Assembly: GCF_016811075.1 (NCBI RefSeq)
Contig: NZ_JAFBGL010000004.1
Span: forward strand, 1 to 64,000
Length of the DNA: 64,000 bases
From: Oceaniferula flava
GTDB lineage: Bacteria; Verrucomicrobiota; Verrucomicrobiia; Verrucomicrobiales; Akkermansiaceae
Direction: 5' to 3'
This document shows positions 1 through 64,000 of this stretch, piece by piece. The notes beneath the pieces were generated by a model. The model was given only the letters and a program-made list of their open reading frames with translations. It was not told the origin of the DNA and did no database searches. Both the position numbers and the translations under genes were made by a program. Numbering within the stretch: position 1 is the first letter of the stretch; every line of letters begins with the position of its first letter.

Positions 1-222
1 GAGCTTGCGCCCTCTAAAAAAAGTAACTGTTAGGCTATAGTGAAAATGAATTTTCAACTTTGCTTTTGACATACCTTCTCATGGAAGAGTTTGCAATCTT
101 CGTCGGTGCAAGGGCCATCGAAGCGCCAGCCCCCCTAGGGATGCAAATCCTTCACTACACCACTCAGCGAAACTGCAGGTCAGGCGATCCTCCCCCCACC
201 AAACGGCAAGCGCCCAAGACGC
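1..222. other. Intergenic, no gene seen
   Basis: No credible gene is visible before the first terminator. The only open frame, from about position 60 on the plus strand, has atypical composition and no recognisable domain. The gene to the left of the window may end or begin here. Confidence 0.4.
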
Positions 223-251
223 AAAAAACCACACAGGGGAACCCCGTGTGG
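223..251 (-). terminator. Rho-independent terminator of the lipoprotein gene
   Basis: On the minus strand CCACACGGGG pairs across a short loop with CCCCTGTGTGG (one bulge), followed by a run of six T. It lies 27 bases past the stop codon of the small lipoprotein gene. Confidence 0.8.
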
Positions 252-277
252 TTACATGCTAATCAGCGTGAGAAGGC

Positions 278-724
278 TTAGCCCTCCTTGCCGAATTTCT
301 TGAAGACTTCCTCGTGGGCATTCATTTTTTTGCCGAACTCTTGCAGGGCTTCACCCATGATTTTCATCGCTTCCGGCTTGCCGGCCAGGCCCTTCATGGC
401 ATTGCCAATTTTTTCGCCATTGGCTTCCATGGCCTTGTCCATTTTCTCATCGAGTGCTGTTTTCTCATCGGCGCTGGGCTCTTCGAGAGCGTCGAGTCGG
501 GCGACAATGTCATCGATTTCCTCGCTGAGGGAATCGATTTTCTCCGCAGCCGCCTCGGCACTTTCTTTGTCCGTGGCAGATTCAACGGCCGTGATGACCG
601 CGTTAAATTTGTTCAGCAGTTCATCGGTGACGGATTCGGCGGTGTCCTTTTTACCGCAAGAAGCGAATAGCATCGCCAAGGCGACAGAACTGAGGAGGGA
701 TAGTTTTGATAGGGTTTTTTTCAT
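278..724 (-). CDS. Small alpha-helical lipoprotein
   Basis: A 148-residue protein with a lipoprotein signal peptide: a KK-rich N-terminus, a hydrophobic stretch and a lipobox ending FASC at about residues 20-23. It is therefore probably anchored to a membrane. The mature part is acidic, rich in Ala, Glu, Lys and Asp, lacks aromatic clusters and is predicted to be helical or coiled-coil (about residues 30-130). No enzyme motif is visible and I do not recognise a family. It is a single-gene unit closed by the terminator at 223-251. A structural or spacer lipoprotein of the cell envelope is possible, but that is inference. Confidence 0.75.
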   Translation of the reverse strand: MKKTLSKLSLLSSVALAMLFASCGKKDTAESVTDELLNKFNAVITAVESATDKESAEAAAEKIDSLSEEIDDIVARLDALEEPSADEKTALDEKMDKAMEANGEKIGNAMKGLAGKPEAMKIMGEALQEFGKKMNAHEEVFKKFGKEG

Positions 725-828
725 CTTATTGGTGGTTGGTGTTTGGGTAGTCGCAGGTCGTCGTGCCTGGAGCAGTTAGACGCCCGACCATCCACCTTAT
801 GCAAAAAAACAATCATTCGGAGAGTGAA

Positions 829-860
829 ATCATCTGATTTTTTCGCCTGATTCAGATGAT
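829..860 (-). terminator. Possible terminator hairpin after the cytochrome-like gene
   Basis: ATCATCTGA and TCAGATGAT form a perfect 9-bp inverted repeat around a 14-base loop, 73 bases past the stop at 934. The following T content is weak, so this may be an intrinsic terminator or only an mRNA 3'-end structure. Confidence 0.4.
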
Positions 861-933
861 CAAACAATCATGAAACACGAAAATCCAGCCCCCCATCCAC
901 GGTCAATGGGTGATACAGGCTCACATTTCCAGA

Positions 934-2316
934 CTAATGCGAGGTGGCGCATTGTTGATACGCCGGCAGCGTGTGCCAGAGAATTTGATGAATCCGATCT
1001 TTCTCCCGATCACTCAGCACAGGTAGGCCTGCTGGGGTTAGATCCTTGTTCAGGATGGCGTGGAGCTGCTGCAGGGTTTGCATTTTCAGAGGTTCCGGAA
1101 GCATCTTGAACGAGGCGCTGCGGATCATGTAGCTGCACCGATATTTGAAGAGCCGCTTTTGCAAACGCAGATCGCGCAGTGACCAGCCGTTATACTCCAC
1201 GCCACGCTCTTTGAAGTCCCGCACGTAATCTTTTCTGCCCTGCACCGCGTCCCCAGCCAAGGGAAGCTCATTGGCAAACAGCAGGACGCCGAGGATTTTG
1301 TCCACATGAGCCTGTATGATTTTCGCGGAGGCGTCATCGGTCGGGTCAAATTGGCCGTCGTGCATCGCCTTGCTCAGATACTCATAGCGCAGAAAATTCA
1401 TCCTCGCGGCGGTCATGACATTATGCGCCTCGATCTGATGCTCCATGATCATCAGGGCAACGATGTCACTGGTGTCGGTGAGGTAATGCTCGGTATCGAG
1501 ATACTGCGAAAGGTCACCGACATTCTGCCCGTCTTGCTCGCGGAAAACCGCTTTGCCGTCTGGGTCTGTTTTCAGCCATTGATTTCCCAGATGACGCTTG
1601 GCACCATGGCTGCCGGTCACATACCAATCGCCCCAACGTTCGGACAAGGGGCTGGATGGCGTGGTGGTGAACGATCCCCAATCCAGCTGCGGCTGCCCGC
1701 CTGCATCCGCAAAGACGGACCGGACGAGCAAGCCGGGCACATCCGACGTGTTGGCATTGGCATGGCAGCTTAGGCAATCGTTCGATCTGAGAAAGCGCCT
1801 CTCCTTCGCGGGGCCTGAGGGGTCGAGGCTGTAAAACATCATGCCACTCGGGTCATCACAGGCGATCACTTCGATGATGCCCCCTGGCACGTAACCCACG
1901 TAAAAATCTTGATTGAAATACAACACCCGCGGATTTTTGGGGCCGATCAGGTCACGCTGCATGCTGGTTTTTGAAAAGACCAAAGTCTGTGAAGACAGGG
2001 GGATGTTGAGCTCGTCCAGAAGGGCTTTGAGAAGCTGTTTAGGATCGCTGCCCGGAAGCGTGCGGCGCTGTTCTTCGATCGCCGCTTGCAGCCGCGAGAT
2101 GGTATTGTTTTCAACCGCTTGATCGTAGTACAAGGGAGCCAGATTATACGATGGCTGAATTTGAGCTGCCCCCTGACTCATCGTCATCACCAGCAAAGTG
2201 CCGATGAACCGAGCCAAACCCATTCCTCCCGGAGATGGGCGCTTGTTTCGTGAGGGGATCAAATGCATTCGCTTGCTACGGTCTTGATCATTCTTACTTG
2301 TTCGAGCACGTATCAT
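934..2316 (-). CDS. Secreted protein with a single c-type haem site
   Basis: A protein of up to 460 residues carrying one CxxCH haem-binding motif (Cys181, Cys184, His185). A hydrophobic segment at residues 32-50 (MGLARF...SQGAAQ) looks like a signal peptide, which fits haem attachment outside the cytoplasm. This suggests a true start at residue 17 (2268) or 32 (2223); a GGGAGG lies almost against the latter ATG, so the start is unresolved. Downstream there is a His/Asn/Met-rich helix (about 290-310, HNVM) that could supply the second haem ligand. It resembles uncharacterised monohaem proteins of Verrucomicrobiota and Planctomycetota; the substrate is unknown. It is transcribed divergently from the DUF2231-cytochrome gene at 2443, another haem-c protein, so a shared respiratory or oxidative role is plausible. 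Confidence 0.7.
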   Translation of the reverse strand: MIRARTSKNDQDRSKRMHLIPSRNKRPSPGGMGLARFIGTLLVMTMSQGAAQIQPSYNLAPLYYDQAVENNTISRLQAAIEEQRRTLPGSDPKQLLKALLDELNIPLSSQTLVFSKTSMQRDLIGPKNPRVLYFNQDFYVGYVPGGIIEVIACDDPSGMMFYSLDPSGPAKERRFLRSNDCLSCHANANTSDVPGLLVRSVFADAGGQPQLDWGSFTTTPSSPLSERWGDWYVTGSHGAKRHLGNQWLKTDPDGKAVFREQDGQNVGDLSQYLDTEHYLTDTSDIVALMIMEHQIEAHNVMTAARMNFLRYEYLSKAMHDGQFDPTDDASAKIIQAHVDKILGVLLFANELPLAGDAVQGRKDYVRDFKERGVEYNGWSLRDLRLQKRLFKYRCSYMIRSASFKMLPEPLKMQTLQQLHAILNKDLTPAGLPVLSDREKDRIHQILWHTLPAYQQCATSH

Positions 2317-2442
2317 TTCATCATTAATTTACCACCGCTGCGCCAATTCTCTCCACGGCCAGTGATCGCTTGAAAGTTCTCGATTAAAACCCTAGTAAAC
2401 TGGTCGAACAGCTCTTGAACAACCGAAGCCCCAAACTCATCC

Positions 2443-4014
2443 ATGGAAAAATCCCTCGCCAAGAAACTTTACGTCCCCAGCCTCATCGGCAGCCTCATCG
2501 CGATCTTCGCCGTGGCTGCGATGCCCTACCTCGGTGAGGTCGGCATGGCCAATCCCAAATCCGCCGACGAGTTCGGCCTCTGGGTGAACTTTCTCGGTCG
2601 GTTCCACCCGCTGTTCCTGCACCTGCCCATCGGCGCGCTGATGCTGGTCTTTGTGATGGAGGGAGCCAAATTGCTCAGCTTTGGAAAATACCGCCCGAAC
2701 ACGACCATGGCTCTTTTTTTTGCCTCGGCGACAGCGGTCTTTGCGGTGGTCTTCGGCTACTGCCTCTACCTCACCGGCAGCTTCGAAGGCGAGCTGATCG
2801 AGGAGCACAAGCGCGATGGCATCATCTTCACCATCGCGGTGATCATCGCCTTCATCATCAGATACACTGCCTATCTGAAACCCGGCGTGGCCTTCTTCAA
2901 ACCTCTCTACGGCATCACCCTGCTCGCCAGCGGTGCCGTGATGATCAGCGCCGGTCACCACGGCGGAGAGATCACCCACGGCGATCCGATGAATGCTCTG
3001 CCGTCGAAAATCTTGGAAAAACGTGAGGCCGTGACCTCTGCCCCGGTGATCGTGGATCCGGTGGTCTACACCGACATCGTGCACTCGATTCTCGCCGAGA
3101 AATGCATCAGCTGCCACGGACCGGACAAGCAGAAGAGCGGCCTCCGGGTGGATACCTACGCCTACATGTTGGAAGGTGGCGAGGAGGACGAGTGCCTGGT
3201 GCCCGGCAGCGTGGAAGAAAGCGGCCTGATCACCTCCCTCCATCTGCCGATGGATGACGATCTGCACATGCCACCCGAAGGGAAAAAGCAGCTCAGCGCA
3301 GAGGAAATTCAAATCCTCGAGTGGTGGGTGAGAAGCGGAGCACCTGAAACCGCCCGCCTCAGTGAGGTAGAGGTCACCCCAGAGGTCGAAGCCGCCCTGA
3401 GCACGCTGGTCACTCCCGAGGAACGCGAACGCCGCGCCCAGGCTGCGGAAGCCGCGAAGCAATCCGAGACCGCCGCCGATGCCAAAAAGCGCGCAGCCCT
3501 CGCATCCGCACTGAAATCGGTCAACGACAAGTTCCCCGGCTCCTTGACTTACATCGCGCAGGACACCACCGACCTCGCCTTCACCGTGGTCAGCTTCCGC
3601 AAATCCTTCGGCGATGCCGATCTCAGCAACCTCGATGGGGTCGCTGAGGCCGTGACTGAAATCGATCTCGGTGCCTCCCAAGTCACCGATCAAGGTATCG
3701 CCAAGCTGGCCGCCTTTCCCAATCTCCGCACCATCAAACTCAATGGCACAGCCGTCAGTGACAAGGGACTGCAGGCGCTCGCCGGATTGGAACATCTGGA
3801 ATCCGTGAACCTCTATAACACCGCCATCACCGATGCCGGACTCAAAGCGCTGCACGGCAAAACCAAGCTGGTCAAAGTCTACCTCTGGCAAACCCAAGTC
3901 ACCGGTGCCGGGGTCAAGGAGCTCGAGCAATCGTTGCACACCGCCCAATCCGGTGTGACCCAGCCAGACGGAACGCCTCGCAAAGCCGAAATCATCCGCG
4001 GCACAACGGGCTGA
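2443..4014 (+). CDS. DUF2231-type membrane protein fused to cytochrome c and leucine-rich repeats
   Basis: A 523-residue three-part protein. Residues 1-185 hold several hydrophobic helices with the FHPLFLHLPIG signature of DUF2231-like membrane domains. Residues about 205-290 form a Planctomycete-type cytochrome c domain with Cys221, Cys224 and His225 (CISCHGPDKQKSG). Residues about 365-505 contain leucine-rich repeats of the 'TDQGIAKLAAFPNL' kind, one repeat per 23-24 residues. An Ala/Glu/Lys-rich linker lies between. The haem domain should face the periplasm. Such fusions accompany Planctomycetota/Verrucomicrobiota electron-transfer and polysaccharide-degradation loci. The actual electron partner is unknown. 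The start ATG at 2443 gives an immediate basic N-terminus before the first membrane segment. Confidence 0.85.
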   Translation: MEKSLAKKLYVPSLIGSLIAIFAVAAMPYLGEVGMANPKSADEFGLWVNFLGRFHPLFLHLPIGALMLVFVMEGAKLLSFGKYRPNTTMALFFASATAVFAVVFGYCLYLTGSFEGELIEEHKRDGIIFTIAVIIAFIIRYTAYLKPGVAFFKPLYGITLLASGAVMISAGHHGGEITHGDPMNALPSKILEKREAVTSAPVIVDPVVYTDIVHSILAEKCISCHGPDKQKSGLRVDTYAYMLEGGEEDECLVPGSVEESGLITSLHLPMDDDLHMPPEGKKQLSAEEIQILEWWVRSGAPETARLSEVEVTPEVEAALSTLVTPEERERRAQAAEAAKQSETAADAKKRAALASALKSVNDKFPGSLTYIAQDTTDLAFTVVSFRKSFGDADLSNLDGVAEAVTEIDLGASQVTDQGIAKLAAFPNLRTIKLNGTAVSDKGLQALAGLEHLESVNLYNTAITDAGLKALHGKTKLVKVYLWQTQVTGAGVKELEQSLHTAQSGVTQPDGTPRKAEIIRGTTG

Positions 4015-4107
4015 GCCAACCAAGCTCCCGATCGCAGGCTGACCCCCAGCTTGGTAGCTCCACCGACAAATCCTTGCCGTCTGAAATGCGGCGATTAGAT
4101 TTCCCCC

Positions 4108-5163
4108 ATGGACTCACTCACCCAGGCCGCCCTCGGAGCCTTATGCGGAGAACTCACCCTGCGGAAACAGCTGGGCTGGAAGGCTCCGGCGTGGGGATTT
4201 TTCTTCGGCACCCTGCCGGACCTCGATGTGATCGCCTCGCCATTCCTCGAGCCGCTCGAGCGACTCGGCTGGCACCGGGGATTATCCCACTCGGTGCTGG
4301 TGATGATCGTCGCCACCGTGGTCTTTGGCTACCTGCTGGCGAAACTGCACCGGAACAAGGGCGTCACGCCGGTGCAGGCCGGGGGCTTTGTTTTCCTCAC
4401 CTGGAGCACTCACGTGGCCATCGATTGTTTCACCACCTACGGCACCCAGATTTACGAGCCGTTCAACAATGCCCGGGTGGCCTGGAACAATATGTCGATC
4501 ATCGACCTCTCCTTCACCGTGCCCATGCTGATCGCTCTTGTGGCCGTGCTTTTTCACGATAAGGAGTCGCGGAAAAGGACGTGGATCGGGCGGAGTGCCG
4601 CCATCTGGCTGTGCTTTTACGTTGCCGCCAGCTTCTCCCTGAAACATCTGGCGAACTGTCACTTCGAGCAACAACTCGCCGCCAAAGGCATCGCCGTGGA
4701 GAGGATGATGACCGCCCCCACGCTCTCGAACATCTTCCTCTGGCGCATGCTGGCGGAGTCCGATGGCCACTACTACATTTCCTACTGGTCGGTCTTCGAC
4801 GGCCCCGATCGTGACGACGATCTCGACCACTTTCCCACCGGCCACCAGCACCTCGCTGACTTTGCCGAGAGCGCGGAGGTGCAGAAGCTGATCTGGTTCT
4901 CCCAAGGCTGGCATCAGGTCGTCCCCGTCAAAGACGATCCAGATTCCCTGCTGCTCATCGACATGCGCTTCAGCGAATCCCACTCACCGCAGAAAAAGAT
5001 CCCCGCCTTCGCCTGGCAAGTCACCCGCAACGGAAGCGCCACTGAGTTCCACAACGTCTCCTACCGCAAAGGCATCCAGGTCAAAAAAACCCTCGCCTTC
5101 CTAGGCCAGCGCATCCAAGGCCGCGCACCCAACTGGATGCATGGCCAATGGCCCTGGGAGTAA
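4108..5163 (+). CDS. Membrane-bound metal-dependent hydrolase (YdjM/YbcI family)
   Basis: A 351-residue protein starting MDSLTQAALGA, the typical opening of the YdjM/YbcI (DUF457) family of integral inner-membrane proteins. Conserved features are PDLD (about residue 40), HRGLSHS (about 55-61, likely metal ligands) and the helix WSTHVAIDCFTTYGTQ (about 95-110). Four hydrophobic helices lie in the first 190 residues, followed by a soluble C-terminal part of about 150 residues with no motif I recognise. The family is predicted to hydrolyse a membrane-associated substrate using metal, but no substrate is established. It lies 93 bases after the cytochrome-LRR gene on the same strand and converges with the thermonuclease gene. 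Confidence 0.85.
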   Translation: MDSLTQAALGALCGELTLRKQLGWKAPAWGFFFGTLPDLDVIASPFLEPLERLGWHRGLSHSVLVMIVATVVFGYLLAKLHRNKGVTPVQAGGFVFLTWSTHVAIDCFTTYGTQIYEPFNNARVAWNNMSIIDLSFTVPMLIALVAVLFHDKESRKRTWIGRSAAIWLCFYVAASFSLKHLANCHFEQQLAAKGIAVERMMTAPTLSNIFLWRMLAESDGHYYISYWSVFDGPDRDDDLDHFPTGHQHLADFAESAEVQKLIWFSQGWHQVVPVKDDPDSLLLIDMRFSESHSPQKKIPAFAWQVTRNGSATEFHNVSYRKGIQVKKTLAFLGQRIQGRAPNWMHGQWPWE

Positions 5164-5182
5164 ACCACGAAGCAGAACGGAA

Positions 5183-5252
5183 CGGAGCATGGACATTCCT
5201 GTCCATGGGCAACCCCAGCACGATGCTCATGGACAGGAATGTCCATGCTCCG
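5183..5252. repeat. 25-bp perfect inverted repeat between convergent genes
   Basis: The arms at 5183-5207 and 5228-5252 are perfect reverse complements, separated by 20 bases. Each arm is itself nearly palindromic around TGGACAGGAATGTCCA. It lies between two convergent stop codons, where it could end transcription from both sides, although there is no T-run. The TGGACAGGAATG core recurs at 11.35 and 12.17 kb, so it is likely a member of a dispersed palindromic repeat family. Confidence 0.85.
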
Positions 5253-5258
5253 CTCCTC

Positions 5259-6179
5259 TCACTCCACTGGAAATGTCAAAAATGGCTGGATCTTTTCCAG
5301 GGTCTTCTTCCCGATCCCCGGAACCTTCAGTAAATCGGTCGACCGCCGATAGGGGCGCCCCGCGATGATCCGGTTAGCCGTGACCTCGCCGATGCCAGGG
5401 ATCGCCATCAGCTCGTCCTTCGCCGCCTTGTTCACTGCCACCACTTGCGGATCTTTCCCCATCCCAATGCGGTCTTCCCGCTCTTCCTCACGCTGAGCCT
5501 GGCGCTCGTCAGGGAGTCTTTGCCAATCGGTGTGCTGCCAGACGCCCGCCCCTCGCTTGGCCGCCTGCAGCTCCAAATCATCAAGATAGGCCGCGTAGTC
5601 TTTTGCCGGCTGCCCTTCAGGAGTCATCCGCTCCACGCCAAAGGCACGAGCCAAACCCAGACGCACCAACTCGGCCGCCAAATCCTTGCCGTCAGCAGTG
5701 ACCACAAAGGCGTAGACACGCTTGAATTTTGGGTCGCCCCGACCATCGGCAAAGGAGGTGTATACGGTGAACGGATTGGCTAACAGCTGCCGTGTTTGCT
5801 CGGTGGCTTTTTTGCCGTAGGAAAGTGCCAGCTCGATCGATTCCCTCGACGAGCCCTTTTTACTGATGCCGAAATACCGCCGCTGCGCCCGCACGCGCCG
5901 ACCATCGGTCGCATTGCGAATCGCCGATTCCACACAATCCGCCCCATAAAGTCGCACCGTGATTTCGCGAGCGTTCCACCCCTTCTTGTCCCCATCCGCT
6001 AGCTTCTCAGGGATATGAATCCGGAAACTATCCCCGTCCGCCCACTCGGTAGGCACCAAGGTGCAGTTCTCAATCTTCACCAGTGGCGCCGCCTGAACCA
6101 CGCCACCAAAGACACACAGCACGCCCAAACACAACGCCCTAACAAGAACCATCCGCACCGAGATCCGCATCATTTGCAT
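5259..6179 (-). CDS. Secreted thermonuclease (SNase) with helix-hairpin-helix tail
   Basis: A staphylococcal-nuclease-like enzyme of about 306 residues, predicted to cleave DNA or RNA outside the cytoplasm. I chose the start at 6179 because it places a signal peptide (MRISVRMVLVRALCLG... VVQAA) at the N-terminus and has GGGGGA about 15 bases upstream; the frame remains open to an ATG at 6257. SNase features follow: WADGDSF, then VRLYGADCVES (the conserved Arg-x-x-Gly-x-Asp strand) and further SNase strands to about residue 200. The last 60 residues form a ComEA-like helix-hairpin-helix DNA-binding unit (MAIPGIGEVTANRI, VPGIGKKTLEKI). SNase-HhH fusions are common in bacteria. It lies 74 bases downstream of the NERD helicase on the same strand. 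Confidence 0.88.
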   Translation of the reverse strand: MQMMRISVRMVLVRALCLGVLCVFGGVVQAAPLVKIENCTLVPTEWADGDSFRIHIPEKLADGDKKGWNAREITVRLYGADCVESAIRNATDGRRVRAQRRYFGISKKGSSRESIELALSYGKKATEQTRQLLANPFTVYTSFADGRGDPKFKRVYAFVVTADGKDLAAELVRLGLARAFGVERMTPEGQPAKDYAAYLDDLELQAAKRGAGVWQHTDWQRLPDERQAQREEEREDRIGMGKDPQVVAVNKAAKDELMAIPGIGEVTANRIIAGRPYRRSTDLLKVPGIGKKTLEKIQPFLTFPVE

Positions 6180-6253
6180 AAAAGAACTACTATCCCCCAG
6201 CCTACCAGCTTGCAAGAAATCCCCCGCCCGCCTATGACCATGGATTACATTAA

Positions 6254-8146
6254 TCACGATGCAACAGGCTGCTGAGCATTGGCGACAGCTTCTCGCAGGT
6301 CTGTTATCTCAACTATCTTCTTCGTGTACATATTATTGTTAGAAGCGGTGATAAGCAGGTTTTCTTTCGCTCGGGTCATGCCAACATAGAGGAGCTTGGT
6401 CATTTCCGAACATCTATTCTCCGCCTCTGAAACATGACCCACCCCGATGATAATGACTCTCTTGAATTCGAGCCCTTTGCTACTTTTTGCTGATACGATG
6501 CTTACCTGATCTGTATGAGGATCGTATGCCGCTTTGCTCTTTTTCTGATCCATCAACAAGCACTTGATCGCCTCCCTCTGTAAACTATCGGCTACTTTCT
6601 TGCCGTGACTTCGGTTGATATAAATCACCGCCATGTCGCTAAGTTTTTCACCCTTTTGATTCCATTGATGAATACAGCGAACGGCGAAGTCGACCTCATC
6701 CTCAAGGTTAGTCCTGGGTTTAAAGACAGGCTGCGGCCCAGAAACGCCCGCCGTTTCGGGAGCGATCAAGGGAATGTGATCTTCATCTGCATCGGTAGGC
6801 GTGAGGAAGCTCTCGGCAAAACGATAGGCAAAGTCCAGTATCTCACGTGTATTTCGGTAATTTAAACGCAGCACCGTCGTCCGTCCTTGTGCTTTGATAC
6901 CAACACTAGAAAGGCTAAAATCAAGGCCTCCCTGCTTCTTGTAAATGGATTGGGCATCATCGTAGAGCAGCAACAACGAATCCGTGGCTGGATCGACCAT
7001 TTGCGTGACAATTTTCAACCACTCAGGCTCAAAATCCTGACCTTCGTCGATCATGATGGCTCCATACTGAGCCCTTGGAATCAAACCTTTTTCTACCCCA
7101 TGAATCACAGACTCCACTTGTCGTTCATACGCCTGACCTCCGGTTTTGAGCGTCTCCACGTTGTAAGTTTCAAGCTGCAGCTTACACCATTCATGAAAGT
7201 GGTGCACATGCACTTTGTCTTCGATGCCGTTTCTGGTGATGAACGATCTCAGATATGACGCGAGCGTGACATTGTAACAGAGCACCAGAATCGGTTTGTG
7301 CAGCGAACTTGCGAGCTGCTGACAGCGGAACCCCAAAATCAACGTTTTGCCAGAACCCGCCACTCCGTGTATCACACGGTGGCCACTTCCTAAACTACGC
7401 GCGAGTTGTTCCTGCTGAATATCCATCACCCTCACGATGTCAGGGATATCGATTTTGATTTCATCTGCAGGTTCCGAGTTATCTGCAAACAAATCAGTTT
7501 GAACCGGATTGATTCGAACCTCAGGAAAAATATGCCACCTCACCCTGTCCAACTGAGGTAAGGACAACGGTGCGCCGAAACTGTAACTGAACATTCCCCA
7601 TAGCTTTTCTTGGAAACCCAGTGGATCGACGGACTCGGTCATCTCGTCTTTGGTAATCACTAGTTGCTCAGGCAACACTTCGCGCTGCTCATCCTCCGAG
7701 AAGGTATCGTTGAGTTGCTTCCTTGTGATGTTGGGCAGCACCGTGCCGTAACCGTAGGGCATGCAGAGTTTACCTTGGTAACTCCCTTCACCTTGGATCA
7801 GTGCTGGATCCAGAGCGAGCCGATTCACCAACTGCATCAAACATTGCCGCGCCTGTTCAAGAGGATTTGCCATTACTTTCGGTTTACCTCCGAATTGAAT
7901 GGTGACCCGCTGTTTGTCGATGTTGACGAACTCGTGAATTTTCCAATCTTTGACCTCCAACAAAAGCAACCCGCGACTGGGATGCAAAATGACAAAGTCA
8001 GGATACCTCCTCATGTCACCAACGGGAACATCATACCAACACAGGTAGTCATCCTCCAAATGGCTCTCAACACGTCGACCGAAACGGCGCTCGCCAGGAG
8101 TTACAGCTCCTTTCGTGCGCGATATTGTGTTGAGGATTTTGGCCAT
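6254..8146 (-). CDS. NERD nuclease-superfamily I helicase fusion
   Basis: A 630-residue protein. Residues 18-130 form a NERD domain, a nuclease-related restriction-like fold with Asp50, Glu64 and Lys66 in the D...ExK pattern. A UvrD-like SF1 helicase follows: Walker A GVAGSGKT (about 262-269), Walker B IDEGQDF (about 358), motif III/IV LRLNYRN (about 430), motif V SAKSSKGLEF (about 560) and motif VI YVGMTRAK (about 590). It should be a DNA helicase or translocase with a possible nuclease. NERD helicases occur in DNA repair and phage-defence settings. It is the last gene of a set of three overlapping genes, and the block is visibly less GC-rich than its flanks, which suggests accessory DNA. 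Confidence 0.9.
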   Translation of the reverse strand: MAKILNTISRTKGAVTPGERRFGRRVESHLEDDYLCWYDVPVGDMRRYPDFVILHPSRGLLLLEVKDWKIHEFVNIDKQRVTIQFGGKPKVMANPLEQARQCLMQLVNRLALDPALIQGEGSYQGKLCMPYGYGTVLPNITRKQLNDTFSEDEQREVLPEQLVITKDEMTESVDPLGFQEKLWGMFSYSFGAPLSLPQLDRVRWHIFPEVRINPVQTDLFADNSEPADEIKIDIPDIVRVMDIQQEQLARSLGSGHRVIHGVAGSGKTLILGFRCQQLASSLHKPILVLCYNVTLASYLRSFITRNGIEDKVHVHHFHEWCKLQLETYNVETLKTGGQAYERQVESVIHGVEKGLIPRAQYGAIMIDEGQDFEPEWLKIVTQMVDPATDSLLLLYDDAQSIYKKQGGLDFSLSSVGIKAQGRTTVLRLNYRNTREILDFAYRFAESFLTPTDADEDHIPLIAPETAGVSGPQPVFKPRTNLEDEVDFAVRCIHQWNQKGEKLSDMAVIYINRSHGKKVADSLQREAIKCLLMDQKKSKAAYDPHTDQVSIVSAKSSKGLEFKRVIIIGVGHVSEAENRCSEMTKLLYVGMTRAKENLLITASNNNMYTKKIVEITDLREAVANAQQPVAS

Positions 8147-8337
8147 ATTCGTCTAAGAGAGAGTGTATTTAATTCATACTGAATATCAATCTGAAAACTG
8201 ATAGATAGCCCACCATCAAGACAGGCTGCAGCCAACTTAGCTTCGTAGAAAAAGGCATCTCGAATAGGTGTGAAATTTTTCACGGCGTTTGAAGCTGCGT
8301 CAATTCTCACATTTGCTTGGCGGAGAAGTATGATCAT
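8101..8337 (-). CDS. Small coupled protein between unknown gene and NERD helicase
   Basis: A 78-residue frame whose ATG overlaps the stop of the upstream gene in an ATGA (8334-8337) and whose 3' end overlaps the helicase start by 46 bases. This tight coupling argues for translation rather than a chance frame. The sequence contains no motif I recognise; it has a mixed basic C-terminus and no membrane segment. It could be a small accessory subunit or the tail of a larger ancestral protein. Confidence 0.5.
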   Translation of the reverse strand: MIILLRQANVRIDAASNAVKNFTPIRDAFFYEAKLAAACLDGGLSISFQIDIQYELNTLSLRRIWPKSSTQYRARKEL

Positions 8338-9020
8338 TTCCTTGTCGATGTAGCCATTGATTCGAGATTACCTTGAAAAGGAGTTAGTTCTTCAGCGAAT
8401 CCTAGCGAAGGGAATAATCTAAGGACGAGACTACGCGCCTGCACGTAGGTGCTACGATCTGCCATGTGTTCTAATAAACCGTTAGAGTCGACTCCATATA
8501 TGCCATAAATCGGTAATAACGGACGTGGGGAGGCGATAATATGATCGGCGGTAATCGGACTATACGATCTCCCGTCCAAACTTAGGTGGACAACCTCAAT
8601 CCTCACTTTCTCAAACCTTTCTCCAAGTGACGGATTCAAAACTTCGAGGCACAATGGCAGGGGCAAGGCGTCGGAATAGTAAATATGACACCCCAACCTT
8701 AAAGCAACCCGAAGGCAATCGTGAGTATCAAAATCCATGAGCCCACCTACAGTGACTATTTCTAGCAAAACAGAACCAAAATTTTCATGCAGGAAATATG
8801 GCCAAACCTCGGTGCTACTTTCAAAACACACATGTACACATGCCCAATTTTCAAACTCTGTGGCGATATTCATAGCGTGGCGCATCAGACAGTCCGCACC
8901 ATGGAAATGGTCAGAGATTGACCATGCCCTAGATCCCTTCTCAAGCGCATGACATGCTTCCCAGATTGACATTGCAGCTCCCAATATACCGGCTGAGTCA
9001 GGTTGTTCGTTACAGTTCAT
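8334..9020 (-). CDS. Unknown protein, first gene of the NERD-helicase operon
   Basis: A 228-residue protein I do not recognise. It is Cys- and His-rich in the first half (ACHALEK, HFHGADCLMRHAM, WACVHVCF), with no signal peptide and no clear membrane helix. The N-terminal 80 residues look helical and the middle looks like an alpha/beta fold. The ATGA overlap with the next gene, and that gene's overlap with the helicase, indicate one transcription unit. The HNH nuclease starts divergently only 36 bases away, so they share a promoter region. Its context suggests a sensor or specificity partner of the helicase, which is inference. Confidence 0.7.
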   Translation of the reverse strand: MNCNEQPDSAGILGAAMSIWEACHALEKGSRAWSISDHFHGADCLMRHAMNIATEFENWACVHVCFESSTEVWPYFLHENFGSVLLEIVTVGGLMDFDTHDCLRVALRLGCHIYYSDALPLPLCLEVLNPSLGERFEKVRIEVVHLSLDGRSYSPITADHIIASPRPLLPIYGIYGVDSNGLLEHMADRSTYVQARSLVLRLFPSLGFAEELTPFQGNLESMATSTRK

Positions 9021-9056
9021 TGTTGAATAAATAGCCCTTCATGTTAGATCTTCCTC

Positions 9057-9848
9057 GTGCGTGCTAAACCTGTGCCATGGACCCGAGAGCATCTGCTCAT
9101 AGCAATGAACCTGTATTGCAAATTGCCCTTCGGAAGTTTTGATAAAAGTAATGCTTTAATCATCGATGTAGCTCAGAAAATGGGGAGAACGGCTAGTAGT
9201 CTCGCAATGAAGCTCTCTAATCTGGCCTCCCTTGATCCAGTGCACACTGCGCGAGGAATTTCGGGACTCGCAGGTGCGTCAAAAAAGGATCGCGCTATAT
9301 GGGAGGAGTTTCATTCCAATTTAACCGAACTGGCTGCGGACAGCGAAGTTCTGTTTCAAGATCTCTTCAATGCAGGAAATGATACACAGGTAGAAGTTGT
9401 ATCCCCAAGCAGCTACGAGTTGAAAACATTGCCAACTAGCACTGAAACAACTGCAACCATCCGTGTGAGGCGGGGTCAAAATTTTTTCCGGCAGAGCTTG
9501 TTGGCCGCTTACGGTGGCCGCTGCTGTGTAAGTGGACTGAGTATCCGTCCGATGCTCATAGCCAGTCATATCAAACCGTGGGCCAAATTTCCTACTGATA
9601 GAATGAACTTGCGAAACGGGCTTTGCCTATCCTCCATCCATGATGCCGCTTTTGATAATGGTTTGATTACTTTTAGTCCTAACTTCGAATTGATCCTTGG
9701 TAAGAAACTTAAAAGCGTTGGTTCGGAACCGTCTGTGGTCGCCAATTTCGGCAATTATGAGGGAGCTCCATTGCGGCTTCCCGAAAAGCTGGCAGAACCT
9801 GATCCAGAATTCATGAATTACCATCGCGAAGCCATTTATTTGGGTTAG
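9057..9848 (+). CDS. HNH endonuclease
   Basis: A 263-residue protein with a C-terminal HNH nuclease domain (about residues 140-220): RQSLLAAYGGRCCVSG, ASHIKPWA (first His), and LCLSSIHDAAFDNGLITF (HDAAFD). This pattern matches HNH_2-type restriction-like endonucleases. The N-terminal 70 residues (WTREHLLIAMNLYCKLPFG, then a helical segment with MGRTASSLAMKLSNLASL) form a helical domain often found with this HNH type and probably bind DNA. That domain supports the GTG start at 9057, because the next ATG (9108) would remove the conserved WTREH. It is divergent from the helicase operon and of similar low GC, so probably part of the same accessory block. Confidence 0.85.
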   Translation: MRAKPVPWTREHLLIAMNLYCKLPFGSFDKSNALIIDVAQKMGRTASSLAMKLSNLASLDPVHTARGISGLAGASKKDRAIWEEFHSNLTELAADSEVLFQDLFNAGNDTQVEVVSPSSYELKTLPTSTETTATIRVRRGQNFFRQSLLAAYGGRCCVSGLSIRPMLIASHIKPWAKFPTDRMNLRNGLCLSSIHDAAFDNGLITFSPNFELILGKKLKSVGSEPSVVANFGNYEGAPLRLPEKLAEPDPEFMNYHREAIYLG

Positions 9849-10001
9849 CTTTTGTAGGAATTTAAACATTTCGACATCATACCGATTCGGCAGGATCCGT
9901 CTACGGACTATAAGTATCTATTTTAGTCTGAAATAGACATTGAAGAGGGAGTTCCTCGAATTTCAGACTTATCTCTGAGCTCGAGCCCCGGAATATTTTG
10001 A

Positions 10002-11207
10002 CTACTCAGCCGGAGTCAGCTCGACTTCAAGGCGGTAGAAGCTGCGGGGGCCGCGGGGTGGGACGGGGATGCGGAACCATTGGAAGCCGCCTTCGGCGTC
10101 GACTTGGTGGCTGGTTTCGGAGCGCCAGTCGTCTGGCTCGAGGGAGGCGGTGGATTTAAGGGAGTAGGTGTAGCCGGCTTCGCCGGGGAAGATGATGACG
10201 GGGCCGACGTCGAGGTCGCCGATGGGGGTGACGCCGGGGTCGTCGCTGAGCTCGATGTCTATTTCTACGGCACTGCCGATGACCGGGCCGATAGTGGCGA
10301 TGGAGTAGCGCCAGAAGGCGTAGTTTTCGATGTCGGTGGCGTAGTCGGGAGCGTGGGTGAGCTCGAGCTCGTTCAGCACAGCGTAGAAGTGGAGGATGGA
10401 CGGCCACATTTCGCCGGGCCATCCCTTGGGCTGGATGGCGATGCGGGCGAAGCCTGGGAAACTGCCGGTGCGCTCGTAAAGGGTGGCGTCCTCCAGCGCT
10501 GGCACGTTGTCCTTGGAAAAGGTCATGACCGAGACGCCGGTGAGGGAGGCTCCGATGGCGGCAAACCAGGTGTCGCGGTCGGCGGCATCGGCCCAGGCGA
10601 CGGAGCCACCGTCGGCGGGCAGCTTGTCCCAGAAGAATGGGATGTCGGCGTAGATGGGGATGCTGGCGTAGCCGTTGTCGTCTAGCAGGGTGCGAATGGC
10701 GGTGTAGGTATCGGCGAGGTCGTCTAACAATGCGCGACGGGTGGCGGAGGAGATGTCCCAGTCGGACAGCCCCTGGGGTTCGAGATCGAGGTGGAGGGCA
10801 TCGAATTGTTTGCCGGGAGTGGCGGCATAGGAGTCGTTGAAATCGATGAAGCGGTCTTGCACTTTATCGAGCAGGTCGGCGACCCAGACAGGGTCGTTGA
10901 CCTCGTAGCCGGAGAGCAGCAGCTGGGACTGGACACCGGCGTCATTGAGCTTGAGGTTCCAGTCGGCAATGACGGTGGGTTCGGAGACGGGGCGGTTTTG
11001 ATAACTGCCGTAAACACGTTTGACGGCGTGGCTGGTAAAGAAGCTGATGGTTTCGTCCTCGGCGGCAGCATCACCGACAACCACGCTGGAGCCGTAGGGG
11101 CTGGGACCGGCGGGCGTGGTGGTATTGCCCCAGAACCAGACGCCGCGGTCGAGTGCCGCGTGCATGGGGGTGACGAGCAGGAGCAGGGCGATGAGTGGAC
11201 GCAGCAT
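10002..11207 (-). CDS. Secreted TIM-barrel-like protein, possible glycosidase
   Basis: A protein of about 401 residues. The start at 11207 gives a clean signal peptide (MLRPLIALLLLVTPMHAA); the frame is open 18 codons further. The mature part begins RGVWFWGN and has alternating strand/helix segments, with HLDLEPQGL (about residue 150) and IPIYADIPFFW (about 190) resembling strand ends of a beta/alpha barrel where acidic residues act in catalysis. The C-terminal 80 residues look like a beta-sandwich. I cannot assign a family; a glycoside-hydrolase-like role is a guess. The gene appears monocistronic, and GC is high. Confidence 0.65.
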   Translation of the reverse strand: MLRPLIALLLLVTPMHAALDRGVWFWGNTTTPAGPSPYGSSVVVGDAAAEDETISFFTSHAVKRVYGSYQNRPVSEPTVIADWNLKLNDAGVQSQLLLSGYEVNDPVWVADLLDKVQDRFIDFNDSYAATPGKQFDALHLDLEPQGLSDWDISSATRRALLDDLADTYTAIRTLLDDNGYASIPIYADIPFFWDKLPADGGSVAWADAADRDTWFAAIGASLTGVSVMTFSKDNVPALEDATLYERTGSFPGFARIAIQPKGWPGEMWPSILHFYAVLNELELTHAPDYATDIENYAFWRYSIATIGPVIGSAVEIDIELSDDPGVTPIGDLDVGPVIIFPGEAGYTYSLKSTASLEPDDWRSETSHQVDAEGGFQWFRIPVPPRGPRSFYRLEVELTPAE

Positions 11208-11346
11208 GGGATTGCACAGGGTGATTACTCTATGTTTACTCAATTGTGTGCGGGGGATCAAATCCTATCTTGGGAGGTGGCCTGCGGCGCTGGACAGAAT
11301 TGACAGAATTTTTCAGAATTTAGCTGGGGTTGATTCTGACCTTGGC

Positions 11347-11383
11347 TTGCCGGTGACAGGAATGATCCACCCTCCTTAGTTAC
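11347..11383. repeat. Dispersed repeat, copy 1 of the direct pair
   Basis: The 37-base unit TTGCCGGTGACAGGAATGAT... ending CTTAGTTAC recurs at 12160-12197 with a single one-base difference. Inside it, GGTG(G)A...TCCACC forms a hairpin. The two copies lie in the same orientation around the nucleotidyltransferase gene pair. Just upstream (11295-11320) CAGAATT occurs three times at 9-10 base spacing. Confidence 0.8.
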
Positions 11384-11429
11384 GGCTTTGCCATCGAAAG
11401 AGATGTAGCTCTGTTTACAACAAATGGGT

Positions 11430-11876
11430 TCAAGAATCGGCGCGGCTTAGCTCATCGAGATCGGCCAAATCTTGGGGTCTTCCGGCGGTTTTCTTGGCAG
11501 TGATGATATCGGCCTTGCACAGGTAATAAATTGGAAAATCGTTTTCTTGGGAGATGACTTTGTTTTCCCAAGAAGGCGCAAATTCTAAGCCGGAGATGGT
11601 TGTCAGGAAATCGATCTCACACGGTGGCACTCCGATGCTGAATTGAGTTTTCGGCTGGGCGAAATCGGATTCCGTCACTCCGATCATGGGGATGCCGAAA
11701 GCGAGGAATGCCCTCATCAGCTTGCGTGCATTTTTGTCCGAAGGTTCCAGCCAAATATCAATATCCTTGGTGTAGCGCGGCTGCGTGTGATGCATGACCG
11801 CATAGCCTCCTGCTACGAGGTAGCGGACTTCACAGTCGTGTAAGCTTTGTAACAGATCTTTGAAGTCGGAGTTCAT
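11430..11876 (-). CDS. Minimal nucleotidyltransferase (DUF6036/AbiEii-like)
   Basis: A 148-residue protein with the polymerase-beta-type nucleotidyltransferase core: YLVAGGYAVMHH (Gly23-Gly24), TKDIDIWLE (Asp38 and Asp40 metal ligands) and a third acidic position at CEIDF (Asp89). It belongs with small cytosolic nucleotidyltransferases of the DUF6036/AbiEii group. Related proteins act as toxins or antitoxins by transferring nucleotides to tRNA or proteins; the target here is unknown. Its start overlaps the upstream 73-residue gene by 47 bases, and the pair is bracketed by two direct copies of a palindromic repeat. Confidence 0.8.
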   Translation of the reverse strand: MNSDFKDLLQSLHDCEVRYLVAGGYAVMHHTQPRYTKDIDIWLEPSDKNARKLMRAFLAFGIPMIGVTESDFAQPKTQFSIGVPPCEIDFLTTISGLEFAPSWENKVISQENDFPIYYLCKADIITAKKTAGRPQDLADLDELSRADS

Positions 11877-12051
11877 GTTCTTTTGCGCCTTTCATATCCA
11901 CCCAATAGCCTACGACGAGTTCCCAAGCCGCCTTACGGCGCGCCGAACCGCTGACAGCCTGCCAGTCCCTAATCTGGGCATTTCGCTGCTCGTCGAATGA
12001 AGAATACTTCCTCACTTTCCAATGCGAGCGATCTTTTACCGGAGCAGCCAT
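11830..12051 (-). CDS. Small partner protein of the nucleotidyltransferase
   Basis: A 73-residue soluble, basic protein (starts MAAPVKDRSHWKVRKYSSF) that overlaps the nucleotidyltransferase start by 47 bases. Small genes of this kind often precede DUF6036-type genes, where they look like toxin-antitoxin partners. The sequence has a helical segment with RRKAAWELVVGYW and no enzyme motif. The overlap implies translational coupling. Assignment as antitoxin or toxin is inference. Confidence 0.65.
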   Translation of the reverse strand: MAAPVKDRSHWKVRKYSSFDEQRNAQIRDWQAVSGSARRKAAWELVVGYWVDMKGAKEHELRLQRSVTKLTRL

Positions 12052-12406
12052 GGGTGAATTTTAACCCAGCAAGAGATTGGGAGCAAGCTCTCACACTGGC
12101 GAAGGAATTTGGCTTTTGCGTGTTTTGCGATTTTATGACTTAAAGTTTTGGCGCTTGGGTTGCCGGTGGACAGGAATGATCCACCCTCCTTAGTTACACG
12201 CTTCGCGTTATGAACTCCAGGAGCTGTTAAGAAAGCCGGCCAGCTTTACCGCCCAATGACTTTCCGTGTATTCCGTCCTTTTTGCCATAGGGCTGTCTCC
12301 GCTCTGCTCCGGCTGTGGTTCAAAAATAGAAATAACAACCCCAGAAAAAAATTCGCCCAATTAGTAAGATTCGCGGTTAAAAAATGCTTCTTTCCTCAGC
12401 CCCATG
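12052..12406. other. Intergenic, repeat copy and no gene
   Basis: This 355-base stretch holds repeat copy 2 (12160-12197) and the promoter side of the nucleotidyltransferase pair. It then contains an AT-rich segment with no plausible gene; the one plus-strand frame inside it (12256-12453) has no family features. Confidence 0.5.
12160..12197. repeat. Dispersed repeat, copy 2 of the direct pair
   Basis: Same unit as 11347-11383, with GGTGGACAGGAATGATCCAC forming a hairpin (GGTGGA/TCCACC). Together with copy 1 it brackets the 11430-12051 gene pair, and its TGGACAGGAATG core links it to the inverted repeat at 5183-5252. Confidence 0.8.
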
Positions 12407-13078
12407 TTAGACCTTCGTGGGGTCCATTTCTCGGCCTCTTAACCAGCCTGTGAGTGACAGCCTGGGGACTTTGGCGGGGAGGACTTCGTGCCAGAAGTCG
12501 GCGCTGCGGAAGGCGACGATGGTGCCGGCGGTGGGGGCGATGTCGATGTGCGGGCCGTGCACGCCTTGCTCCGGAGAGGTGTAGAGCCGCAGCTCGCCGC
12601 CATCGCCCGGCTGCCACTGGGTGTTGAGGTAGGCGATGATGGTGATCTGGCGGGTCGGTGTGCCGATGTGCTGATCGAGGTGCGGTTTATAAAAGCCGCC
12701 GACCGGATACCGGGCGAGATGGCCCTCGTAGGACTCGATCGGAAGAAAGAGCGAGCGGCGCAAATGTTCGCGGATCTGGCGCATGGCGGAGAGCCAGTGG
12801 ATGACCGCCAGTGAGGGGTCGACGTCTTCCAACCAGAAGATCGAATCCGAGCGGATTTCCGGTTTGCGATCGAGCGCCGCCCCCTGGCCGACGCCGGCGA
12901 GCAGGAGGGCATCGGCAGCTTCCTTGGCCTCGAGGATGGCAATCAGCTCGGAGATCGCGGAGGTGGGCATGATCTTGGGGAAGTGCGCGTAGCCGGGCGA
13001 TGCGATGTGATCGGCCAGCTCATCCATGGGAAAGTGGGAGGCGCTGATCTCGACGAGGGAGCTGAAAAGATTGATCAT
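12407..13078 (-). CDS. 2-oxoglutarate/Fe(II)-dependent dioxygenase (SM-20/prolyl-hydroxylase type)
   Basis: A 223-residue soluble enzyme with the double-stranded beta-helix ligands in order: His133 and Asp135 (YKPHLDQH), His197 (FWHEVLP) and Arg206 (PRLSLTGW) for 2-oxoglutarate. The surrounding segments (ARYPVGGFYKPH, ITIIAYLNTQW, GGELRLY) match the SM-20/prolyl-4-hydroxylase-like group. It should hydroxylate a protein or small-molecule substrate using Fe(II), O2 and 2-oxoglutarate; the substrate is unknown. Length is normal for bacterial members. It is a single gene divergent from the sulfatase. Confidence 0.9.
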   Translation of the reverse strand: MINLFSSLVEISASHFPMDELADHIASPGYAHFPKIMPTSAISELIAILEAKEAADALLLAGVGQGAALDRKPEIRSDSIFWLEDVDPSLAVIHWLSAMRQIREHLRRSLFLPIESYEGHLARYPVGGFYKPHLDQHIGTPTRQITIIAYLNTQWQPGDGGELRLYTSPEQGVHGPHIDIAPTAGTIVAFRSADFWHEVLPAKVPRLSLTGWLRGREMDPTKV

Positions 13079-13358
13079 GAGGTAGTTTGCTATTGGCTCT
13101 TATGAGGCTGGATTCCCGCCAGGGTCAAAACAAAACGGACCTCTGGTGAACAATTTCCCGGTCGCCACAGACCACCCCATTTTTCAACCCAATGGCTTAC
13201 TGGATCGAGCTGTATTGGGTGATAAAAAACCGCTTGGATTGGCGTAAGGGAGCATTAGGATGCCGTGAGGCGGTGTTGCCACTGCCGACCGAGTCCCCCT
13301 GCCTTCAACGGTTATCCGTTTTCGAGTTCGAACCATTACAATCCACTATCTGACACCC

Positions 13359-15605
13359 ATGTTTAAATTCACCGCTTCATCAGTGGTTGCCGCCGGCGCG
13401 GTGGCGATTGCTGCCACGGGCGCCGTTGCCGCTGAAAAGCAGCCCGCGGCCAAGCCCAACATCCTGTTCTTCTTCTCTGACGATCACGCCGTCAATGCCA
13501 TCTCCGCCTACGGAGGCCCGCTCAAGGACGTTGCGCCGACGCCGGGGATCGATCGCCTGGCGAACGAGGGCATGATTTCCCACCGCACCTACTGCGCCAA
13601 CTCCATCTGTGGCCCGTCACGCGCCTGCATCCTCACCGGGAAGCACTCGCACCTGAACGGCTTCATGGACAACAACAACTCGCACTTCGATGGCAAGCAG
13701 CAGACCTTCCCCCAGCTGCTGCAAGGCTCCGGCTACCAGACGGCGATGATTGGAAAATGGCACCTGCACTCTGATCCGGTCGGTTTCGACTACTGGGAGA
13801 TCCTTCCCGGCCAAGGTAACTACTACAACCCGGACATGCTGCAAATGGACGGCAGCAAGAAAAAATACGAGGGGCACGTTAACGACATCGTCACCGAGCG
13901 CGGCCTGACCTGGCTGAAAAAAGCGGAGAAAGAGGACAAGCCATTTGTCGCCATGATCCAGTACAAGGCACCGCACCGTAACTGGTCGGGCGCACTGCGT
14001 CACATCACCCTTTTCGACGACATCACCATGCCTGAGCCGGACACCTTGTTCGACGATTACTCGAACCGTTCCAAGGCGCTCGGCGAGCAGGCCATGAGTG
14101 TGGCCAATCACATGTATTGGGGTCACGACATGAAATTCAACGGGCCCAACCTGTTTCCCAAGCACTTCGCCAGCGGCCTGCCGAACCGCGAATACATGCG
14201 CATGAACGACGAGCAGAAAAAAGCCTGGGACAAGGTCTACGAACCAAAGAACCAGAAATTCATCGCCGACATGAAAGCCGGCAAGCTCGACGACAAAGCC
14301 ATCACCCGCTGGAAATACCAACGCTACATCAAGGACTACCTGCGCTCGATCCGCAGCATGGACGAAGGCATTGGCAAGATCCTCAAGCACCTTGACGACA
14401 CCGGACTGGCGGACAACACCATCGTCATCTACTCCTCCGATCAAGGTTTCTACCTCGGCGAGCACGGCTGGTATGACAAGCGCTGGATGTTCGAGGAATC
14501 CTTCCGCATGCCCTTCCTCGTTCGCTGGCCCGGCGTGATCAAGCCCGGCTCCGTGAGCAAGAGCCTGATCCAGAATATCGACTTCGCACCGACCTTCCTC
14601 GAGCTCTGCGGCATGGACATCCCCAGCGACATCCAAGGCAAGTCGCTGGTGCCTGTTTTCAAAGCCAGCGGCAAAGAAGTCGACGGCTGGCGTGATGCCA
14701 TTTACTACCGCTACACGGGCGAAAGCACCCACGCTGTGGCGGCGCACGACGGTGTCCGCACCGATCGCTACAAGCTCATGTGGCTGCCCGAGACCAAGGA
14801 GTGGCAGCTCTTTGACCTGGAGAAAGATCCTCAGGAAATGAAATCGCTGCACAACGATCCGGAATACGCGCAAGTGCTCGCGGACATGAAGAAAAAGCTC
14901 GATGAAATCCGTGAGAAGTATGACGTCCACAATGCCGTGATCCCCGAGTCACGCAACCAGGCCAAGTGGTGGAAACAACGCCAGGAGAAAGTCAACAAGC
15001 TGGCTGCCGAAGGACCGAAGGACCTGATCTTCGTGGGCGACTCCATCACCCAAGGATTCGAACGCGCCGGCAAGGCCGCATGGGATGAATACTATGCCGA
15101 CCGCAACGCGCTGAACCTCGGATTCTCTGGCGACCGCACCGAGCACATCCTCTGGAGACTCAACAATGGCAACCTGCGCAAGCAGCAAAAAGCCAAGGTC
15201 GTGGTCCTCATGGCCGGCACTAACAACACCGGTCACCTGAAGCAAGATCCGGCAGAAACCGCTCAAGGGATCAAGATGATCGTCTCCACCATCCGCGCCC
15301 GCTGCCCGCAGGCGAAGATTCTGGTGCTCGGCGTCTTCCCACGCGGCGAGAAGCCATCGCACCCGCTGCGCAAGATCAACGAGCAGATCAACGAACGCAT
15401 CGCCAAGCTGGCCGACGGCGAACGCATCCACTTCCTCGACATCTCCGACAAGTTCCTCGATGAAAATGGCGTGCTGACCAAGGAAATCATGCCGGACTCC
15501 CTGCATCCCAAGCAGAAGGGCTACGACATCTGGGTGAAAGCCATGGAGCCTACGCTCAACAAGCTTGGCATCGCCCCGCTGAAAGAAGCCGCCGCTGCGG
15601 AGTAA
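13359..15605 (+). CDS. Secreted sulfatase fused to an SGNH hydrolase
   Basis: A 748-residue two-enzyme protein with a signal peptide (residues 1-25, ending AVAA). Residues 33-510 form a type I sulfatase: metal ligands in FFFSDDH (Asp41, Asp42), the formylglycine cysteine Cys84 in ICGPSRA (C-x-P-S-R), GKWHL (about 133-137), and SSDQGFYLGEHGWYDKRW (about 365). Residues about 545-740 form an SGNH/GDSL hydrolase: block I VGDSITQGF (Ser562), block III GTNNTG, and block V DSLHP (Asp713, His716). It should remove sulfate and an ester (for example acetyl) group from the same polysaccharide outside the cytoplasm. Cys84 needs a formylglycine-generating enzyme encoded elsewhere. It is monocistronic, with a strong terminator following. 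Confidence 0.93.
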   Translation: MFKFTASSVVAAGAVAIAATGAVAAEKQPAAKPNILFFFSDDHAVNAISAYGGPLKDVAPTPGIDRLANEGMISHRTYCANSICGPSRACILTGKHSHLNGFMDNNNSHFDGKQQTFPQLLQGSGYQTAMIGKWHLHSDPVGFDYWEILPGQGNYYNPDMLQMDGSKKKYEGHVNDIVTERGLTWLKKAEKEDKPFVAMIQYKAPHRNWSGALRHITLFDDITMPEPDTLFDDYSNRSKALGEQAMSVANHMYWGHDMKFNGPNLFPKHFASGLPNREYMRMNDEQKKAWDKVYEPKNQKFIADMKAGKLDDKAITRWKYQRYIKDYLRSIRSMDEGIGKILKHLDDTGLADNTIVIYSSDQGFYLGEHGWYDKRWMFEESFRMPFLVRWPGVIKPGSVSKSLIQNIDFAPTFLELCGMDIPSDIQGKSLVPVFKASGKEVDGWRDAIYYRYTGESTHAVAAHDGVRTDRYKLMWLPETKEWQLFDLEKDPQEMKSLHNDPEYAQVLADMKKKLDEIREKYDVHNAVIPESRNQAKWWKQRQEKVNKLAAEGPKDLIFVGDSITQGFERAGKAAWDEYYADRNALNLGFSGDRTEHILWRLNNGNLRKQQKAKVVVLMAGTNNTGHLKQDPAETAQGIKMIVSTIRARCPQAKILVLGVFPRGEKPSHPLRKINEQINERIAKLADGERIHFLDISDKFLDENGVLTKEIMPDSLHPKQKGYDIWVKAMEPTLNKLGIAPLKEAAAAE

Positions 15606-15627
15606 GCATTGAGATCCATTTTATTCG

Positions 15628-15658
15628 AAGACCGGGTAGAGATGCCCGGTCTTTTTTT
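15628..15658 (+). terminator. Rho-independent terminator of the sulfatase gene
   Basis: GACCGGG (15630-15636) pairs with CCCGGTC (15645-15651), followed by seven T. It lies 24 bases past the stop. Confidence 0.92.
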
Positions 15659-15715
15659 GTGCCCCTGTGTAGTGATGACAGCTGACCGGTGAGGGCTCTG
15701 CTGGGGGTGGTGTAG

Positions 15716-15735
15716 CGAAGCTTTTGCAAGCTTCG
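15716..15735. repeat. Perfect hairpin repeat CGAAGCTTTTGCAAGCTTCG
   Basis: Eight-base arms around TTGC. A second inverted repeat (AACGAA 15766-15771, TTCGTT 15784-15789) follows. The two together, between two terminators of convergent genes, look like a dispersed palindromic element rather than a gene. Confidence 0.65.
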
Positions 15736-15822
15736 ACGGGGTGCGGTTTCAGTCACCTTGAATCTAACGAATGGTGCAATCCCTTCGTTACGGGGAGAAG
15801 GAGGGAGGGGAAGTGCGAACAC

Positions 15823-15853
15823 AAAAAAGGCCGAGTATTGCTACCCGGCCTTT
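15823..15853 (-). terminator. Rho-independent terminator of the leu operon
   Basis: On the minus strand AAAGGCCGGG pairs with CTCGGCCTTT (one G-T wobble) and runs into six T. It lies 24 bases past the leuB stop. Confidence 0.88.
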
Positions 15854-15876
15854 GGTTTTGTGAGTGTTTGTTAGAG

Positions 15877-16941
15877 CTACTGCTTGCCGATGTAATCGAC
15901 CAGCCAGTCGCCGACTTCGGAAGTCTTCTTAGCTTCGCCCTCGGCGATGTCTTCGGTGCAGAATTCGGCGACCAGTGAGGCATCGACAGCCTCGCGGATG
16001 AGCTTTCCTTCCTCCATCAGGTCGAAGGCGTATTCGAACATCATCGCGGCGGAGAGCACGGTGGCCAGTGGGTTGGCGATGTCTTTACCGGCGGCTTGTG
16101 GGTAAGAACCGTGGATCGGCTCGAAGACGCTGGTGTGCACGCCGATGGAGGCGGATGGCAGCATGCCCATGGAGCCGGTGATGACGGAGGCCTCATCGGT
16201 GAGGATATCGCCAAACATGTTTTCGGTGACCATGACATCGAAGCTTTTCGGCCACTGGATGATGCGCATGGCGGCATTGTCCACCAGCATGAACTCGGTT
16301 TCCACTTCCGGATACTGCGGTGCGATTTCCTGACCGATCTCGCGCCACAGACGTGAGCTTTCCAGCACGTTTGCCTTATCAACGATGGTCAGTTTCTTGT
16401 TACGCTTCATCGCATACTCGTAACCGAGTGTGATGATGCGCTCTACTTCTTCACGGGTGTAAATGCAGGTGTCAAAAGCGGTGTTGCCATCGTTTTTGCG
16501 ACCACGATCACCGAAGTAAATGCCCCCGGTGAGTTCGCGGATGCACATGAAGTCGGCACCATCCACGAGGTCGGTGCGCAGTGGTGATTTGTGGATCAGT
16601 GACGGGAAACTAACAACAGGACGAAGGTTGGCGTAGAGGCCGAGCTTCTTGCGCATCCCCAACAGACCTTGCTCAGGGCGCACGGTGGCTTTGGGGTTGT
16701 TGTCGTATTTCGGGTCGCCAATGGCACCGTAAAGCACGGCGTCTGACTGCATGCAGAGTTCGTGGGTGGCTTCCGGATAGGGATCGCCGACCTCATCAAT
16801 GGCGCAGGCGCCGGTGATGCCGTGCTCGTAGTTGAGCTCGTGGCCAAACCTCTCACACACCGCCTTGGTGACTTTGAGTGCTTGATCGATAACTTCCGGG
16901 CCAATGCCGTCGCCGGCTAAAACTGCGATGTTTAATTTCAT
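15877..16941 (-). CDS. leuB: 3-isopropylmalate dehydrogenase
   Basis: A 354-residue enzyme of the isocitrate/isopropylmalate dehydrogenase family, normal in length. It oxidatively decarboxylates 3-isopropylmalate with NAD+ to give the precursor of leucine. It opens with [12 protein letters not shown], has the substrate-binding [21 protein letters not shown], the catalytic [10 protein letters not shown] Tyr region, DKANVLE (catalytic Lys), and GDILTDEAS (metal-binding Asp), then [18 protein letters not shown], which belongs to the nucleotide site. It is the last gene of the leuC-leuD-leuA-leuB operon, 72 bases after the synthase gene. Confidence 0.97.
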
Positions 16942-17013
16942 GATATTGCTTACGTAAAAGAGGTGTCTGACCTCTTGGTTCGAGGGGAAGAGCTTAAAAG
17001 CTCGATGACGGGG

Positions 17014-18528
17014 TTAAAATTCTTCGATGATGTTGAGCACCTTGATCGTGGCCTTGATGGCGGCCTCGGTCTGATCAACGTCCAGTCCTCGGGTTTTGAA
17101 CTGCTTGCCGTTGAACTCCCAGAGGATGGTTGCCTCCACCAGGGCATCGGTGCGACCACCGGGGGGAATGGTGACGGAGTAATCCACCAAATGTGGGTGG
17201 GGTTTATCAAGCCGATTGTAAATTTTCCACAGCGCCCGGACAAAGGCATTGTATTGGCCGTCGCCGATGCTGGTGGCCTGATAGAACTCGCCCTGCACGC
17301 TCAGGCGGACGGTGGCCACCGGGTTGAGCCCTTGGGTCAACGAGAGTGAATAGTTCACCACCTCAATGCCATGGTTCACAGCGGCATCGCCCAAGACATC
17401 CGCAATGATGAATGGCAGGTCTTCCTTGGTGACGCGTTCTTTTTTATCACCGAGCTCGATGATCTTGTTAGTCACGCGCTTGAGATCGGCATCGTCGAGA
17501 CTGATGCCGAGGTCCTCGAGGTTCTTCTGAATGTTCGCCTTGCCGGAGGTTTTTCCGAGGGCGTATTCGCGCGTGCGACCGAAGCGTTCCGGCAGCAGAC
17601 CATTGTAGTAAAGGTTGTCCTTGGAATCGCCGTCGGCGTGGATGCCGGCGGTCTGGGTGAAAACAAACTCACCGATGACCGGCTTGTTTGCGGGAATCCT
17701 AACACCAGAGTATGTCTCGACGATCCGACTGACCTTATTGATCGCCGTTTCCTCGATATTGGTCGACTCCTTCAGCTGATCGTGAACGACGCCGATGACG
17801 CTGGAAAGCGGCACATTACCGGCGCGCTCGCCCATGCCGTTGACGGTGGCGTGGATGCCGTGGATTTTTGCCTTCACCGCACTGAAAACGTTCGCCGCAG
17901 CGAGATCGTAATCGTTGTGAGCGTGGAAATCGAACCACAGGTCCGGGTAGCGCTCGACCATCTGGCTGCAGAAATCCAGTGTCTGGTCTGGGTTTAAAAT
18001 CCCGAGCGTGTCCGGCAGCATGAAGCGCTTGATCGACGTTTCCTTCAGGCCATCAACCATGAAGAACACATAGTCCGGCGAGCTGATCATGCCGTTGCTC
18101 CAGTCTTCCAGGTAGATGTTCACATCCACATTCTGGGAGTCGGCGTAGGCGATCAGTTCCTTGATGTCAGCGAGGTGCTGCTCCGGAGTTTTGCGAAGCT
18201 GCAGCTCGACGTGGCGCTGCGAACCTTTGGCTAACAGATTGATGACACGTCCGCCGGCGGAGGTAATCCAATCGACCGAAACCTTGCCATCGCAGAAGCC
18301 CAACACCTCTACCTTATCGAGATGGCCGTGTTTTTTCGCCCACGCGGTAATCGCCTTCACCCCCTCGAACTCACCATCCGAGACTCTGGCGGAAGCGACC
18401 TCGATGCGGTCGACCTTGACGCTCTCGACCAGGATTTTCGCCATGCTCAGCTTCTCATGGGCGGAGAATGAGACTCCTGAGGTTTGTTCACCATCGCGCA
18501 GCGTGGTGTCCATGATTTCTATGTGCAT
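17014..18528 (-). CDS. leuA: 2-isopropylmalate synthase (LeuA family; citramalate synthase possible)
   Basis: A 504-residue Claisen-condensing enzyme. The N-terminal TIM barrel starts IEIMDTTLRDGEQTSGVSF (catalytic Arg, metal Asp), with WFDFHAHNDYDLA (metal-binding HxHxD) and NGMGERAGNVPL. The C-terminal 120 residues form a LeuA-type regulatory domain. It condenses acetyl-CoA with 2-oxoisovalerate in leucine synthesis. It is closer in style to the shorter LeuA/CimA type seen in Bacteroidota than to classical E. coli LeuA, so citramalate synthase (pyruvate as substrate) cannot be excluded by eye. Position between leuD and leuB favours leuA. Confidence 0.85.
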   Translation of the reverse strand: MHIEIMDTTLRDGEQTSGVSFSAHEKLSMAKILVESVKVDRIEVASARVSDGEFEGVKAITAWAKKHGHLDKVEVLGFCDGKVSVDWITSAGGRVINLLAKGSQRHVELQLRKTPEQHLADIKELIAYADSQNVDVNIYLEDWSNGMISSPDYVFFMVDGLKETSIKRFMLPDTLGILNPDQTLDFCSQMVERYPDLWFDFHAHNDYDLAAANVFSAVKAKIHGIHATVNGMGERAGNVPLSSVIGVVHDQLKESTNIEETAINKVSRIVETYSGVRIPANKPVIGEFVFTQTAGIHADGDSKDNLYYNGLLPERFGRTREYALGKTSGKANIQKNLEDLGISLDDADLKRVTNKIIELGDKKERVTKEDLPFIIADVLGDAAVNHGIEVVNYSLSLTQGLNPVATVRLSVQGEFYQATSIGDGQYNAFVRALWKIYNRLDKPHPHLVDYSVTIPPGGRTDALVEATILWEFNGKQFKTRGLDVDQTEAAIKATIKVLNIIEEF

Positions 18529-18628
18529 GTCTCGGTGGGGGGGATGATTGTGTTCTGAAAGATAAGTGCCAAGTGGGGGCTAAGCTCGATATGGTTGTTG
18601 GGAGATTGGAAATCTTCGGCACCTTCTG

Positions 18629-19225
18629 TTAGTAGAAGCTGGTTTTTTCCCACTCCTCGATCTTGTCCTTATTGCTGAGGAGGTAATCGATGTCGTCGTA
18701 GCCGTTGAGCATGCAGTTCTTTTTGTAAGGATTGATTTCAAAATCCTCGGACTCGCCTGTGCTATCAAGCGTGATGCTTTGATCAGGGAGATTCACTGTG
18801 ATGGTGGTCTTGGGATCGGCCTCGATGGCTTTGAAAAGCTTGGCGAGGAAGTCTTCTGAAACCTGCACAGGAAGCACGCCATTGTTCAGCGCGTTGCCTT
18901 TGAAGATGTCTGCGAAGAAGCTGGAAACCACAACGCGAAGGCCGTAACCAGCGATCGCCCAAGCGGCGTGCTCACGGCTGGAGCCGCTGCCGAAATTCTT
19001 TCCTGCGACAAAAATCTCACCGCTGTAGGTGGGATCGTTGAGCACGAAATCGGCCTTGGGTTGGTCTTGTTTATCGTAACGCCAGTCGCGGAAAAGGTTG
19101 TCGCCAAAGCCTTCTTTGGTGGTCGCCTTGAGGAAACGGGCGGGGATGATCTGATCCGTGTCCACGTTTTCAATCGGCAAAGGAATGCAGGTGGAGGTGA
19201 CGGTGTTGAATTTTTCAATAGCCAT
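18629..19225 (-). CDS. leuD: 3-isopropylmalate dehydratase small subunit
   Basis: A 198-residue swivel-domain subunit of isopropylmalate isomerase. It pairs with LeuC to isomerise 2- to 3-isopropylmalate. Signatures are [14 protein letters not shown] (residues 18-31), the [17 protein letters not shown] loop (about 75-91), and [15 protein letters not shown]. Length is normal. It lies 38 bases after leuC and 100 bases before the synthase gene, all in the same orientation. Confidence 0.97.
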
Positions 19226-19263
19226 GGGATATAAATTTTCAGTTAGAAGTGTTCGGTATTCAG

Positions 19264-20685
19264 TTAGACCAATGCTGGCTCTGGGGACTCGGTCATGGTG
19301 CGAGGGTCGGTGACTTCGCCGGTGATGGCTGCGGCGGCGGCGGTGAGCACGCTGGCGAGCAGGGTTCTGGCGCCGGGGCCTTGGCGACCTTCAAAGTTCC
19401 GGTTCGATGTGGAGACGCTGTATTTTCCGGCAGGGATCTTATCGTCGTTCATCGCGAGACAGGCGGAGCAACCGGGCTGACGCATGACAAATCCGGCGTC
19501 AGTCATGATCTTGATCAGGCCTTCTTCGCGTGCTTGCTTCTCCACCTGACGGCTGCCGGGGACGATCCATGCGGTGACGTGGTCGGCCTTTTTCTTACCC
19601 TTGATGAAATCGCAGAAGGTTCTGAGATCCTCGATGCGGCCGTTGGTGCAGGAGCCGACGAAGACGTAATCGATTTTCTTACCGATCATCTTGTCGCCAG
19701 GCTGGAAGCCCATGTAGTCCATCGACTGCTTGAAGGTCGCCTGACTCGCCTTGTCGATTTCATCGAGCGTTGGGATGGAGCCGCTGATGCCGACGCCCAT
19801 ACCTGGGTTCGTGCCGTAGGTGATCATCGGCTCGATGTCTTTGGCGTTGAAATTGAAGACCTTGTCGAACTTGGCACCGTCGTCGGTTTTCAGAGTTTTC
19901 CAGTATGCGATCGCCTTGTCCCAGTCGTCGCCCTTGGGAGCGAACTCGCGGCCTTCGATGTAGTCGAAGGTGGTCTGGTCCGGAGCGATCAAGCCGCCAC
20001 GTGCGCCCATCTCGATGGACATGTTACACAGTGTCATGCGGGCCTCCATGGAAAGCGCGGTGATGGCAGAGCCGGCGAACTCGACAAAGTGGCCGGTGCC
20101 GCCGCCGGTGGACAGCTGGGAGATGACGTAGAGGATGATGTCCTTGGCCGATACCGCCTTGCCCAGCTCGCCATCGATATTGATGAGCATGGTTTTCGGT
20201 CGCGGCTGGAGGATGCACTGGCTGGCGAGCACCATTTCCACCTCGCTGGTGCCGATGCCGAAGGCGATGGTGCCGAAGGCGCCGTGAGTGGACGTGTGAC
20301 TATCGCCACAGACGATGGTCATTCCGGGCAGCGTGTAGCCGTTTTCCGGTCCGACCACGTGCACGATGCCGTTTTTGTTATTACCGAGTCCGTAGAGAGT
20401 GATGCCGAACTCGTTACAGTTCTTAGTGAGGGTCTCGACCTGGAACTTGGAAATGGGATCGGCGATCGGCTTGTCCTGGTCCCAAGTCGGGATATTGTGA
20501 TCCGGCGTGGCGGTGGTTTTGCTCGGGCGGAGCACCTCGAGACCGCGCTCGCGGAGGCCGTTGAATGCCTGGGGAGACGTCACCTCGTGGGCGAACTGGC
20601 GATCGATGTAAAGCTGCGTCGGGCCACCCTCAATGTCAGTCACTGCGTGTGCGTCCCAAATTTTATCGAATAGAGTTTTAGCCAT
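19264..20685 (-). CDS. leuC: 3-isopropylmalate dehydratase large subunit
   Basis: A 473-residue aconitase-family subunit carrying a [4Fe-4S] cluster. The cluster cysteines are in VGSCTNGR (about residue 346) and [11 protein letters not shown] (about 407-417). [12 protein letters not shown] and the final [17 protein letters not shown] active-site loop are intact. Length is typical. It is the first gene of the leu operon. The 187-base gap to the GH63 gene upstream probably holds the promoter; I saw no leader peptide or T-box there, but a stable hairpin (AGGGGC/GCCCCT) lies at 20816-20831. Confidence 0.97.
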
Positions 20686-20872
20686 GGTATGTGTAAATTA
20701 TTGACGATCAGCACGGTGTGCTGCGCGCGCGGATCTAATGGGAGATGGACTCTTGGTTCCATCCTTAAATTGCGAAATTCGGGCGTTTCTGCGTCATGGC
20801 ACAGCGCCTCCGCCAAGGGGCTTTTGCCCCTCTCCCCCGCCCCGGCAACACCGCGGGCCATGGCGGCCGTAT

Positions 20873-23533
20873 CTAATCGATCCGATCTCTCTTGTGGATC
20901 AGATGGGTCACCAGCGAGGTCCAACCGGTCTGGTGGGAAGCGCCGAGCCCTTCGCCCGTTTCCGCATGGAAGTATTCGTGATACAGCAGCAGATCCTGCC
21001 AGTGCTCCTTCTCCGCATAGCGGCTGGCATCGCCGTAGCAGGGACGCGCTCCGTTTTCATCCGGGGTGAACAGCTTGACCAAACGACCGCAGAGGTCGTG
21101 CGCCACCTCGCGCAGGTTGCACTCGTTGCCCGAGCCGATGGGATACTCGATCAGGAAGGAATCGCCGTAGTAGAAGTAGTAGCGTTCAAGTGCCTCGATC
21201 AGCAGGTAATTGGTGGGAAACCAGATCGGTCCGCGCCAGTTCGAGTTGCCGCCGAACATATCCGTCTCGGACTCGCCGGGGGTGTAGCGCACCTCATTGG
21301 TCTCGCCGCCGTGACTGAACACAAAGGGCTCCTTCTCGTGCACCTTGCTGAGTGAGCGAATGCCGAAGTCCGACAAAAACTCATCGGGATCAAGCATGCG
21401 CTCCAGGGTCTTGCGTAGGCGCTCTTCGGAGGCGATCGAGAGCAAAATCATGCCGCCGAGGCCTCGTTTTTTCGCCGTGCGGAAAGAGATGTATTTCAGC
21501 AGATCGGTGCGGTTGGTGAGGAACCAATCGACCCGTTTTTTGAACTCGGGAAGCTGGTCGATCACGTCCTGGCGCAAGGTCATGGTGGCAAAAAGCGGCA
21601 GAAGCCCGACCAGTGAGCGGGTGCGCAGGTGCATGGGGAACTCCCGATCGATCATCAACTGATCGTAGTAAAATCCATCCTCTTCGTTCCACAGCCCGGT
21701 GCCGCCGATCGAGTTGATAGCATCAACAATATTGACGAAGTGCTCGAAGAACTTGGAAGCGATATCGCCGTAGGCCGGTTTCTCCGGTGCCAGTTCCAGC
21801 GCCATGGCCAGCATGGTTAGGCAGTAGCTGGCCATCCAGGCGGTGCCGTCCGCCTGGTGCAGGTGCGATCCATCCGGCAGAGCGTGGGAGCGATCGAAAA
21901 CGCCGATATTATCCAGCCCGAGGAAGCCACCGCCGAAGACGTGTCGGCCTTCGCTATCCTTGCGGTTGACCCACCAGGTGAAGTTGATGAGCAGCTTCTG
22001 GAAGGCCTTTTCCAAGAACAGCAGGTCTCTCTCGCCGCGCGGGGCTCCGATTTTATAAACCCGCCAGACCGCCCAGGCGTGGACCGGTGGGTTGACATCG
22101 GAAAAGTTCCACTCATAGGCCGGCAGCTGACCGTTCGGGTGCATGTACCACTCGCGCAGCAGCAGCAGCAGCTGGCTCTTGGCGTAATCTGGATCGATAG
22201 CGGCAAAGGCAATCATGTGGAAGGCGGAATCCCAGGCGGCAAACCACGGGTATTCCCACTTGTCCGGCATGGAGAAAACGTCCTGCGCGTAAACATGCTG
22301 CCAATCGTGGTTGCGCCCGATCAATCGACGCGCCGGCAATGGCGAGCCATCCGGGCTGTGGTGCAGCCAGTCCTTGACCACAAAGTGATAGAACTGCTTG
22401 GTCCAGAGCAAACCGGCGTAGGACTGCCGGCAGACCAGCTTTTCCTGCTCGGGGAGATGCTGCGGGATCTTCTCGTCGTAGAATTCATCGCACTCGCGGA
22501 TACGTGCGGCGAGGGTTTCATCGAACTCCTCGAAGGAGGAAAACCCATTGTTCTCGCGCTCGCGGTGCAGGCGACAGCGGATGGTGACCGTCTCGCCGGC
22601 CGGCACCAGGAACTTGAACATCGGCGCAGCCTTGGTGCCTTCTTTGTTCGGGTTCACCACCTCCTTGGCTCCATCGATGACAAAGCGGTGGAAGGCGTCC
22701 TTGGTGTATGGGTTCTTGCTCTTGCGGTTGAAAATCGCCTCCTCGTTGGTTTCGTTGTCAGTGAACAGCCAGCGCTTGAAGGGCTTGCTATCGGTCGCGT
22801 CGACGTGGAAGACAAATTTCCCCAGCGTCTCGTGATGGATTTTCAGCACCCCGTCCTCAATGAACATGCGCGGTTTCTGATCGGGCTTCTCACTGGCGTT
22901 GCCACCCTCCCAGATGTTGCGGAACCAAACCTGGGGCAGGACGTGGATGGGGGCGCGCACGGCGGCGCGATTGGTCACGGAAATCTTCCAGAGGATGTCT
23001 TCGGGGGTGCGCTTGGCCACTTCCTGGACCACATCGAAGTAGCGATCGTCATCAAAGACCCCCAGGTCCGCCAGCTCGATCTCGGGGTCGAGACGGGTCA
23101 GCTGGCTGTTTTCCTTGAGGAGATTCTGGTAGGGATATTCACACTGCGGATACTTGTAGAGCACCTTGGTGTAGGAATGAGACGGAGTGGAATCGAGGTA
23201 GTAGTAGCACTCCTTGCAGTCCTCCCCGTGGTTGCCCTCGTGACCGCCAAAGCCGTAGAGGCGCTCTTTCAGGATCGGGTCCTTGCCATTCCAAAGCGCG
23301 GGGGCGAAACATAGACGTCCGCGCCGATCCGACCAACCGTTCAGTCCGTCCTCGCTCCAGCGGTAAACCCGGCTGCGCGCCTGATCGTGGGGAAAGGCCG
23401 ACCAGCTGTGGCCGTGCTCGGTGTAGTCCTCGCGGACCGTGCCCCACTGGCGTTCGCTCAAGTAAGGCCCCCAGCGCAGCCAATGTTTGCTGCGTTCACG
23501 ATTCTCTTTGATGCGGTGGTTTTCTGGGTTCAT
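20873..23533 (-). CDS. GH63-type glucosidase / MGH1-like glycoside hydrolase
   Basis: An 886-residue cytoplasmic protein (no signal peptide) of the bacterial GH63-like glucosidase family, with an (alpha/alpha)6-barrel catalytic domain in roughly the last 450 residues. Family features include the N-terminal LRWGPYLSERQWGTVREDYTE region, a beta-rich N-domain, EYPWFAAWDSAFHMI (about 425), LPAYEWNFSDVNPPVHAWA (about 470-488) and GGNSNWRGPIWFPTNYLL (about 770-787), which are typical of substrate-binding barrel loops. It probably hydrolyses alpha-glucosidic or related sugar linkages such as compatible-solute glycosides; the precise substrate is unknown. Transcribed in the same direction as the leu operon. 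Confidence 0.88.
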   Translation of the reverse strand: MNPENHRIKENRERSKHWLRWGPYLSERQWGTVREDYTEHGHSWSAFPHDQARSRVYRWSEDGLNGWSDRRGRLCFAPALWNGKDPILKERLYGFGGHEGNHGEDCKECYYYLDSTPSHSYTKVLYKYPQCEYPYQNLLKENSQLTRLDPEIELADLGVFDDDRYFDVVQEVAKRTPEDILWKISVTNRAAVRAPIHVLPQVWFRNIWEGGNASEKPDQKPRMFIEDGVLKIHHETLGKFVFHVDATDSKPFKRWLFTDNETNEEAIFNRKSKNPYTKDAFHRFVIDGAKEVVNPNKEGTKAAPMFKFLVPAGETVTIRCRLHRERENNGFSSFEEFDETLAARIRECDEFYDEKIPQHLPEQEKLVCRQSYAGLLWTKQFYHFVVKDWLHHSPDGSPLPARRLIGRNHDWQHVYAQDVFSMPDKWEYPWFAAWDSAFHMIAFAAIDPDYAKSQLLLLLREWYMHPNGQLPAYEWNFSDVNPPVHAWAVWRVYKIGAPRGERDLLFLEKAFQKLLINFTWWVNRKDSEGRHVFGGGFLGLDNIGVFDRSHALPDGSHLHQADGTAWMASYCLTMLAMALELAPEKPAYGDIASKFFEHFVNIVDAINSIGGTGLWNEEDGFYYDQLMIDREFPMHLRTRSLVGLLPLFATMTLRQDVIDQLPEFKKRVDWFLTNRTDLLKYISFRTAKKRGLGGMILLSIASEERLRKTLERMLDPDEFLSDFGIRSLSKVHEKEPFVFSHGGETNEVRYTPGESETDMFGGNSNWRGPIWFPTNYLLIEALERYYFYYGDSFLIEYPIGSGNECNLREVAHDLCGRLVKLFTPDENGARPCYGDASRYAEKEHWQDLLLYHEYFHAETGEGLGASHQTGWTSLVTHLIHKRDRID

Positions 23534-23761
23534 AAGGGCGGTGTGCTACTAGCGACTGAGCTGGAATAACTAAGCCCCAGCAAGCTTCAAGCCATAAACA
23601 AGGCATTTGTGTGACGAGTGTTTCAGTTCTGCCAAAAAGATGACAGACCGCAATCCTTCCAAGTGTCAGTTCTCCAGCTAGTCATGAAGCCCACCCCTGC
23701 GATCACTGATTCTCATTGCCGATGCCCTCGGTGATCATTGCATATTTCTCAAGATCCATTT

Positions 23762-23980
23762 ATGCCCTCCAACATGATCCGACTCCTGCTGCTTCCCCCG
23801 CTCGTATTGACCCTCAACTCCTGCGCCCTCGTTACCGTGCCAGTGAAGGTAGCCGAATCTGTAGTCACCACCACGGCTAAGGTCACCGGCAAGGCCATGG
23901 GCGCCGGCATCGATGCCATGCACACCAGCGATGCCGAAGAGGCTGCCGCAGCAGCCGAGGCGGCACGTGAGGCCGAGTAA
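23762..23980 (+). CDS. Small lipoprotein (NF038104-like)
   Basis: About 72 residues with a lipoprotein signal: hydrophobic LLLLPPLVLTL then lipobox LNSC. The mature part CALVTVPVKVAESVVTTT then VTGKA resembles the short family of lipoproteins with a Val/Thr-rich helix, followed by an Ala/Glu-rich tail. I chose the ATG at 23762 because an upstream in-frame ATG (23738) would add eight residues before the signal; 23774 is also possible. Function is unknown. It is divergent from the GH63 gene. Confidence 0.65.
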   Translation: MPSNMIRLLLLPPLVLTLNSCALVTVPVKVAESVVTTTAKVTGKAMGAGIDAMHTSDAEEAAAAAEAAREAE

Positions 23981-24135
23981 TTAGGCTTGAAATAGCCGGC
24001 AGCTCGCATGCCAGCAACGATTCCGCAGTGCACCACAGTTCTGTATTGCACTGGCTCTTTATTTAAGCAATCTTAAGTAACTCCTGCGTCGTATCCGTCC
24101 ATGCTTCGTAGAATCCATCCAAGGAAAGCCTAGGC

Positions 24136-25068
24136 ATGAGATCCCGAAAACGATCCAAACCGCGGACTTTAAGCCGCCGCCCCAGGAACACCCGCCAGCG
24201 CAATAGCCGCAGATCGGGTCGTCCCACCCTGCGCGAAGCCTTCCACAATGCCAACCAACGGGCCAAGCAGCGGGCCAACCGGAGGATGGGAAAACGCGAG
24301 GGTCTGACCTCGGTGCGGGCCGCCATCGCGGGGGTCTCCGATGATGGAGCCATCCATCTGAGCATGCCACAGCGGCTGATCCGCTGGCTGTTGGCCATCG
24401 CCCTGTTACCGCTCTGCGTGGTGACCACCATGGCCTTGTTCAACGTCAACGAAGCCGGGGCGAGCACCCGCACATTTTGGTCGGACCTCATTCGCACACC
24501 GCATTTCCTCTACTTTGCCATCGGCATGGTGCTCATGGGCGGCTGGTTCTTCACGGGGCTACTGGAGCGGCTGTTTCTGTATTTCTACGTGCTGGGTCAC
24601 GAGCTGACACACGCGATCTTTGTCTACGCCTGCTTTGGAAAAGTGGGCGGCATCAGCGTCAGCGCCGACGGGGGTTACATCATGACCAACAAAAGCAATG
24701 TCCTGATTGCGCTCTCGCCCTACTTCGTGCCGTTTTGGACCGTGGTCATCCTGCTGATTTCCACCTTACTCAGCCTCGTCACGAATATCCCCTACCACCG
24801 CGAGGTCCTCTATCTGCTGATCGGTGGCAGCTGGGCATTCCACCTGCTGTGGACACTGTGGATGATCCCGCGCGACCAACCGGACCTGAAGGAAAACGGC
24901 GTGTTTTTCTCCTTGGTGGTGATCTACCTCACCAATGTCATCGTGCTTTCGGTGATCCTCTGCCTAGCCCCCGGAAACCTCACGTGGCATCACTGGGCGA
25001 ATCAGTTCCTCGACGCCTGGCATTTCCTCAAAGATCTCGGCCGCGACTCGATCAGGGCTCGCATGTAA
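24136..25068 (+). CDS. Membrane protein with HExxH metalloprotease motif
   Basis: A 310-residue integral membrane protein. The first 55 residues are strikingly basic (many Arg and Lys, no membrane segment) and might be an overlong start; the ATG at residue 51 (MGKREG) is an alternative. Five or six hydrophobic helices follow. The second or third carries HELTH (residues 155-159), a zinc HExxH motif within a membrane helix as in M50-type intramembrane proteases, followed by KVGGISVSADGGYI. The second M50 motif (NxxPxxxxDG) is not evident, so protease activity is uncertain. Single gene, same strand as the upstream small lipoprotein. Confidence 0.7.
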   Translation: MRSRKRSKPRTLSRRPRNTRQRNSRRSGRPTLREAFHNANQRAKQRANRRMGKREGLTSVRAAIAGVSDDGAIHLSMPQRLIRWLLAIALLPLCVVTTMALFNVNEAGASTRTFWSDLIRTPHFLYFAIGMVLMGGWFFTGLLERLFLYFYVLGHELTHAIFVYACFGKVGGISVSADGGYIMTNKSNVLIALSPYFVPFWTVVILLISTLLSLVTNIPYHREVLYLLIGGSWAFHLLWTLWMIPRDQPDLKENGVFFSLVVIYLTNVIVLSVILCLAPGNLTWHHWANQFLDAWHFLKDLGRDSIRARM

Positions 25069-25366
25069 ATGCCCTCTTTCGCCGTCTCAATAAGGCTCTT
25101 TTAAACGGATAGTCTAAAAAATCCCGGCAAAACAGGCCTAAAAAACCTAGGAATTACGTTAATAATAAAAACAACCTTACTTTATACTTGTCTTTTTCTA
25201 ACTTTTTGGCAAGTTGACTACATCGCTTAGCAATAAGCGGTATTTGGGGGGGAACAGCTCCGTCAGTAAAACCTTCGGGTGGAATTGGCGGGGCTGTCAA
25301 TTTTTAGGGCGGTGGCTTTTTTCCAAGCCCCATGATCAAGCGTAAATCGCCAGCCGTGCTCGATCA
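25069..25366. other. Intergenic, possible structured RNA
   Basis: No gene. An AT-rich part (25120-25210) is followed by a GC-rich part with several small hairpins: CGCTTA-GCAA-TAAGCG (25224-25239), an ACC-TTCG-GGT tetraloop, and GGCTT...AAGCC. These may be a 3'-end structure of the YbjN gene or a small RNA; the evidence is weak. Confidence 0.3.
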
Positions 25367-25903
25367 CTAAATGTTTTGGCTGTCCTCATCCTCCGGCACA
25401 GGTGGGATGAGATCGTCGCGCAGCAAGAGACGCTCAACCGATAAGTCATCGAGCAAGTCTTCGGGTGTCTGCTGAATCACCGCAGCGTAGGGCGTAATGC
25501 GGTCGACCTCGGCGATGGCGGCGTGCACCATCGATGAAATAATGTCGGCGTCGAATTTATCGCGTTCGAAGAGGTTGGTGATGCGGAACATCAGCTGGGA
25601 GCGATCGAGGTCATACTCCAGGCTGCCCAGCGTAATTTTTTTATTGGCGCGAGCGAGCAGCTCCAGCAGCACCGGTTCGTGTTCGATGTCCACTTCCATC
25701 GGGGTTTCTCCCACCACCGAGAGAGCATTCAGCTGGGGAAATGCCTGCGCGTGCAGGTGCACGTGGGTGTGGTAGGCTTCGAAAGCGGTGCGGATGACGT
25801 CCTTGCCCTCAAGGTGCTCGAACTGCCAGCTTTGCTTGCCAAAGGCGTCCATGACGGACTGGATCTGAATAGATGTTGGGCGCATGGGCGGAGTTCTAAG
25901 CAC
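25367..25903 (-). CDS. YbjN-domain protein
   Basis: A 178-residue soluble acidic protein. The YbjN-like region runs from about residue 15 to 150: a helix (IQSVMDAFGKQSW), then strands and a helical half with LGSLEYDLDRSQLMFRITN. Such proteins are small alpha/beta proteins resembling secretion chaperones and are linked to stress and motility in Enterobacteria, with no known enzyme role. An alternative start is residue 7 (25885). It is divergent from the ECF sigma gene at 26088, separated by 184 bases. Confidence 0.65.
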   Translation of the reverse strand: MLRTPPMRPTSIQIQSVMDAFGKQSWQFEHLEGKDVIRTAFEAYHTHVHLHAQAFPQLNALSVVGETPMEVDIEHEPVLLELLARANKKITLGSLEYDLDRSQLMFRITNLFERDKFDADIISSMVHAAIAEVDRITPYAAVIQQTPEDLLDDLSVERLLLRDDLIPPVPEDEDSQNI

Positions 25904-26087
25904 TAAATACCAATTTCCAAATCCTAAAGATCACCATTTCACGATTTAGATCCGTCAGCAGCGTTGCGACGGCGGATTTCCGGCCACGAAACGCTACTTT
26001 AGTCGATCGCCACCAATAAAACCACCCCTGCGTTCAGTCGGCGTGTTAAGATTTTGGTTTTACGGCTGTATATGAGCGAACGTATTT

Positions 26088-26630
26088 ATGTCTACACCGC
26101 CACCATCATCAGAATTTGTCAGCCTTCTCACAGAGCATCAGGCGGATCTGTGGGCATTTATCATCACTCAGCTTCCAGGGAGCCCTGATGTCAGTGATGT
26201 TTTGCAAAAAACCAATCTCACCCTTTGGAAGAAACAGGCGGACTTTGAGCTGGGCTCCAATTTTCGTGCTTGGGCAATGACGATCGCACGCTTTGAAGTT
26301 TTAGCTCACCTCAAAAAACACAATCGTGGCAGCTGGCTGGTTTTCAATGACGAGCTCCTCGCAACGATTGCCGATGAGAGCCCTCAAGCCATCACGCCCA
26401 GTGCCTCACGGCTCAGCCAGCTGGAGCAATGTTTACAGAAGCTACGCCCGAATCATCGCGAGCTGCTCAATCATCGTTATCAGTCTAAGGACGGGCTTGA
26501 AACTTACGCTCGGAAGTGTGGTCGCAGTGTCTCCTCGCTCTCCGTCACCCTCCACCGTGTCAGAGCCACTCTACGCAAATGCATCAACGAGGGGCTGGCC
26601 ATGATCAAGATAGAGGGAGATGCACAATGA
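26088..26630 (+). CDS. ECF sigma factor (Rhodopirellula/Verrucomicrobium type)
   Basis: A 180-residue sigma-70-family regulator. Region 2 includes DVLQKTNLTLWKK (about 40-52) and FRAWAMTIARFEVLAHLKK (about 60-80). Region 4 runs from about 120 to 175 with a helix-turn-helix in SKDGLETYARKCGRSVSSLSVTLHRVRATL. It directs RNA polymerase to its own promoter set. The stop codon overlaps the next start (ATGA, 26627-26630), so the FecR-LamG protein is coupled and is likely its membrane regulator. A second such pair is at 62204-64000. Confidence 0.92.
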   Translation: MSTPPPSSEFVSLLTEHQADLWAFIITQLPGSPDVSDVLQKTNLTLWKKQADFELGSNFRAWAMTIARFEVLAHLKKHNRGSWLVFNDELLATIADESPQAITPSASRLSQLEQCLQKLRPNHRELLNHRYQSKDGLETYARKCGRSVSSLSVTLHRVRATLRKCINEGLAMIKIEGDAQ

Positions 26631-28201
26631 CCCAGCCACTAGAATCACGTATCCAGTCACTTTTGGATGGCTCCATAGACGAAAGCAATTTCCACCACCT
26701 TGAAGACGAGCTGCTCGCCAGCCCCGAGGCGCGTGCGATCTACTATCAATACGCCGCGTTACATCAAGGTCTGGAATTCCGACTTTCAAGGTCCACAGCC
26801 GGCACCAGCATGACTGGACTTGCCGATGCCCGCAGCCATCTGGAACGCTTGCGTAGCCGCCGCATTGCTGTTTTCGCTGCTGCCGCCTTAGTCATTATCA
26901 GTCTTGTTTGTATGCGCCTGTATTTTGTCGCTCCATCACAAAAACCAGAAGCTCAATTCGCCACTGCTCCAGGCACCGTCTTCACGCTAACACACAGTGG
27001 GGAAAACAAGTCAGGAAATGAGCACCACCTCGCCCCGGAATCTCGACTCCAGGTCAGCCAAGGCACAGTGGAACTGAACTTCTCCAATGGAGTGCAAGCC
27101 ATCGTGCAAGGACCTGCCGACATGACACTGCATGACGAAAATAAACTCTACATCGACACAGGCACCGGCTGGTTCCATGTGCCGGAACAGGCCAAGGGGT
27201 TCACCGTCGTCACACGTGAACTCAAAGTCATCGACCTCGGAACAGAATTTGGTGTCCTCTCTCATCCCGAAAAAGATGACGAGGTGCATGTTTTCAAAGG
27301 TAAAGTCCAGGTGGAGGCTCTGCATGGAGTCAAAAAATCGACCAGCCTGACTGCTGGGGAAGCTGTGCTCGTGCGTCCGTATGGGAGGTTTCAGGTCGTC
27401 GCCAACACTCCGGAAGGTTTCCAACACGAGCTTCCGAAAACGTTGCCTCACATCCACTGGTCGTTCGACGACAAAGACAAGCTGCTCACATCGAACACCA
27501 TCCATACGGCCTCTCAGCTCAACTCCCAACTCCATAACACCCCATCTTCTTCTCCTTTATTGAGTCAGGGAAAATTTGGCACTGCTCTGTCGCTCGACGG
27601 CTCCAGTCAGTATCTCTCAAGCGATTGGCCGGGTATCCTTGGCAATGCGCCCCGCAGCGTTGCGTTTTGGATGAAGTTACCAACACGCCGCTCCGCTCCG
27701 CCAGTTGTTACCAAGACCATTATCGGCTGGGGCACTCAGCAGGAAGGCGACCTCAAAAACTATAACACCAAGTGGACCATCCACCTTGATTTCGCTGAAA
27801 ACCGCCACCCCATGCTCAACATCAGTTTTGGTGGGTTCTGGTTCTACGCTCCCGAGACCTCACTCGATGACAACAGCTGGCATCACATCACCGTGACCTA
27901 CGATGGACAATCCGATGAAAACGGACACCCACACACCCGGCTCTACATCGATGGCAAAGCTCACCATATCGCCCCGGCATTCTCCTCCCCTCCCCGAACT
28001 GACCAAGAAGGGCAGGTCATGATCGACACCTTGGAAAACACGCCTCTTGTCATCGGAGCAACACTTTCCAGAGACCCCGCCTTACTCATCCGCCCAGAGT
28101 ATTTTCTCGAAGCGCAGATTGATGAACTCTTCATCATCGAAGGCTCCATCAGTGAAAAGTCTGTTCTACAGCTCATGGAAACCAACCAGCTGACTCACTG
28201 A
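26627..28201 (+). CDS. FecR-LamG membrane protein, probable anti-sigma partner
   Basis: A protein of about 524 residues. The cytosolic N-terminus (1-85) is followed by one transmembrane helix (about 87-108, VFAAAALVIISLVCM). A FecR-like domain follows (about 120-250, with LAPESRLQVSQGTVELNF and LKVIDLGTEFGVL), then a LamG/concanavalin-like lectin domain (about 280-515, with FGTALSLDGSSQYLSSDW and WHHITVTYDG). The start is the ATG overlapping the sigma factor stop. The N-terminal region probably holds the sigma factor, and the LamG domain may bind a polysaccharide outside the membrane; both are inference from architecture. Confidence 0.88.
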   Translation: MTQPLESRIQSLLDGSIDESNFHHLEDELLASPEARAIYYQYAALHQGLEFRLSRSTAGTSMTGLADARSHLERLRSRRIAVFAAAALVIISLVCMRLYFVAPSQKPEAQFATAPGTVFTLTHSGENKSGNEHHLAPESRLQVSQGTVELNFSNGVQAIVQGPADMTLHDENKLYIDTGTGWFHVPEQAKGFTVVTRELKVIDLGTEFGVLSHPEKDDEVHVFKGKVQVEALHGVKKSTSLTAGEAVLVRPYGRFQVVANTPEGFQHELPKTLPHIHWSFDDKDKLLTSNTIHTASQLNSQLHNTPSSSPLLSQGKFGTALSLDGSSQYLSSDWPGILGNAPRSVAFWMKLPTRRSAPPVVTKTIIGWGTQQEGDLKNYNTKWTIHLDFAENRHPMLNISFGGFWFYAPETSLDDNSWHHITVTYDGQSDENGHPHTRLYIDGKAHHIAPAFSSPPRTDQEGQVMIDTLENTPLVIGATLSRDPALLIRPEYFLEAQIDELFIIEGSISEKSVLQLMETNQLTH

Positions 28202-28344
28202 TTAAGCAAAGAATTAAACTATCCCCCATTTCACTCCTCCCCTCTTTGATGCCCCACTGAAAAACCCACGTTTTCACAGATAAACATTCAATCAGTTCAA
28301 CCAAACACCACTCGGAAAACACAAACCAATACATTAAAAAACAA

Positions 28345-29175
28345 ATGAAACATACAATACTAACCAGCACCGCAGCGGCAAGCATCCTCATCGGCACAGC
28401 GCAAGCGGCTACCGTGACGTGGAACAACACCAGCACCGACGGATTGTGGTATACAGATGCAAACTGGGACACGGGGAGCACCCCTGTCGTCGATGGAACA
28501 GACAACGTCATGATCAACAATGGCGATACAATAACTCACAATCCGTCAGCGGATCTCGACATCACCACTGGCTCCACGGTTACCGTCTCAGGTGGCAGCA
28601 CCGTCAATCAAACGGTAACTAACTGGCAGCGCCTCCAAGGAGGAACCCTGACCATCGATAATGCCACGTGGAATACCACAAGCTACTTTCGAGTTGGCTT
28701 TGACAACGGCGATGCAGGCGGTACATTCAACCTAATAAACGGTGCATCTGCCACATTCGACAATGAATTCCACGTTGGCCCTGATGTGACACGCGCCTGG
28801 ACTAACCCCGGTTTCACCTTTGACATGAATATCGGAGGAGGCAGCACGCTTGACCTAAACGGAGCCGTAGGGATGTGGCTCTACGATTCAGACCTCTCTG
28901 ATTACAATATCAACTTTACCGGTGCCGGCACAATTGAAGGCCGCATCGGAATCGAAACCGAAGGAGTCGCCAACAACGTCGCTACCTGGGAAAACCTGTG
29001 GGACAACGGCATCCTTCAGTGGAACGGTGCTAACGTCGGACAATTCGACGATTATTTCAGCACCTCTGGAACCGCAGGAACGACCGAATACACACTCACC
29101 GCAGTTCCCGAACCATCCTCCGCAGCCCTGGTCGGACTCAGCGGACTAGCTCTGATTCTGCGCCGTCGCAAATAG
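28345..29175 (+). CDS. PEP-CTERM protein with autotransporter-like beta repeats
   Basis: A 276-residue exported protein. The signal peptide ends near residue 25 (AQAA). The middle is Asn/Thr/Gly-rich (AVTWNNTSTDGLWYTDANW..., TIDNATWNTTSYFRVGFDNG) as in beta-helix proteins. The C-terminus is VPEPSSAALVGL, a hydrophobic helix and RRRK: the PEP-CTERM signal for sorting and cleavage by an exosortase. It is probably secreted to the cell surface or into exopolysaccharide. It lies 143 bases after the FecR-LamG gene, whose sigma factor may control it. No exosortase is in the window. Confidence 0.88.
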   Translation: MKHTILTSTAAASILIGTAQAATVTWNNTSTDGLWYTDANWDTGSTPVVDGTDNVMINNGDTITHNPSADLDITTGSTVTVSGGSTVNQTVTNWQRLQGGTLTIDNATWNTTSYFRVGFDNGDAGGTFNLINGASATFDNEFHVGPDVTRAWTNPGFTFDMNIGGGSTLDLNGAVGMWLYDSDLSDYNINFTGAGTIEGRIGIETEGVANNVATWENLWDNGILQWNGANVGQFDDYFSTSGTAGTTEYTLTAVPEPSSAALVGLSGLALILRRRK

Positions 29176-29196
29176 GGAATCATCAAGCTATCAACT

Positions 29197-29233
29197 ATCC
29201 CACTCAGCCATTTTGCTCTGAGTGGGATTTTTT
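29197..29233. terminator. Bidirectional terminator between convergent genes
   Basis: ATCCCACTCAG pairs with CTGAGTGGGAT around an eight-base loop and is followed by six T on the plus strand. It reaches the stop of the minus-strand gene at 29232, so it serves mainly the PEP-CTERM gene. Confidence 0.85.
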
Positions 29234-29777
29234 ATGCCTCGGAATCACGCTTTTCCAGCACCCCGAGCACGGCCTCCTCCAACAGGTGACGGCGACTGGA
29301 GGGAATCGGTTTCAGCGAAGCGATGACGCCGCTTTTTTTCTCCTCGGAGAAATGCAGCACTAGGTTCTTGGCATCCGGGCTGAATTCAGCATCGGCCACC
29401 TGGCTCCAGTAGATCACCTGCAGGTTTTTCGCCGCGTTGAAAAAGGGAAATATCTCGATGCCGAGCGGACTGAGGATGATGTAGGCGTGTCGGGTGCAGC
29501 GCAGGCCTAGGCGAATCATTCCATAAACGGCGAACAGCCCCGGCAAACAGAGCCACCACCAGCCTTTAAGCGGAGGATCCTCCATACCCCAGTCTTGGGT
29601 CGAAAGAATAAAGACGGCGACACAGGCAGCAAAAAGGATAGCCCCCAAGAAAAAGAACAACGGCGCCTGGCCGGCCCGGGTGAAACGCAGTTCCTTCTCC
29701 GGCTCGGCGATTGCCTTGGGCCCGCGCGGCAGCACGCTGGCTTTGATTTTTTCCGTGAGATGTTCGTCGTCCACCAT
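29232..29777 (-). CDS. Two-helix membrane protein with PH-like domain
   Basis: About 181 residues. The ATG at 29777 (MVDDEHLTEK) is preferred; the frame extends to 29831. Two transmembrane helices lie at about residues 40-60 (LFFFLGAILFAACVAVFIL) and 75-92. The C-terminal part (GIEIFPFFNAAKNLQVIYWSQ, then beta strands) resembles small bacterial PH-like membrane proteins. Function is unknown. It is a single gene convergent with the PEP-CTERM gene. Confidence 0.6.
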   Translation of the reverse strand: MVDDEHLTEKIKASVLPRGPKAIAEPEKELRFTRAGQAPLFFFLGAILFAACVAVFILSTQDWGMEDPPLKGWWWLCLPGLFAVYGMIRLGLRCTRHAYIILSPLGIEIFPFFNAAKNLQVIYWSQVADAEFSPDAKNLVLHFSEEKKSGVIASLKPIPSSRRHLLEEAVLGVLEKRDSEA

Positions 29778-29974
29778 GATTGTTTCCTCTTTGTGCCCCG
29801 ATCTCAGAATTTGTTCAATCTCCGATCCCACGATCTATAACCCGGGGTAATCAGCAGCCACTACTCCTTAACTAGCTGCTCCTATGAAGATGCCCCCACC
29901 ACCTTACGTGCCACAGGTTTTCAGCTCCCGCAGCAGAGTGGTTGGTGAAAAACCTCATCATGCAAAAACGAAAC

Positions 29975-30008
29975 AAGCCACCGCCCACAAGAAGTGAGAC
30001 GGTGGCTT
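29975..30008 (-). terminator. Terminator hairpin of the second PEP-CTERM gene
   Basis: On the minus strand AAGCCACCG pairs with CGGTGGCTT and is followed by a T-rich stretch (TGTTTCGTTTTTG). It lies 34 bases past the stop. Confidence 0.75.
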
Positions 30009-30042
30009 GATCTCTAATTAGTTAGAAGTTGAGCTCGTGCCA

Positions 30043-30846
30043 CTAGCGGCGGCGACGAAGGATCAGGGCCAATCCACCCAGACCAAGAAGTGCTGCAGAG
30101 CTAGGCTCAGGAACGGTTTCTAGTGTGACGTCACTGATAATGCTGCCCCCATTGGTGCCTTGGGAGAAGATCGCGAACTTGTATTCATCGGAGAGGTCAA
30201 GAGTAGTCGTGCCTGTGCTAGCAACGGCACCGTTCAGGCTGTAGCTGAAGTTGCCGTTGGCATCAACGGTCAGCTCGAAAGTTTGCTGAGCGCCGTCAAC
30301 AACCACCTGACCGTTACTAAGATTGGACGCTGTGGTGCCGTCACCGAAGTTCAGACCCGTGGTTGAATTCTCACGGGTGTTGGTGTTGTAGCCAATCCCA
30401 TCAAGCGTGGTCGAGCTACCGTCCTCAACGTGAAAGCCAAGGAAATCATCGATGTCTGTCGTTGCATCCACCAAGCCGAACGAGAAACTATTCGAGGGGT
30501 AAGGAGGTGCTGAAGCAGACGAAGAAGGACTGCTGGAATCCAGCACCGAGAAGGTCACTGAAAGCGTAAATCCACCACTCAAATCAAACGCATTCGTCGA
30601 GAGACCAATACCTTGGGCTCCTCCGGATGTTGTCGAACCCTGTCCAATGGATCCAAAGAACTCCAGCAAAGGAGAGGATGTTACGGAGCCTGTGGTCGTA
30701 TCCAGACCGCCACCGATATCAGGGTTAGTCGAGGCAACCCCGTCATTGAACGTGTCTTGGTAGACGATCGTAGCCGAAGCAGCGCCCACAAAAGCGGATG
30801 CGAGCACAGCAGTCAGCGCTGTTTTGCTGATTAATGTATATTTCAT
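30043..30846 (-). CDS. PEP-CTERM secreted protein
   Basis: A 267-residue exported protein: a signal peptide with cleavage near residue 25 (GAASA), a Ser/Thr/Gly-rich beta-type body with no catalytic motif, and a C-terminal VPEPSSAALLGL, hydrophobic segment and RRRR, the PEP-CTERM sorting tag. The sequence TGSVTSSPLLEFF and the short beta repeats suggest a surface or matrix role. Single-gene unit. Two other PEP-CTERM genes are at 28345 and 34997. Confidence 0.85.
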   Translation of the reverse strand: MKYTLISKTALTAVLASAFVGAASATIVYQDTFNDGVASTNPDIGGGLDTTTGSVTSSPLLEFFGSIGQGSTTSGGAQGIGLSTNAFDLSGGFTLSVTFSVLDSSSPSSSASAPPYPSNSFSFGLVDATTDIDDFLGFHVEDGSSTTLDGIGYNTNTRENSTTGLNFGDGTTASNLSNGQVVVDGAQQTFELTVDANGNFSYSLNGAVASTGTTTLDLSDEYKFAIFSQGTNGGSIISDVTLETVPEPSSAALLGLGGLALILRRRR

Positions 30847-31209
30847 AATTTATTGTCGTGTGAGACGGCGTCACCTACGTCTGGTCTTACAACATTCTCT
30901 ACCGCAAATTTCAGCCCCACAGGGTTATCGATTTACCCCATTTAAAACTCCTGTTTAGCCTGTCAAATCAAGCCCTACAAGGCTTCCAGCACCCAGCTCT
31001 CCATCATAGCCCTTGCCTTTGCGCCCCAGAGCTGAAAATAAAAAAACCACCACTCAGAACGACCCGAGGTGGTGGCCTGAGTAAGATTAACTTACTGCAT
31101 TGAAAGACATCAACAAACACGACTGAAAAGCGCCTTGAGAAGATGACTCCCGTGCGTTGTCATCCAACGTATTCTGCGCTAGCTTGCCGTCACTTCAGCC
31201 TAGCTTAAC
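30847..31209. other. Intergenic with orphan minus-strand terminator
   Basis: This 363-base region between the divergent PEP-CTERM and uvrB genes must hold both promoters. The only clear element is a terminator-like hairpin at 31039-31075. I saw no LexA-type operator for uvrB that I would defend. Confidence 0.45.
31039..31075 (-). terminator. Orphan terminator-like hairpin
   Basis: Read on the minus strand, CCACCACC...GGTGGTGG is followed by seven T. No minus-strand gene lies immediately upstream, so it may end antisense transcription from uvrB or a short RNA starting at 31076-31200. Confidence 0.6.
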
Positions 31210-33324
31210 ATGCCCTTTTCCCTCAACAGCGATTACTCACCGTCCGGCGACCAAGGCCCGGCGATCGAAAAACTGGTCAAGTCGATCGAGGCGGGGAACC
31301 GTCACCAGACGCTGTTAGGGGTCACTGGATCTGGGAAAACCTTCACGGCGGCCAACATCATCGAGCGCACCGGCAAGCCGACCCTGGTGATGAGCCACAA
31401 CAAAACCCTGGCCGCACAGCTTTACTCCGAGCTGAAGAACTTCTTCCCGAACAATGCGGTGGAGTATTTCGTTTCTTACTTCGATTACTACCAGCCGGAA
31501 GCCTACATCCCCCGCTCTGACACCTACATTGAAAAAGACAGCTCAATCAACGATGAGATCGAACGCCTGCGCCTCAGCACGATGGGATCGCTGATCACTC
31601 GCGAGGATGTCATTGTGGTGGCGTCGGTTTCCTGCATCTACGGTCTGGGATCGCCCGAGGACTATCAGAACATGATGCTGCCGGTGAAAACTGGCGACGA
31701 GATGGATCGCGAGGAGTTTCTCGCCGGACTGGTCAACCTGATGTTCGAGCGCAACGACATCGCTTTCTCACGCGGCCAGTTTCGCGTCCGCGGCGATGTG
31801 GTGGAAGTGCATCCGGCCTATCTCGAGGAGACCGCCATCCGAGTGGAATTTTTCGGCGATGAGATCGAACGTATTTCACAAATCGACGCCCTCACAGGCA
31901 GCAGGATGGACACCCTCGACAGCCATACCTTTTTCCCGGCCAAGCAGTTCGTCACCGATAAAGACAAACTCAACACCGCGATCCGGGCGATCAAGAAGGA
32001 GGCGACCGAGCGGGTGGAATGGTTTGAGAAACACGACAAACTGATCGAGGCCCAACGCATCCGGATGCGCACCGATTACGATATCGAGATGATGCAAGAA
32101 ATGGGGTTCTGCCAGGGAATCGAGAACTACTCGCGGCACCTGACAGGGCGTGAACCCGGCGCCCGACCCTACACCTTGTTAGACTTCTTCCCCGATGACT
32201 ATCTGCTGCTAATGGACGAGAGCCACGTCTCCGTGCCACAGGTCGGCGGCATGTATGAAGGCGACAAAAACCGCAAGACGACCCTGGTGGAACACGGCTT
32301 CCGCCTGCCCAGCGCCCTCGATAACCGCCCACTCAAGTTCGATGAGTTCATGCAGATGACCAACCAGCGAGTCTACATCTCCGCCACTCCCGGCCCCTTT
32401 GAGTTCATCAACTCCCGCCCCGATAACAAACGCTTCATCCCGTGGAAACGTGGCGAGCTTTCCGCCGCCCAGGCACTGAAACAAATCCGCAAGACCATCA
32501 CTCCGAGCGGTGCTGATCAGGATGTGGACGACTTCGATGTCCGCTCCGCGCGCACCAACTTGGTAGTGGAACAAATCATCCGCCCGACCGGATTGTTAGA
32601 CCCCATCCTGACGCTGAAACCACTCAAGGGGCAGATCGATACCACCATCGATATGTGTCGCGATCGGGTGGAAAAAGGCGAGCGTGTGCTGGTCACTACT
32701 CTTACCAAAAAGACCGCCGAAGATCTCTCCGAATACATTCAAGAAACCGGCCTCAAGGTGCGCTACATCCACGCCGATGTGGGAGCCGTCGAGCGGGTGG
32801 AAATCCTGCGCTCGCTGCGCAATGCTGAGATCGATGTGTTAGTGGGCATCAACCTGCTCCGAGAAGGTCTTGACTTACCGGAAGTGTCCCTCGTTTGTAT
32901 CCTCGATGCCGATAAGGAAGGTTTCCTACGCAACGAAACCTCCCTCATCCAGACCGCCGGCCGCGCCGCCCGCCACGTCTCCGGCGAGTGTGTGCTGTTC
33001 TGCGATGAGGTCACCGATTCCATCCAGGCCCTGATCAACATCACCGAATACCGTCGCGCCAAACAGATCGAGTACAACGAACAACACGGCATCACGCCAC
33101 AGAGTGTCATCCGTGGTGTTCAGAAAAGCCTGAGCCAGGCCACCGTCTACGCAGAAAGCGCCGATGAGGTGAACCGCGCCGTGCTCAATGAGGACGAGGC
33201 CAGCTACAACGTCACCCAAGTGATTGCCGAACTCGAGGAGGAAATGCGCGAGGCCGCTGCCAAGTTGGAGTTCGAGCGCGCTGCCCACCTCAGGGATCAG
33301 ATCAAACAGCTGCAGAAAGGTTGA
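31210..33324 (+). CDS. uvrB: UvrB, excinuclease ABC subunit B, with extra insertion
   Basis: A 704-residue helicase-like damage-verification subunit of nucleotide excision repair. Walker A is GVTGSGKT (37-44); the beta-hairpin follows YFDYYQPEAYIPRSDTYI (about 93-110); DEXX is LMDESHVS (about 337); motif VI is QTAGRAAR; a C-terminal UVR motif (ELEEEMREAAAKLEFERAA) binds UvrC. Common UvrB is about 670 residues. The difference is mainly an insert of roughly 45 residues at about 400-449, between SATPGPFEF and LVVEQIIRPTGLLDP, where most UvrBs have about ten. Start ATG at 31210. Confidence 0.97.
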   Translation: MPFSLNSDYSPSGDQGPAIEKLVKSIEAGNRHQTLLGVTGSGKTFTAANIIERTGKPTLVMSHNKTLAAQLYSELKNFFPNNAVEYFVSYFDYYQPEAYIPRSDTYIEKDSSINDEIERLRLSTMGSLITREDVIVVASVSCIYGLGSPEDYQNMMLPVKTGDEMDREEFLAGLVNLMFERNDIAFSRGQFRVRGDVVEVHPAYLEETAIRVEFFGDEIERISQIDALTGSRMDTLDSHTFFPAKQFVTDKDKLNTAIRAIKKEATERVEWFEKHDKLIEAQRIRMRTDYDIEMMQEMGFCQGIENYSRHLTGREPGARPYTLLDFFPDDYLLLMDESHVSVPQVGGMYEGDKNRKTTLVEHGFRLPSALDNRPLKFDEFMQMTNQRVYISATPGPFEFINSRPDNKRFIPWKRGELSAAQALKQIRKTITPSGADQDVDDFDVRSARTNLVVEQIIRPTGLLDPILTLKPLKGQIDTTIDMCRDRVEKGERVLVTTLTKKTAEDLSEYIQETGLKVRYIHADVGAVERVEILRSLRNAEIDVLVGINLLREGLDLPEVSLVCILDADKEGFLRNETSLIQTAGRAARHVSGECVLFCDEVTDSIQALINITEYRRAKQIEYNEQHGITPQSVIRGVQKSLSQATVYAESADEVNRAVLNEDEASYNVTQVIAELEEEMREAAAKLEFERAAHLRDQIKQLQKG

Positions 33325-33356
33325 CCTCATCCAGGAGATGGCCATAGTCCATTTTC

Positions 33357-34859
33357 ATGAGCTCTAACTATGCCCCCGGCTTATGTTCTTACGGTTTTTT
33401 AATCCCCTACGAAAACGAAGCGATTGGAGGGCTTTTGCAATCGGCATGGGACCGCGCAGAGGACTTCGACGGCGCTACCGGTGAGACCCGACGACTGAAA
33501 TCCGATTATGTCTCGCTGTGGATGAACTTTAACGATGGTTCAGTCAGCACCATTCTCGAAGTGGGAAATATTCCGGGCATGGTGGCCACGGTCGATCAGT
33601 TGCTGGAGAAAAAAGAAGCGCTGATCACCGTCGTTGACATCCACGACACCAGCCCCGAGGTCAGAGCCTGCCCATTTCGTATTCAATGCCCGCAGACATG
33701 GCTAGGCAGCCTGCCACCGACCGATGAGCAGCTCCCTGTCAGCCTAACACTCACCGCCCAAGACGCTCAATTTTTCATCAACGAAGAGGCTCTCGCTGCG
33801 GACGCCCAACTCGCTGATTACGGCAGCCACTTTTTCTGCCCGTCACAGCTCGAAGACGACCTCCCCACCCAAGCCAACGCTTTTGTCATCGGCAAGATCC
33901 TGCTCGCCATCCACACGGAAAACGATCTGACCGAAGGGAAATTCTGGGCACTCAGAGTGCGAACCTTCGCAGGTGAAATCTGGGTCGCTCTACCTGACGA
34001 CGCCGTCCATGGCGATCCCCACGGCCAATTCATCGTCGCTCAAGGCGTGCTCTCCGGCACCTTTCCAGACTGCCTACCGGAACCCAACACCGCCACGGAA
34101 GAGGAAGGTGGACTCGATACCGCCCTCCTGGAAGAGCGGGTGCGCGAACTTACTGGCGCATATTTTCAAAGCCCCGAGGCAAACAGCTACTTTTATGAAA
34201 TCCATCCGGATCCCATCGCCTTGAAAGTTTCCAAAGGGATCGGACTGGTGAACAAAAGCTTCCGTGAAGCAGCCAAGAGCATGCCCGTGAAACGGGTGCT
34301 CGACAGCCCTGAAATCCGCAATCGTTACCAACAGGCAGCCACCGCAGCTGAGCTGGTAATGGCTCCAGTTGTCATCGCCAATAATCAGATTCTGGAAGGC
34401 AGCAGCGGCGGCCCAGCACTCGTGGTCATTGGCTTCGGCGAGGACTCTGCACTCTTCACCACCCTGAAGGATGCACAAGAGATCCTCACGAAAGCGCATC
34501 TCGAAGGGCCTGAAAACGCCCAAGAGCAAGAGCTCGCCACCCTGATCGAGGACGAGGAATACCACTTCGGCCGCAGACGTCCACTGCCGGCGTGGTTGGT
34601 CGGTAATATAGAAGCCTATGCCGTGGACCTCTGGATTCCCAAGCAGTCGATCGAGCTGGAAACCCTGATGATGGAAATTGTGTTCTGTCTCGCCGAGCGC
34701 GGCCCGAACGGACTGACATTCGCCGTCCCGGCGGTAGCCATCAATCAAGCGATGGATGAACAAAATAATGCCCGAGAGGCCAGCAGCACACCGCCGCCAT
34801 TGCCACCCGGCACAGGGTCCACACCCCCGCCTCTTCCGCCACCGCTCCCACCTCAATAG
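33357..34859 (+). CDS. Unknown cytosolic protein with proline-rich tail
   Basis: A 500-residue protein with no signal peptide and no membrane helix. I recognise no family. The body looks mixed alpha/beta with segments such as YVSLWMNFNDGSVSTILEVG and LVMAPVVIANNQILEGSSGGPALVV. The last 25 residues are almost only Pro, Ser, Thr and Leu (PPPLPP repeats), a flexible tail that could bind SH3-like partners or act as a spacer. It starts 32 bases after uvrB in the same orientation, so it may be cotranscribed, which does not prove a repair role. Confidence 0.65.
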   Translation: MSSNYAPGLCSYGFLIPYENEAIGGLLQSAWDRAEDFDGATGETRRLKSDYVSLWMNFNDGSVSTILEVGNIPGMVATVDQLLEKKEALITVVDIHDTSPEVRACPFRIQCPQTWLGSLPPTDEQLPVSLTLTAQDAQFFINEEALAADAQLADYGSHFFCPSQLEDDLPTQANAFVIGKILLAIHTENDLTEGKFWALRVRTFAGEIWVALPDDAVHGDPHGQFIVAQGVLSGTFPDCLPEPNTATEEEGGLDTALLEERVRELTGAYFQSPEANSYFYEIHPDPIALKVSKGIGLVNKSFREAAKSMPVKRVLDSPEIRNRYQQAATAAELVMAPVVIANNQILEGSSGGPALVVIGFGEDSALFTTLKDAQEILTKAHLEGPENAQEQELATLIEDEEYHFGRRRPLPAWLVGNIEAYAVDLWIPKQSIELETLMMEIVFCLAERGPNGLTFAVPAVAINQAMDEQNNAREASSTPPPLPPGTGSTPPPLPPPLPPQ

Positions 34860-34920
34860 CAACGCCTGTTTCCTCGGCAAAGCTACGAAGGAATTCACTC
34901 ATTCCGGCTCGGGTAGAACC

Positions 34921-34952
34921 AAAAAAATAAGCCGAATGCTCAAGCATCCGGC
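34921..34952 (-). terminator. Terminator of the third PEP-CTERM gene
   Basis: On the minus strand GCCGGATGCT pairs with AGCATTCGGC (one mismatch), followed by TTATTTTTTT. It lies 44 bases past the stop of the gene at 34997. Confidence 0.85.
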
Positions 34953-34996
34953 CCATTGGAAAGGAGTGACAGAAGCCACTCAGCGGCGATCTTCGC

Positions 34997-35713
34997 CTAG
35001 CGTTTGCGTCGCAGTAGCGCGAGGCCTCCGAGGGCCAACATCGCCATGCTGCTTGGCTCAGGAATGGTTTCCGTCTTCAGATTGTAAACCAGAGTAACTA
35101 TACCCGAGGCATTCACAGGGGTAATCGCATACTCGGTGCCACCATCGGAGGTGACGTTCAAATACTGCTCGGTGACGATGCCGATGTCGAAAGTCCGGTT
35201 CGCGCTACCTCCAGGTCCGCTGACATACTGGCTATACACACCACTGAACACAGTGTCGCCTCCGCTCGAAGAAACGGATTCTCCGCTCACCGCCATACCA
35301 TCTGCGCCCTCGGAGCTATAATCTCCAATGCCGTCACTGTCATTACCATCCAGACTGAATGTGCCTGAGTTGACGACCTCAGTGGAAGTAAACACGGGAG
35401 CAAAACTTGAATTCACGGTAGTCACATCCGTGTTGTCGCTATCCAAAGAGATTTTCGCACCAAATTCATAGCTCCCAGTGGCAGGATCCACAGCATCGTT
35501 ATCAATCACCAGCTGGCCGCCATAAATATCCATCTCCCAAGAAATAACAATGGATTCGATGTCACTGACATCTCCAGCGTAGCTCTCAAATGTCATGATC
35601 GTGGAGAACTGAGGGATGCTAGGCCCAAAGGTCTTCGTCTGGATAACTTGTTGAGCCTGAGTAGAAGAAACCAAAAAAGGTGCTAAAACCAAGGCTAAAT
35701 TAAATTTTTTCAT
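34997..35713 (-). CDS. PEP-CTERM secreted protein
   Basis: About 238 residues. The start at 35713 (MKKFNLALVLAPFLVSSTQAQ) gives a clean signal peptide; the frame extends to 35746. The body is Ser/Asp/Thr-rich with Asp repeats (DSDNTDVTTV, DGNDSDGIGDYSS) and no catalytic motif. The C-terminus TIPEPSSMAMLAL, hydrophobic segment and RRKR is a PEP-CTERM exosortase signal. Probably a surface or exopolysaccharide-associated protein. Monocistronic. Confidence 0.85.
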   Translation of the reverse strand: MKKFNLALVLAPFLVSSTQAQQVIQTKTFGPSIPQFSTIMTFESYAGDVSDIESIVISWEMDIYGGQLVIDNDAVDPATGSYEFGAKISLDSDNTDVTTVNSSFAPVFTSTEVVNSGTFSLDGNDSDGIGDYSSEGADGMAVSGESVSSSGGDTVFSGVYSQYVSGPGGSANRTFDIGIVTEQYLNVTSDGGTEYAITPVNASGIVTLVYNLKTETIPEPSSMAMLALGGLALLRRKR

Positions 35714-35947
35714 GGTAAGGGAACGGCAATATTCGTTGCCGCCCACAATTTATAAATAAAAAATTAGGACCTGCAAGGCAATAATTACAGTTTTGTTAAA
35801 AATGAGAGATTAATAAGGAAATTTATCGCGATTTCTCTTACAATTTTAAAACTAACAACCCCTTTTCCAAGGGCCCAATGAGCCTAGGACATCACATTTC
35901 AAATAGGTCGATAAGCGATCTGTCCCCCAATGGAGCCATACTCAACG

Positions 35948-36472
35948 CTAGTCCACAACGGACAAGCGCTCGCCACCCACCGCACTGCTGAGCTGCTGCA
36001 GCAGATCTGCCGCCTGCTTCTGACCGGTATTAGTCAGGAAAAACTGCTTGTGCGCGTGTAATCCGTCGCTTCGGATTTCCATCAGCTCCTTCTTCGCCAG
36101 GGTATCCACAATCTTGGTAGTATTCGCCGGCTTGCGATGGTGGCTGTGTAGCAGCACGTTGAGTTTTTTGGTGTCCGTCTCCTCACTTCCCTCGAGCAGC
36201 TTGTAATAGCTCGCGAGCAAGACCGTCTCTGTGCCGGAAAGTCGATACGAGGCATCGTTGAAAATCGCACGGATGGCGCGCAGGCTCTCCGAGACACTTT
36301 CGTCCTCATCCGCCTGTTGACCTACCTCAGCAAAAAATGCTTCCTCCGCCAGCTTCAGCTCCAGCTTCTTGGACATCATTTCATTGAACAAACGCATCTG
36401 GTCAGCACTCATCTGATCGCTCATCTCAGAGGTCAGACTCGCTAATTTTTGCAAGATATCGGTATTGGACAC
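35948..36472 (-). CDS. Winged-helix-type protein, probable regulator
   Basis: A 174-residue protein. The first 80 residues are helical and acidic (ILQKLASLTSEMSDQM). Residues about 85-150 (YRLSGTETVLLASYYKLL, then TKIVDTLAKKELMEIRSDGLHAHKQFFLTNTGQ) resemble a MarR/winged-helix fold with the wing at about 140-150. I would call it a DNA-binding regulator of unknown target. In its own upstream region (36512-36555) lie two exact TTTGTGAATAAC copies 32 bases apart, which fit an autoregulatory operator. Divergent from the gene at 36706. Confidence 0.6.
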   Translation of the reverse strand: MSNTDILQKLASLTSEMSDQMSADQMRLFNEMMSKKLELKLAEEAFFAEVGQQADEDESVSESLRAIRAIFNDASYRLSGTETVLLASYYKLLEGSEETDTKKLNVLLHSHHRKPANTTKIVDTLAKKELMEIRSDGLHAHKQFFLTNTGQKQAADLLQQLSSAVGGERLSVVD

Positions 36473-36511
36473 GCCGCAAATTACTCATATTGGCTCATTT
36501 GGGCAAGAAGA

Positions 36512-36555
36512 TTTGTGAATAACCGCCTCCGGATCACGCTATTTTTGTGAATAAC
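36512..36555. promoter_or_regulatory. Direct repeats, candidate operator
   Basis: TTTGTGAATAAC occurs twice exactly (36512-36523 and 36544-36555), 32 bases apart, about three helical turns. It lies in the AT-rich intergenic region between the divergent regulator and the gene at 36706, a typical place for an autoregulatory site. A further repeated AAATTAGC (36585, 36651) lies downstream. Confidence 0.5.
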
Positions 36556-36705
36556 TTAAGTGAGTCAAATGATTAAGTTTCCTTAAATTAGCAGTTTTTT
36601 ACCCTTACAAATGAAGCGTTTACAGGGTATTAGAGATTTATCCGTTTGCTAAATTAGCTATTATTAGCGAATTTTTCAGCGGACCCACTCACTCCCGCTC
36701 CTGCA

Positions 36706-37359
36706 ATGAAACGCCGCTTTGATCTCAACTCCCCCATCGGTGATCGGTCGACCCCACCAGAGCGTCACCGTTTTACATTTTCCGCCCGACGCCCAACGCT
36801 GTCGGAGCAGCCCACACCGAAGCCTACTGCCCCACAAGCCCCCCAACCTACGGACGCCTTCTTTGCTTCCGGTGTGGCGCTGCGTTTAACCGATGAGATT
36901 CCGCAGGATGAGTTGAAGAACTTTGCCGCCCACTTGTTAGGTGGTCTCTGTGCCAGCGCCCAACCGGCGACGCTCGACGACAACGGACTGACCCCCATCC
37001 ATCTGATTAGTCATGAACTGCCGAGCTTCGTCCGCCTCAAGGCCGAGCACCAGGATGCCAAGCAGCAGAAGTCCGAGCACACCGCCTTCACCAAGAAGCT
37101 GATCAAAGCCAGCGAACCCCTGCTCAACCACCAGCAGATCCCCGAGTCCGATAAAGCCGATCTGCTGGAGGCGAACTCCCTGACGGTGGAGAAAATGATG
37201 CAGCTGAAAATGCGTGAGATGAACTTGGCGGAACGCGTGCGCTTTCTCGAACAGGCGCTGCCGGAGTACATGCACGCCTTCGGCAAAGAAATGGGTTACT
37301 CGGATGATTTCTGCTCGCAGCTCTCGCGACTGACCACCGCCGTGCTCGCCGGCTGTTAG
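36706..37359 (+). CDS. Unknown helical protein
   Basis: A 217-residue protein with no signal peptide. The first 60 residues are Pro/Arg/Thr-rich (KRRFDLNSPIGDRSTPPERH, then PKPTAPQAPQPTDA) and disordered. The rest is helical and charged (LIKASEPLLNHQQIPESDK, LEANSLTVEKMMQLKMREMN). I recognise no family. The next gene begins 12 bases after the stop, so the two are probably cotranscribed. Confidence 0.6.
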   Translation: MKRRFDLNSPIGDRSTPPERHRFTFSARRPTLSEQPTPKPTAPQAPQPTDAFFASGVALRLTDEIPQDELKNFAAHLLGGLCASAQPATLDDNGLTPIHLISHELPSFVRLKAEHQDAKQQKSEHTAFTKKLIKASEPLLNHQQIPESDKADLLEANSLTVEKMMQLKMREMNLAERVRFLEQALPEYMHAFGKEMGYSDDFCSQLSRLTTAVLAGC

Positions 37360-37371
37360 AGCATCACCCCG

Positions 37372-38040
37372 ATGACGCCCCCCACAGAGCCCCCAGCCAA
37401 GCGATTGAGCTTCGGGCTGCTGTTGCTGATTTCTTTTGTGCTCTTCAATGGTGCTTATGTGATCGACCAGATGTTCCGCTGGAGCGATCCACTGCAGGGG
37501 CTGACCAACGGGCTGATCCACATCTTTTTCAACGGCATCACCTGGCTACTGATCATTCTCCCCTGGAGCCTAGTGATCAGGGCACTGTATCGTCGCAGGA
37601 AATGGCGGCGTTTCCGCAGTCAGTGGGTGCTTGCCCCCTCGCTGTTAGTGATGGCGCTGACTTTCGCCAACCTAGTTTTCAGTCCTCCAACTCCGAAAAA
37701 CCGTTTCCGGAGTTTCGCCCATACCGAGCTGCCGGAGAATGTGGGCCAGCTCCACTACCGCTTCACCGGCGGAGGCATCGCGGACTTTGGCGATACTTAT
37801 TATTTCCAAACCACCCCCGCCGAGGTGGATCGACTCATCACCGAGATGGCGCTCGAGGAGGATATCTTTTTCACCGAAGGAAAAGAGGACTACAGCTCGG
37901 TGCCGACGCTGCCTGACTGCCCAAACCACCAACTCTGGCCGGATGCTAAGTTGTATCAGCGTTCAGAGAATGGATGGTTTTACTACCTGCTGCACAATGC
38001 GGAAAAAACCGAGGTCTACGTGTTCATCGCCTGCATCTGA
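37372..38040 (+). CDS. Unknown two-helix membrane protein
   Basis: A 222-residue protein with two or three hydrophobic helices in the first 105 residues (FGLLLLISFVLFNGAYVI, LIHIFFNGITWLLIILPWSL, SLLVMALTFANLVF). A soluble domain of about 110 residues follows with no motif I recognise. It lies 12 bases after the unknown helical protein and probably forms a two-gene operon with it. Confidence 0.65.
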   Translation: MTPPTEPPAKRLSFGLLLLISFVLFNGAYVIDQMFRWSDPLQGLTNGLIHIFFNGITWLLIILPWSLVIRALYRRRKWRRFRSQWVLAPSLLVMALTFANLVFSPPTPKNRFRSFAHTELPENVGQLHYRFTGGGIADFGDTYYFQTTPAEVDRLITEMALEEDIFFTEGKEDYSSVPTLPDCPNHQLWPDAKLYQRSENGWFYYLLHNAEKTEVYVFIACI

Positions 38041-38145
38041 CTGGGGCACTCCCCGTTCTCGGACGGCGTTCATGCAAACTTCCACTGGCTGGCGGAAATT
38101 TCTGGGGAATATTGTGAAGGTCTGTGTGTCATACCGAGATACGTT

Positions 38146-38916
38146 ATGAATATCAAACAAAGCATCGCCCTCCTCGTCACCTCCACCGTCACCATGTTTT
38201 CCACCGTCTCAGCCGATCAACCTGCCGCCGCTGAAATCTCACGCCCGAAGGTGATTTTCTTCGATGTCAATGAGACCCTGCTCGACCTGACGCAAATGCG
38301 CAAGTCGGTGGGCGAGGCGCTCGGCGGCAAGGAGGAGCTGCTGCCGCTGTGGTTCTCCACCATGCTGCACTACTCGCTGGTGGACACCGCCACCGAACGC
38401 TACCACGGCTTCGCAGACATCGGTGTGGCCGCACTGATGATGGTGGCGCAGAACAACAACATCGAAATCACCGAGGCCGAGGCGCGCAAGGCGATCGTCA
38501 CCCCACTGCGCAGCATCCCGGCGCACGACGATGTAAAAAAAGGTCTGCAGTCGTTAAAGGACCAAGGATATCGACTCATCAGCTTTACCAACTCCTCGAA
38601 CAAGGGCGTGCAGACCCAGTTTGAAAATGCCGGCCTGGTCGAGTTCTTCGAGAAGCGCCTGAGCGTGGAAGATATCAAAACTTACAAGCCGAACCTCGCC
38701 TCCTACCAGTGGGCGATGAAACAAGCCGGCGTGAAACCTGAAGAAGCGATGATGGTAGCTGCCCACGGCTGGGACATCGCCGGGGTGAAGGCCGCAGGCA
38801 TGACCGGTGTCTTTGTCACCCGTCCCGGAAAAACCACCTACCCGCTCGCCATTCCCGCCGATAAGGAAGTGGCCACCATCACCGAGCTCGCCGAGTGGAT
38901 GAAGACGCTGAAGTAA
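38146..38916 (+). CDS. Exported HAD hydrolase, haloacid dehalogenase type II-like
   Basis: A 256-residue HAD-superfamily hydrolase with an N-terminal signal peptide (residues 1-22, cleavage after VSA). The nucleophile is Asp40 in FFDVNETLLDL; motif II is ISFTNSS (about 145), Lys is in TYKPNLASY (about 180) and motif III is MVAAHGWDIAGVKAAG (about 205). The DVNETL opening matches L-2-haloacid dehalogenase type II, so it may cleave C-halogen bonds or phosphate esters. Export is unusual for this class. Single gene. Confidence 0.85.
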   Translation: MNIKQSIALLVTSTVTMFSTVSADQPAAAEISRPKVIFFDVNETLLDLTQMRKSVGEALGGKEELLPLWFSTMLHYSLVDTATERYHGFADIGVAALMMVAQNNNIEITEAEARKAIVTPLRSIPAHDDVKKGLQSLKDQGYRLISFTNSSNKGVQTQFENAGLVEFFEKRLSVEDIKTYKPNLASYQWAMKQAGVKPEEAMMVAAHGWDIAGVKAAGMTGVFVTRPGKTTYPLAIPADKEVATITELAEWMKTLK

Positions 38917-38945
38917 GCAATCAGCTCGTTTAGAATTTCCCTCAG

Positions 38946-38990
38946 CCGCACCGACTGCGAGTGAAAATGACTTCACTCCAGTCGCTGCGG
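38946..38990. other. Long imperfect hairpin after the HAD gene
   Basis: CCGCACCGACTG pairs with CAGTCGCTGCGG, and an inner GAGTGAA pairs with TTCACTC, giving a near-continuous stem of about 18 bp with one mismatch and a small bulge. No T-run follows, so it may be a dispersed palindromic element or an mRNA stabiliser. Confidence 0.6.
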
Positions 38991-39048
38991 CGTGCTAGAT
39001 CATCGCCATGGAAAGAGCTGCCCGCACCCATGGCAGCCACAAGTCGCG

Positions 39049-39684
39049 ATGATCCTCTATTCCCTCAGTTTAATCGGCGTTGCCGTCTTTGCCATCAGTG
39101 GCGCCATTGCCGCTGGCCGCAAGCAGCTGGATTGGGTCGGTGTGGTGGCCCTTGGCGTGGTGACCTCCCTCGGCGGCGGCACCATTCGCGATGTGCTGCT
39201 CAAGGAAAGGACCGTGTTCTGGATCGAGGAACCGGCCTACCTGGTAGTCGCCATCGTTTCCTCCCTGCTGTTCATTCTCTACACACGATTTAGCGCCCCA
39301 CCGGGCAACAGCCTGCGCATTGCCGATGCCTTGGGGCTGGCATTGTTCAGCATTGCCGGCGCACAGATCAGTGAAGCGCAAGGCTGCGCGGCCATCGTTG
39401 TGATTCTCATGGGGATCACGACGGGAGTGGCCGGTGGCATCATCCGCGAAGCGCTATCGAACGAAACGCCCATGCTGTTTCGTTCCTCGGAGCCGCTTTA
39501 CTCGGTCGCCGCCCTCGCCGGCATCCTCGGCTACTTGCTGATGCAGAAGCTCGGCATGGAGCGGGGCCTCGCCGCTATGCTCGGTGCCGCGGTGGTGGCC
39601 ACGGTGCGCCTAGCCGCGATGTATTGGAACATCCGTCTGCCCGCCTTCAGCCTGGCGCATCACTCAAGCAGCAACCGCGGATGA
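39049..39684 (+). CDS. Trimeric intracellular cation (TRIC) channel family protein
   Basis: About 211 residues, with seven hydrophobic helices in two halves. Each half has the UPF0126/TRIC signature: GVVALGVVTSLGGGTIRDVLL (half 1) and GVAGGIIREALSNETPML (half 2). These are K+-permeable channels in bacteria. I chose the start at 39049, because the frame from 38992 adds a non-hydrophobic leader of 19 residues. The stop overlaps the next start in an ATGA (39681-39684), so GNAT translation is coupled. Confidence 0.9.
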   Translation: MILYSLSLIGVAVFAISGAIAAGRKQLDWVGVVALGVVTSLGGGTIRDVLLKERTVFWIEEPAYLVVAIVSSLLFILYTRFSAPPGNSLRIADALGLALFSIAGAQISEAQGCAAIVVILMGITTGVAGGIIREALSNETPMLFRSSEPLYSVAALAGILGYLLMQKLGMERGLAAMLGAAVVATVRLAAMYWNIRLPAFSLAHHSSSNRG

Positions 39685-40148
39685 TCCGCATTTACCAACA
39701 CGGCGATCATACCGCCATTGCCGAGATTTTCACCCGGGCAATCCACGAAATTGCCTGTGAGGATTATACCGAAGAGCAGTGCCTGGCGTGGTCGGGTCGG
39801 GCTCCCGATCCAGCCCACTGGAAAAATCGCTGCGAGCTCAAACGACCCTTCGTGGCAGTAGTGGGATCTAAGATCGCCGGGTTTCTCGAGCTGGACCCCG
39901 ACGGCCACATCGACTGCGCCTACGTGCATCCCGATTTTCAACGCCGTGGCATCATGCGCGGACTGCTGCGGCATGCGGTCGATACCGCCTTTGCCATGGA
40001 TCTCCCCCGGGTCTATGTCGAAGCCTCGATCTGTGCCCGCCCCTTGTTCGAGCAGGAAGGTTTTCAACTGGTGGCGGACCATGAGGTCGACCTGCAAGGC
40101 GTCCGACTGAAAAACTATCGCATGCAGCGACTCCACCCCGGGCGGTGA
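39681..40148 (+). CDS. GNAT family N-acetyltransferase
   Basis: About 155 residues. The start ATG overlaps the TRIC stop codon. The GNAT fold is seen in the acetyl-CoA-binding segment VHPDFQRRGIMRGLLRHAVD (about 82-101; Q/RxxGxG/A-like motif QRRGIM) and the FLELDPDGHIDCAYVHP strand before it. Close in style to YafP-type small acetyltransferases; the substrate is unknown. The coupling to a K+ channel gene suggests only shared transcription. Confidence 0.9.
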   Translation: MIRIYQHGDHTAIAEIFTRAIHEIACEDYTEEQCLAWSGRAPDPAHWKNRCELKRPFVAVVGSKIAGFLELDPDGHIDCAYVHPDFQRRGIMRGLLRHAVDTAFAMDLPRVYVEASICARPLFEQEGFQLVADHEVDLQGVRLKNYRMQRLHPGR

Positions 40149-40292
40149 AACTGGCAACCGTGTGGTCGACATCCGCGGGCTGGTTCATTTTCCGACCCAT
40201 CACGCCGATGCATTGCCGCAGGCAACATGACAGATTGATGCCCCCCCGGCAGTAGCAGCTGTCAGACTCATTCAAAAACCAATCACCGATCC

Positions 40293-41543
40293 ATGTTCCG
40301 CCACCGACTCCTCGCCCTCCTCCTGCTCGCCTGCGTCACGCCCGCCATGGCGGACAAACCGTTGAAAATCTACATCATGGCCGGGCAGTCGAACATGGTC
40401 GGCACCGGCGGCATCAAGACATTTCCCCACATCGGCGACGATCCGAAAACGGCGCCGCTGCTGAAGAAAATGCTCGGCCCCGACGGCAAACCGAAGGTGC
40501 TCGATCGCGTGTGGATTTCCTCGCTCAATGGCAAGATGAACCAACCGGGCGCCGAGGGGTTTGGCAAACTCAGCGCCGGCTACGGATTCCGTCGCCAGGA
40601 CCCGACCCAGCCTGACGAATTCATCGGGCCGGAGTATCTCTTCGGCATCACCATGGAAGAAGCCTACGACGGCCCTATTTTAATCATCAAAACCGCCTGG
40701 GGTGGACAGAACCTCAGCAACGACTACCGCTCGCCTGGCTCCGGTCCCTACACCATGAACGACGAACAAATCGAGGTGCTGAAAAAGAAAAACGCACTCG
40801 AGCGCGTGAAGAAACAAAAAGAGGAAGCCACCGGCCGCAACTACCGCTACATGATGGATCATGTGAACAAGGTGCTCGCCGACATCAAACGCGTCTACCC
40901 GGACTACGATGCCGACGCCGGCTACGAGCTCTCAGGCTTTGTCTGGTTCCAAGGCTGGAATGATTTCAGCGACATGCTGACCTATCCGGAAAGCAAGGGC
41001 GACAAGCAGTATGATGATTACAGCAAGCTCCTCGCACAGTTCATCCGCGACGTCCGCAAGGATCTGAAAACTCCCGAGCTGCCTTTTGTGGTCGGCGTCA
41101 TGGGAACCTACGGCGACTACACCCCGAAGACCTTCACCGGCCCGAAGGGAGCGGAGAAACGCATGAAACTCTTCCGCAAAGCCATGGCGGCACCGGCGGA
41201 CATGAAGGAGTTCAAGGGGACTGTCACCGCTGTTCAGACCGCTCCATTTTTCGAAAACAAACTCGGCGCCATCGACATCAAATTGCGCAAGGTCAAAGCG
41301 ATGGGCAAAAAGCTCGCGCAAAAGCACCCGGACGCGGCCAATGCTGACGGCAAAATGACCTTGGATGACCGCAGAGCCTATCTCGACAAGTACCGCGCCC
41401 AAGTCTGCACACCCGAGGAGATCAAGCTCTGGGACCGCGCGACCTCCATCGGTGGTTTCATCCACTACTACGGCTCGGCCAAATTCCACGCACAAGCAGG
41501 CAATGCCTTTGCCAAGGCGATGCTTGAAATCGAAAAGAACTAG
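40293..41543 (+). CDS. Secreted sialate O-acetylesterase (SASA) family esterase
   Basis: A 416-residue exported esterase: signal peptide at residues 1-20 (ending AMA), then KIYIMAGQSNMVGTGG with the nucleophile Ser in GQSNM. ILIIKTAWGGQNL and LSGFVWFQGWND are further SGNH-like blocks. The family removes acetyl or similar groups from polysaccharides; here the acceptor could be an algal or host glycan, which is inference. Located far from the sulfatase; single gene. Confidence 0.88.
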   Translation: MFRHRLLALLLLACVTPAMADKPLKIYIMAGQSNMVGTGGIKTFPHIGDDPKTAPLLKKMLGPDGKPKVLDRVWISSLNGKMNQPGAEGFGKLSAGYGFRRQDPTQPDEFIGPEYLFGITMEEAYDGPILIIKTAWGGQNLSNDYRSPGSGPYTMNDEQIEVLKKKNALERVKKQKEEATGRNYRYMMDHVNKVLADIKRVYPDYDADAGYELSGFVWFQGWNDFSDMLTYPESKGDKQYDDYSKLLAQFIRDVRKDLKTPELPFVVGVMGTYGDYTPKTFTGPKGAEKRMKLFRKAMAAPADMKEFKGTVTAVQTAPFFENKLGAIDIKLRKVKAMGKKLAQKHPDAANADGKMTLDDRRAYLDKYRAQVCTPEEIKLWDRATSIGGFIHYYGSAKFHAQAGNAFAKAMLEIEKN

Positions 41544-41553
41544 GCACCAATCA

Positions 41554-41575
41554 GCCCGCTGGATGGCCAGCGGGC
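41554..41575 (+). terminator. GC-rich hairpin after the esterase gene
   Basis: GCCCGCTGG pairs perfectly with CCAGCGGGC around ATGG, 11 bases past the stop. There is no T-run, so termination may need Rho or the hairpin only protects the 3' end. Confidence 0.5.
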
Positions 41576-41624
41576 GGCCGCGAAATCAATTTGACATCGG
41601 CTCAAACTGACTGAAAGAGGGAGT

Positions 41625-42365
41625 ATGCCCACAGAGCCAGAAAAAGTCGCCATCGTCACCGGTGGCTCGCGCGGAATCGGAGCCGCCATCGCCCGTCGAT
41701 TGGCCGCCGATGGCTGCGCCGTCATCGTCAACTACAGCCACAGCCAGGAACAAGCGGACGAAGTCGTCCAGGCCATCCGCGATGCCGGAGGCCGCGCTCA
41801 AGCCGCCAAGGCGGACGTCTCGAACGCAGAGGAAGTCGCCGAGCTGTTTGACATCGCGGAGCAGGCATTCGGCGGCGTCGATATCTTGGTGAACAATGCC
41901 GGCGTGCTCAGCATGGTCACCCTCGCAGAGGCGAAGGATGAAGATTTCGATCGGCTCGTGGCAGTTAATCTCAAAGGCAGCTTCAACACCATGCGTGAGG
42001 CCGCCAAGCGACTTCGCGACCAAGGCCGCATCATCAACCTGACTTCCAGTGTGATCGGTCTCGCCTTGCCCAAATATGCGATCTACGTCGCTACCAAAGC
42101 CGCCGTCGAAGCCATGGGCCAGGTGCTGGCGAACGAAATGCGCGGTCGCCAAATCTGCGTCAACGCCCTCGCCCCCGGCCCAACCGCCACCGACCTCTTT
42201 TTCAAAGGTAAGCCGGAGGCCCTGGTTGAAAAGCTCACTCACATGAGTCCACTGGAACGGCTCGGCACTCCGGAAGACATCGCCAACGCCGTATCCTTCC
42301 TGGCCAGCCCCGACGGCGCCTGGATCAACGGCCAAGTCATCCGCGCCAACGGTGGCATTGTTTAG
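41625..42365 (+). CDS. SDR-family oxidoreductase (FabG-like)
   Basis: A 246-residue classical short-chain dehydrogenase. The cofactor motif is TGGSRGIG (12-19), the NNAG strand is DILVNNAGVL (about 88-97), and the active-site pair is Tyr154-x3-Lys158 (YVATK) with the Ser upstream in NLTSSVIG. ALAPGPTATDLF and the end (WINGQVIRANGG) match the 3-oxoacyl-ACP reductase/glucose dehydrogenase group. An NADPH-dependent ketone/alcohol oxidoreductase; the substrate is unknown. Confidence 0.92.
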   Translation: MPTEPEKVAIVTGGSRGIGAAIARRLAADGCAVIVNYSHSQEQADEVVQAIRDAGGRAQAAKADVSNAEEVAELFDIAEQAFGGVDILVNNAGVLSMVTLAEAKDEDFDRLVAVNLKGSFNTMREAAKRLRDQGRIINLTSSVIGLALPKYAIYVATKAAVEAMGQVLANEMRGRQICVNALAPGPTATDLFFKGKPEALVEKLTHMSPLERLGTPEDIANAVSFLASPDGAWINGQVIRANGGIV

Positions 42366-42488
42366 CTTGGAAATCGTGAGGTTGTCATGCGCTCTGCCGT
42401 AGATCAATAGCTCAAGTCCTGCTTGTGCCTGTCAGTTTTCACCTCCTGAAACCGTTGACTTGATTGACGGGGGCCAATCAGGCATAGT

Positions 42489-42505
42489 GCTCTATCAGAT
42501 AGAGC
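42489..42505. promoter_or_regulatory. Perfect palindrome upstream of 42526
   Basis: GCTCTATCAGATAGAGC has eight-base arms around a central A, 21 bases before the chosen start. It fits a repressor site or mRNA hairpin and supports placing the start at 42526 rather than 42460, since the longer frame would encode the palindrome. Confidence 0.45.
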
Positions 42506-42525
42506 CACGCTCTCAGCGCAGACCA

Positions 42526-43206
42526 ATGATCGACCGCAGCAAAAGAAATGAAGCGATTTCGGCTCTCGAGGCCTACCTCGGTGACGAGATCACAGCCTTT
42601 GAGTTTGACGACCGGATTCACGATATCGAAAGCGACGATCTAACCGTGATCGAAGTCGTTCACGCCCTCTGGTTTCACTACGATGACTGCACCGACCACA
42701 AAATGCACCTCTCGAAACAAGAGTGGGATTACTTCCAGCGTCTCCTCCTCATCTTGCGCTCGGATGCCGAACTTGAATTTTCCAGACAATCTCGCTGGTC
42801 GTGGGATCACGCTCTGGCGTGGTTGGCGGCCTTGGGTTTTGGCCTCATTGCCATAGGGCTCGGCTGGGGTTGGCACCTACTTATTTGGTCGGTGCCTTTC
42901 GGAATCATTTCCATCTGCATCAGTCTTTATCGGAAAAGCAGAGAGCCAGAGCCAACTTCCTTTGAAATAGCCTGCATGCCTTTTCAGTCAGTCTCTCAAA
43001 TACGTGCACTTCGAGATCGCGTGCCGGAATTCAAGAAAAGACCTTATCGCAACGAAATCGGCAAAAGAAGAGTACGCCATCCCGCACAGGACTCATTCCA
43101 TTGGGCATTCTGCCATGCCTACTGGATCTTATTAGGGCCAGCCGCGCTATTTTTCCAAGGCTTTCCATCGCAGCACGATGACCAGTGGAATCTGCAGATG
43201 CCATAA
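42526..43206 (+). CDS. Unknown two-helix membrane protein
   Basis: About 226 residues. Residues 1-95 are soluble and acidic (ISALEAYLGDEITAFEFDDRI). Two adjacent transmembrane helices lie at about 100-140 (WLAALGFGLIAIGLGWGWHL, IWSVPFGIISICISLY). The C-terminal 85 residues are basic and then hydrophobic (HAYWILLGPAALFF). I recognise no family. The start at 42526 avoids encoding the palindrome at 42489. Confidence 0.6.
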   Translation: MIDRSKRNEAISALEAYLGDEITAFEFDDRIHDIESDDLTVIEVVHALWFHYDDCTDHKMHLSKQEWDYFQRLLLILRSDAELEFSRQSRWSWDHALAWLAALGFGLIAIGLGWGWHLLIWSVPFGIISICISLYRKSREPEPTSFEIACMPFQSVSQIRALRDRVPEFKKRPYRNEIGKRRVRHPAQDSFHWAFCHAYWILLGPAALFFQGFPSQHDDQWNLQMP

Positions 43207-43226
43207 GACATAATCACCCCCCGATC

Positions 43227-44114
43227 ATGAAAACCGCTCTCACCCTGCTACTGACTTTCGCAATCCCTCTTCTCGCCTGTGAAGAGGCTTACGAGGATCT
43301 GCCTGGGCGGAAGTTGGCCGAGGCGATGGAGGCGATGCTGAAATCGATGAGGTCCTCGGTCTATCAGCACAGGACCGAGATCGATGAGAGCACGGGAACA
43401 ATCAACTGTGATTGCTCGAGCCTTGTTGGCTATCTGTTGGGGCGGGATTTTCCTGAACACCTGCTCGCGGTCAATGGCGATCTGGCACCGTGGCGGTCGC
43501 GTCCCTTGGCTGCGACTTTTTATCAAACGATCGAACGCGCCGCAAACCACGCCCATGGCCCGTGGCGACAGGTCCCTCGCCTGCTCGATGCACGCCCGGG
43601 CGACCTCATCATCTGGCGCAAACCGCTGGCAAAGCTGAAAAAGGGTTCGTCCACAGGCCACATCTGCGTGGTGGCCGGGAAACCTGAGGTCGATGCCGAA
43701 GGAAGGATCCGCGTGCGGGTGATCGACTCCACCAATCGGCCCCACACAAACGATACCCGCAAGGCTGACGAGTCGGGCCTGGGTGCAGGTGAGATCTGGT
43801 TTCAGGTGGATCAATACGGTCGGCCGATCGCTTACTGGCGCCGGCCCGACGGCAAAGCAGTCCGCTCAAACCCGATTCTCGTTGGCCGACTCCAACACGC
43901 CACCCAAGCCAGCGCCAAACTCAGCGAAGCGGATCAGGCACTCATCGGTCTGAGCGAAAAGGCTGCGGCGGAACAGGCGAACAAACGGGGTCTAACCTGG
44001 CGCGTCATTCACCGCGATGGCACAAGCATTTCCATCCCGCTCAAACGCGCTAACAAAAAACGCCTCAATGCCGTGATCGAGCAGGGCAAGGTGCTGCGCC
44101 TTTACCGCGGCTGA
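43227..44114 (+). CDS. Secreted NlpC/P60-like cysteine peptidase
   Basis: About 295 residues with a signal peptide (MKTALTLLLTFAIPLLA). The catalytic pattern of papain-like NlpC/P60 amidases is visible: Cys63 in NCDCSSLVGYLL and His145 in STGHICVVAG. It may cut peptide bonds in peptidoglycan or hydrolyse another envelope substrate. The start at 43227 gives the signal peptide; the frame reaches 43185. A probable terminator follows at 44145. Confidence 0.75.
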   Translation: MKTALTLLLTFAIPLLACEEAYEDLPGRKLAEAMEAMLKSMRSSVYQHRTEIDESTGTINCDCSSLVGYLLGRDFPEHLLAVNGDLAPWRSRPLAATFYQTIERAANHAHGPWRQVPRLLDARPGDLIIWRKPLAKLKKGSSTGHICVVAGKPEVDAEGRIRVRVIDSTNRPHTNDTRKADESGLGAGEIWFQVDQYGRPIAYWRRPDGKAVRSNPILVGRLQHATQASAKLSEADQALIGLSEKAAAEQANKRGLTWRVIHRDGTSISIPLKRANKKRLNAVIEQGKVLRLYRG

Positions 44115-44144
44115 GTGTGACCCTAGATCATTTTTCAACACAAC

Positions 44145-44170
44145 ATGCACAGAATTTTCGGTGCATTTTT
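44145..44170 (+). terminator. Probable terminator of the NlpC/P60-like gene
   Basis: ATGCAC and GTGCAT form a short stem (six pairs) over a ten-base loop and run into five T, 30 bases after the stop. Confidence 0.55.
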
Positions 44171-44220
44171 AATAGAGAAACATCGAAACCCATTCTGAAA
44201 AATGCTGGGCAGCCTGCTCT

Positions 44221-44643
44221 CTAACTGTCCTTCATGGCCTTCAGCCGTTTGTCGTGTTCATCGAGGATGAACATGGAGCGCTGGAAGTCGATGAGGTCGG
44301 TGAGCTTTTTGGCTTCCTCGCGGGAGCGATCGTCGATGTGGAGATTCATCCGGCCCATATCGACGCCTGGGATGTCTTTCACCAGCTCGGGGGTCTCAAT
44401 CCGGAGAACGATGCGGCGGATTTTGAACCACTTCTTGACCAGCTCGACGTGTTCGATTTCGCCGTAGGGCAGATCGATGGTGGTCAGCTCCCCCTTGCCT
44501 CCTTTAAACACGCTGCCCTTCATCCGCCAGCTCAGTTTGACGTGGTCGGGCAGGAAGCGAAGTTTACCTAACACCTCCTCACGACCCAAGGGATCGGTGG
44601 CGGGGATGTGGAAGTTGATATTGACGGGATCGATGGAAATCAT
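44221..44643 (-). CDS. Unknown small soluble protein
   Basis: A 140-residue protein beginning MISIDPVNINFHIPATDPLG, mostly beta-strand in the first 90 residues (LSWRMKGSVFKGGKGELTTIDLPYGEI) and helical near the end (EEAKKLTDLIDFQRSMFIL). This could be a small PH-like fold, but I do not assign a family. No signal peptide or membrane helix. It lies downstream of the PII gene on the same strand, beyond that gene's terminator. Confidence 0.6.
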   Translation of the reverse strand: MISIDPVNINFHIPATDPLGREEVLGKLRFLPDHVKLSWRMKGSVFKGGKGELTTIDLPYGEIEHVELVKKWFKIRRIVLRIETPELVKDIPGVDMGRMNLHIDDRSREEAKKLTDLIDFQRSMFILDEHDKRLKAMKDS

Positions 44644-44660
44644 CGCACCGGCAGGATAGG

Positions 44661-44712
44661 AAAAAACGACAAACGGGCAAGCCGCACTTTTTGAAAGCGC
44701 GATTTGCCCGTT
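44661..44712 (-). terminator. Terminator of the PII gene
   Basis: On the minus strand AACGGGCAA pairs with TTGCCCGTT over a loop that has its own small stem, and runs into TTTTTT. It lies 28 bases past the PII stop. Confidence 0.85.
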
Positions 44713-44739
44713 ATGAAAGAGAGTAGGTAAGTTGGTGAA

Positions 44740-46280
<1,541 letters not shown>

Positions 46281-46612
46281 ATGGGCAGTATAAGTAATAA
46301 GTTTTAAAATCCAAATACCAAATTACGCATGTTAGGAAATGTGACGAGGTGTGGAATAGCCCCAAGCCCCTAACCTAAGACCGTCATCAAGCATCTGTGA
46401 CTAAACACAACTCCGTAATAAAGCCTCCAGCTACTTTACCATTCTACAACATCAAGCAACATTAGCCATAATTCTCCTTGCCGCCTCGCAAACTAACAGA
46501 CTAGTTTGTAATCAATAAAACGGGTATCAACTCAGCACTTAACAAATCCACATCGTTAAGCATCTGAAAGTTCCTAGTGCCCGAGTTCACTAATAACACT
46601 GTTCGCTTCAAA
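46281..46612. other. AT-rich junction before the cassette array
   Basis: No gene. AT content rises sharply from about 46280. A core site GTTCGCT lies at 46601-46607, six bases before the lipoprotein start. A possible degenerate attC (R''-like AACTAAC at 46491, with partial pairing between about 46526-46540 and 46576-46590) is not convincing. I see no integrase gene nearby, so this is not an assured attI. Confidence 0.4.
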
Positions 46613-47122
46613 ATGAAAATCTCTGTAGCTTGCATCGCTCTCACGGCATTTTTGCTCGGATGCGAGAAACGTGAGGAGACCGTGGTGTCTGCCGCAGCTT
46701 CTGAACCCCGAACTGATGGCAATTCACGAGACGGTTACATTAGAGTGATTCGCACATATGGAACCGATGACAACTTCGGCATCGAGTTGAATGGCGATGA
46801 GGCATTCCTTAGACAGGATGCTCATGAACCCAAGCGAAGAGAGATATCCTTCTCGGTTGGAGAGAAATTAGTTGAAGAGTTTTATTCGATCAAAGATTTG
46901 GAGAGATTCAGTGGTAGCAAGATTTCAAATCAACGCACAGATACTCACCTTTGGATCAATGTCTTCGATGAGAGACCGGATAAGTATTCGGAGGATTGGG
47001 TTGCTTATGCTATACCCAACGAACTTCTCGATAGTGACGTTCCGATAGCTAAGTGGGTTAAGTCGTTGGATTCTATGCGCTCAGATCGAAAAAGCGAACA
47101 AGACGCGGTATCCAATCCCTGA
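46613..47122 (+). CDS. Cassette 1: small lipoprotein
   Basis: About 169 residues. A signal peptide with lipobox LLGC at about residues 15-18 follows the ATG at 46613, itself six bases after core site GTTCGCT. The mature part has no motif I recognise (YIRVIRTYGTDDNFGIELNG, then mixed strands and helices). The 3' end of the gene encodes the R'' and L'' of its attC site, so its last residues (SEQDAVSNP) lie within the recombination site. Function is unknown. Confidence 0.7.
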   Translation: MKISVACIALTAFLLGCEKREETVVSAAASEPRTDGNSRDGYIRVIRTYGTDDNFGIELNGDEAFLRQDAHEPKRREISFSVGEKLVEEFYSIKDLERFSGSKISNQRTDTHLWINVFDERPDKYSEDWVAYAIPNELLDSDVPIAKWVKSLDSMRSDRKSEQDAVSNP

Positions 47123-47226
47123 CAAGCTTCTTGAGTTCTCAAAGCGCATTTGTAGTTTGTGGATGTTGCGTTTCTGTGACACTGCCCGGCGGTTCGGTCA
47201 GGGATGGATACGCTTGAACGTTAGCC
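47093..47226 (+). other. attC site 1
   Basis: 134 bases: R'' AGCGAAC (47093-47099), L'' about 47108-47123 (GTATCCAATCCCTGAC), L' 47197-47211 (GTCAGGGATGGATAC), R' GTTAGCC (47220-47226). L'' and L' pair over 15 bases with one unpaired base in L''. R'' matches R' of cassette 1 (GTTCGCT). Confidence 0.85.
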
Positions 47227-47231
47227 TAAAA

Positions 47232-47528
47232 ATGACCTACCTTTTCACAGTAGAAGACACTTTTCAAATCGATGATCGTGGACTCATTCTTGGTCGTGGC
47301 TTACCCCGTCAATCCACCATTGAAATAGCCAAATCTTCTCCCCTAATATTAAGAAGACCAGATTTATCAACAATCGAAGCTACAGTATTAGAGATTGCCA
47401 TGATCAGATATCAACCAGATGTTAAGCCTGAAGACAAGACAACACCCATTATGATCAACAAAGGATTCACCAAGACTGATGTGCCTATAGGAACTGAGGT
47501 CTTCTTAGCGAACCAAACCACCGACTAA
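47232..47528 (+). CDS. Cassette 2: EF-Tu domain II-like small protein
   Basis: About 98 residues, starting MTYLFTVEDTFQIDDRGLIL (ATG at 47232; the frame is open from 47157). The opening resembles domain II of translation GTPases such as EF-Tu (compare FxVEDVFxIxGRGxVxxGR), and a later IGTEVFLAN matches the barrel's other end. It lacks a G domain and so cannot be a GTPase. It could be a stand-alone beta-barrel that binds tRNA or an EF-Tu partner, but the function is unknown. Complete cassette: core GTTAGCC to R'' GGCTAAC. Confidence 0.65.
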   Translation: MTYLFTVEDTFQIDDRGLILGRGLPRQSTIEIAKSSPLILRRPDLSTIEATVLEIAMIRYQPDVKPEDKTTPIMINKGFTKTDVPIGTEVFLANQTTD

Positions 47529-47593
47529 CATTTCTTCCTTTCCTTACATTATTTTCCAGTCACAATAGCCTTCACAATGAAGCCAATAAAAAT

Positions 47594-47720
47594 GGCTAAC
47601 AAGTCGCAGTAGCCAACCCCACACGGCGCCGGTTTGTTAAAGTTTAACTCCAATTATAACCTCAATCTCTTCGTTCAAGTTCGCTCTCCCGTGAGGGTTG
47701 GCTATGCTAGGACGTTCGGG
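47594..47720 (+). other. attC site 2
   Basis: 127 bases: R'' GGCTAAC (47594-47600), L'' about 47610-47624 (TAGCCAACCCCACAC), L' 47691-47704 (GTGAGGGTTGGCTA), R' GTTCGGG (47714-47720). L''/L' pair with one extra base in L''. R'' is the reverse complement of GTTAGCC, which begins cassette 2. Confidence 0.85.
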
Positions 47721-47746
47721 AAGAAAAACGCGCCACACCTCAGCTC

Positions 47747-48853
47747 ATGTTATCAAACGAAATTAACGACGCGCAACGCCTTGTTCGGACTGACGCTTAC
47801 CAAATGTCCATCGGAGAGTTGGTAAGCATGTACGAGGCTCAAGAGATAAAGATCGATCCAGAATTTCAACGACTATTCCGCTGGGAAATTAGTCAGAAAT
47901 CAAAACTGATCGAATCCATACTCCTCGGAATTCCGCTTCCGCCAATCTTTGTATATGAGAAAGACGACGGGAACTGGGAGCTTGTTGATGGCCTGCAACG
48001 CCTTTCAACGATTTTGGAATTCATGGGGCACCTTCATGATTCCGACGGAAATCGGCAAGCTCCACTCATCCTAGATGCAACAAAATATCTTCCGTCACTT
48101 CACAACGTGGTTTGGGAGAAGACGGACCAAATTGCTGACGTTCCGGAAAACGACCAGAGACCTCTGGAGAAGACAGAACAGCTTGCCATTCGGCGGGCTC
48201 GCATCGGCGTAGAGATCTTGAAACGTCCGAGCGACAACCAGACCAAGTTTGATCTATTTCAGAGGCTGAACGCAGGGGGTACCTTAGCGAATGCTCAAGA
48301 GCTCCGAAATTGCATTATGCTCATGGTCAATCGGGGATATTTTCAGGCTCTGAAAGCCGTTGCAGAGTCCGCCCCCTTTTTGGAAGTGGCGAAAGTATCT
48401 TCTGGACAGCGAGAGAAGCAACGGCACATGGAGCTAGCTGTTCGATTCTTGGTTCACACTCTTGTCCCATATGACGGAACACTGGACGTTGAGGAATTCG
48501 TTGACGATGGAATCGTCAAGATCCTGCAAGAACAGGATCAACAAACTGCGCTCACGATTCTGAGAGATACATTCGAACTTCTGTCCAATGCAGCCGGGGA
48601 AAACGCGCTGCGGCGGTACGATGGCGAAAACTACGTTGGGAAAGTTGGTCTCGTTGCTCTTGAGGGAATCGCGGTTGGAATTGGGAGAAATATTGCCACC
48701 ATTAGGAACCTGCCCGATCCTACCGCTTTCGTCCTCGAGAAGTCCCAAGCGTTTTGGCAGGACGCTGGAACGAATGAGTTCACCTCCCCCGGAATGCGAG
48801 GCACAACTAGGATTCTCCGAACCGTTCCGTTCGGTGAACAATGGTTTAAGTAA
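47747..48853 (+). CDS. Cassette 3 gene A: DUF262 (GmrSD N-terminal-like) protein
   Basis: A 368-residue protein of the DUF262 family, the ParB/Srx-like nucleotide-binding fold that forms the N-terminal half of GmrSD and BrxU-type restriction enzymes. Hallmarks are SIGELVSMYEAQEIKIDPEF (about 21-40), RLFRWEISQKSKLIESILLG, IPLPPIFVY and Asp81-Gly-Leu-Gln-Arg85 (DGLQRLSTI), the family's DGQQR motif. There is no HNH domain at the C-terminus, so nuclease activity would have to come from the coupled HEPN protein. The stop overlaps the next start (TAATG). ATG is 26 bases after R' core GTTCGGG. Confidence 0.9.
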   Translation: MLSNEINDAQRLVRTDAYQMSIGELVSMYEAQEIKIDPEFQRLFRWEISQKSKLIESILLGIPLPPIFVYEKDDGNWELVDGLQRLSTILEFMGHLHDSDGNRQAPLILDATKYLPSLHNVVWEKTDQIADVPENDQRPLEKTEQLAIRRARIGVEILKRPSDNQTKFDLFQRLNAGGTLANAQELRNCIMLMVNRGYFQALKAVAESAPFLEVAKVSSGQREKQRHMELAVRFLVHTLVPYDGTLDVEEFVDDGIVKILQEQDQQTALTILRDTFELLSNAAGENALRRYDGENYVGKVGLVALEGIAVGIGRNIATIRNLPDPTAFVLEKSQAFWQDAGTNEFTSPGMRGTTRILRTVPFGEQWFK

Positions 48854-49503
48854 TGAGCAAGCCGTATTCAGAGGCAGACCTTTCGCAGCTTCTTACAGAT
48901 GACCGAACGTGGAGGATTCGTGAGATTTCTGATCTAAAAGGAGCAATTTGCCGGGCAGATGCTGTATCACAGCGGGTCCTACTTCGTGGACTAGTTGCTA
49001 TTTGCTATGCTCATTGGGAAGGTTACGTCCGAAACGCATCCACAAAGTTTCTTGAACACATTGCATTGCGCAAGTTCAAGTACGACCAGTTGGAGAGACA
49101 GTTCACCCGCAATAGGTTCCTGCCAAGACTGGCGAACCTCGTTGCCACGAAGGGCGGCTTCGCTGAGCGGTGCGAATTGGTTGATGCTATTCTTGATTGC
49201 GGGGCGAAACGATTCTCTCGGGTCAACGCCGACCTCATCAACACAAAGTCCAATCTGAATTACGAAGTGTTTTCCGACATATGCAACGTCTGCGGAGTTT
49301 CGATGGACGGCTTCTCAGTGCACGAAACATTCATCGATATTCTCCTTCTCAAGCGCCGGAATTCCATCGCACATGGTGAAGACACATTTATTGCAATTGA
49401 CGATCTTGACGAGGTTGCAGCTACGACCATCGAACTGATGCGTCAGTTTAGCCACGCGCTCGAAAACCAAGCCTGTGCACGGACCTTCCTTTCCACGCCC
49501 TAA
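48853..49503 (+). CDS. Cassette 3 gene B: HEPN ribonuclease-like protein (MAE_28990/MAE_18760 type)
   Basis: A 216-residue helical protein translationally coupled to DUF262 by a TAATG overlap. The HEPN ribonuclease motif R-x4-H is present as Arg169-Asn-Ser-Ile-Ala-His174 (KRRNSIAHGE) in the last helices. An N-terminal segment (RVLLRGLVAICYAHWEGYV, about 45-63) matches the MAE_28990/MAE_18760-like HEPN group. HEPN proteins of this kind are toxins or effector RNases in defence systems, kept silent by a partner. DUF262 is the natural candidate for sensor or inhibitor. The pair forms one 1.95-kb cassette. Confidence 0.88.
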   Translation: MSKPYSEADLSQLLTDDRTWRIREISDLKGAICRADAVSQRVLLRGLVAICYAHWEGYVRNASTKFLEHIALRKFKYDQLERQFTRNRFLPRLANLVATKGGFAERCELVDAILDCGAKRFSRVNADLINTKSNLNYEVFSDICNVCGVSMDGFSVHETFIDILLLKRRNSIAHGEDTFIAIDDLDEVAATTIELMRQFSHALENQACARTFLSTP

Positions 49504-49542
49504 GATCTTGACGCGATGCCACCGAAGAACTGGAACGAAGAT

Positions 49543-49668
49543 CCCGAACAAGTCATGGATGATCAATCCCCGACCCGTCGTGGAGTTGACGCGTGAGGAC
49601 AATTCGACCACCATCATTTCAATCTATCCGCGCCCTCGGTCGGGGATGACATCACTCAAACGTTCTCT
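49543..49668 (+). other. attC site 3
   Basis: 126 bases: R'' CCCGAAC (49543-49549), L'' 49558-49575 (GATGATCAATCCCCGACC), L' 49638-49653 (GGTCGGGGATGACATC), R' GTTCTCT (49662-49668). L''/L' pair strongly with one extra base in L''. R'' is the exact reverse complement of GTTCGGG, which starts the DUF262-HEPN cassette. Confidence 0.87.
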
Positions 49669-49676
49669 CAAGAAAT

Positions 49677-50165
49677 ATGGACGACGCAATATCGGCAGCT
49701 CTCGACTCATTCATTGCACGTGCCGCCGACGCTGGAATCGCTGGCTCACTTTCGTCGGAACCAGATATTGTCGCATTCGAGCAGCGATTTCCCAGTCTGC
49801 TTCCTAGTTGGTATCGTGAGGTTCTGGCGACCAAGAGCATCGGAGACATTTGTTTCGAGACTGAGATTGAGGGGCTCTCATGGGGTGGCGAAGGCCACAT
49901 CCGTGATGCCGCGACACTACTCTCGGAGATCGAGGGAGCGTTCCCTGACCTCCAGTTGGTAGACCATGGATACCTGGTCATCGGTGCTGCCGGAGATGGG
50001 GATTGTTGGGTCGTGCGATGCGATTCATCACCATCTGATCCGGTGCAGTTGCTTCAGATGTCGGCTTACGGGCCGGGCGATCCGAAGGAGTCACCAGATT
50101 GCCTCCTCTCCCATGGAGCATCGTTTACAGACTTCCTTGGCAAACTCGATCCGATACCACAATAG
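49677..50165 (+). CDS. Cassette 4: SMI1/KNR4 (SUKH) family protein
   Basis: A 162-residue protein with the SUKH fold: an N-terminal helix ending in IVAFEQRFPSLLPSWYREVLAT (the family's conserved Pro/Trp region), WGGEGHIRDAATLL, and PDLQLVDHGYLVIGAAGDGDCWVV (IGxxGxGD). SUKH proteins are commonly immunity proteins against nuclease or other toxins. No toxin is in this cassette, so this is an orphan immunity gene, a pattern usual in integrons. ATG at 49677 is eight bases after the R' core GTTCTCT. Confidence 0.9.
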   Translation: MDDAISAALDSFIARAADAGIAGSLSSEPDIVAFEQRFPSLLPSWYREVLATKSIGDICFETEIEGLSWGGEGHIRDAATLLSEIEGAFPDLQLVDHGYLVIGAAGDGDCWVVRCDSSPSDPVQLLQMSAYGPGDPKESPDCLLSHGASFTDFLGKLDPIPQ

Positions 50166-50167
50166 GG

Positions 50168-50186
50168 AGAGAACAAGACGTTCGAT
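50168..50186 (+). other. Collapsed attC site 4
   Basis: R'' AGAGAAC (50168-50174) and R' GTTCGAT (50180-50186) are separated by only AAGAC. R'' is the exact reverse complement of GTTCTCT that opens cassette 4, so this is a genuine cassette boundary that has lost the central L''-L' hairpin. Confidence 0.7.
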
Positions 50187-50195
50187 AAAAATATT

Positions 50196-50672
50196 ATGAA
50201 ACTCATCTCAGCAATCATTCTGTCACTATTTCTTCTCCCTTCTTGTGATAAACCCGAGCAAGCAACCGGAACTGAACCGGAGACTTTAGTTCGCGAATAT
50301 GATGAGAGTGGCATGGAAGAGGCCATTTCTATTGCAAGGTCTCGAATCGATGAATTTTTAAAGGTTCTTCGAGATAACGATGCCGACTCCTTTTCAGTCA
50401 AGGCTCCAATTAAGGATGAGAACGGCACAGAGCATTTCTGGCTTACTGAAGTATCATACAAGGATGGAGTATTTCATGGCGTGATTGGCAATGACCCCGG
50501 TATCGTTAAAAATGTCAATTTTGGGCAATCTTGGAGCATTAAGAGAGACTCTATTTCCGATTGGATGTATGTAAGATCTGGGATGATTCATGGAGGGTTT
50601 ACCATTGACCCTCTCCTCGATTCATACCCTAAGGAAGATGCCGATGCTCTCCGTGCGAAGCTGGTAAGATAA
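50196..50672 (+). CDS. Cassette 5: DUF2314 (YegJ-like) lipoprotein
   Basis: A 158-residue lipoprotein: signal peptide with lipobox LLPSC at about residues 13-17. The DUF2314 region covers residues about 38-150 (MEEAISIARSRIDEFLKVL, FSVKAPIKDENGTEHFWL, VSYKDGVFHGVIGNDPGIV, SDWMYVRSGMIHGGFTI). The role of DUF2314 is not established. ATG at 50196 is nine bases after R' core GTTCGAT. The end of this cassette is not defined: no ATCGAAC is seen downstream, so it is probably the eroded last unit. Confidence 0.85.
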   Translation: MKLISAIILSLFLLPSCDKPEQATGTEPETLVREYDESGMEEAISIARSRIDEFLKVLRDNDADSFSVKAPIKDENGTEHFWLTEVSYKDGVFHGVIGNDPGIVKNVNFGQSWSIKRDSISDWMYVRSGMIHGGFTIDPLLDSYPKEDADALRAKLVR

Positions 50673-50744
50673 AAACCCGCACAAGCAATGGAGCCCCCCT
50701 TATGATTGCAGGCGGCTTCACACGCTGCGCTGGTCCTCTACATC

Positions 50745-51563
50745 ATGCAAATTGAATCACCGCCAGCGGATCGTCAGGTAGTTACGCGCAAGCAGGAAGA
50801 GGAGTGGGCGGCGAAGCATAGCCGGATCACGCGCATTCTCGGCTGGTGCCTGATTGTGGGATTTGTGTTCACCCTGGTATCAGCCTTTTTCACCGATCAC
50901 CTGCAAATCGATATCTTAATGTTGGCCGGCGGTTGTGCCATCCTGAACGGCTCGCAAGCCTGGCTGAGATTCTTCACCTTTATGTCGAGCACCTCGGTGA
51001 TAGGCCAAATCAATGAAGTCCTCTCCCCACTCATCCGCAATGAACCTCTGGAAATTTCACGCCAATGGGTAGATTATCATGATCTGGAATTTTGGCAGTG
51101 GGCGGTATTACCGATTGGTCTCTATCTCGCGTTAGCCACTTTATGCATTACCACCCTGCGCTCCCGTCAGTTGGTCTTCTGGACCAAGATTTGCAAGCGC
51201 TGGGTGGCTGGCTTTGTGGTGGTGGTCGCCGTAATCTGGAGCATCGTCGTGATCTCCTCGCTCTCCACAGATCAGGAAAAAGCCATGATCCAGCAGGCGG
51301 CACCGTCACTGGAGGTTGTGGAAGACTACGCACGCGCTCATGGCGCAGTATCAGTGGGTGGAGCCTTACTAACCTTCTCAGAAAAAATGGAAGCGGATCC
51401 TTTGATCAGGCACGTCTCATTGTCCAGCAGCCCTAACGGTTCCATGACACTTTTCAAGCGCCATAAGCTGAATTACTACAGCTCCGAGGCGGATTACCAA
51501 AAATTTATCAAAAGCCCAACAGGCGAATGGATCCTGATCAAGGTGGACTTTGAGCAACCCTAG
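50745..51563 (+). CDS. Unknown three-helix membrane protein
   Basis: About 272 residues. Start at 50745 (MQIESPPADRQVVTRKQEEEW) is preferred; the frame opens at 50706. Hydrophobic helices lie at about residues 35-60, 60-78 and 125-145, with another at 165-190 (WVAGFVVVVAVIWSIVVISSL). The C-terminal 80 residues are soluble and periplasmic or cytosolic. I recognise no family. GC content is back to the chromosomal level, so it is outside the array. It converges with rpmE. Confidence 0.6.
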   Translation: MQIESPPADRQVVTRKQEEEWAAKHSRITRILGWCLIVGFVFTLVSAFFTDHLQIDILMLAGGCAILNGSQAWLRFFTFMSSTSVIGQINEVLSPLIRNEPLEISRQWVDYHDLEFWQWAVLPIGLYLALATLCITTLRSRQLVFWTKICKRWVAGFVVVVAVIWSIVVISSLSTDQEKAMIQQAAPSLEVVEDYARAHGAVSVGGALLTFSEKMEADPLIRHVSLSSSPNGSMTLFKRHKLNYYSSEADYQKFIKSPTGEWILIKVDFEQP

Positions 51564-51569
51564 CTGCAC

Positions 51570-51603
51570 AAAAAAATCCCTCCGTGCACGAGGCAGGGAG
51601 GGA
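51570..51603 (-). terminator. Terminator of rpmE
   Basis: On the minus strand TCCCTCC pairs with GGAGGGA around a 12-base loop, followed by seven T. It is 27 bases past the L31 stop. Confidence 0.9.
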
Positions 51604-51629
51604 CTTGGAAAGTTGGGTTCTGCGAAAGC

Positions 51630-51899
51630 TTACTTGAGCTTTGGCTTGCCGGCACGGCGGACAGCTCCGAAACGCTTCTGGAACTTGTCGATGCGGCCTG
51701 CGGTATCCACAAACTGCTTCTGTCCGGTGAAGAACGGGTGGGTGTCTGCGGTGACACCCGCAGAGATGATGTAGTGATCGACGCCGTCGATTTGCTCAAT
51801 CTTGTCAGACTTGGCAGTGGAACGGGTGATGTAACGCGTGCCAGTGGTCATGTCCTGGAATGCGACGGGATGATACTCGGGATGAAAGTCTTTTTTCAT
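51630..51899 (-). CDS. rpmE: 50S ribosomal protein L31, type B
   Basis: An 89-residue ribosomal protein of the type B (zinc-independent) class: it lacks the CxxC pairs of type A and has the family's MKKDFHPEYHPVAFQD start and GVTADTHPFFTGQKQFVDTAGRIDKFQKRF centre. Length is right. Such non-zinc copies often replace a zinc-binding one under zinc shortage, though only one copy is in the window. Single gene; terminator at 51570. Confidence 0.96.
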   Translation of the reverse strand: MKKDFHPEYHPVAFQDMTTGTRYITRSTAKSDKIEQIDGVDHYIISAGVTADTHPFFTGQKQFVDTAGRIDKFQKRFGAVRRAGKPKLK

Positions 51900-52017
51900 G
51901 GTTAGTTATGGTTGTTTCGCCACGTTTCCAGCGCAGCGGGACGGGGAAATTGCAGGATTTCACGCAGGTGTCAAGCGAGAACCGATCGATCGACAAGGAC
52001 TTGGCTCACTTTTTTCC

Positions 52018-54633
52018 TTACTCGACATCGATTTCGCGCAGCGCCAGCGACACACTCCCCTCCTTGAACGGCTCGCTGAACTCGAGGCGGATGTAGCGGA
52101 CTTGGGTCGACTTGCTGAGGTCCACGCGGCGCTCCGCCTGATAGCCTTGCCAGGTCGATTCGCCAATCGTCACAGGCCGCTCTTTCATAGTCAGTGCGCC
52201 CTTGACGATGCATTTTCCGGCCGCGCCCTTGTCACGTGTGAAGGTGACCTTAACGGCGTTGAGGGGCATTGCCGCACCGAGATCGATGACGATGTAATGC
52301 GGGTATCCCTGGGCATCCTGGCCGATATCGGTGAGCCAGCTGTGGCCCGGTGAGTGATCGATTGCGTAGCCGGCGCGGCGGACGGCCTCGGCGGGATCCT
52401 TGTGCCCCGAGGCGGCGAGCACTTTCCAGCCTGCTTTGGCGGGGCCGAAGTTGACGGTGGTGATCTCACCCATCTTGATGCCCTTGCTCATGGCCCTTGC
52501 CTTGATCGTGCCCCCCGCTGGAAAATCGATGGATTTCTCGTAGATCGGAGAGTTCTTGCTCGGTTGGCTGCCATCGGTGGTGTAGCGGATTTTCGGTCCG
52601 GGCAACCGGCATTCGAGATCGACCTGCCCCTGCTTGTTCCTGCGCACGATCACGGGAGACAGCGGCGTTTCCAGCTCGGAAACATCCAGCCAGTCGCGTT
52701 TCTGGCCACCGGTGATCCACAGGGATTTTTTCGGTGCGGCGAAAACGAGAGCATAGCTGGCATTGATCAAATCCTCGGTGCCCATGTAGGGAGCCCCCAT
52801 GTGCGGCATGGTGAACCTCAGGCCAAAGTTGGGATCCCACGCGAGGGCAAACCACCAGCTGTAATGATTCATGACCTCAGTGAAGGCATCGGGTCGACAC
52901 AGATTCAGCGCCAACAGCCCAAGCGATCCGCCCGGCTCGCCGTAGGCGTGAGAGTTCCGGAACCAGGGATGGTGGCCGTGCATGAAGGAAATCATGGCAT
53001 CCTCCATGTCCTGGCGTTCTCCCCGCAGGTGGGCAGCCATGGAGAACAGGCCGGAGCGCGACCAAAATTCGCGTTTGTCTTTGTAAGAGGCATTGTAACC
53101 CAACGCCCCGTGGCCGCCCTTGGCCGGATCCGACCATGAATACTCCATATAAGGTAGCAGGGCATCCCAAAGGCCCGATTCAATCCCGCACTTCTCGGCC
53201 AGGGAATCCAAGACCAGAGCATGGGTCGCCGGGGCGACGAGGGCTTTGTTTCCGTAGGGCAGACCACCAGTGCCGTGGCCCAGGCAGAGCATGCCCCACT
53301 TACTGGTGTAAAGTCCGCTGCGCACCCAGCGGAGAATTCCCTCGATGCGTGGCAGCACCCGGGAATCGCCAGTAGCGAGGTAGTATTCAGCGTAAAGAAT
53401 GCCGGCATAGGAGGCGTGCCAGTAGCCAAGGTTGCCAAAATTTTCAGGCTCCGGGTATTTGTGAAGCATCCAATCGACCGCTTTCTTCACCCGCTCTGCA
53501 TGCGCCGGATCCTCGGTGGCCAACAAGGCGAGGGCGGAGAAGGTTGTCTGGATCACGCCCTTCCAGTATCCGTCTTGGTTCTGGCTGTTCACCAGATACT
53601 CGATCATCTGCTGATGCATCTTGTCCTTGTTCTGGCTGCTGAGGAGAGGTTGGAAATCCATCGTCTGACTGAGCTGGCAGCGGATACGGGTCGGTTTCCC
53701 ATTGCGCAGTAGATGCAGAGAAACGACGCCTTTTCCCTCGGGGGGCTTAGCGGACCAAGCTGCCAGCACGGCACGCCCGATCACTGCCTCATGGCTGCGC
53801 CGATACCAGTTCCAGCCAGGATCCACATCGTTCACAGGAAGCACACGTCCGGCAACGCCGATGATTTTATCACCATCTTTCAACCCCGCCTTCTCTGCCG
53901 GGCTCTTCTCGCGCACCTTGAGCACGGTGAGGATGTTTTGCTGATGCTCGGTGATGGCATCAAATCCCAGAGAGCCGACACCGAGTAAATCCGGCCCCTT
54001 TCCTCCGTTGGGTTTGCCAAACAAGCGGGAGGTCGGCTGACTGTGCAAGCGACTGAAGGAAACGCCAGAAACCAGAAGCGGCACGGAGCCCTCGACGCTG
54101 AGCTTCAGGGTGAGTTTTTGATCGACCAGCTCTGCCATTTGCTGCGCGTTCAACTCGCTCCACACCCGCACGGTTTGCAGCTTTCCCTCCACTACTTCGG
54201 CCTTCGCCCGGTTGCTGAGTGCGTGTAACTTCTTACCACTTGCGGCATCGTGCAGGCTGAGTTCGCAACGGCTGCTGCCTTTTCCAATCGTCCCCAGCAA
54301 ATCCAAGCTCAGCACACCGGTCCAGTCCCTCTTCACCTTAGTTTCCTTCTCGGTGAGCGCACCGACACTGAACTCGCAGCTGAGCGTGCTACCGGGAGCT
54401 AGAATAACGTGAGAAAGCTCAACGCCGAGTGGGCTCTGACCCACCCACTTGCGACAGGATTCCTTGGGCCCGGAGAGTAGTTTCCATTCGCGCGGGACCC
54501 CGGCGGCTCCAGCAGCTACCTTTTTATCAAGGCTCAGACTGGGGTTCGGGATACTCAATTCCATGCCCGACACAGCTGAAACTGATAGAGCGGAGATGAC
54601 ATAAAGGCGGCAGAGGGTGACGAGTCTCATCAT
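52018..54633 (-). CDS. DUF6288 secreted protein with PDZ and chitobiase-type domains
   Basis: About 871 residues. The start at 54633 or 54630 puts a signal peptide (MRLVTLCRLYVISALSVSAVS) first; the frame opens at 54771. An N-terminal beta domain (about 25-190) is followed by a PDZ-like domain (REKSPAEKAGLKDGDKIIGVAG, about 235-255). A large helical part (about 340-660, with barrel-like repeats such as YWHASYAGILYAEYYLATGD and MAAHLRGERQDMEDAM) has an (alpha/alpha)-type fold. It ends with a chitobiase/beta-hexosaminidase-C-type domain and an F5/8-type C-terminal beta domain (about 770-871). Typical of Verrucomicrobiota/Planctomycetota polysaccharide systems; substrate unknown. Confidence 0.85.
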   Translation of the reverse strand: MMRLVTLCRLYVISALSVSAVSGMELSIPNPSLSLDKKVAAGAAGVPREWKLLSGPKESCRKWVGQSPLGVELSHVILAPGSTLSCEFSVGALTEKETKVKRDWTGVLSLDLLGTIGKGSSRCELSLHDAASGKKLHALSNRAKAEVVEGKLQTVRVWSELNAQQMAELVDQKLTLKLSVEGSVPLLVSGVSFSRLHSQPTSRLFGKPNGGKGPDLLGVGSLGFDAITEHQQNILTVLKVREKSPAEKAGLKDGDKIIGVAGRVLPVNDVDPGWNWYRRSHEAVIGRAVLAAWSAKPPEGKGVVSLHLLRNGKPTRIRCQLSQTMDFQPLLSSQNKDKMHQQMIEYLVNSQNQDGYWKGVIQTTFSALALLATEDPAHAERVKKAVDWMLHKYPEPENFGNLGYWHASYAGILYAEYYLATGDSRVLPRIEGILRWVRSGLYTSKWGMLCLGHGTGGLPYGNKALVAPATHALVLDSLAEKCGIESGLWDALLPYMEYSWSDPAKGGHGALGYNASYKDKREFWSRSGLFSMAAHLRGERQDMEDAMISFMHGHHPWFRNSHAYGEPGGSLGLLALNLCRPDAFTEVMNHYSWWFALAWDPNFGLRFTMPHMGAPYMGTEDLINASYALVFAAPKKSLWITGGQKRDWLDVSELETPLSPVIVRRNKQGQVDLECRLPGPKIRYTTDGSQPSKNSPIYEKSIDFPAGGTIKARAMSKGIKMGEITTVNFGPAKAGWKVLAASGHKDPAEAVRRAGYAIDHSPGHSWLTDIGQDAQGYPHYIVIDLGAAMPLNAVKVTFTRDKGAAGKCIVKGALTMKERPVTIGESTWQGYQAERRVDLSKSTQVRYIRLEFSEPFKEGSVSLALREIDVE

Positions 54634-54702
54634 AACGATACTGCTTTTTACGCGAGGAAAGTAAACCCGTATTACAGAGCTACCTTTTTCAACCCCCGGA
54701 AC

Positions 54703-54734
54703 CAAAAAAAAGCCCCCCGACGGATGACGGAGAG
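54703..54734 (-). terminator. Terminator of the ArsM-like gene
   Basis: On the minus strand AGCTCTCC pairs with GGGGGGCT (G-T wobbles) and is followed by eight T, 28 bases past the stop. Confidence 0.7.
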
Positions 54735-54761
54735 CTTGAAGGTCTTTGAGAGAGCTACTGA

Positions 54762-55910
54762 CTAACAGCAACTATCACCGCCACAGCATTGTGAGGCATC
54801 GGAGGTGATGCGGTAGTTGGCGCCCTTGGTTTCCTGCGGATCGCGCTCGCGCAGCCCGGCTGAGTGATCGAAATCTTCGGCCTGCTCTTGTGGCACGGCC
54901 ACCCGGGGATCGATGCTCTCGAACATGCTGGCGTAGGGTTCACGCTGATACATGGCGTAGTGCTTGGAGCACACGGCGTAGCGTTTGCCGCGCTCCATGG
55001 CGTGGCCTTGATCATCGAGCACCTTCTTGAAAGGCCCCTTGTAAATCACGGCTTGGTGACGCTCTTGGCCCACCGAGGGGTCAGGTTTCCACGCACGCAC
55101 GGTGACCGAACGGAACTCAATCCCTTCGACCGTCTGCCATGGTTCCGACTCAAATTTCACATATTCGACTCCGTGGAATCCGGCGTCTTCAAAAGCACGG
55201 AGAAATGCCTGCTCGGTCATCGCTCCCGAAATGCAACCGCTCCAGAGGCGATCGTCTTGTTGCAAATGCTCCGGCACGTCTTCATCGGCGACGATGTCGG
55301 AAATCACCGCACGACCGCCGGCTTTTAACACCCGGAAAATTTCTTCAAACATCTGCGTTTTGAGCTGGGGCTCGACCAGATTCAGCACGCAGTTAGAGAC
55401 GACGACATCGACGCTGTTATCGGCGATCATCGTTTGCTCCCGACGAAGTTTCTCTGCGATACCCTCCATGGCGAGCCAGCTGTTAGCATCCTGCACCGGT
55501 GCCGACTTGAGTTCATTTTCCAACAAATTCAGATCAAGCGCCAGGTCCTGGATACGCCCCTTACGGAACTCGACATTGGAATGGCCGATGTTCTCCGCGA
55601 CGATGGGTTTATTACGCTCCGCCACTTCCAACATCGCATCGGTCATGTCCACACCAATCACCTGGCCCTCGGGACCGACGACTTGGCTAGCGATGAAACA
55701 GATCTTACCGGTGCCGCTGCCCAGATCGAGCACGGTATCGCCTGGCTCCACCCAGTTCGATGGATCGCCGCAGCCGTAGTCTTTTTCGATGACTTCGGCG
55801 GGGATTTTTTCGAGGTATTGCGGATCGTAGTCAACCGGGCAGCATAGGGCAGCTTCCTGTTGTTCTGCGGCGGCTGCGTAACGGTCTTTGACGGCGAATT
55901 CTGTTTTCAT
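54762..55910 (-). CDS. ArsM-type arsenite S-adenosylmethionine methyltransferase-like protein
   Basis: A 382-residue class I methyltransferase. It has the SAM-binding DLGSGTGKICFIASQ (about 63-77), VDMTDAMLEVAERN, and SNCVLNL (about 172-178), the motif with a conserved Cys found in arsenite methyltransferases. Cys23-Cys24 (ALCCPVDYD) precedes the domain and a Cys-Cys-Gly-Gly-Asp-Ser-Cys-Cys tail (375-382) ends it, both suited to soft-metal or thiol-bound arsenic. It should methylate a metalloid; arsenite is the best guess but the family also contains other substrates. Last gene of the protease-sigma-anti-sigma operon, 18 bases after the anti-sigma gene. Confidence 0.75.
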   Translation of the reverse strand: MKTEFAVKDRYAAAAEQQEAALCCPVDYDPQYLEKIPAEVIEKDYGCGDPSNWVEPGDTVLDLGSGTGKICFIASQVVGPEGQVIGVDMTDAMLEVAERNKPIVAENIGHSNVEFRKGRIQDLALDLNLLENELKSAPVQDANSWLAMEGIAEKLRREQTMIADNSVDVVVSNCVLNLVEPQLKTQMFEEIFRVLKAGGRAVISDIVADEDVPEHLQQDDRLWSGCISGAMTEQAFLRAFEDAGFHGVEYVKFESEPWQTVEGIEFRSVTVRAWKPDPSVGQERHQAVIYKGPFKKVLDDQGHAMERGKRYAVCSKHYAMYQREPYASMFESIDPRVAVPQEQAEDFDHSAGLRERDPQETKGANYRITSDASQCCGGDSCC

Positions 55911-55928
55911 GAGGGATGAGGTAATTGC

Positions 55929-56879
55929 TTAGAAATAGCTCACCAACTCGGACTGACTGGCGGCCTTTTGCTTGGCCATGAGGATAAAGGTATGCTTCGA
56001 ATCCTTCCAGCGAATATAGTTCCAAAGGCTGACTGGGCAGGTGTAGCAGTCTTTTTTGGCAACATTATCCATGGTCGGTAAATCGAGATCGCTGACGTCC
56101 TCGTTTCGCACGATGACTAGGTGAGCGGTCTTCTGCTCGCCGGCCACAAAGCACACCAGTGAGGCGACCTTGCCATTACCTAGCTGCATCTTGGTGCAGC
56201 CGCGAGACTTCATCTCACGCAGACCGGCAGGGAGCTCCGACAAGCTCGCCGGAGCGGGCAGATCGTGATCGGCCAACCAGGATGTCAGATGGGTGCTATC
56301 GCTGTCTGCCACATCGAAGGAAACTCCCTCGCTGAGCAGCTCGACGGCAGCTTGCTGGATCTGATTGGTCGCCAGAGCTTTCTTTTCCGCTCCGATATCC
56401 ACTTGGAAAGCGAGGAAGGCACCCAGCACCAGGGCGGCTGCCACGGCGGCCACGCTCATCCATTTTCTGGCGTTAAAGGGCATGGGCACGATCTTGTCTT
56501 CGCTATCGTCCTGACGCGCGTTTTGCTCCACTTCCATGGCCGCGAGAATCTGATCGCGCAAGCCGGCTGGCGGCGTGACATCGGCTAATGCCTGCTGCAG
56601 GAGATGATCCATTTCCTCGTATTCCGCTGGGTCGTCGAGCGACTCACCGCGCATCACGGAGAGCAGGCTGAGACGCAGCGTTTCAGGGATTTCGATGTCC
56701 GCGAGGGCGGCGGCAAACTCGGAATCGGCAGCCCGCTCGTCGGCGAGCCACTCACCTAGCTCACGGTCTTCCACCGCGAGTTGCAAGGCCTCCTTGAAAT
56801 CAGTATCACCAGCGTCGGCACCGTCTGGGCGGAAGCTGTGGAGGAGAAATTTGGCTTGTTTCTTATCCATGGTTTTCAA
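55929..56879 (-). CDS. Membrane anti-sigma factor with cysteine-bearing periplasmic domain
   Basis: A 316-residue single-pass membrane protein. The cytosolic part (1-140) is helical and acidic. One transmembrane helix lies at 141-158 (MSVAAVAAALVLGAFLAF), then a periplasmic domain of about 155 residues with Cys228 (RGCTKMQLG), Cys243 (LVCFVAG), and Cys278-x2-Cys281 (DCYTCPVSLWNY). It overlaps the sigma gene stop by up to 17 bases and starts at 56879 or 56870. It is very likely the anti-sigma factor of the preceding ECF protein. The four cysteines suggest a metal- or redox-sensing role, which is inference. Confidence 0.8.
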   Translation of the reverse strand: MKTMDKKQAKFLLHSFRPDGADAGDTDFKEALQLAVEDRELGEWLADERAADSEFAAALADIEIPETLRLSLLSVMRGESLDDPAEYEEMDHLLQQALADVTPPAGLRDQILAAMEVEQNARQDDSEDKIVPMPFNARKWMSVAAVAAALVLGAFLAFQVDIGAEKKALATNQIQQAAVELLSEGVSFDVADSDSTHLTSWLADHDLPAPASLSELPAGLREMKSRGCTKMQLGNGKVASLVCFVAGEQKTAHLVIVRNEDVSDLDLPTMDNVAKKDCYTCPVSLWNYIRWKDSKHTFILMAKQKAASQSELVSYF

Positions 56880-57405
56880 GATATTCGGGGTTCATTTGAA
56901 TCACCTTTTTAGGGGCGCTGGCGGGTTCTTGGCTCATGTGCGAGCGAAGCTGTTTTTTGCCTCGGGAAATACGCGACATGATAGTGCCGATCGGCACTTC
57001 TAAAATCTTGGCAATTTCTTTGTAACTGTGTTGCTGCAGGTAAAAGAGCGTGAGTGGCACGCGGAACACCTCGTCGAGTTTGTTCAACATCGACACCGCA
57101 CGTTTGCCATCGAGCTTGCGATCGCTCTGGTCGTCGTGCGAGGGCATCTGGTATTCGATCTCATCAATCTCGCTATCGGAAAAGCGCGATTGTTTCCGTG
57201 CCTGAGCCAGATGCTCGCGGAACAGGGTGGTAAACAGCCAAGTCTTGGCCTTGCTGCGATCCTTCAACTGATGCCCTTTCTGGGCCCAGATGCAGAAGGT
57301 TTGCTGCACCAGATCAGACGCTCCATCGGGGTTCTTTGCCAACGAATAGGCAAAGCGATAGAGCGGCTGGTAGTGCGCATCTACTAGTTCTTCAAACTCA
57401 GTCAT
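56863..57405 (-). CDS. ECF sigma factor
   Basis: A 180-residue sigma-70-family regulator. Region 2 includes LYRFAYSLAKNPDGASDLVQQTF and KAKTWLFTTLFREH (about 53-66). Region 4 contains the helix-turn-helix HSYKEIAKILEVPIGTIMSRI (about 132-152). It lies in an operon with an aminopeptidase-like gene and a secreted protease upstream and the anti-sigma gene, overlapping by up to 17 bases, downstream. It is probably freed by a signal at the envelope. Confidence 0.92.
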   Translation of the reverse strand: MTEFEELVDAHYQPLYRFAYSLAKNPDGASDLVQQTFCIWAQKGHQLKDRSKAKTWLFTTLFREHLAQARKQSRFSDSEIDEIEYQMPSHDDQSDRKLDGKRAVSMLNKLDEVFRVPLTLFYLQQHSYKEIAKILEVPIGTIMSRISRGKKQLRSHMSQEPASAPKKVIQMNPEYLENHG

Positions 57406-57453
57406 TTCGCTATGTAGGATGACTGAAGCCGATGCTTATTCCCAGAAAAAGAA

Positions 57454-58317
57454 CTATTTAGCCACAGGCTCCACCAAAGCGCGGATGGCGCTGACTGGAA
57501 CGCAGTTTCTGATGACCATTTGGAACGGCCCTTTGGCTTCAGATTTTTTCTGCGATGGGTAGTAGATACTCTGGGTGCTGGAGACCATGCCCACCACGTT
57601 GCCTTTACTGTCCAGTGCCGGTCCGCCGCTGGAACCACGGGCGAATTCAGCGGTGACGGCCATGGCAGTGGCACCGTTGCGTTTTCTGGAACGCTTTTTG
57701 TAATAACGGGAAACCTTGCCGGAAGTGTAGGTGTAGAAGCGGGTGTCCGGGTGCGCGATGATGTGCAGATCGTCCCCCACACGGGCATCAGGTCCCAGAG
57801 CCAGCGGCTTAAACCCTTCGCCGGCGACGCGGAAGATTGCGACGTCGTCTTTCTGACTGGCGGCAAGAATTTCCACCACCTGCGCGATCCGACCATCACG
57901 GGTGCGGATGCCAAAACCGGAAACGTCCTTGCCGTCGAAAACGTGGTAGTTGGTCACCATCACACCGTCCTCCGTAAGAATCCAGCCGGTAGCCGCGCCA
58001 TTGTGATGCCAGTGGGGGCATTTGGTGCATTTATAGACAGAAGCAATCGCCACCACGCTATCGGCACAGGAATCGTAAAGGTTCTCTGGTTTTTGGGTAG
58101 ATGGGCTCGGCACTGTAATCTTGCACGTCTTTTTCTTAAGCTGCGGCGCCAGTGTTTTGGCTGTCGGCACTTTACCGGCGTCGACTAATTTCCCCAGCCC
58201 GTCGGCGAGCGATGAAATGATTTTGTTATCATCCACCACAGGCAGCATAGGACGGGCGGTGAGTGAGGTGGCCAGCCCGAGCAGGACTGCGGCAGAAGCG
58301 AGATACGTGGATTTCAT
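57454..58317 (-). CDS. Exported trypsin-like serine protease (S1C-like)
   Basis: A 287-residue protein with a signal peptide (1-21, ending LTA). The catalytic triad is His125 (TNYHVF), Asp157 or Asp158 (DDVAIF) and Ser230 (GSSGGPAL). It lacks the PDZ domain of DegP-type proteases. A CTKCPHWHH segment at about 97-105 contains a CxxC and three His, which could bind metal or act in redox. It is placed 48 bases upstream of the sigma gene, so cleavage of the anti-sigma factor is an attractive but unproved role. Confidence 0.88.
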   Translation of the reverse strand: MKSTYLASAAVLLGLATSLTARPMLPVVDDNKIISSLADGLGKLVDAGKVPTAKTLAPQLKKKTCKITVPSPSTQKPENLYDSCADSVVAIASVYKCTKCPHWHHNGAATGWILTEDGVMVTNYHVFDGKDVSGFGIRTRDGRIAQVVEILAASQKDDVAIFRVAGEGFKPLALGPDARVGDDLHIIAHPDTRFYTYTSGKVSRYYKKRSRKRNGATAMAVTAEFARGSSGGPALDSKGNVVGMVSSTQSIYYPSQKKSEAKGPFQMVIRNCVPVSAIRALVEPVAK

Positions 58318-58353
58318 AAAAATGTGATTAGGTGGATGTTAGAAGGGGGCTTC

Positions 58354-59544
58354 TTAGCGGGACAGTGACTGCAATACGTAGTCGGATGGACGGAAGTTTT
58401 CGATGATTTGCTCCACCTGCTCACCACGCTTCATGCGCACTTCGCGGATGTTAAAGTTCGGAGTCTTGTGCGGAGCAAAGAGGATGTCGTCGTGGGTGCT
58501 GTTCTCGTGTTTCTTGAACATGTCCGGCACGATGTCGCCGCCGAGGTGATCGTCGCGGCCGGTGGCGAGGTGGCAGGTGCCCAGCACCTTTTCGTCCTGA
58601 ATATCAGAGTAGGAAACCGGCAGCACCTGCGTGCCGAAGCCGAGTTCGCCAAGGGTCCCCGTCATCGGATCGTCAGCAAGGCGTTGGTTGTGCTCGTCAA
58701 TGGTGGACTGATTACCCTCGATCAAGGTGGAGCTGATGATGTTGCGATCCACCACTTCCAGCACACCGAGTGTGCCGTCATCGTATTTCATCGGGAACTG
58801 ACCTCGGGCATCGACCGGCACGAAATACACTTCCCCGGCAGGAAGGTTCGCCACGTCGGGCTCCTTACCTTTGCAGAGACCGTGGCTTTTTTGTGCCTCC
58901 TGACCGTCCAGCCCAAGCCAAGCGGTGAGGATGCGACCATCTTCGAGCTCGAAATCGATTTCCACTTCGTCCGCCTTGGTCATCGCTTGGCGAACGCATT
59001 CGGCGTCCTCGGACACCTCGTCGTAATTCACCGCCAATCCGGAGTTCAGGATGATATCGTTCACTCCGTGCAAGGTGGCACCGCGGAAGCCATACTCTTT
59101 GCACTTCGCAGTCAGCGGTGCGGTGGCACTCCAGTCGGTGATGCAGAGAATGATATCGTAGTTGGTGTAAATGTCGTTATCCAAGGAAAGCTCATTTCCC
59201 TCGGCGTCCCAGCAGGGGTCTTTCATGTCGAGGTTGGAACCATTGGTGCAGTAGTAGGCGAACATTTCGCCACCATCCATTCCCAGCTCTTCCATCACCC
59301 CGTTGTGCAGTGCTTGATAGAAATGTTTGTAGGCATTTTTTTGCACCGGGAAACCATCGGCTTCGAGGTAAGCGTGGTTTTTCATCATCGCTGCCGGATC
59401 ATCAAAATCGGTCAGGATGCAAATGCGACACCCGTCCGTGGGCTCAAACACAGTTCCCAGTAAGCGGCTCAGACTAAATTCTCCGAACTCACGCTTGGTG
59501 GGATCGGCCAGTATTTCCTTGGTGATGTAAGCAGGCATCGACAT
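58354..59544 (-). CDS. Aminopeptidase T-like (M29 family) protein
   Basis: A 396-residue soluble protein whose second half matches the M29/aminopeptidase-T fold: AGEVYFVPVDARG (about 247), STIDEHNQRLADDP, GELGFGTQVLPVS (about 315), and HLATGRDDHLGGDIV (about 340) with conserved His and Asp that would bind two metals. Some relatives are ring-cleaving dioxygenases, so peptidase activity is not certain. The first half is a Rossmann-like domain. It is 36 bases upstream of the protease gene in the same orientation, the likely first gene of the operon. Confidence 0.75.
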   Translation of the reverse strand: MSMPAYITKEILADPTKREFGEFSLSRLLGTVFEPTDGCRICILTDFDDPAAMMKNHAYLEADGFPVQKNAYKHFYQALHNGVMEELGMDGGEMFAYYCTNGSNLDMKDPCWDAEGNELSLDNDIYTNYDIILCITDWSATAPLTAKCKEYGFRGATLHGVNDIILNSGLAVNYDEVSEDAECVRQAMTKADEVEIDFELEDGRILTAWLGLDGQEAQKSHGLCKGKEPDVANLPAGEVYFVPVDARGQFPMKYDDGTLGVLEVVDRNIISSTLIEGNQSTIDEHNQRLADDPMTGTLGELGFGTQVLPVSYSDIQDEKVLGTCHLATGRDDHLGGDIVPDMFKKHENSTHDDILFAPHKTPNFNIREVRMKRGEQVEQIIENFRPSDYVLQSLSR

Positions 59545-59653
59545 GCAGCCAACCTACGCAGTCCGGCAGGGTCGGCAAGTGGAAGTTGTAATGAAATCCT
59601 AGCCGCAGAGCTTACTCTTTCTTTTTCAAATCGAGACACCTAAGCTCAGCGCG

Positions 59654-60043
59654 ATGATTTTCAGACCATTCTTGCTACTCTCCCTCTGCCTGCTTCTCCC
59701 CAGTTGCGGAGGAGTCACCTATTATCAGCACAAGAAACTGCAGAGCAGGCAGAGCGTTGAGCTGTCCCCCATCGAGCTAGCGCCAGGGCAGCGCATCAAG
59801 GTGCTACGGCACCGGCGCGGCCTTATTTGGGGAGGTTATATCGAAGGCTTATTCGTCGAAGACCCAAGCATCGCCCAAGTGAGCTATGGAAATCCTCCCA
59901 ACGGTGACCGTTTTGATTCGAAGATTTATCTTCTGGGGCTGAAACCAGGACAAACTCGGGCAGCCTATGGGAATCGTTTGTCAGAATCGCCATTTTCAGC
60001 AGCTCGCGAACCGCGGCAGGTGTTCTCAGTCCACGTTCGCTGA
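59654..60043 (+). CDS. Small lipoprotein with pilus-assembly-N-like fold
   Basis: A 129-residue protein with a lipoprotein signal (FLLLSLCLLLPSC, lipobox Cys at about residue 18). The rest has short beta strands with SVELSPIELAPGQRIKVL, LFVEDPSIAQVSYG and IYLLGLKPGQTRAAYG, a pattern seen in the Ig-like N-terminal domains of secretin/pilus-associated proteins (the 'VxDPSIAxV ... GLxPGxT' repeat). Function is unknown. It is convergent with the mechanosensitive channel gene. Confidence 0.65.
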   Translation: MIFRPFLLLSLCLLLPSCGGVTYYQHKKLQSRQSVELSPIELAPGQRIKVLRHRRGLIWGGYIEGLFVEDPSIAQVSYGNPPNGDRFDSKIYLLGLKPGQTRAAYGNRLSESPFSAAREPRQVFSVHVR

Positions 60044-60092
60044 GGAAGGCTGGAAGTGATTTGGCAAAAAAGCCTCCCCCTGTACGCACCTA

Positions 60093-60166
60093 CGGGAGCC
60101 GGATCTCTCCGACTCCCGCATATGCCCTCCGCGAGGAGGAACAACAACGCACGTTCCCGAAGGAAC
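60093..60166 (-). other. Cluster of three hairpins with tetraloops, possible structured RNA
   Basis: Three perfect or near-perfect hairpins lie in 74 bases: CGGGAG(N)CGGA-TCTC-TCCG(N)CTCCCG (60093-60118), CCTCC-GCGA-GGAGG (60126-60139), GTTCC-CGAA-GGAAC (60153-60166). On the minus strand their loops read GAGA (GNRA), TCGC and TTCG (cUUCGg), which favours a minus-strand RNA such as the 3' end of the channel mRNA. A fourth weaker repeat lies at 60047-60075. Confidence 0.55.
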
Positions 60167-60257
60167 ACTTACATAGATTGATCGAAGTCAGGATTGGTCA
60201 CTAAAATTTCCACAAATTTCACAAAAAATCCAAACCCCTCGGAAATTCACCGAAAAA

Positions 60258-61133
60258 TCACTCCGCAGCACGTCCACGAACCGGCTCGGTGATGAGTTTT
60301 TCGTTGGGCACGATGACAAAGCCACCGTCGGGGCGAGTAAGTTTGGTGGTGACCGGTCCGACGCCGGCCACCTTCATCAGCTCACCCTCGTACTCAATCT
60401 GCGTCCCCACCTGATAGATGTCGCGTGAATAGACTCCCGAGACGATACTGCGGGCCATATCCTTGAGGCCAAGCCCCATGCACAGGGCAAGTGCAAGACC
60501 AAGAGCGCCCAGAACAATCATCACCGTGGCATTCAGCAGCTCCGTCTGGATATTCAGCTGAGCCAAGGCCACGGTGAGGACCAGAATGAAAATGAAACCA
60601 AAAATCACCTTGGCCAGGGTGCCAGCGTAACTCAGTCCGGCGGCGCTGAGGCTACCGAAGACGGCGGTCTTAATCATGTCCGCCACCACAAAACCAACCA
60701 GCATGATCAGCGCGGCGGTGATCGCATTCGGCATGAAGGCGATAATGCTCAGCACAATGTCCGAGATGTCTTTGATCGATGCCTCCTGGGCGGCCATTTT
60801 GACCACGAAGAGCATCGCAATCCAGAACAGCAGCTTGCCGACGAAGGCGCCAGGGGCCGACTTGATACCGGCCCGATTCAAGACGCCGGTGACGCCGGAT
60901 TTTTCCAGCAGAGAATCGATCCCCAAACGGGCAAACAAAGTGCAAACCACCTTGGACAGCATCTTCGCCACCATGAAGCCGAGGAACAGCAGCACCACAG
61001 CCAGCAGAAGCTGGGGAATGAACTCCGCAAAGTTCTCTGACATCTTAATCAGAGCCTCACGGATCTTGCTGAAAAAGCCTGAAAAGGAAAGACTGTCCTG
61101 TGCGAGTAAGTGCATGGATGTTGTTAAAAACAT
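60258..61133 (-). CDS. MscS-like mechanosensitive channel
   Basis: A 291-residue membrane protein. It has one N-terminal helix (LLLAVVLLFLGFMVA), further helices at about 75-105, 120-145 and 160-185, and the conserved glycine/alanine-rich pore-type helix ATVMIVLGALGLALALCMGLGLKDMARSIVSG (about 205-235), followed by a short beta domain ending GGFVIVPNEKLITEP. This matches small MscS-type channels lacking the long cytoplasmic cage. Third gene of the sigma-small protein-channel operon. Confidence 0.88.
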   Translation of the reverse strand: MFLTTSMHLLAQDSLSFSGFFSKIREALIKMSENFAEFIPQLLLAVVLLFLGFMVAKMLSKVVCTLFARLGIDSLLEKSGVTGVLNRAGIKSAPGAFVGKLLFWIAMLFVVKMAAQEASIKDISDIVLSIIAFMPNAITAALIMLVGFVVADMIKTAVFGSLSAAGLSYAGTLAKVIFGFIFILVLTVALAQLNIQTELLNATVMIVLGALGLALALCMGLGLKDMARSIVSGVYSRDIYQVGTQIEYEGELMKVAGVGPVTTKLTRPDGGFVIVPNEKLITEPVRGRAAE

Positions 61134-61145
61134 CCGCTGCTAAAA

Positions 61146-61394
61146 TCAAGCTTTGTAATCGCTGTCGCCGTGGTTGACCTTCCCAGTAGAGACAGAGAGC
61201 ACACCATCGACCACGGAAGGCACGCTCTTGAACATAAAGGTCGAGAGATCAGCGATGACATTCTCGTGCATCGCCCGCTCCATGACTTTCTCCACCCGCT
61301 GCGGATTCATCACTGGCTCCTCAAGCATGCCGGCTTCCTCAAACAGGAGACGGATTTGGCTTTCATCTAAGCTGATGGCATCGGATGGGTTCAT
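61146..61394 (-). CDS. Small protein between sigma factor and channel
   Basis: An 82-residue soluble acidic protein (MNPSDAISLDESQIRLLFEEAG) whose ATG overlaps the sigma factor stop (61391-61394, ATGA), so translation is coupled. The channel starts 12 bases after its stop. It has no transmembrane helix, so it is not a classical membrane anti-sigma, but a soluble anti-sigma or co-regulator is possible. Confidence 0.7.
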   Translation of the reverse strand: MNPSDAISLDESQIRLLFEEAGMLEEPVMNPQRVEKVMERAMHENVIADLSTFMFKSVPSVVDGVLSVSTGKVNHGDSDYKA

Positions 61395-62035
61395 GACTCG
61401 GTTGGGACTGGGTTGGGCACAGGTGTGAGGGGTTTCCCGGTGCGTTCGAACGCCTCTTTGAATGACTCAAGAGCGCGGTAGTAACGCATCTTGGCCGCGG
61501 AGACTCCGATATCGGTGACATCGGAAATTTCCTGCAGCGTCATTCCAGAGATAAATTTGTAGACAAGAATTTCTTTTTCCTTCGGTTTGAGTTTGTTCAG
61601 CGCTTCGTGGATACGGGCCGTTTTATCAGTCGTCTGGGCATTTTCAAAATTCCCAGACGGCAGGTCTTCTTTGGCATGTTCCTCGTAGGCTTCCTGAACT
61701 TCGCGCTTCCGGATAATCTTAGAGATGCGGTTGCGGCAGTAATTGTGCACAATTTTATACAGCCACGTCTTAAATGCCGATCTCCCTTCGAACTGGTGAA
61801 TCTTGTGGAACACTTGTAAAAGCGAGTCCTGCGCGACTTCTTCGGCATCTTCAGGCGACCCCAAAAATTTCATGCAAAGGTTGTAAACCATCGCCTCATG
61901 GCGCTGCACCAGCACTCGATAGGCCTCCAACTCGTGAGGCAACTGCTGCTGACAAACCTTCACCAGCTCTTCATCCGACAAATCACTGAGCGGATCATCG
62001 GTTGGGCTCGGAACAATCTGGAGCGGCTCGGTCAT
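61391..62035 (-). CDS. RpoE-type ECF sigma factor
   Basis: A 214-residue sigma factor of the RpoE class. Region 2 holds HEAMVYNLCMKFLGSPEDAEEVAQDSLLQVF (about 48-78) and the FKTWLYKIVHNYCRNRI core. Region 4 holds LTPxxK-like KPKEKEILVYKFISGMTLQEISDVTDIGVSAAKMRYYRAL (about 150-190). It is coupled by ATGA to the 82-residue gene and lies in an operon with the MscS-like channel, which suggests an osmotic or envelope-stress regulon. Divergent from the next sigma gene at 62204. Confidence 0.94.
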   Translation of the reverse strand: MTEPLQIVPSPTDDPLSDLSDEELVKVCQQQLPHELEAYRVLVQRHEAMVYNLCMKFLGSPEDAEEVAQDSLLQVFHKIHQFEGRSAFKTWLYKIVHNYCRNRISKIIRKREVQEAYEEHAKEDLPSGNFENAQTTDKTARIHEALNKLKPKEKEILVYKFISGMTLQEISDVTDIGVSAAKMRYYRALESFKEAFERTGKPLTPVPNPVPTES

Positions 62036-62203
62036 GCTACTTTTTTGTTACTAGACGCTTAGGTGCCAACGATCAATAAGTTTCCCAATTTATTCGCTGT
62101 GGATTTCGATTTCAGCGAAATGTTGCCGTATTTCGAAAAATAATCGATCACATCGCCACGATCCGCTATTTATCCTTACTCGAAATTTATTTAACCTAAA
62201 CCC

Positions 62204-62743
62204 ATGGATCATCCACAGACATCAATGCTGGATCAGCAGCATATTCGGCTGATTACCGAGCACCAAACGGAACTATCCGCCTACATTCGCTCGATCATGC
62301 CCAATGTGGCCGGGAAGGAGGATGTCTTGCAGGAGACGAACTTAGTGCTCTGGGAAAAGCGCGCCGATCTCCGTGACCTCGAGGGGTTCAAAGCATGGGC
62401 CTACCGAGTGGCCTATTTCCAAACCTTAGCTTACCTGAAAAGCCACAAACGCCAGAAAATGGTCTACCTCGAGCCTGATGTGTTAGATCAAATTGCCACG
62501 GAGCATACTTTCATCGGCAGCATCGAAAGCTTATCGAATATGGATGACGCCTTGCAAACCTGCATGAGCAAACTCAACAACGATGACCAACAGCTGGTGG
62601 CTTTCCACTATCAGAAACACGGAGGCCTCAAAGATTATGCCAAGAAGATCAATATGTCGCTCGGCCGCGTCAAACACGCTCTCATCAGGATTCGCAGCAA
62701 TCTGAAAACCTGCATCAATCATCAGCTCCAGCACAACGTATAG
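62204..62743 (+). CDS. ECF sigma factor (Rhodopirellula/Verrucomicrobium type)
   Basis: A 179-residue sigma factor close in layout to that at 26088: region 2 with DVLQETNLVLWEK (about 38-50) and FKAWAYRVAYFQTLAYLKS (about 59-77), and region 4 with GGLKDYAKKINMSLGRVKHALIRIRSNL (about 142-170). The next gene starts four bases after its stop. Transcribed divergently from the RpoE-type sigma at 62035. Confidence 0.92.
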   Translation: MDHPQTSMLDQQHIRLITEHQTELSAYIRSIMPNVAGKEDVLQETNLVLWEKRADLRDLEGFKAWAYRVAYFQTLAYLKSHKRQKMVYLEPDVLDQIATEHTFIGSIESLSNMDDALQTCMSKLNNDDQQLVAFHYQKHGGLKDYAKKINMSLGRVKHALIRIRSNLKTCINHQLQHNV

Positions 62744-62747
62744 CGCC

Positions 62748-64000
62748 ATGGAAGATTTTGCCCATATCCCAGCCGCCCACCGCGAGCTTATCCAATCGCT
62801 AATCGACGGAACGCTGAGTCCGGTCGAGACGGCCCGTGTCAATGCTCTACTGCGGGAGTGCCCAGTCCTGAGGGAGTTCTACATTCAGCAAACACGCACC
62901 GATGAACTCCTTTCTGCGCACTTTGCCCACACGGGTAGCTCGGTGCTCCTCCGCCGCCCTGAACCTGTGGTTTCCAGACGAAAACACACCACAGCCATCG
63001 TCCTCTCGCTAAGTTTCGGAATCGCCGCCACGGTGGCGCTGATGCTGACTCTTGGAAAAGTTTTTTTCACCCCTGAAGCAGCGCCTGCAGAAGTCGCGAA
63101 TTATTCCGAATTCATCCCCGCTCCCGACCGAACACCCATCGCACGAGTGTCAGGTAGCAAGGAAGTCACCTGGACTCAGTCGACCGGTAATTTGCGACCA
63201 GGCCACTGGCTGTCGGCTGGAAAAATAGAACTCAAAAGCGGTATGCTTGAACTCTCCTATGACTCAGGGTCCACCGTCTTGATCAAAGCTCCCGCCACTT
63301 ACTACATCGAGGCAGAGAATCATGGTTTTCTGGAAAAGGGATCCATCCGGGCATACAGTCCGCCGACCGTTTCCGCCTTCTACGTGGATACCCCCAACAG
63401 TGAACTCGTCGATCTCGGCACCACCTTCGGAGTCACGGTTTTGAACGCCTTATCCACACAGGTTCATGTGATCGACGGACTGGTGAAGGCCCGCGCCATT
63501 GGTGCGCATGAAGAGGCATGGAAACACTTGCTCGCCGGTAAGGCTCTGCAAATCGACAACAATAATGACACCACCCAATATAAACCACTTGTTGCCGATA
63601 CCAGCTTCTACGACTGGGCACGACCAGCACGAGCCAGACGCTCTGAAACCATTGCCCACACCCACTGGAGTTTCGACCAGCGCAACGGCAAGCAATTTCC
63701 TGAAACAGGCAACCATGGAAACGACAGCACATTCCCGGCGACTTTTGTTCATTTTTCCAATTCTGATCCATCGCCCCAACTGACTCCAGGCCGTTACGGC
63801 AGCGCGCTAAGGCTAGATGGCAATGAATCATTCCTGCGCACCGATTACCCCGGCATCGGCGGTGACAAGGCACGCACTGTGGCATTCTGGCTGCGGCTCG
63901 ACCCGAATCAACCCAGCGACGAAGCTCTTCCGGGGATTGTTTGTTGGGGAAAAAATGCCAGTCGCGGAGCCAAATGGCAAATCCGCCCAATCACCCCGCT
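62748..64000 (+). CDS. FecR-LamG membrane protein, truncated by window end
   Basis: At least 417 residues, open at the window edge. The start ATG is four bases after the sigma stop. The N-terminal soluble part (about 1-80) resembles that of the paralogue at 26627 (LIQSLIDGTLSP compared with IQSLLDGSIDE). One transmembrane helix lies at about 84-105 (VLSLSFGIAATVALMLTLG). A FecR-like domain (about 125-250, with LELSYDSGSTVLIKAPA and SELVDLGTTFGVTVL) is followed by the start of a LamG domain (YGSALRLDGNESFLRTDYPG, about 345-364; VAFWLRLDP). It is the probable anti-sigma or sensor partner of the sigma factor. Confidence 0.88.
   Translation, partial: MEDFAHIPAAHRELIQSLIDGTLSPVETARVNALLRECPVLREFYIQQTRTDELLSAHFAHTGSSVLLRRPEPVVSRRKHTTAIVLSLSFGIAATVALMLTLGKVFFTPEAAPAEVANYSEFIPAPDRTPIARVSGSKEVTWTQSTGNLRPGHWLSAGKIELKSGMLELSYDSGSTVLIKAPATYYIEAENHGFLEKGSIRAYSPPTVSAFYVDTPNSELVDLGTTFGVTVLNALSTQVHVIDGLVKARAIGAHEEAWKHLLAGKALQIDNNNDTTQYKPLVADTSFYDWARPARARRSETIAHTHWSFDQRNGKQFPETGNHGNDSTFPATFVHFSNSDPSPQLTPGRYGSALRLDGNESFLRTDYPGIGGDKARTVAFWLRLDPNQPSDEALPGIVCWGKNASRGAKWQIRPITP

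Follow-up and report, generated by a model that had tools for sequence, protein, structure and literature searches.

A marine bacterium of the Akkermansiaceae appears to place an ArsM-type arsenite methyltransferase, together with envelope repair and metal-binding enzymes, under a sigma/anti-sigma switch and not under the usual ArsR. The locus lies in the first 64,000 nucleotides of an Oceaniferula flava contig (hereafter the window; host genome 3.95 Mb in 51 contigs), where the gene for an ECF sigma factor, named ECF-A, is followed by those for its anti-sigma factor and for ArsM. Patterns detected here and across relatives are consistent with an envelope-stress circuit that drives its own operon, ArsM and a small thiol and oxidant regulon, a reading that we consider probable. 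Judged from gene order and promoter motifs, the ECF-ArsM link is real, and the same wiring appears to recur across the class Verrucomicrobiae. Among the genomes compared, the named relatives are MAGs of Akkermansiaceae.

Organization of the locus

A sequence-only reading had described five same-strand genes separated by 18-48 bases or overlapping, and its inventory holds up: all are present on the minus strand (Table 1). The M29-like and protease genes are 36 bases apart, the protease and sigma genes 48, the sigma and anti-sigma genes overlap by 17, and 18 bases separate the anti-sigma gene from ArsM. Cysteines 228, 243, 278 and 281 of the anti-sigma factor do lie C-terminal to its hydrophobic segment, the protease has C97xxC100 and a triad of H125/D158/S230, and ArsM ends in C375 C376 x4 C381 C382. 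Pfam upholds the labels of protease, sigma factor and methyltransferase. The M29-like label is compatible with the predicted fold (NicX 7cn3, E 2e-13; M29 aminopeptidase PepS 4icr, E 4e-8, the NicX dioxygenases scoring better) and lacks sequence support, with no Pfam or NCBIfam match to this protein; a PDB sequence search with it and with the anti-sigma profile returned nothing meaningful. Because relatives of the anti-sigma factor begin with MDK at the position equivalent to Met 56870, its conserved start is probably there, in which case the sigma and anti-sigma genes overlap by 8 bases, as opposed to 17 from TTG 56879.

Table 1. Features of the ECF-ArsM locus, in window coordinates
Feature	Position	Strand	Remarks
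M29/NicX-fold protein	58354..59544	-	adjoins; judged a separate module; in 98/117 family genomes
Exported trypsin-like protease	57454..58317	-	Trypsin_2, 5e-24; adjoins; judged a separate module
ECF autopromoter, GGAATA-N16-ATCCTA	57415..57442	-	inside the protease-sigma gap
ECF sigma factor ECF-A, 180 aa	56863..57405	-	Sigma70_r2 + Sigma70_r4_2
Single-TM anti-sigma factor, RseB/MucB-like extracytoplasmic domain	55929..56870	-	ORF possible from TTG 56879
ArsM-type arsenite methyltransferase, 382 aa	54762..55910	-	NF040538 and PRK11873, both below cut-off
Intrinsic terminator closing the predicted ECF-antisigma-ArsM unit	54710..54737	-	10-pair stem, then T-run

A single operon of all five genes, as had been proposed, was rejected on account of the ECF promoter that lies within the 48 bp separating the protease gene from the sigma gene; co-directionality alone does not show an operon, and the promoter evidence splits the set. 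Since the autopromoter sits in that gap, the sigma, anti-sigma and ArsM genes are predicted to form an autoregulated unit of their own, closed by a strong terminator (fold -25.3 kcal/mol, z -2.0), into which there may be read-through from the protease gene. The protease is found in 57 of 117 family genomes (E 1e-15), often adjoins the M29-like gene where the ECF pair sits elsewhere, and pairs with it without any ECF in several other genera, and two genomes of the same genus (L111 and L112) keep the M29-like, protease and ArsM genes with the ECF/anti-sigma pair missing. These neighbor patterns suggest at least two modules in the window, one M29-protease and the other ECF-antisigma with ArsM attached to it, and we judge the M29-like gene and protease to be separate from the sigma circuit. 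The protease neighbors the ECF/anti-sigma pair only in the genus and a few others.

The sigma/anti-sigma pair and its autopromoter

ECF-A consists of sigma2 and sigma4 regions, both Pfam matches being above cut-off, and its orthologs, which in most cases share 57-79% identity and at two divergent loci 48%, stand beside the same anti-sigma factor family-wide. The latter was found in 76 of 117 family genomes and immediately follows the ECF gene at almost every locus fetched, other neighbors usually being unrelated; an anti-sigma-like partner was likewise present at all 30 of the class-level ECF loci. Its match to NF052375 is weak (31 bits, under the cut-off of 100).

GGAATA occurs upstream of the orthologous ECF gene at 39 of 42 family loci, and across these 42 upstream regions a box resembling HTCHHA stands 16-17 bases further on. 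The best dyad was shared by 11 observed upstream sequences versus at most 6 in shuffled controls. With a weight matrix trained on 36 ECF autopromoters, the window site being left out of training, and a background of 932 genes, the window autopromoter scored at p=0.003, and it is the only strict motif match in the 64 kb. Further families of the class have kept the motif as well. These observations are consistent with autoregulation by ECF-A of its operon from GGAATA-N16-HTCHHA sites.

Linkage to ArsM across relatives

A search of relatives for the gene set showed that several families share the order ECF-antisigma-ArsM. This order is present in G000, in G035 of the same genus, in G073 and G001 of other genera and, outside the family, in a groundwater Verrucomicrobia MAG (L168) and a Limisphaerales MAG (L171), the latter as a single run of ECF, anti-sigma, ArsM, ArsS (TIGR04167, 425 bits) and an AhpC/TSA-like gene. 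Two genes intervene between the pair and ArsM in G241, where the run goes on into ArsS and ArsC, and L171 and G241 are the two cases in which the linkage comes with arsenosugar genes. A class-wide search from the ECF side, which lessens the bias of starting from ArsM and used as its query the ArsM-linked ECF of L171 itself, found ArsM directly behind the pair in three more families (G400, G406 and G611; 30 loci inspected). Of the 77 ArsM loci whose upstream sequence was long enough, 9 had a same-strand ECF gene in the 3 kb ahead of ArsM, versus 1 of 68 in the downstream direction.

An alternative explanation could be that the pair is a general envelope-stress regulator and that ArsM is merely co-transcribed with it in a few species, a neighborhood without functional meaning. 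Most family ECF-A pairs, in the 76 genomes that hold one, do have no ArsM as neighbor, and L111 and L112 have ArsM at the same locus despite the absence of the pair, but passive neighborhood would not account for the order ECF-antisigma-ArsM in several families, nor for an ECF promoter on ArsM genes that are unlinked to the sigma gene, and we regard this explanation as improbable. The presence of ArsM, which is found in 24 of 117 family genomes, does not correlate with that of ECF-A, both being present in 16 of the 117, about the chance expectation.

Among family genomes, the promoter was detected upstream of ArsM (p<0.01) in 7 of the 12 whose ECF does not adjoin ArsM and in 0 of the 8 lacking the ECF (Fisher p=0.010, which is optimistic because related genomes are not independent). 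The seven span three genera, or four with an eighth genome, G115, in which the promoter precedes a TIGR04282 glycosyltransferase gene that heads the ArsM operon. Among ArsM upstream regions from outside the family 3 of 56 passed the same threshold, and two of these (L293 and L309), along with the weaker L270 and L272, all belong to a single family, f4. Top matrix scores among about 960 family genes went mostly to ArsM and other arsenosugar-cluster genes.

The ArsM proteins and a second sigma factor

The window ArsM scores 350 bits against NF040538 (cut-off 500) and 197 bits against PRK11873 (cut-off 263). Its C47, C174 and C226 align with the As(III)-binding C72, C174 and C224 of solved ArsM and are invariant in 25 relatives, and it is predicted to methylate As(III). 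On the ArsM tree the window copy stands apart from the copies of arsenosugar clusters. The host genome has a second ArsM (C1:417895), with ArsS and ArsC, and ahead of it are a different sigma factor, ECF-B, and a zf-HC2 anti-sigma factor, with a GGAATA-N17-ATCCTA site in front of ECF-B. ECF-B relatives, which were sampled from ArsM loci, were all found upstream of ArsM (in this genome, G317 and G241), and G241 has both sigma/anti-sigma pairs at the start of a single ArsM-ArsS-ArsC run.

Since the ECF-B promoter is similar to that of ECF-A, some genomic sites may be ECF-B targets. It could also be that the window ArsM is driven by a different ECF sharing the GGAATA promoter, ECF-B for example, and that ECF-A does something else, as the position of ECF-B directly upstream of these ArsM genes and the site in front of it might suggest. 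However, most genomes with an ECF-promoted ArsM have no ECF-B near it, and ArsM genes of genomes lacking ECF-A are without the promoter, which makes control by ECF-B quite unlikely.

Candidate regulon

Strict-pattern sites in the host genome number 23, compared with 9 for the reversed control. Those located 5-90 bp before gene starts include the sites of the window ECF, of the second ECF and of an exported MsrB (SelR) with MsrA as the next gene. Others stand before genes for two AhpC/TSA proteins and a double-HMA protein, all exported, for a Cys-rich lipoprotein of 73 aa and for an unnamed membrane protein. A DoxX-like identity was considered for the membrane protein L267 and is not claimed, there being no Pfam match. 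The AhpC/TSA promoter is kept in 10 of 19 orthologs from seven genera, and all 19 genomes carrying this gene also have the ECF; in the 13 further family genomes where MsrB was matched, its promoter is not conserved. Whole-genome motif counts did not tell genomes with and without the ECF apart, so that promoter-proximal, conserved sites alone were used as evidence. By its gene content the candidate regulon looks like one for envelope thiol, oxidant or soft-metal stress. Of the thiol-, metal- or arsenic-sensing envelope circuit originally envisaged, what stands is a cysteine-bearing ECF/anti-sigma system tied to ArsM with a thiol, metal and oxidation-repair regulon, and what falls away is membership of the protease and the M29-like gene.

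The putative anti-sigma sensor domain

The anti-sigma factor has a single hydrophobic segment (about residues 143-160), and in its AlphaFold2 model the extracytoplasmic domain is predicted with confidence, the mean pLDDT being about 95 from residue 170 onward. VIA-align matched this domain to the RseB/MucB C-terminal domain (Z 7.5, rmsd 3.1, 89 residues), the five best rows all being RseB/MucB (Z 6.8-7.5) and the next 5.1; Foldseek on the same model gave nothing below E 0.001, the best being about E 0.1. By VIA-align, then, the modeled domain resembles RseB/MucB.

Of 41 anti-sigma sequences, 32 have C228 as well as C243 and 7 have neither, so that the two are kept or lost together in 39; for C278 and C281 the corresponding numbers are 35 with both and 5 with neither, and no sequence lacks both pairs. 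The first pair is missing in one genus and kept in most class-level relatives, and C278xxC281 is essentially confined to the Akkermansiaceae; on this distribution C228/C243 is the only old pair. A metal site built from all four cysteines is unlikely because each pair has been lost on its own, and these independent losses, with the confinement of the CxxC, reject it as a general mechanism. Two independent pairs would suit disulphides or thiol switches better than one four-cysteine site. That the exported protease cuts the anti-sigma factor is also not supported, most anti-sigma loci having no protease neighbor, so that the conserved genetic association expected of a DegS-like site-1 protease is not found. 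A full five-gene circuit, with this cleavage and with arsenic or metal sensing through four cysteines, is therefore very improbable in spite of the tight gene spacing in the window, the contiguous M29-protease-ECF-antisigma order in G035 (in part also in G012, G025 and G044) and an RseB-like domain that suits a regulated-proteolysis design, given the promoter between protease and sigma genes, the narrow range of protease adjacency and the separate loss of the cysteine pairs.

Discussion

Building on the pairing of sigma and anti-sigma genes, the autopromoter, the terminator, the recurrent linkage and the conserved ArsM and AhpC/TSA promoters, all evident in the genomes compared, we infer a circuit in which the anti-sigma factor would hold the ECF sigma at the inner membrane. 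Envelope thiol-reactive stress, whether from an oxidant or a soft metal or metalloid, would act on the RseB/MucB-like domain, most likely at the C228-C243 pair, and release the sigma factor. Once freed, it would transcribe ECF-antisigma-ArsM from GGAATA-N16-HTCHHA promoters and also the exported MsrB-MsrA, AhpC/TSA proteins, HMA protein and Cys-rich lipoprotein, with ArsM methylating As(III) within this response and the arsenosugar operon of relatives presumably driven likewise. We suggest, tentatively and as a possibility short of an expectation, that the anti-sigma factor is a thiol-switch sensor whose RseB-like domain, via C228-C243, reads trivalent arsenicals, soft metals or thiol oxidants, and that arsenite methylation and arsenosugar synthesis are thus ECF-controlled from outside the cytoplasm; no earlier description of such arsenic regulation was found in the literature searched.

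Functionally the closest circuits are the ECF16 systems SigF-NrsF of Caulobacter crescentus (PMC3511200) and EcfF-OsrA of Bradyrhizobium japonicum (PMC3420878), which are likewise autoregulated ECF factors with Cys-bearing membrane anti-sigmas, are released by Cr/Cd or H2O2, and depend for release on conserved periplasm-facing cysteines (PMC3511200, PMC3420878). The EcfF regulon includes the methionine sulfoxide reductases MsrA/B (PMC3420878) and that of SigF a DoxX-family protein (PMC3511200). The ECF16 anti-sigmas, however, are six-TM DUF1109 proteins, whereas the one described here has one hydrophobic segment, an RseB-like domain and no DUF1109 match in Pfam, and the ECF16 promoter is GTAACC-N16-CGAA as opposed to GGAATA-N16-HTCHHA with ArsM as a target. 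In the envelope-stress circuits RpoE-RseA-RseB and AlgU-MucA-MucB, the RseB/MucB C-terminal domain is the one with which the extracytoplasmic domain described here aligns best, but the latter is fused to the anti-sigma, has conserved cysteines and shows about 4% identity, and a cognate protease of the DegS type is not recognized here. In Brucella melitensis the pair BcrS-AbcS, likewise an ECF and its anti-sigma, drives an operon for a methionine sulfoxide reductase and is induced by HOCl (PMC8315932). It resembles the proposed circuit in driving Msr, but it involves no arsenic gene and belongs to another organism with another target set.

ArsR proteins are cytoplasmic repressors that bind As(III) directly. 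The ars operons and the ArsM-ArsS-ArsC arsenosugar clusters contain the same ArsM subfamily, sometimes in one run with ArsS (TIGR04167), and ars operons are commonly ArsR-regulated (PMC11868830), whereas here an ECF sigma appears to replace or supplement ArsR control. A literature search of incomplete coverage found no published link of an ECF sigma to ArsM, and we conclude that the conserved tie between arsenic methylation and an ECF envelope-stress circuit is real and apparently undescribed. The defined promoter motif and the predicted sensor pair make the system amenable to reporter fusions. If the circuit operates as proposed, many marine and groundwater members of the Verrucomicrobiae would methylate arsenic in response to envelope redox or metal stress and not to cytoplasmic arsenite alone, which would bear on when they do so.

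Related operons and neighboring genes

A second ArsM operon in the same genome (Table) carries at its head ECF-B, an ECF sigma factor unrelated to ECF-A, the sigma factor of the window's ArsM unit, together with a zf-HC2 anti-sigma factor, and has ArsS and ArsC downstream; a promoter of the GGAATA type is present there. Both systems occur in one run in G241, a genome from outside the family, where ECF-A with its anti-sigma factor forms the first pair, ECF-B with a zf-HC2 protein the second, and ArsM, ArsS and ArsC come after both. In the window's own genome, GGAATA-type promoters also precede each of two adjoining genes, for a Cys-rich lipoprotein and an exported double-HMA protein, possibly an envelope metal buffer. 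Among the strongest ECF-A-type promoters seen are those of two mutually related exported proteins close to arsenosugar genes, DUF547-like as judged by eye only.

Within the window, the DUF6288 gene lies downstream of the ArsM terminator, and in G044 it directly follows the anti-sigma gene. Of three further ECF genes, the one at 61391-62035 is followed first by a gene for a small protein and then by one for an MscS-type channel, an order conserved in the same-genus genomes G012 and G035.

In four Ktedonobacteria loci (L213, L226, L227, L240) an ArsM homologue is immediately preceded by a different ECF sigma gene; ECF control of ArsM may have arisen there independently.

Table. Coordinates of the additional features
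Feature	Location	Remark
Cys-rich lipoprotein and exported double-HMA protein	own genome C8:130695-131500 (L265)	lipoprotein 73 aa
Exported proteins near arsenosugar genes	L115:11186-11902; L129:11615-12352	
Run with two sigma/anti-sigma pairs, ArsM, ArsS, ArsC	L241 (G241 C199), 3531-8893	
Additional ECF sigma genes (three)	window 61146-62035; 62204-62743; 26088-26630	first precedes small protein and channel
MscS-type channel	window 60258-61133	
Second ArsM operon	own genome C1:416868-419040 and onward (= L114:7869-13060)	
Large exported DUF6288 protein	window 52018-54633	PDZ, Fn3-associated, F5/8-type domains
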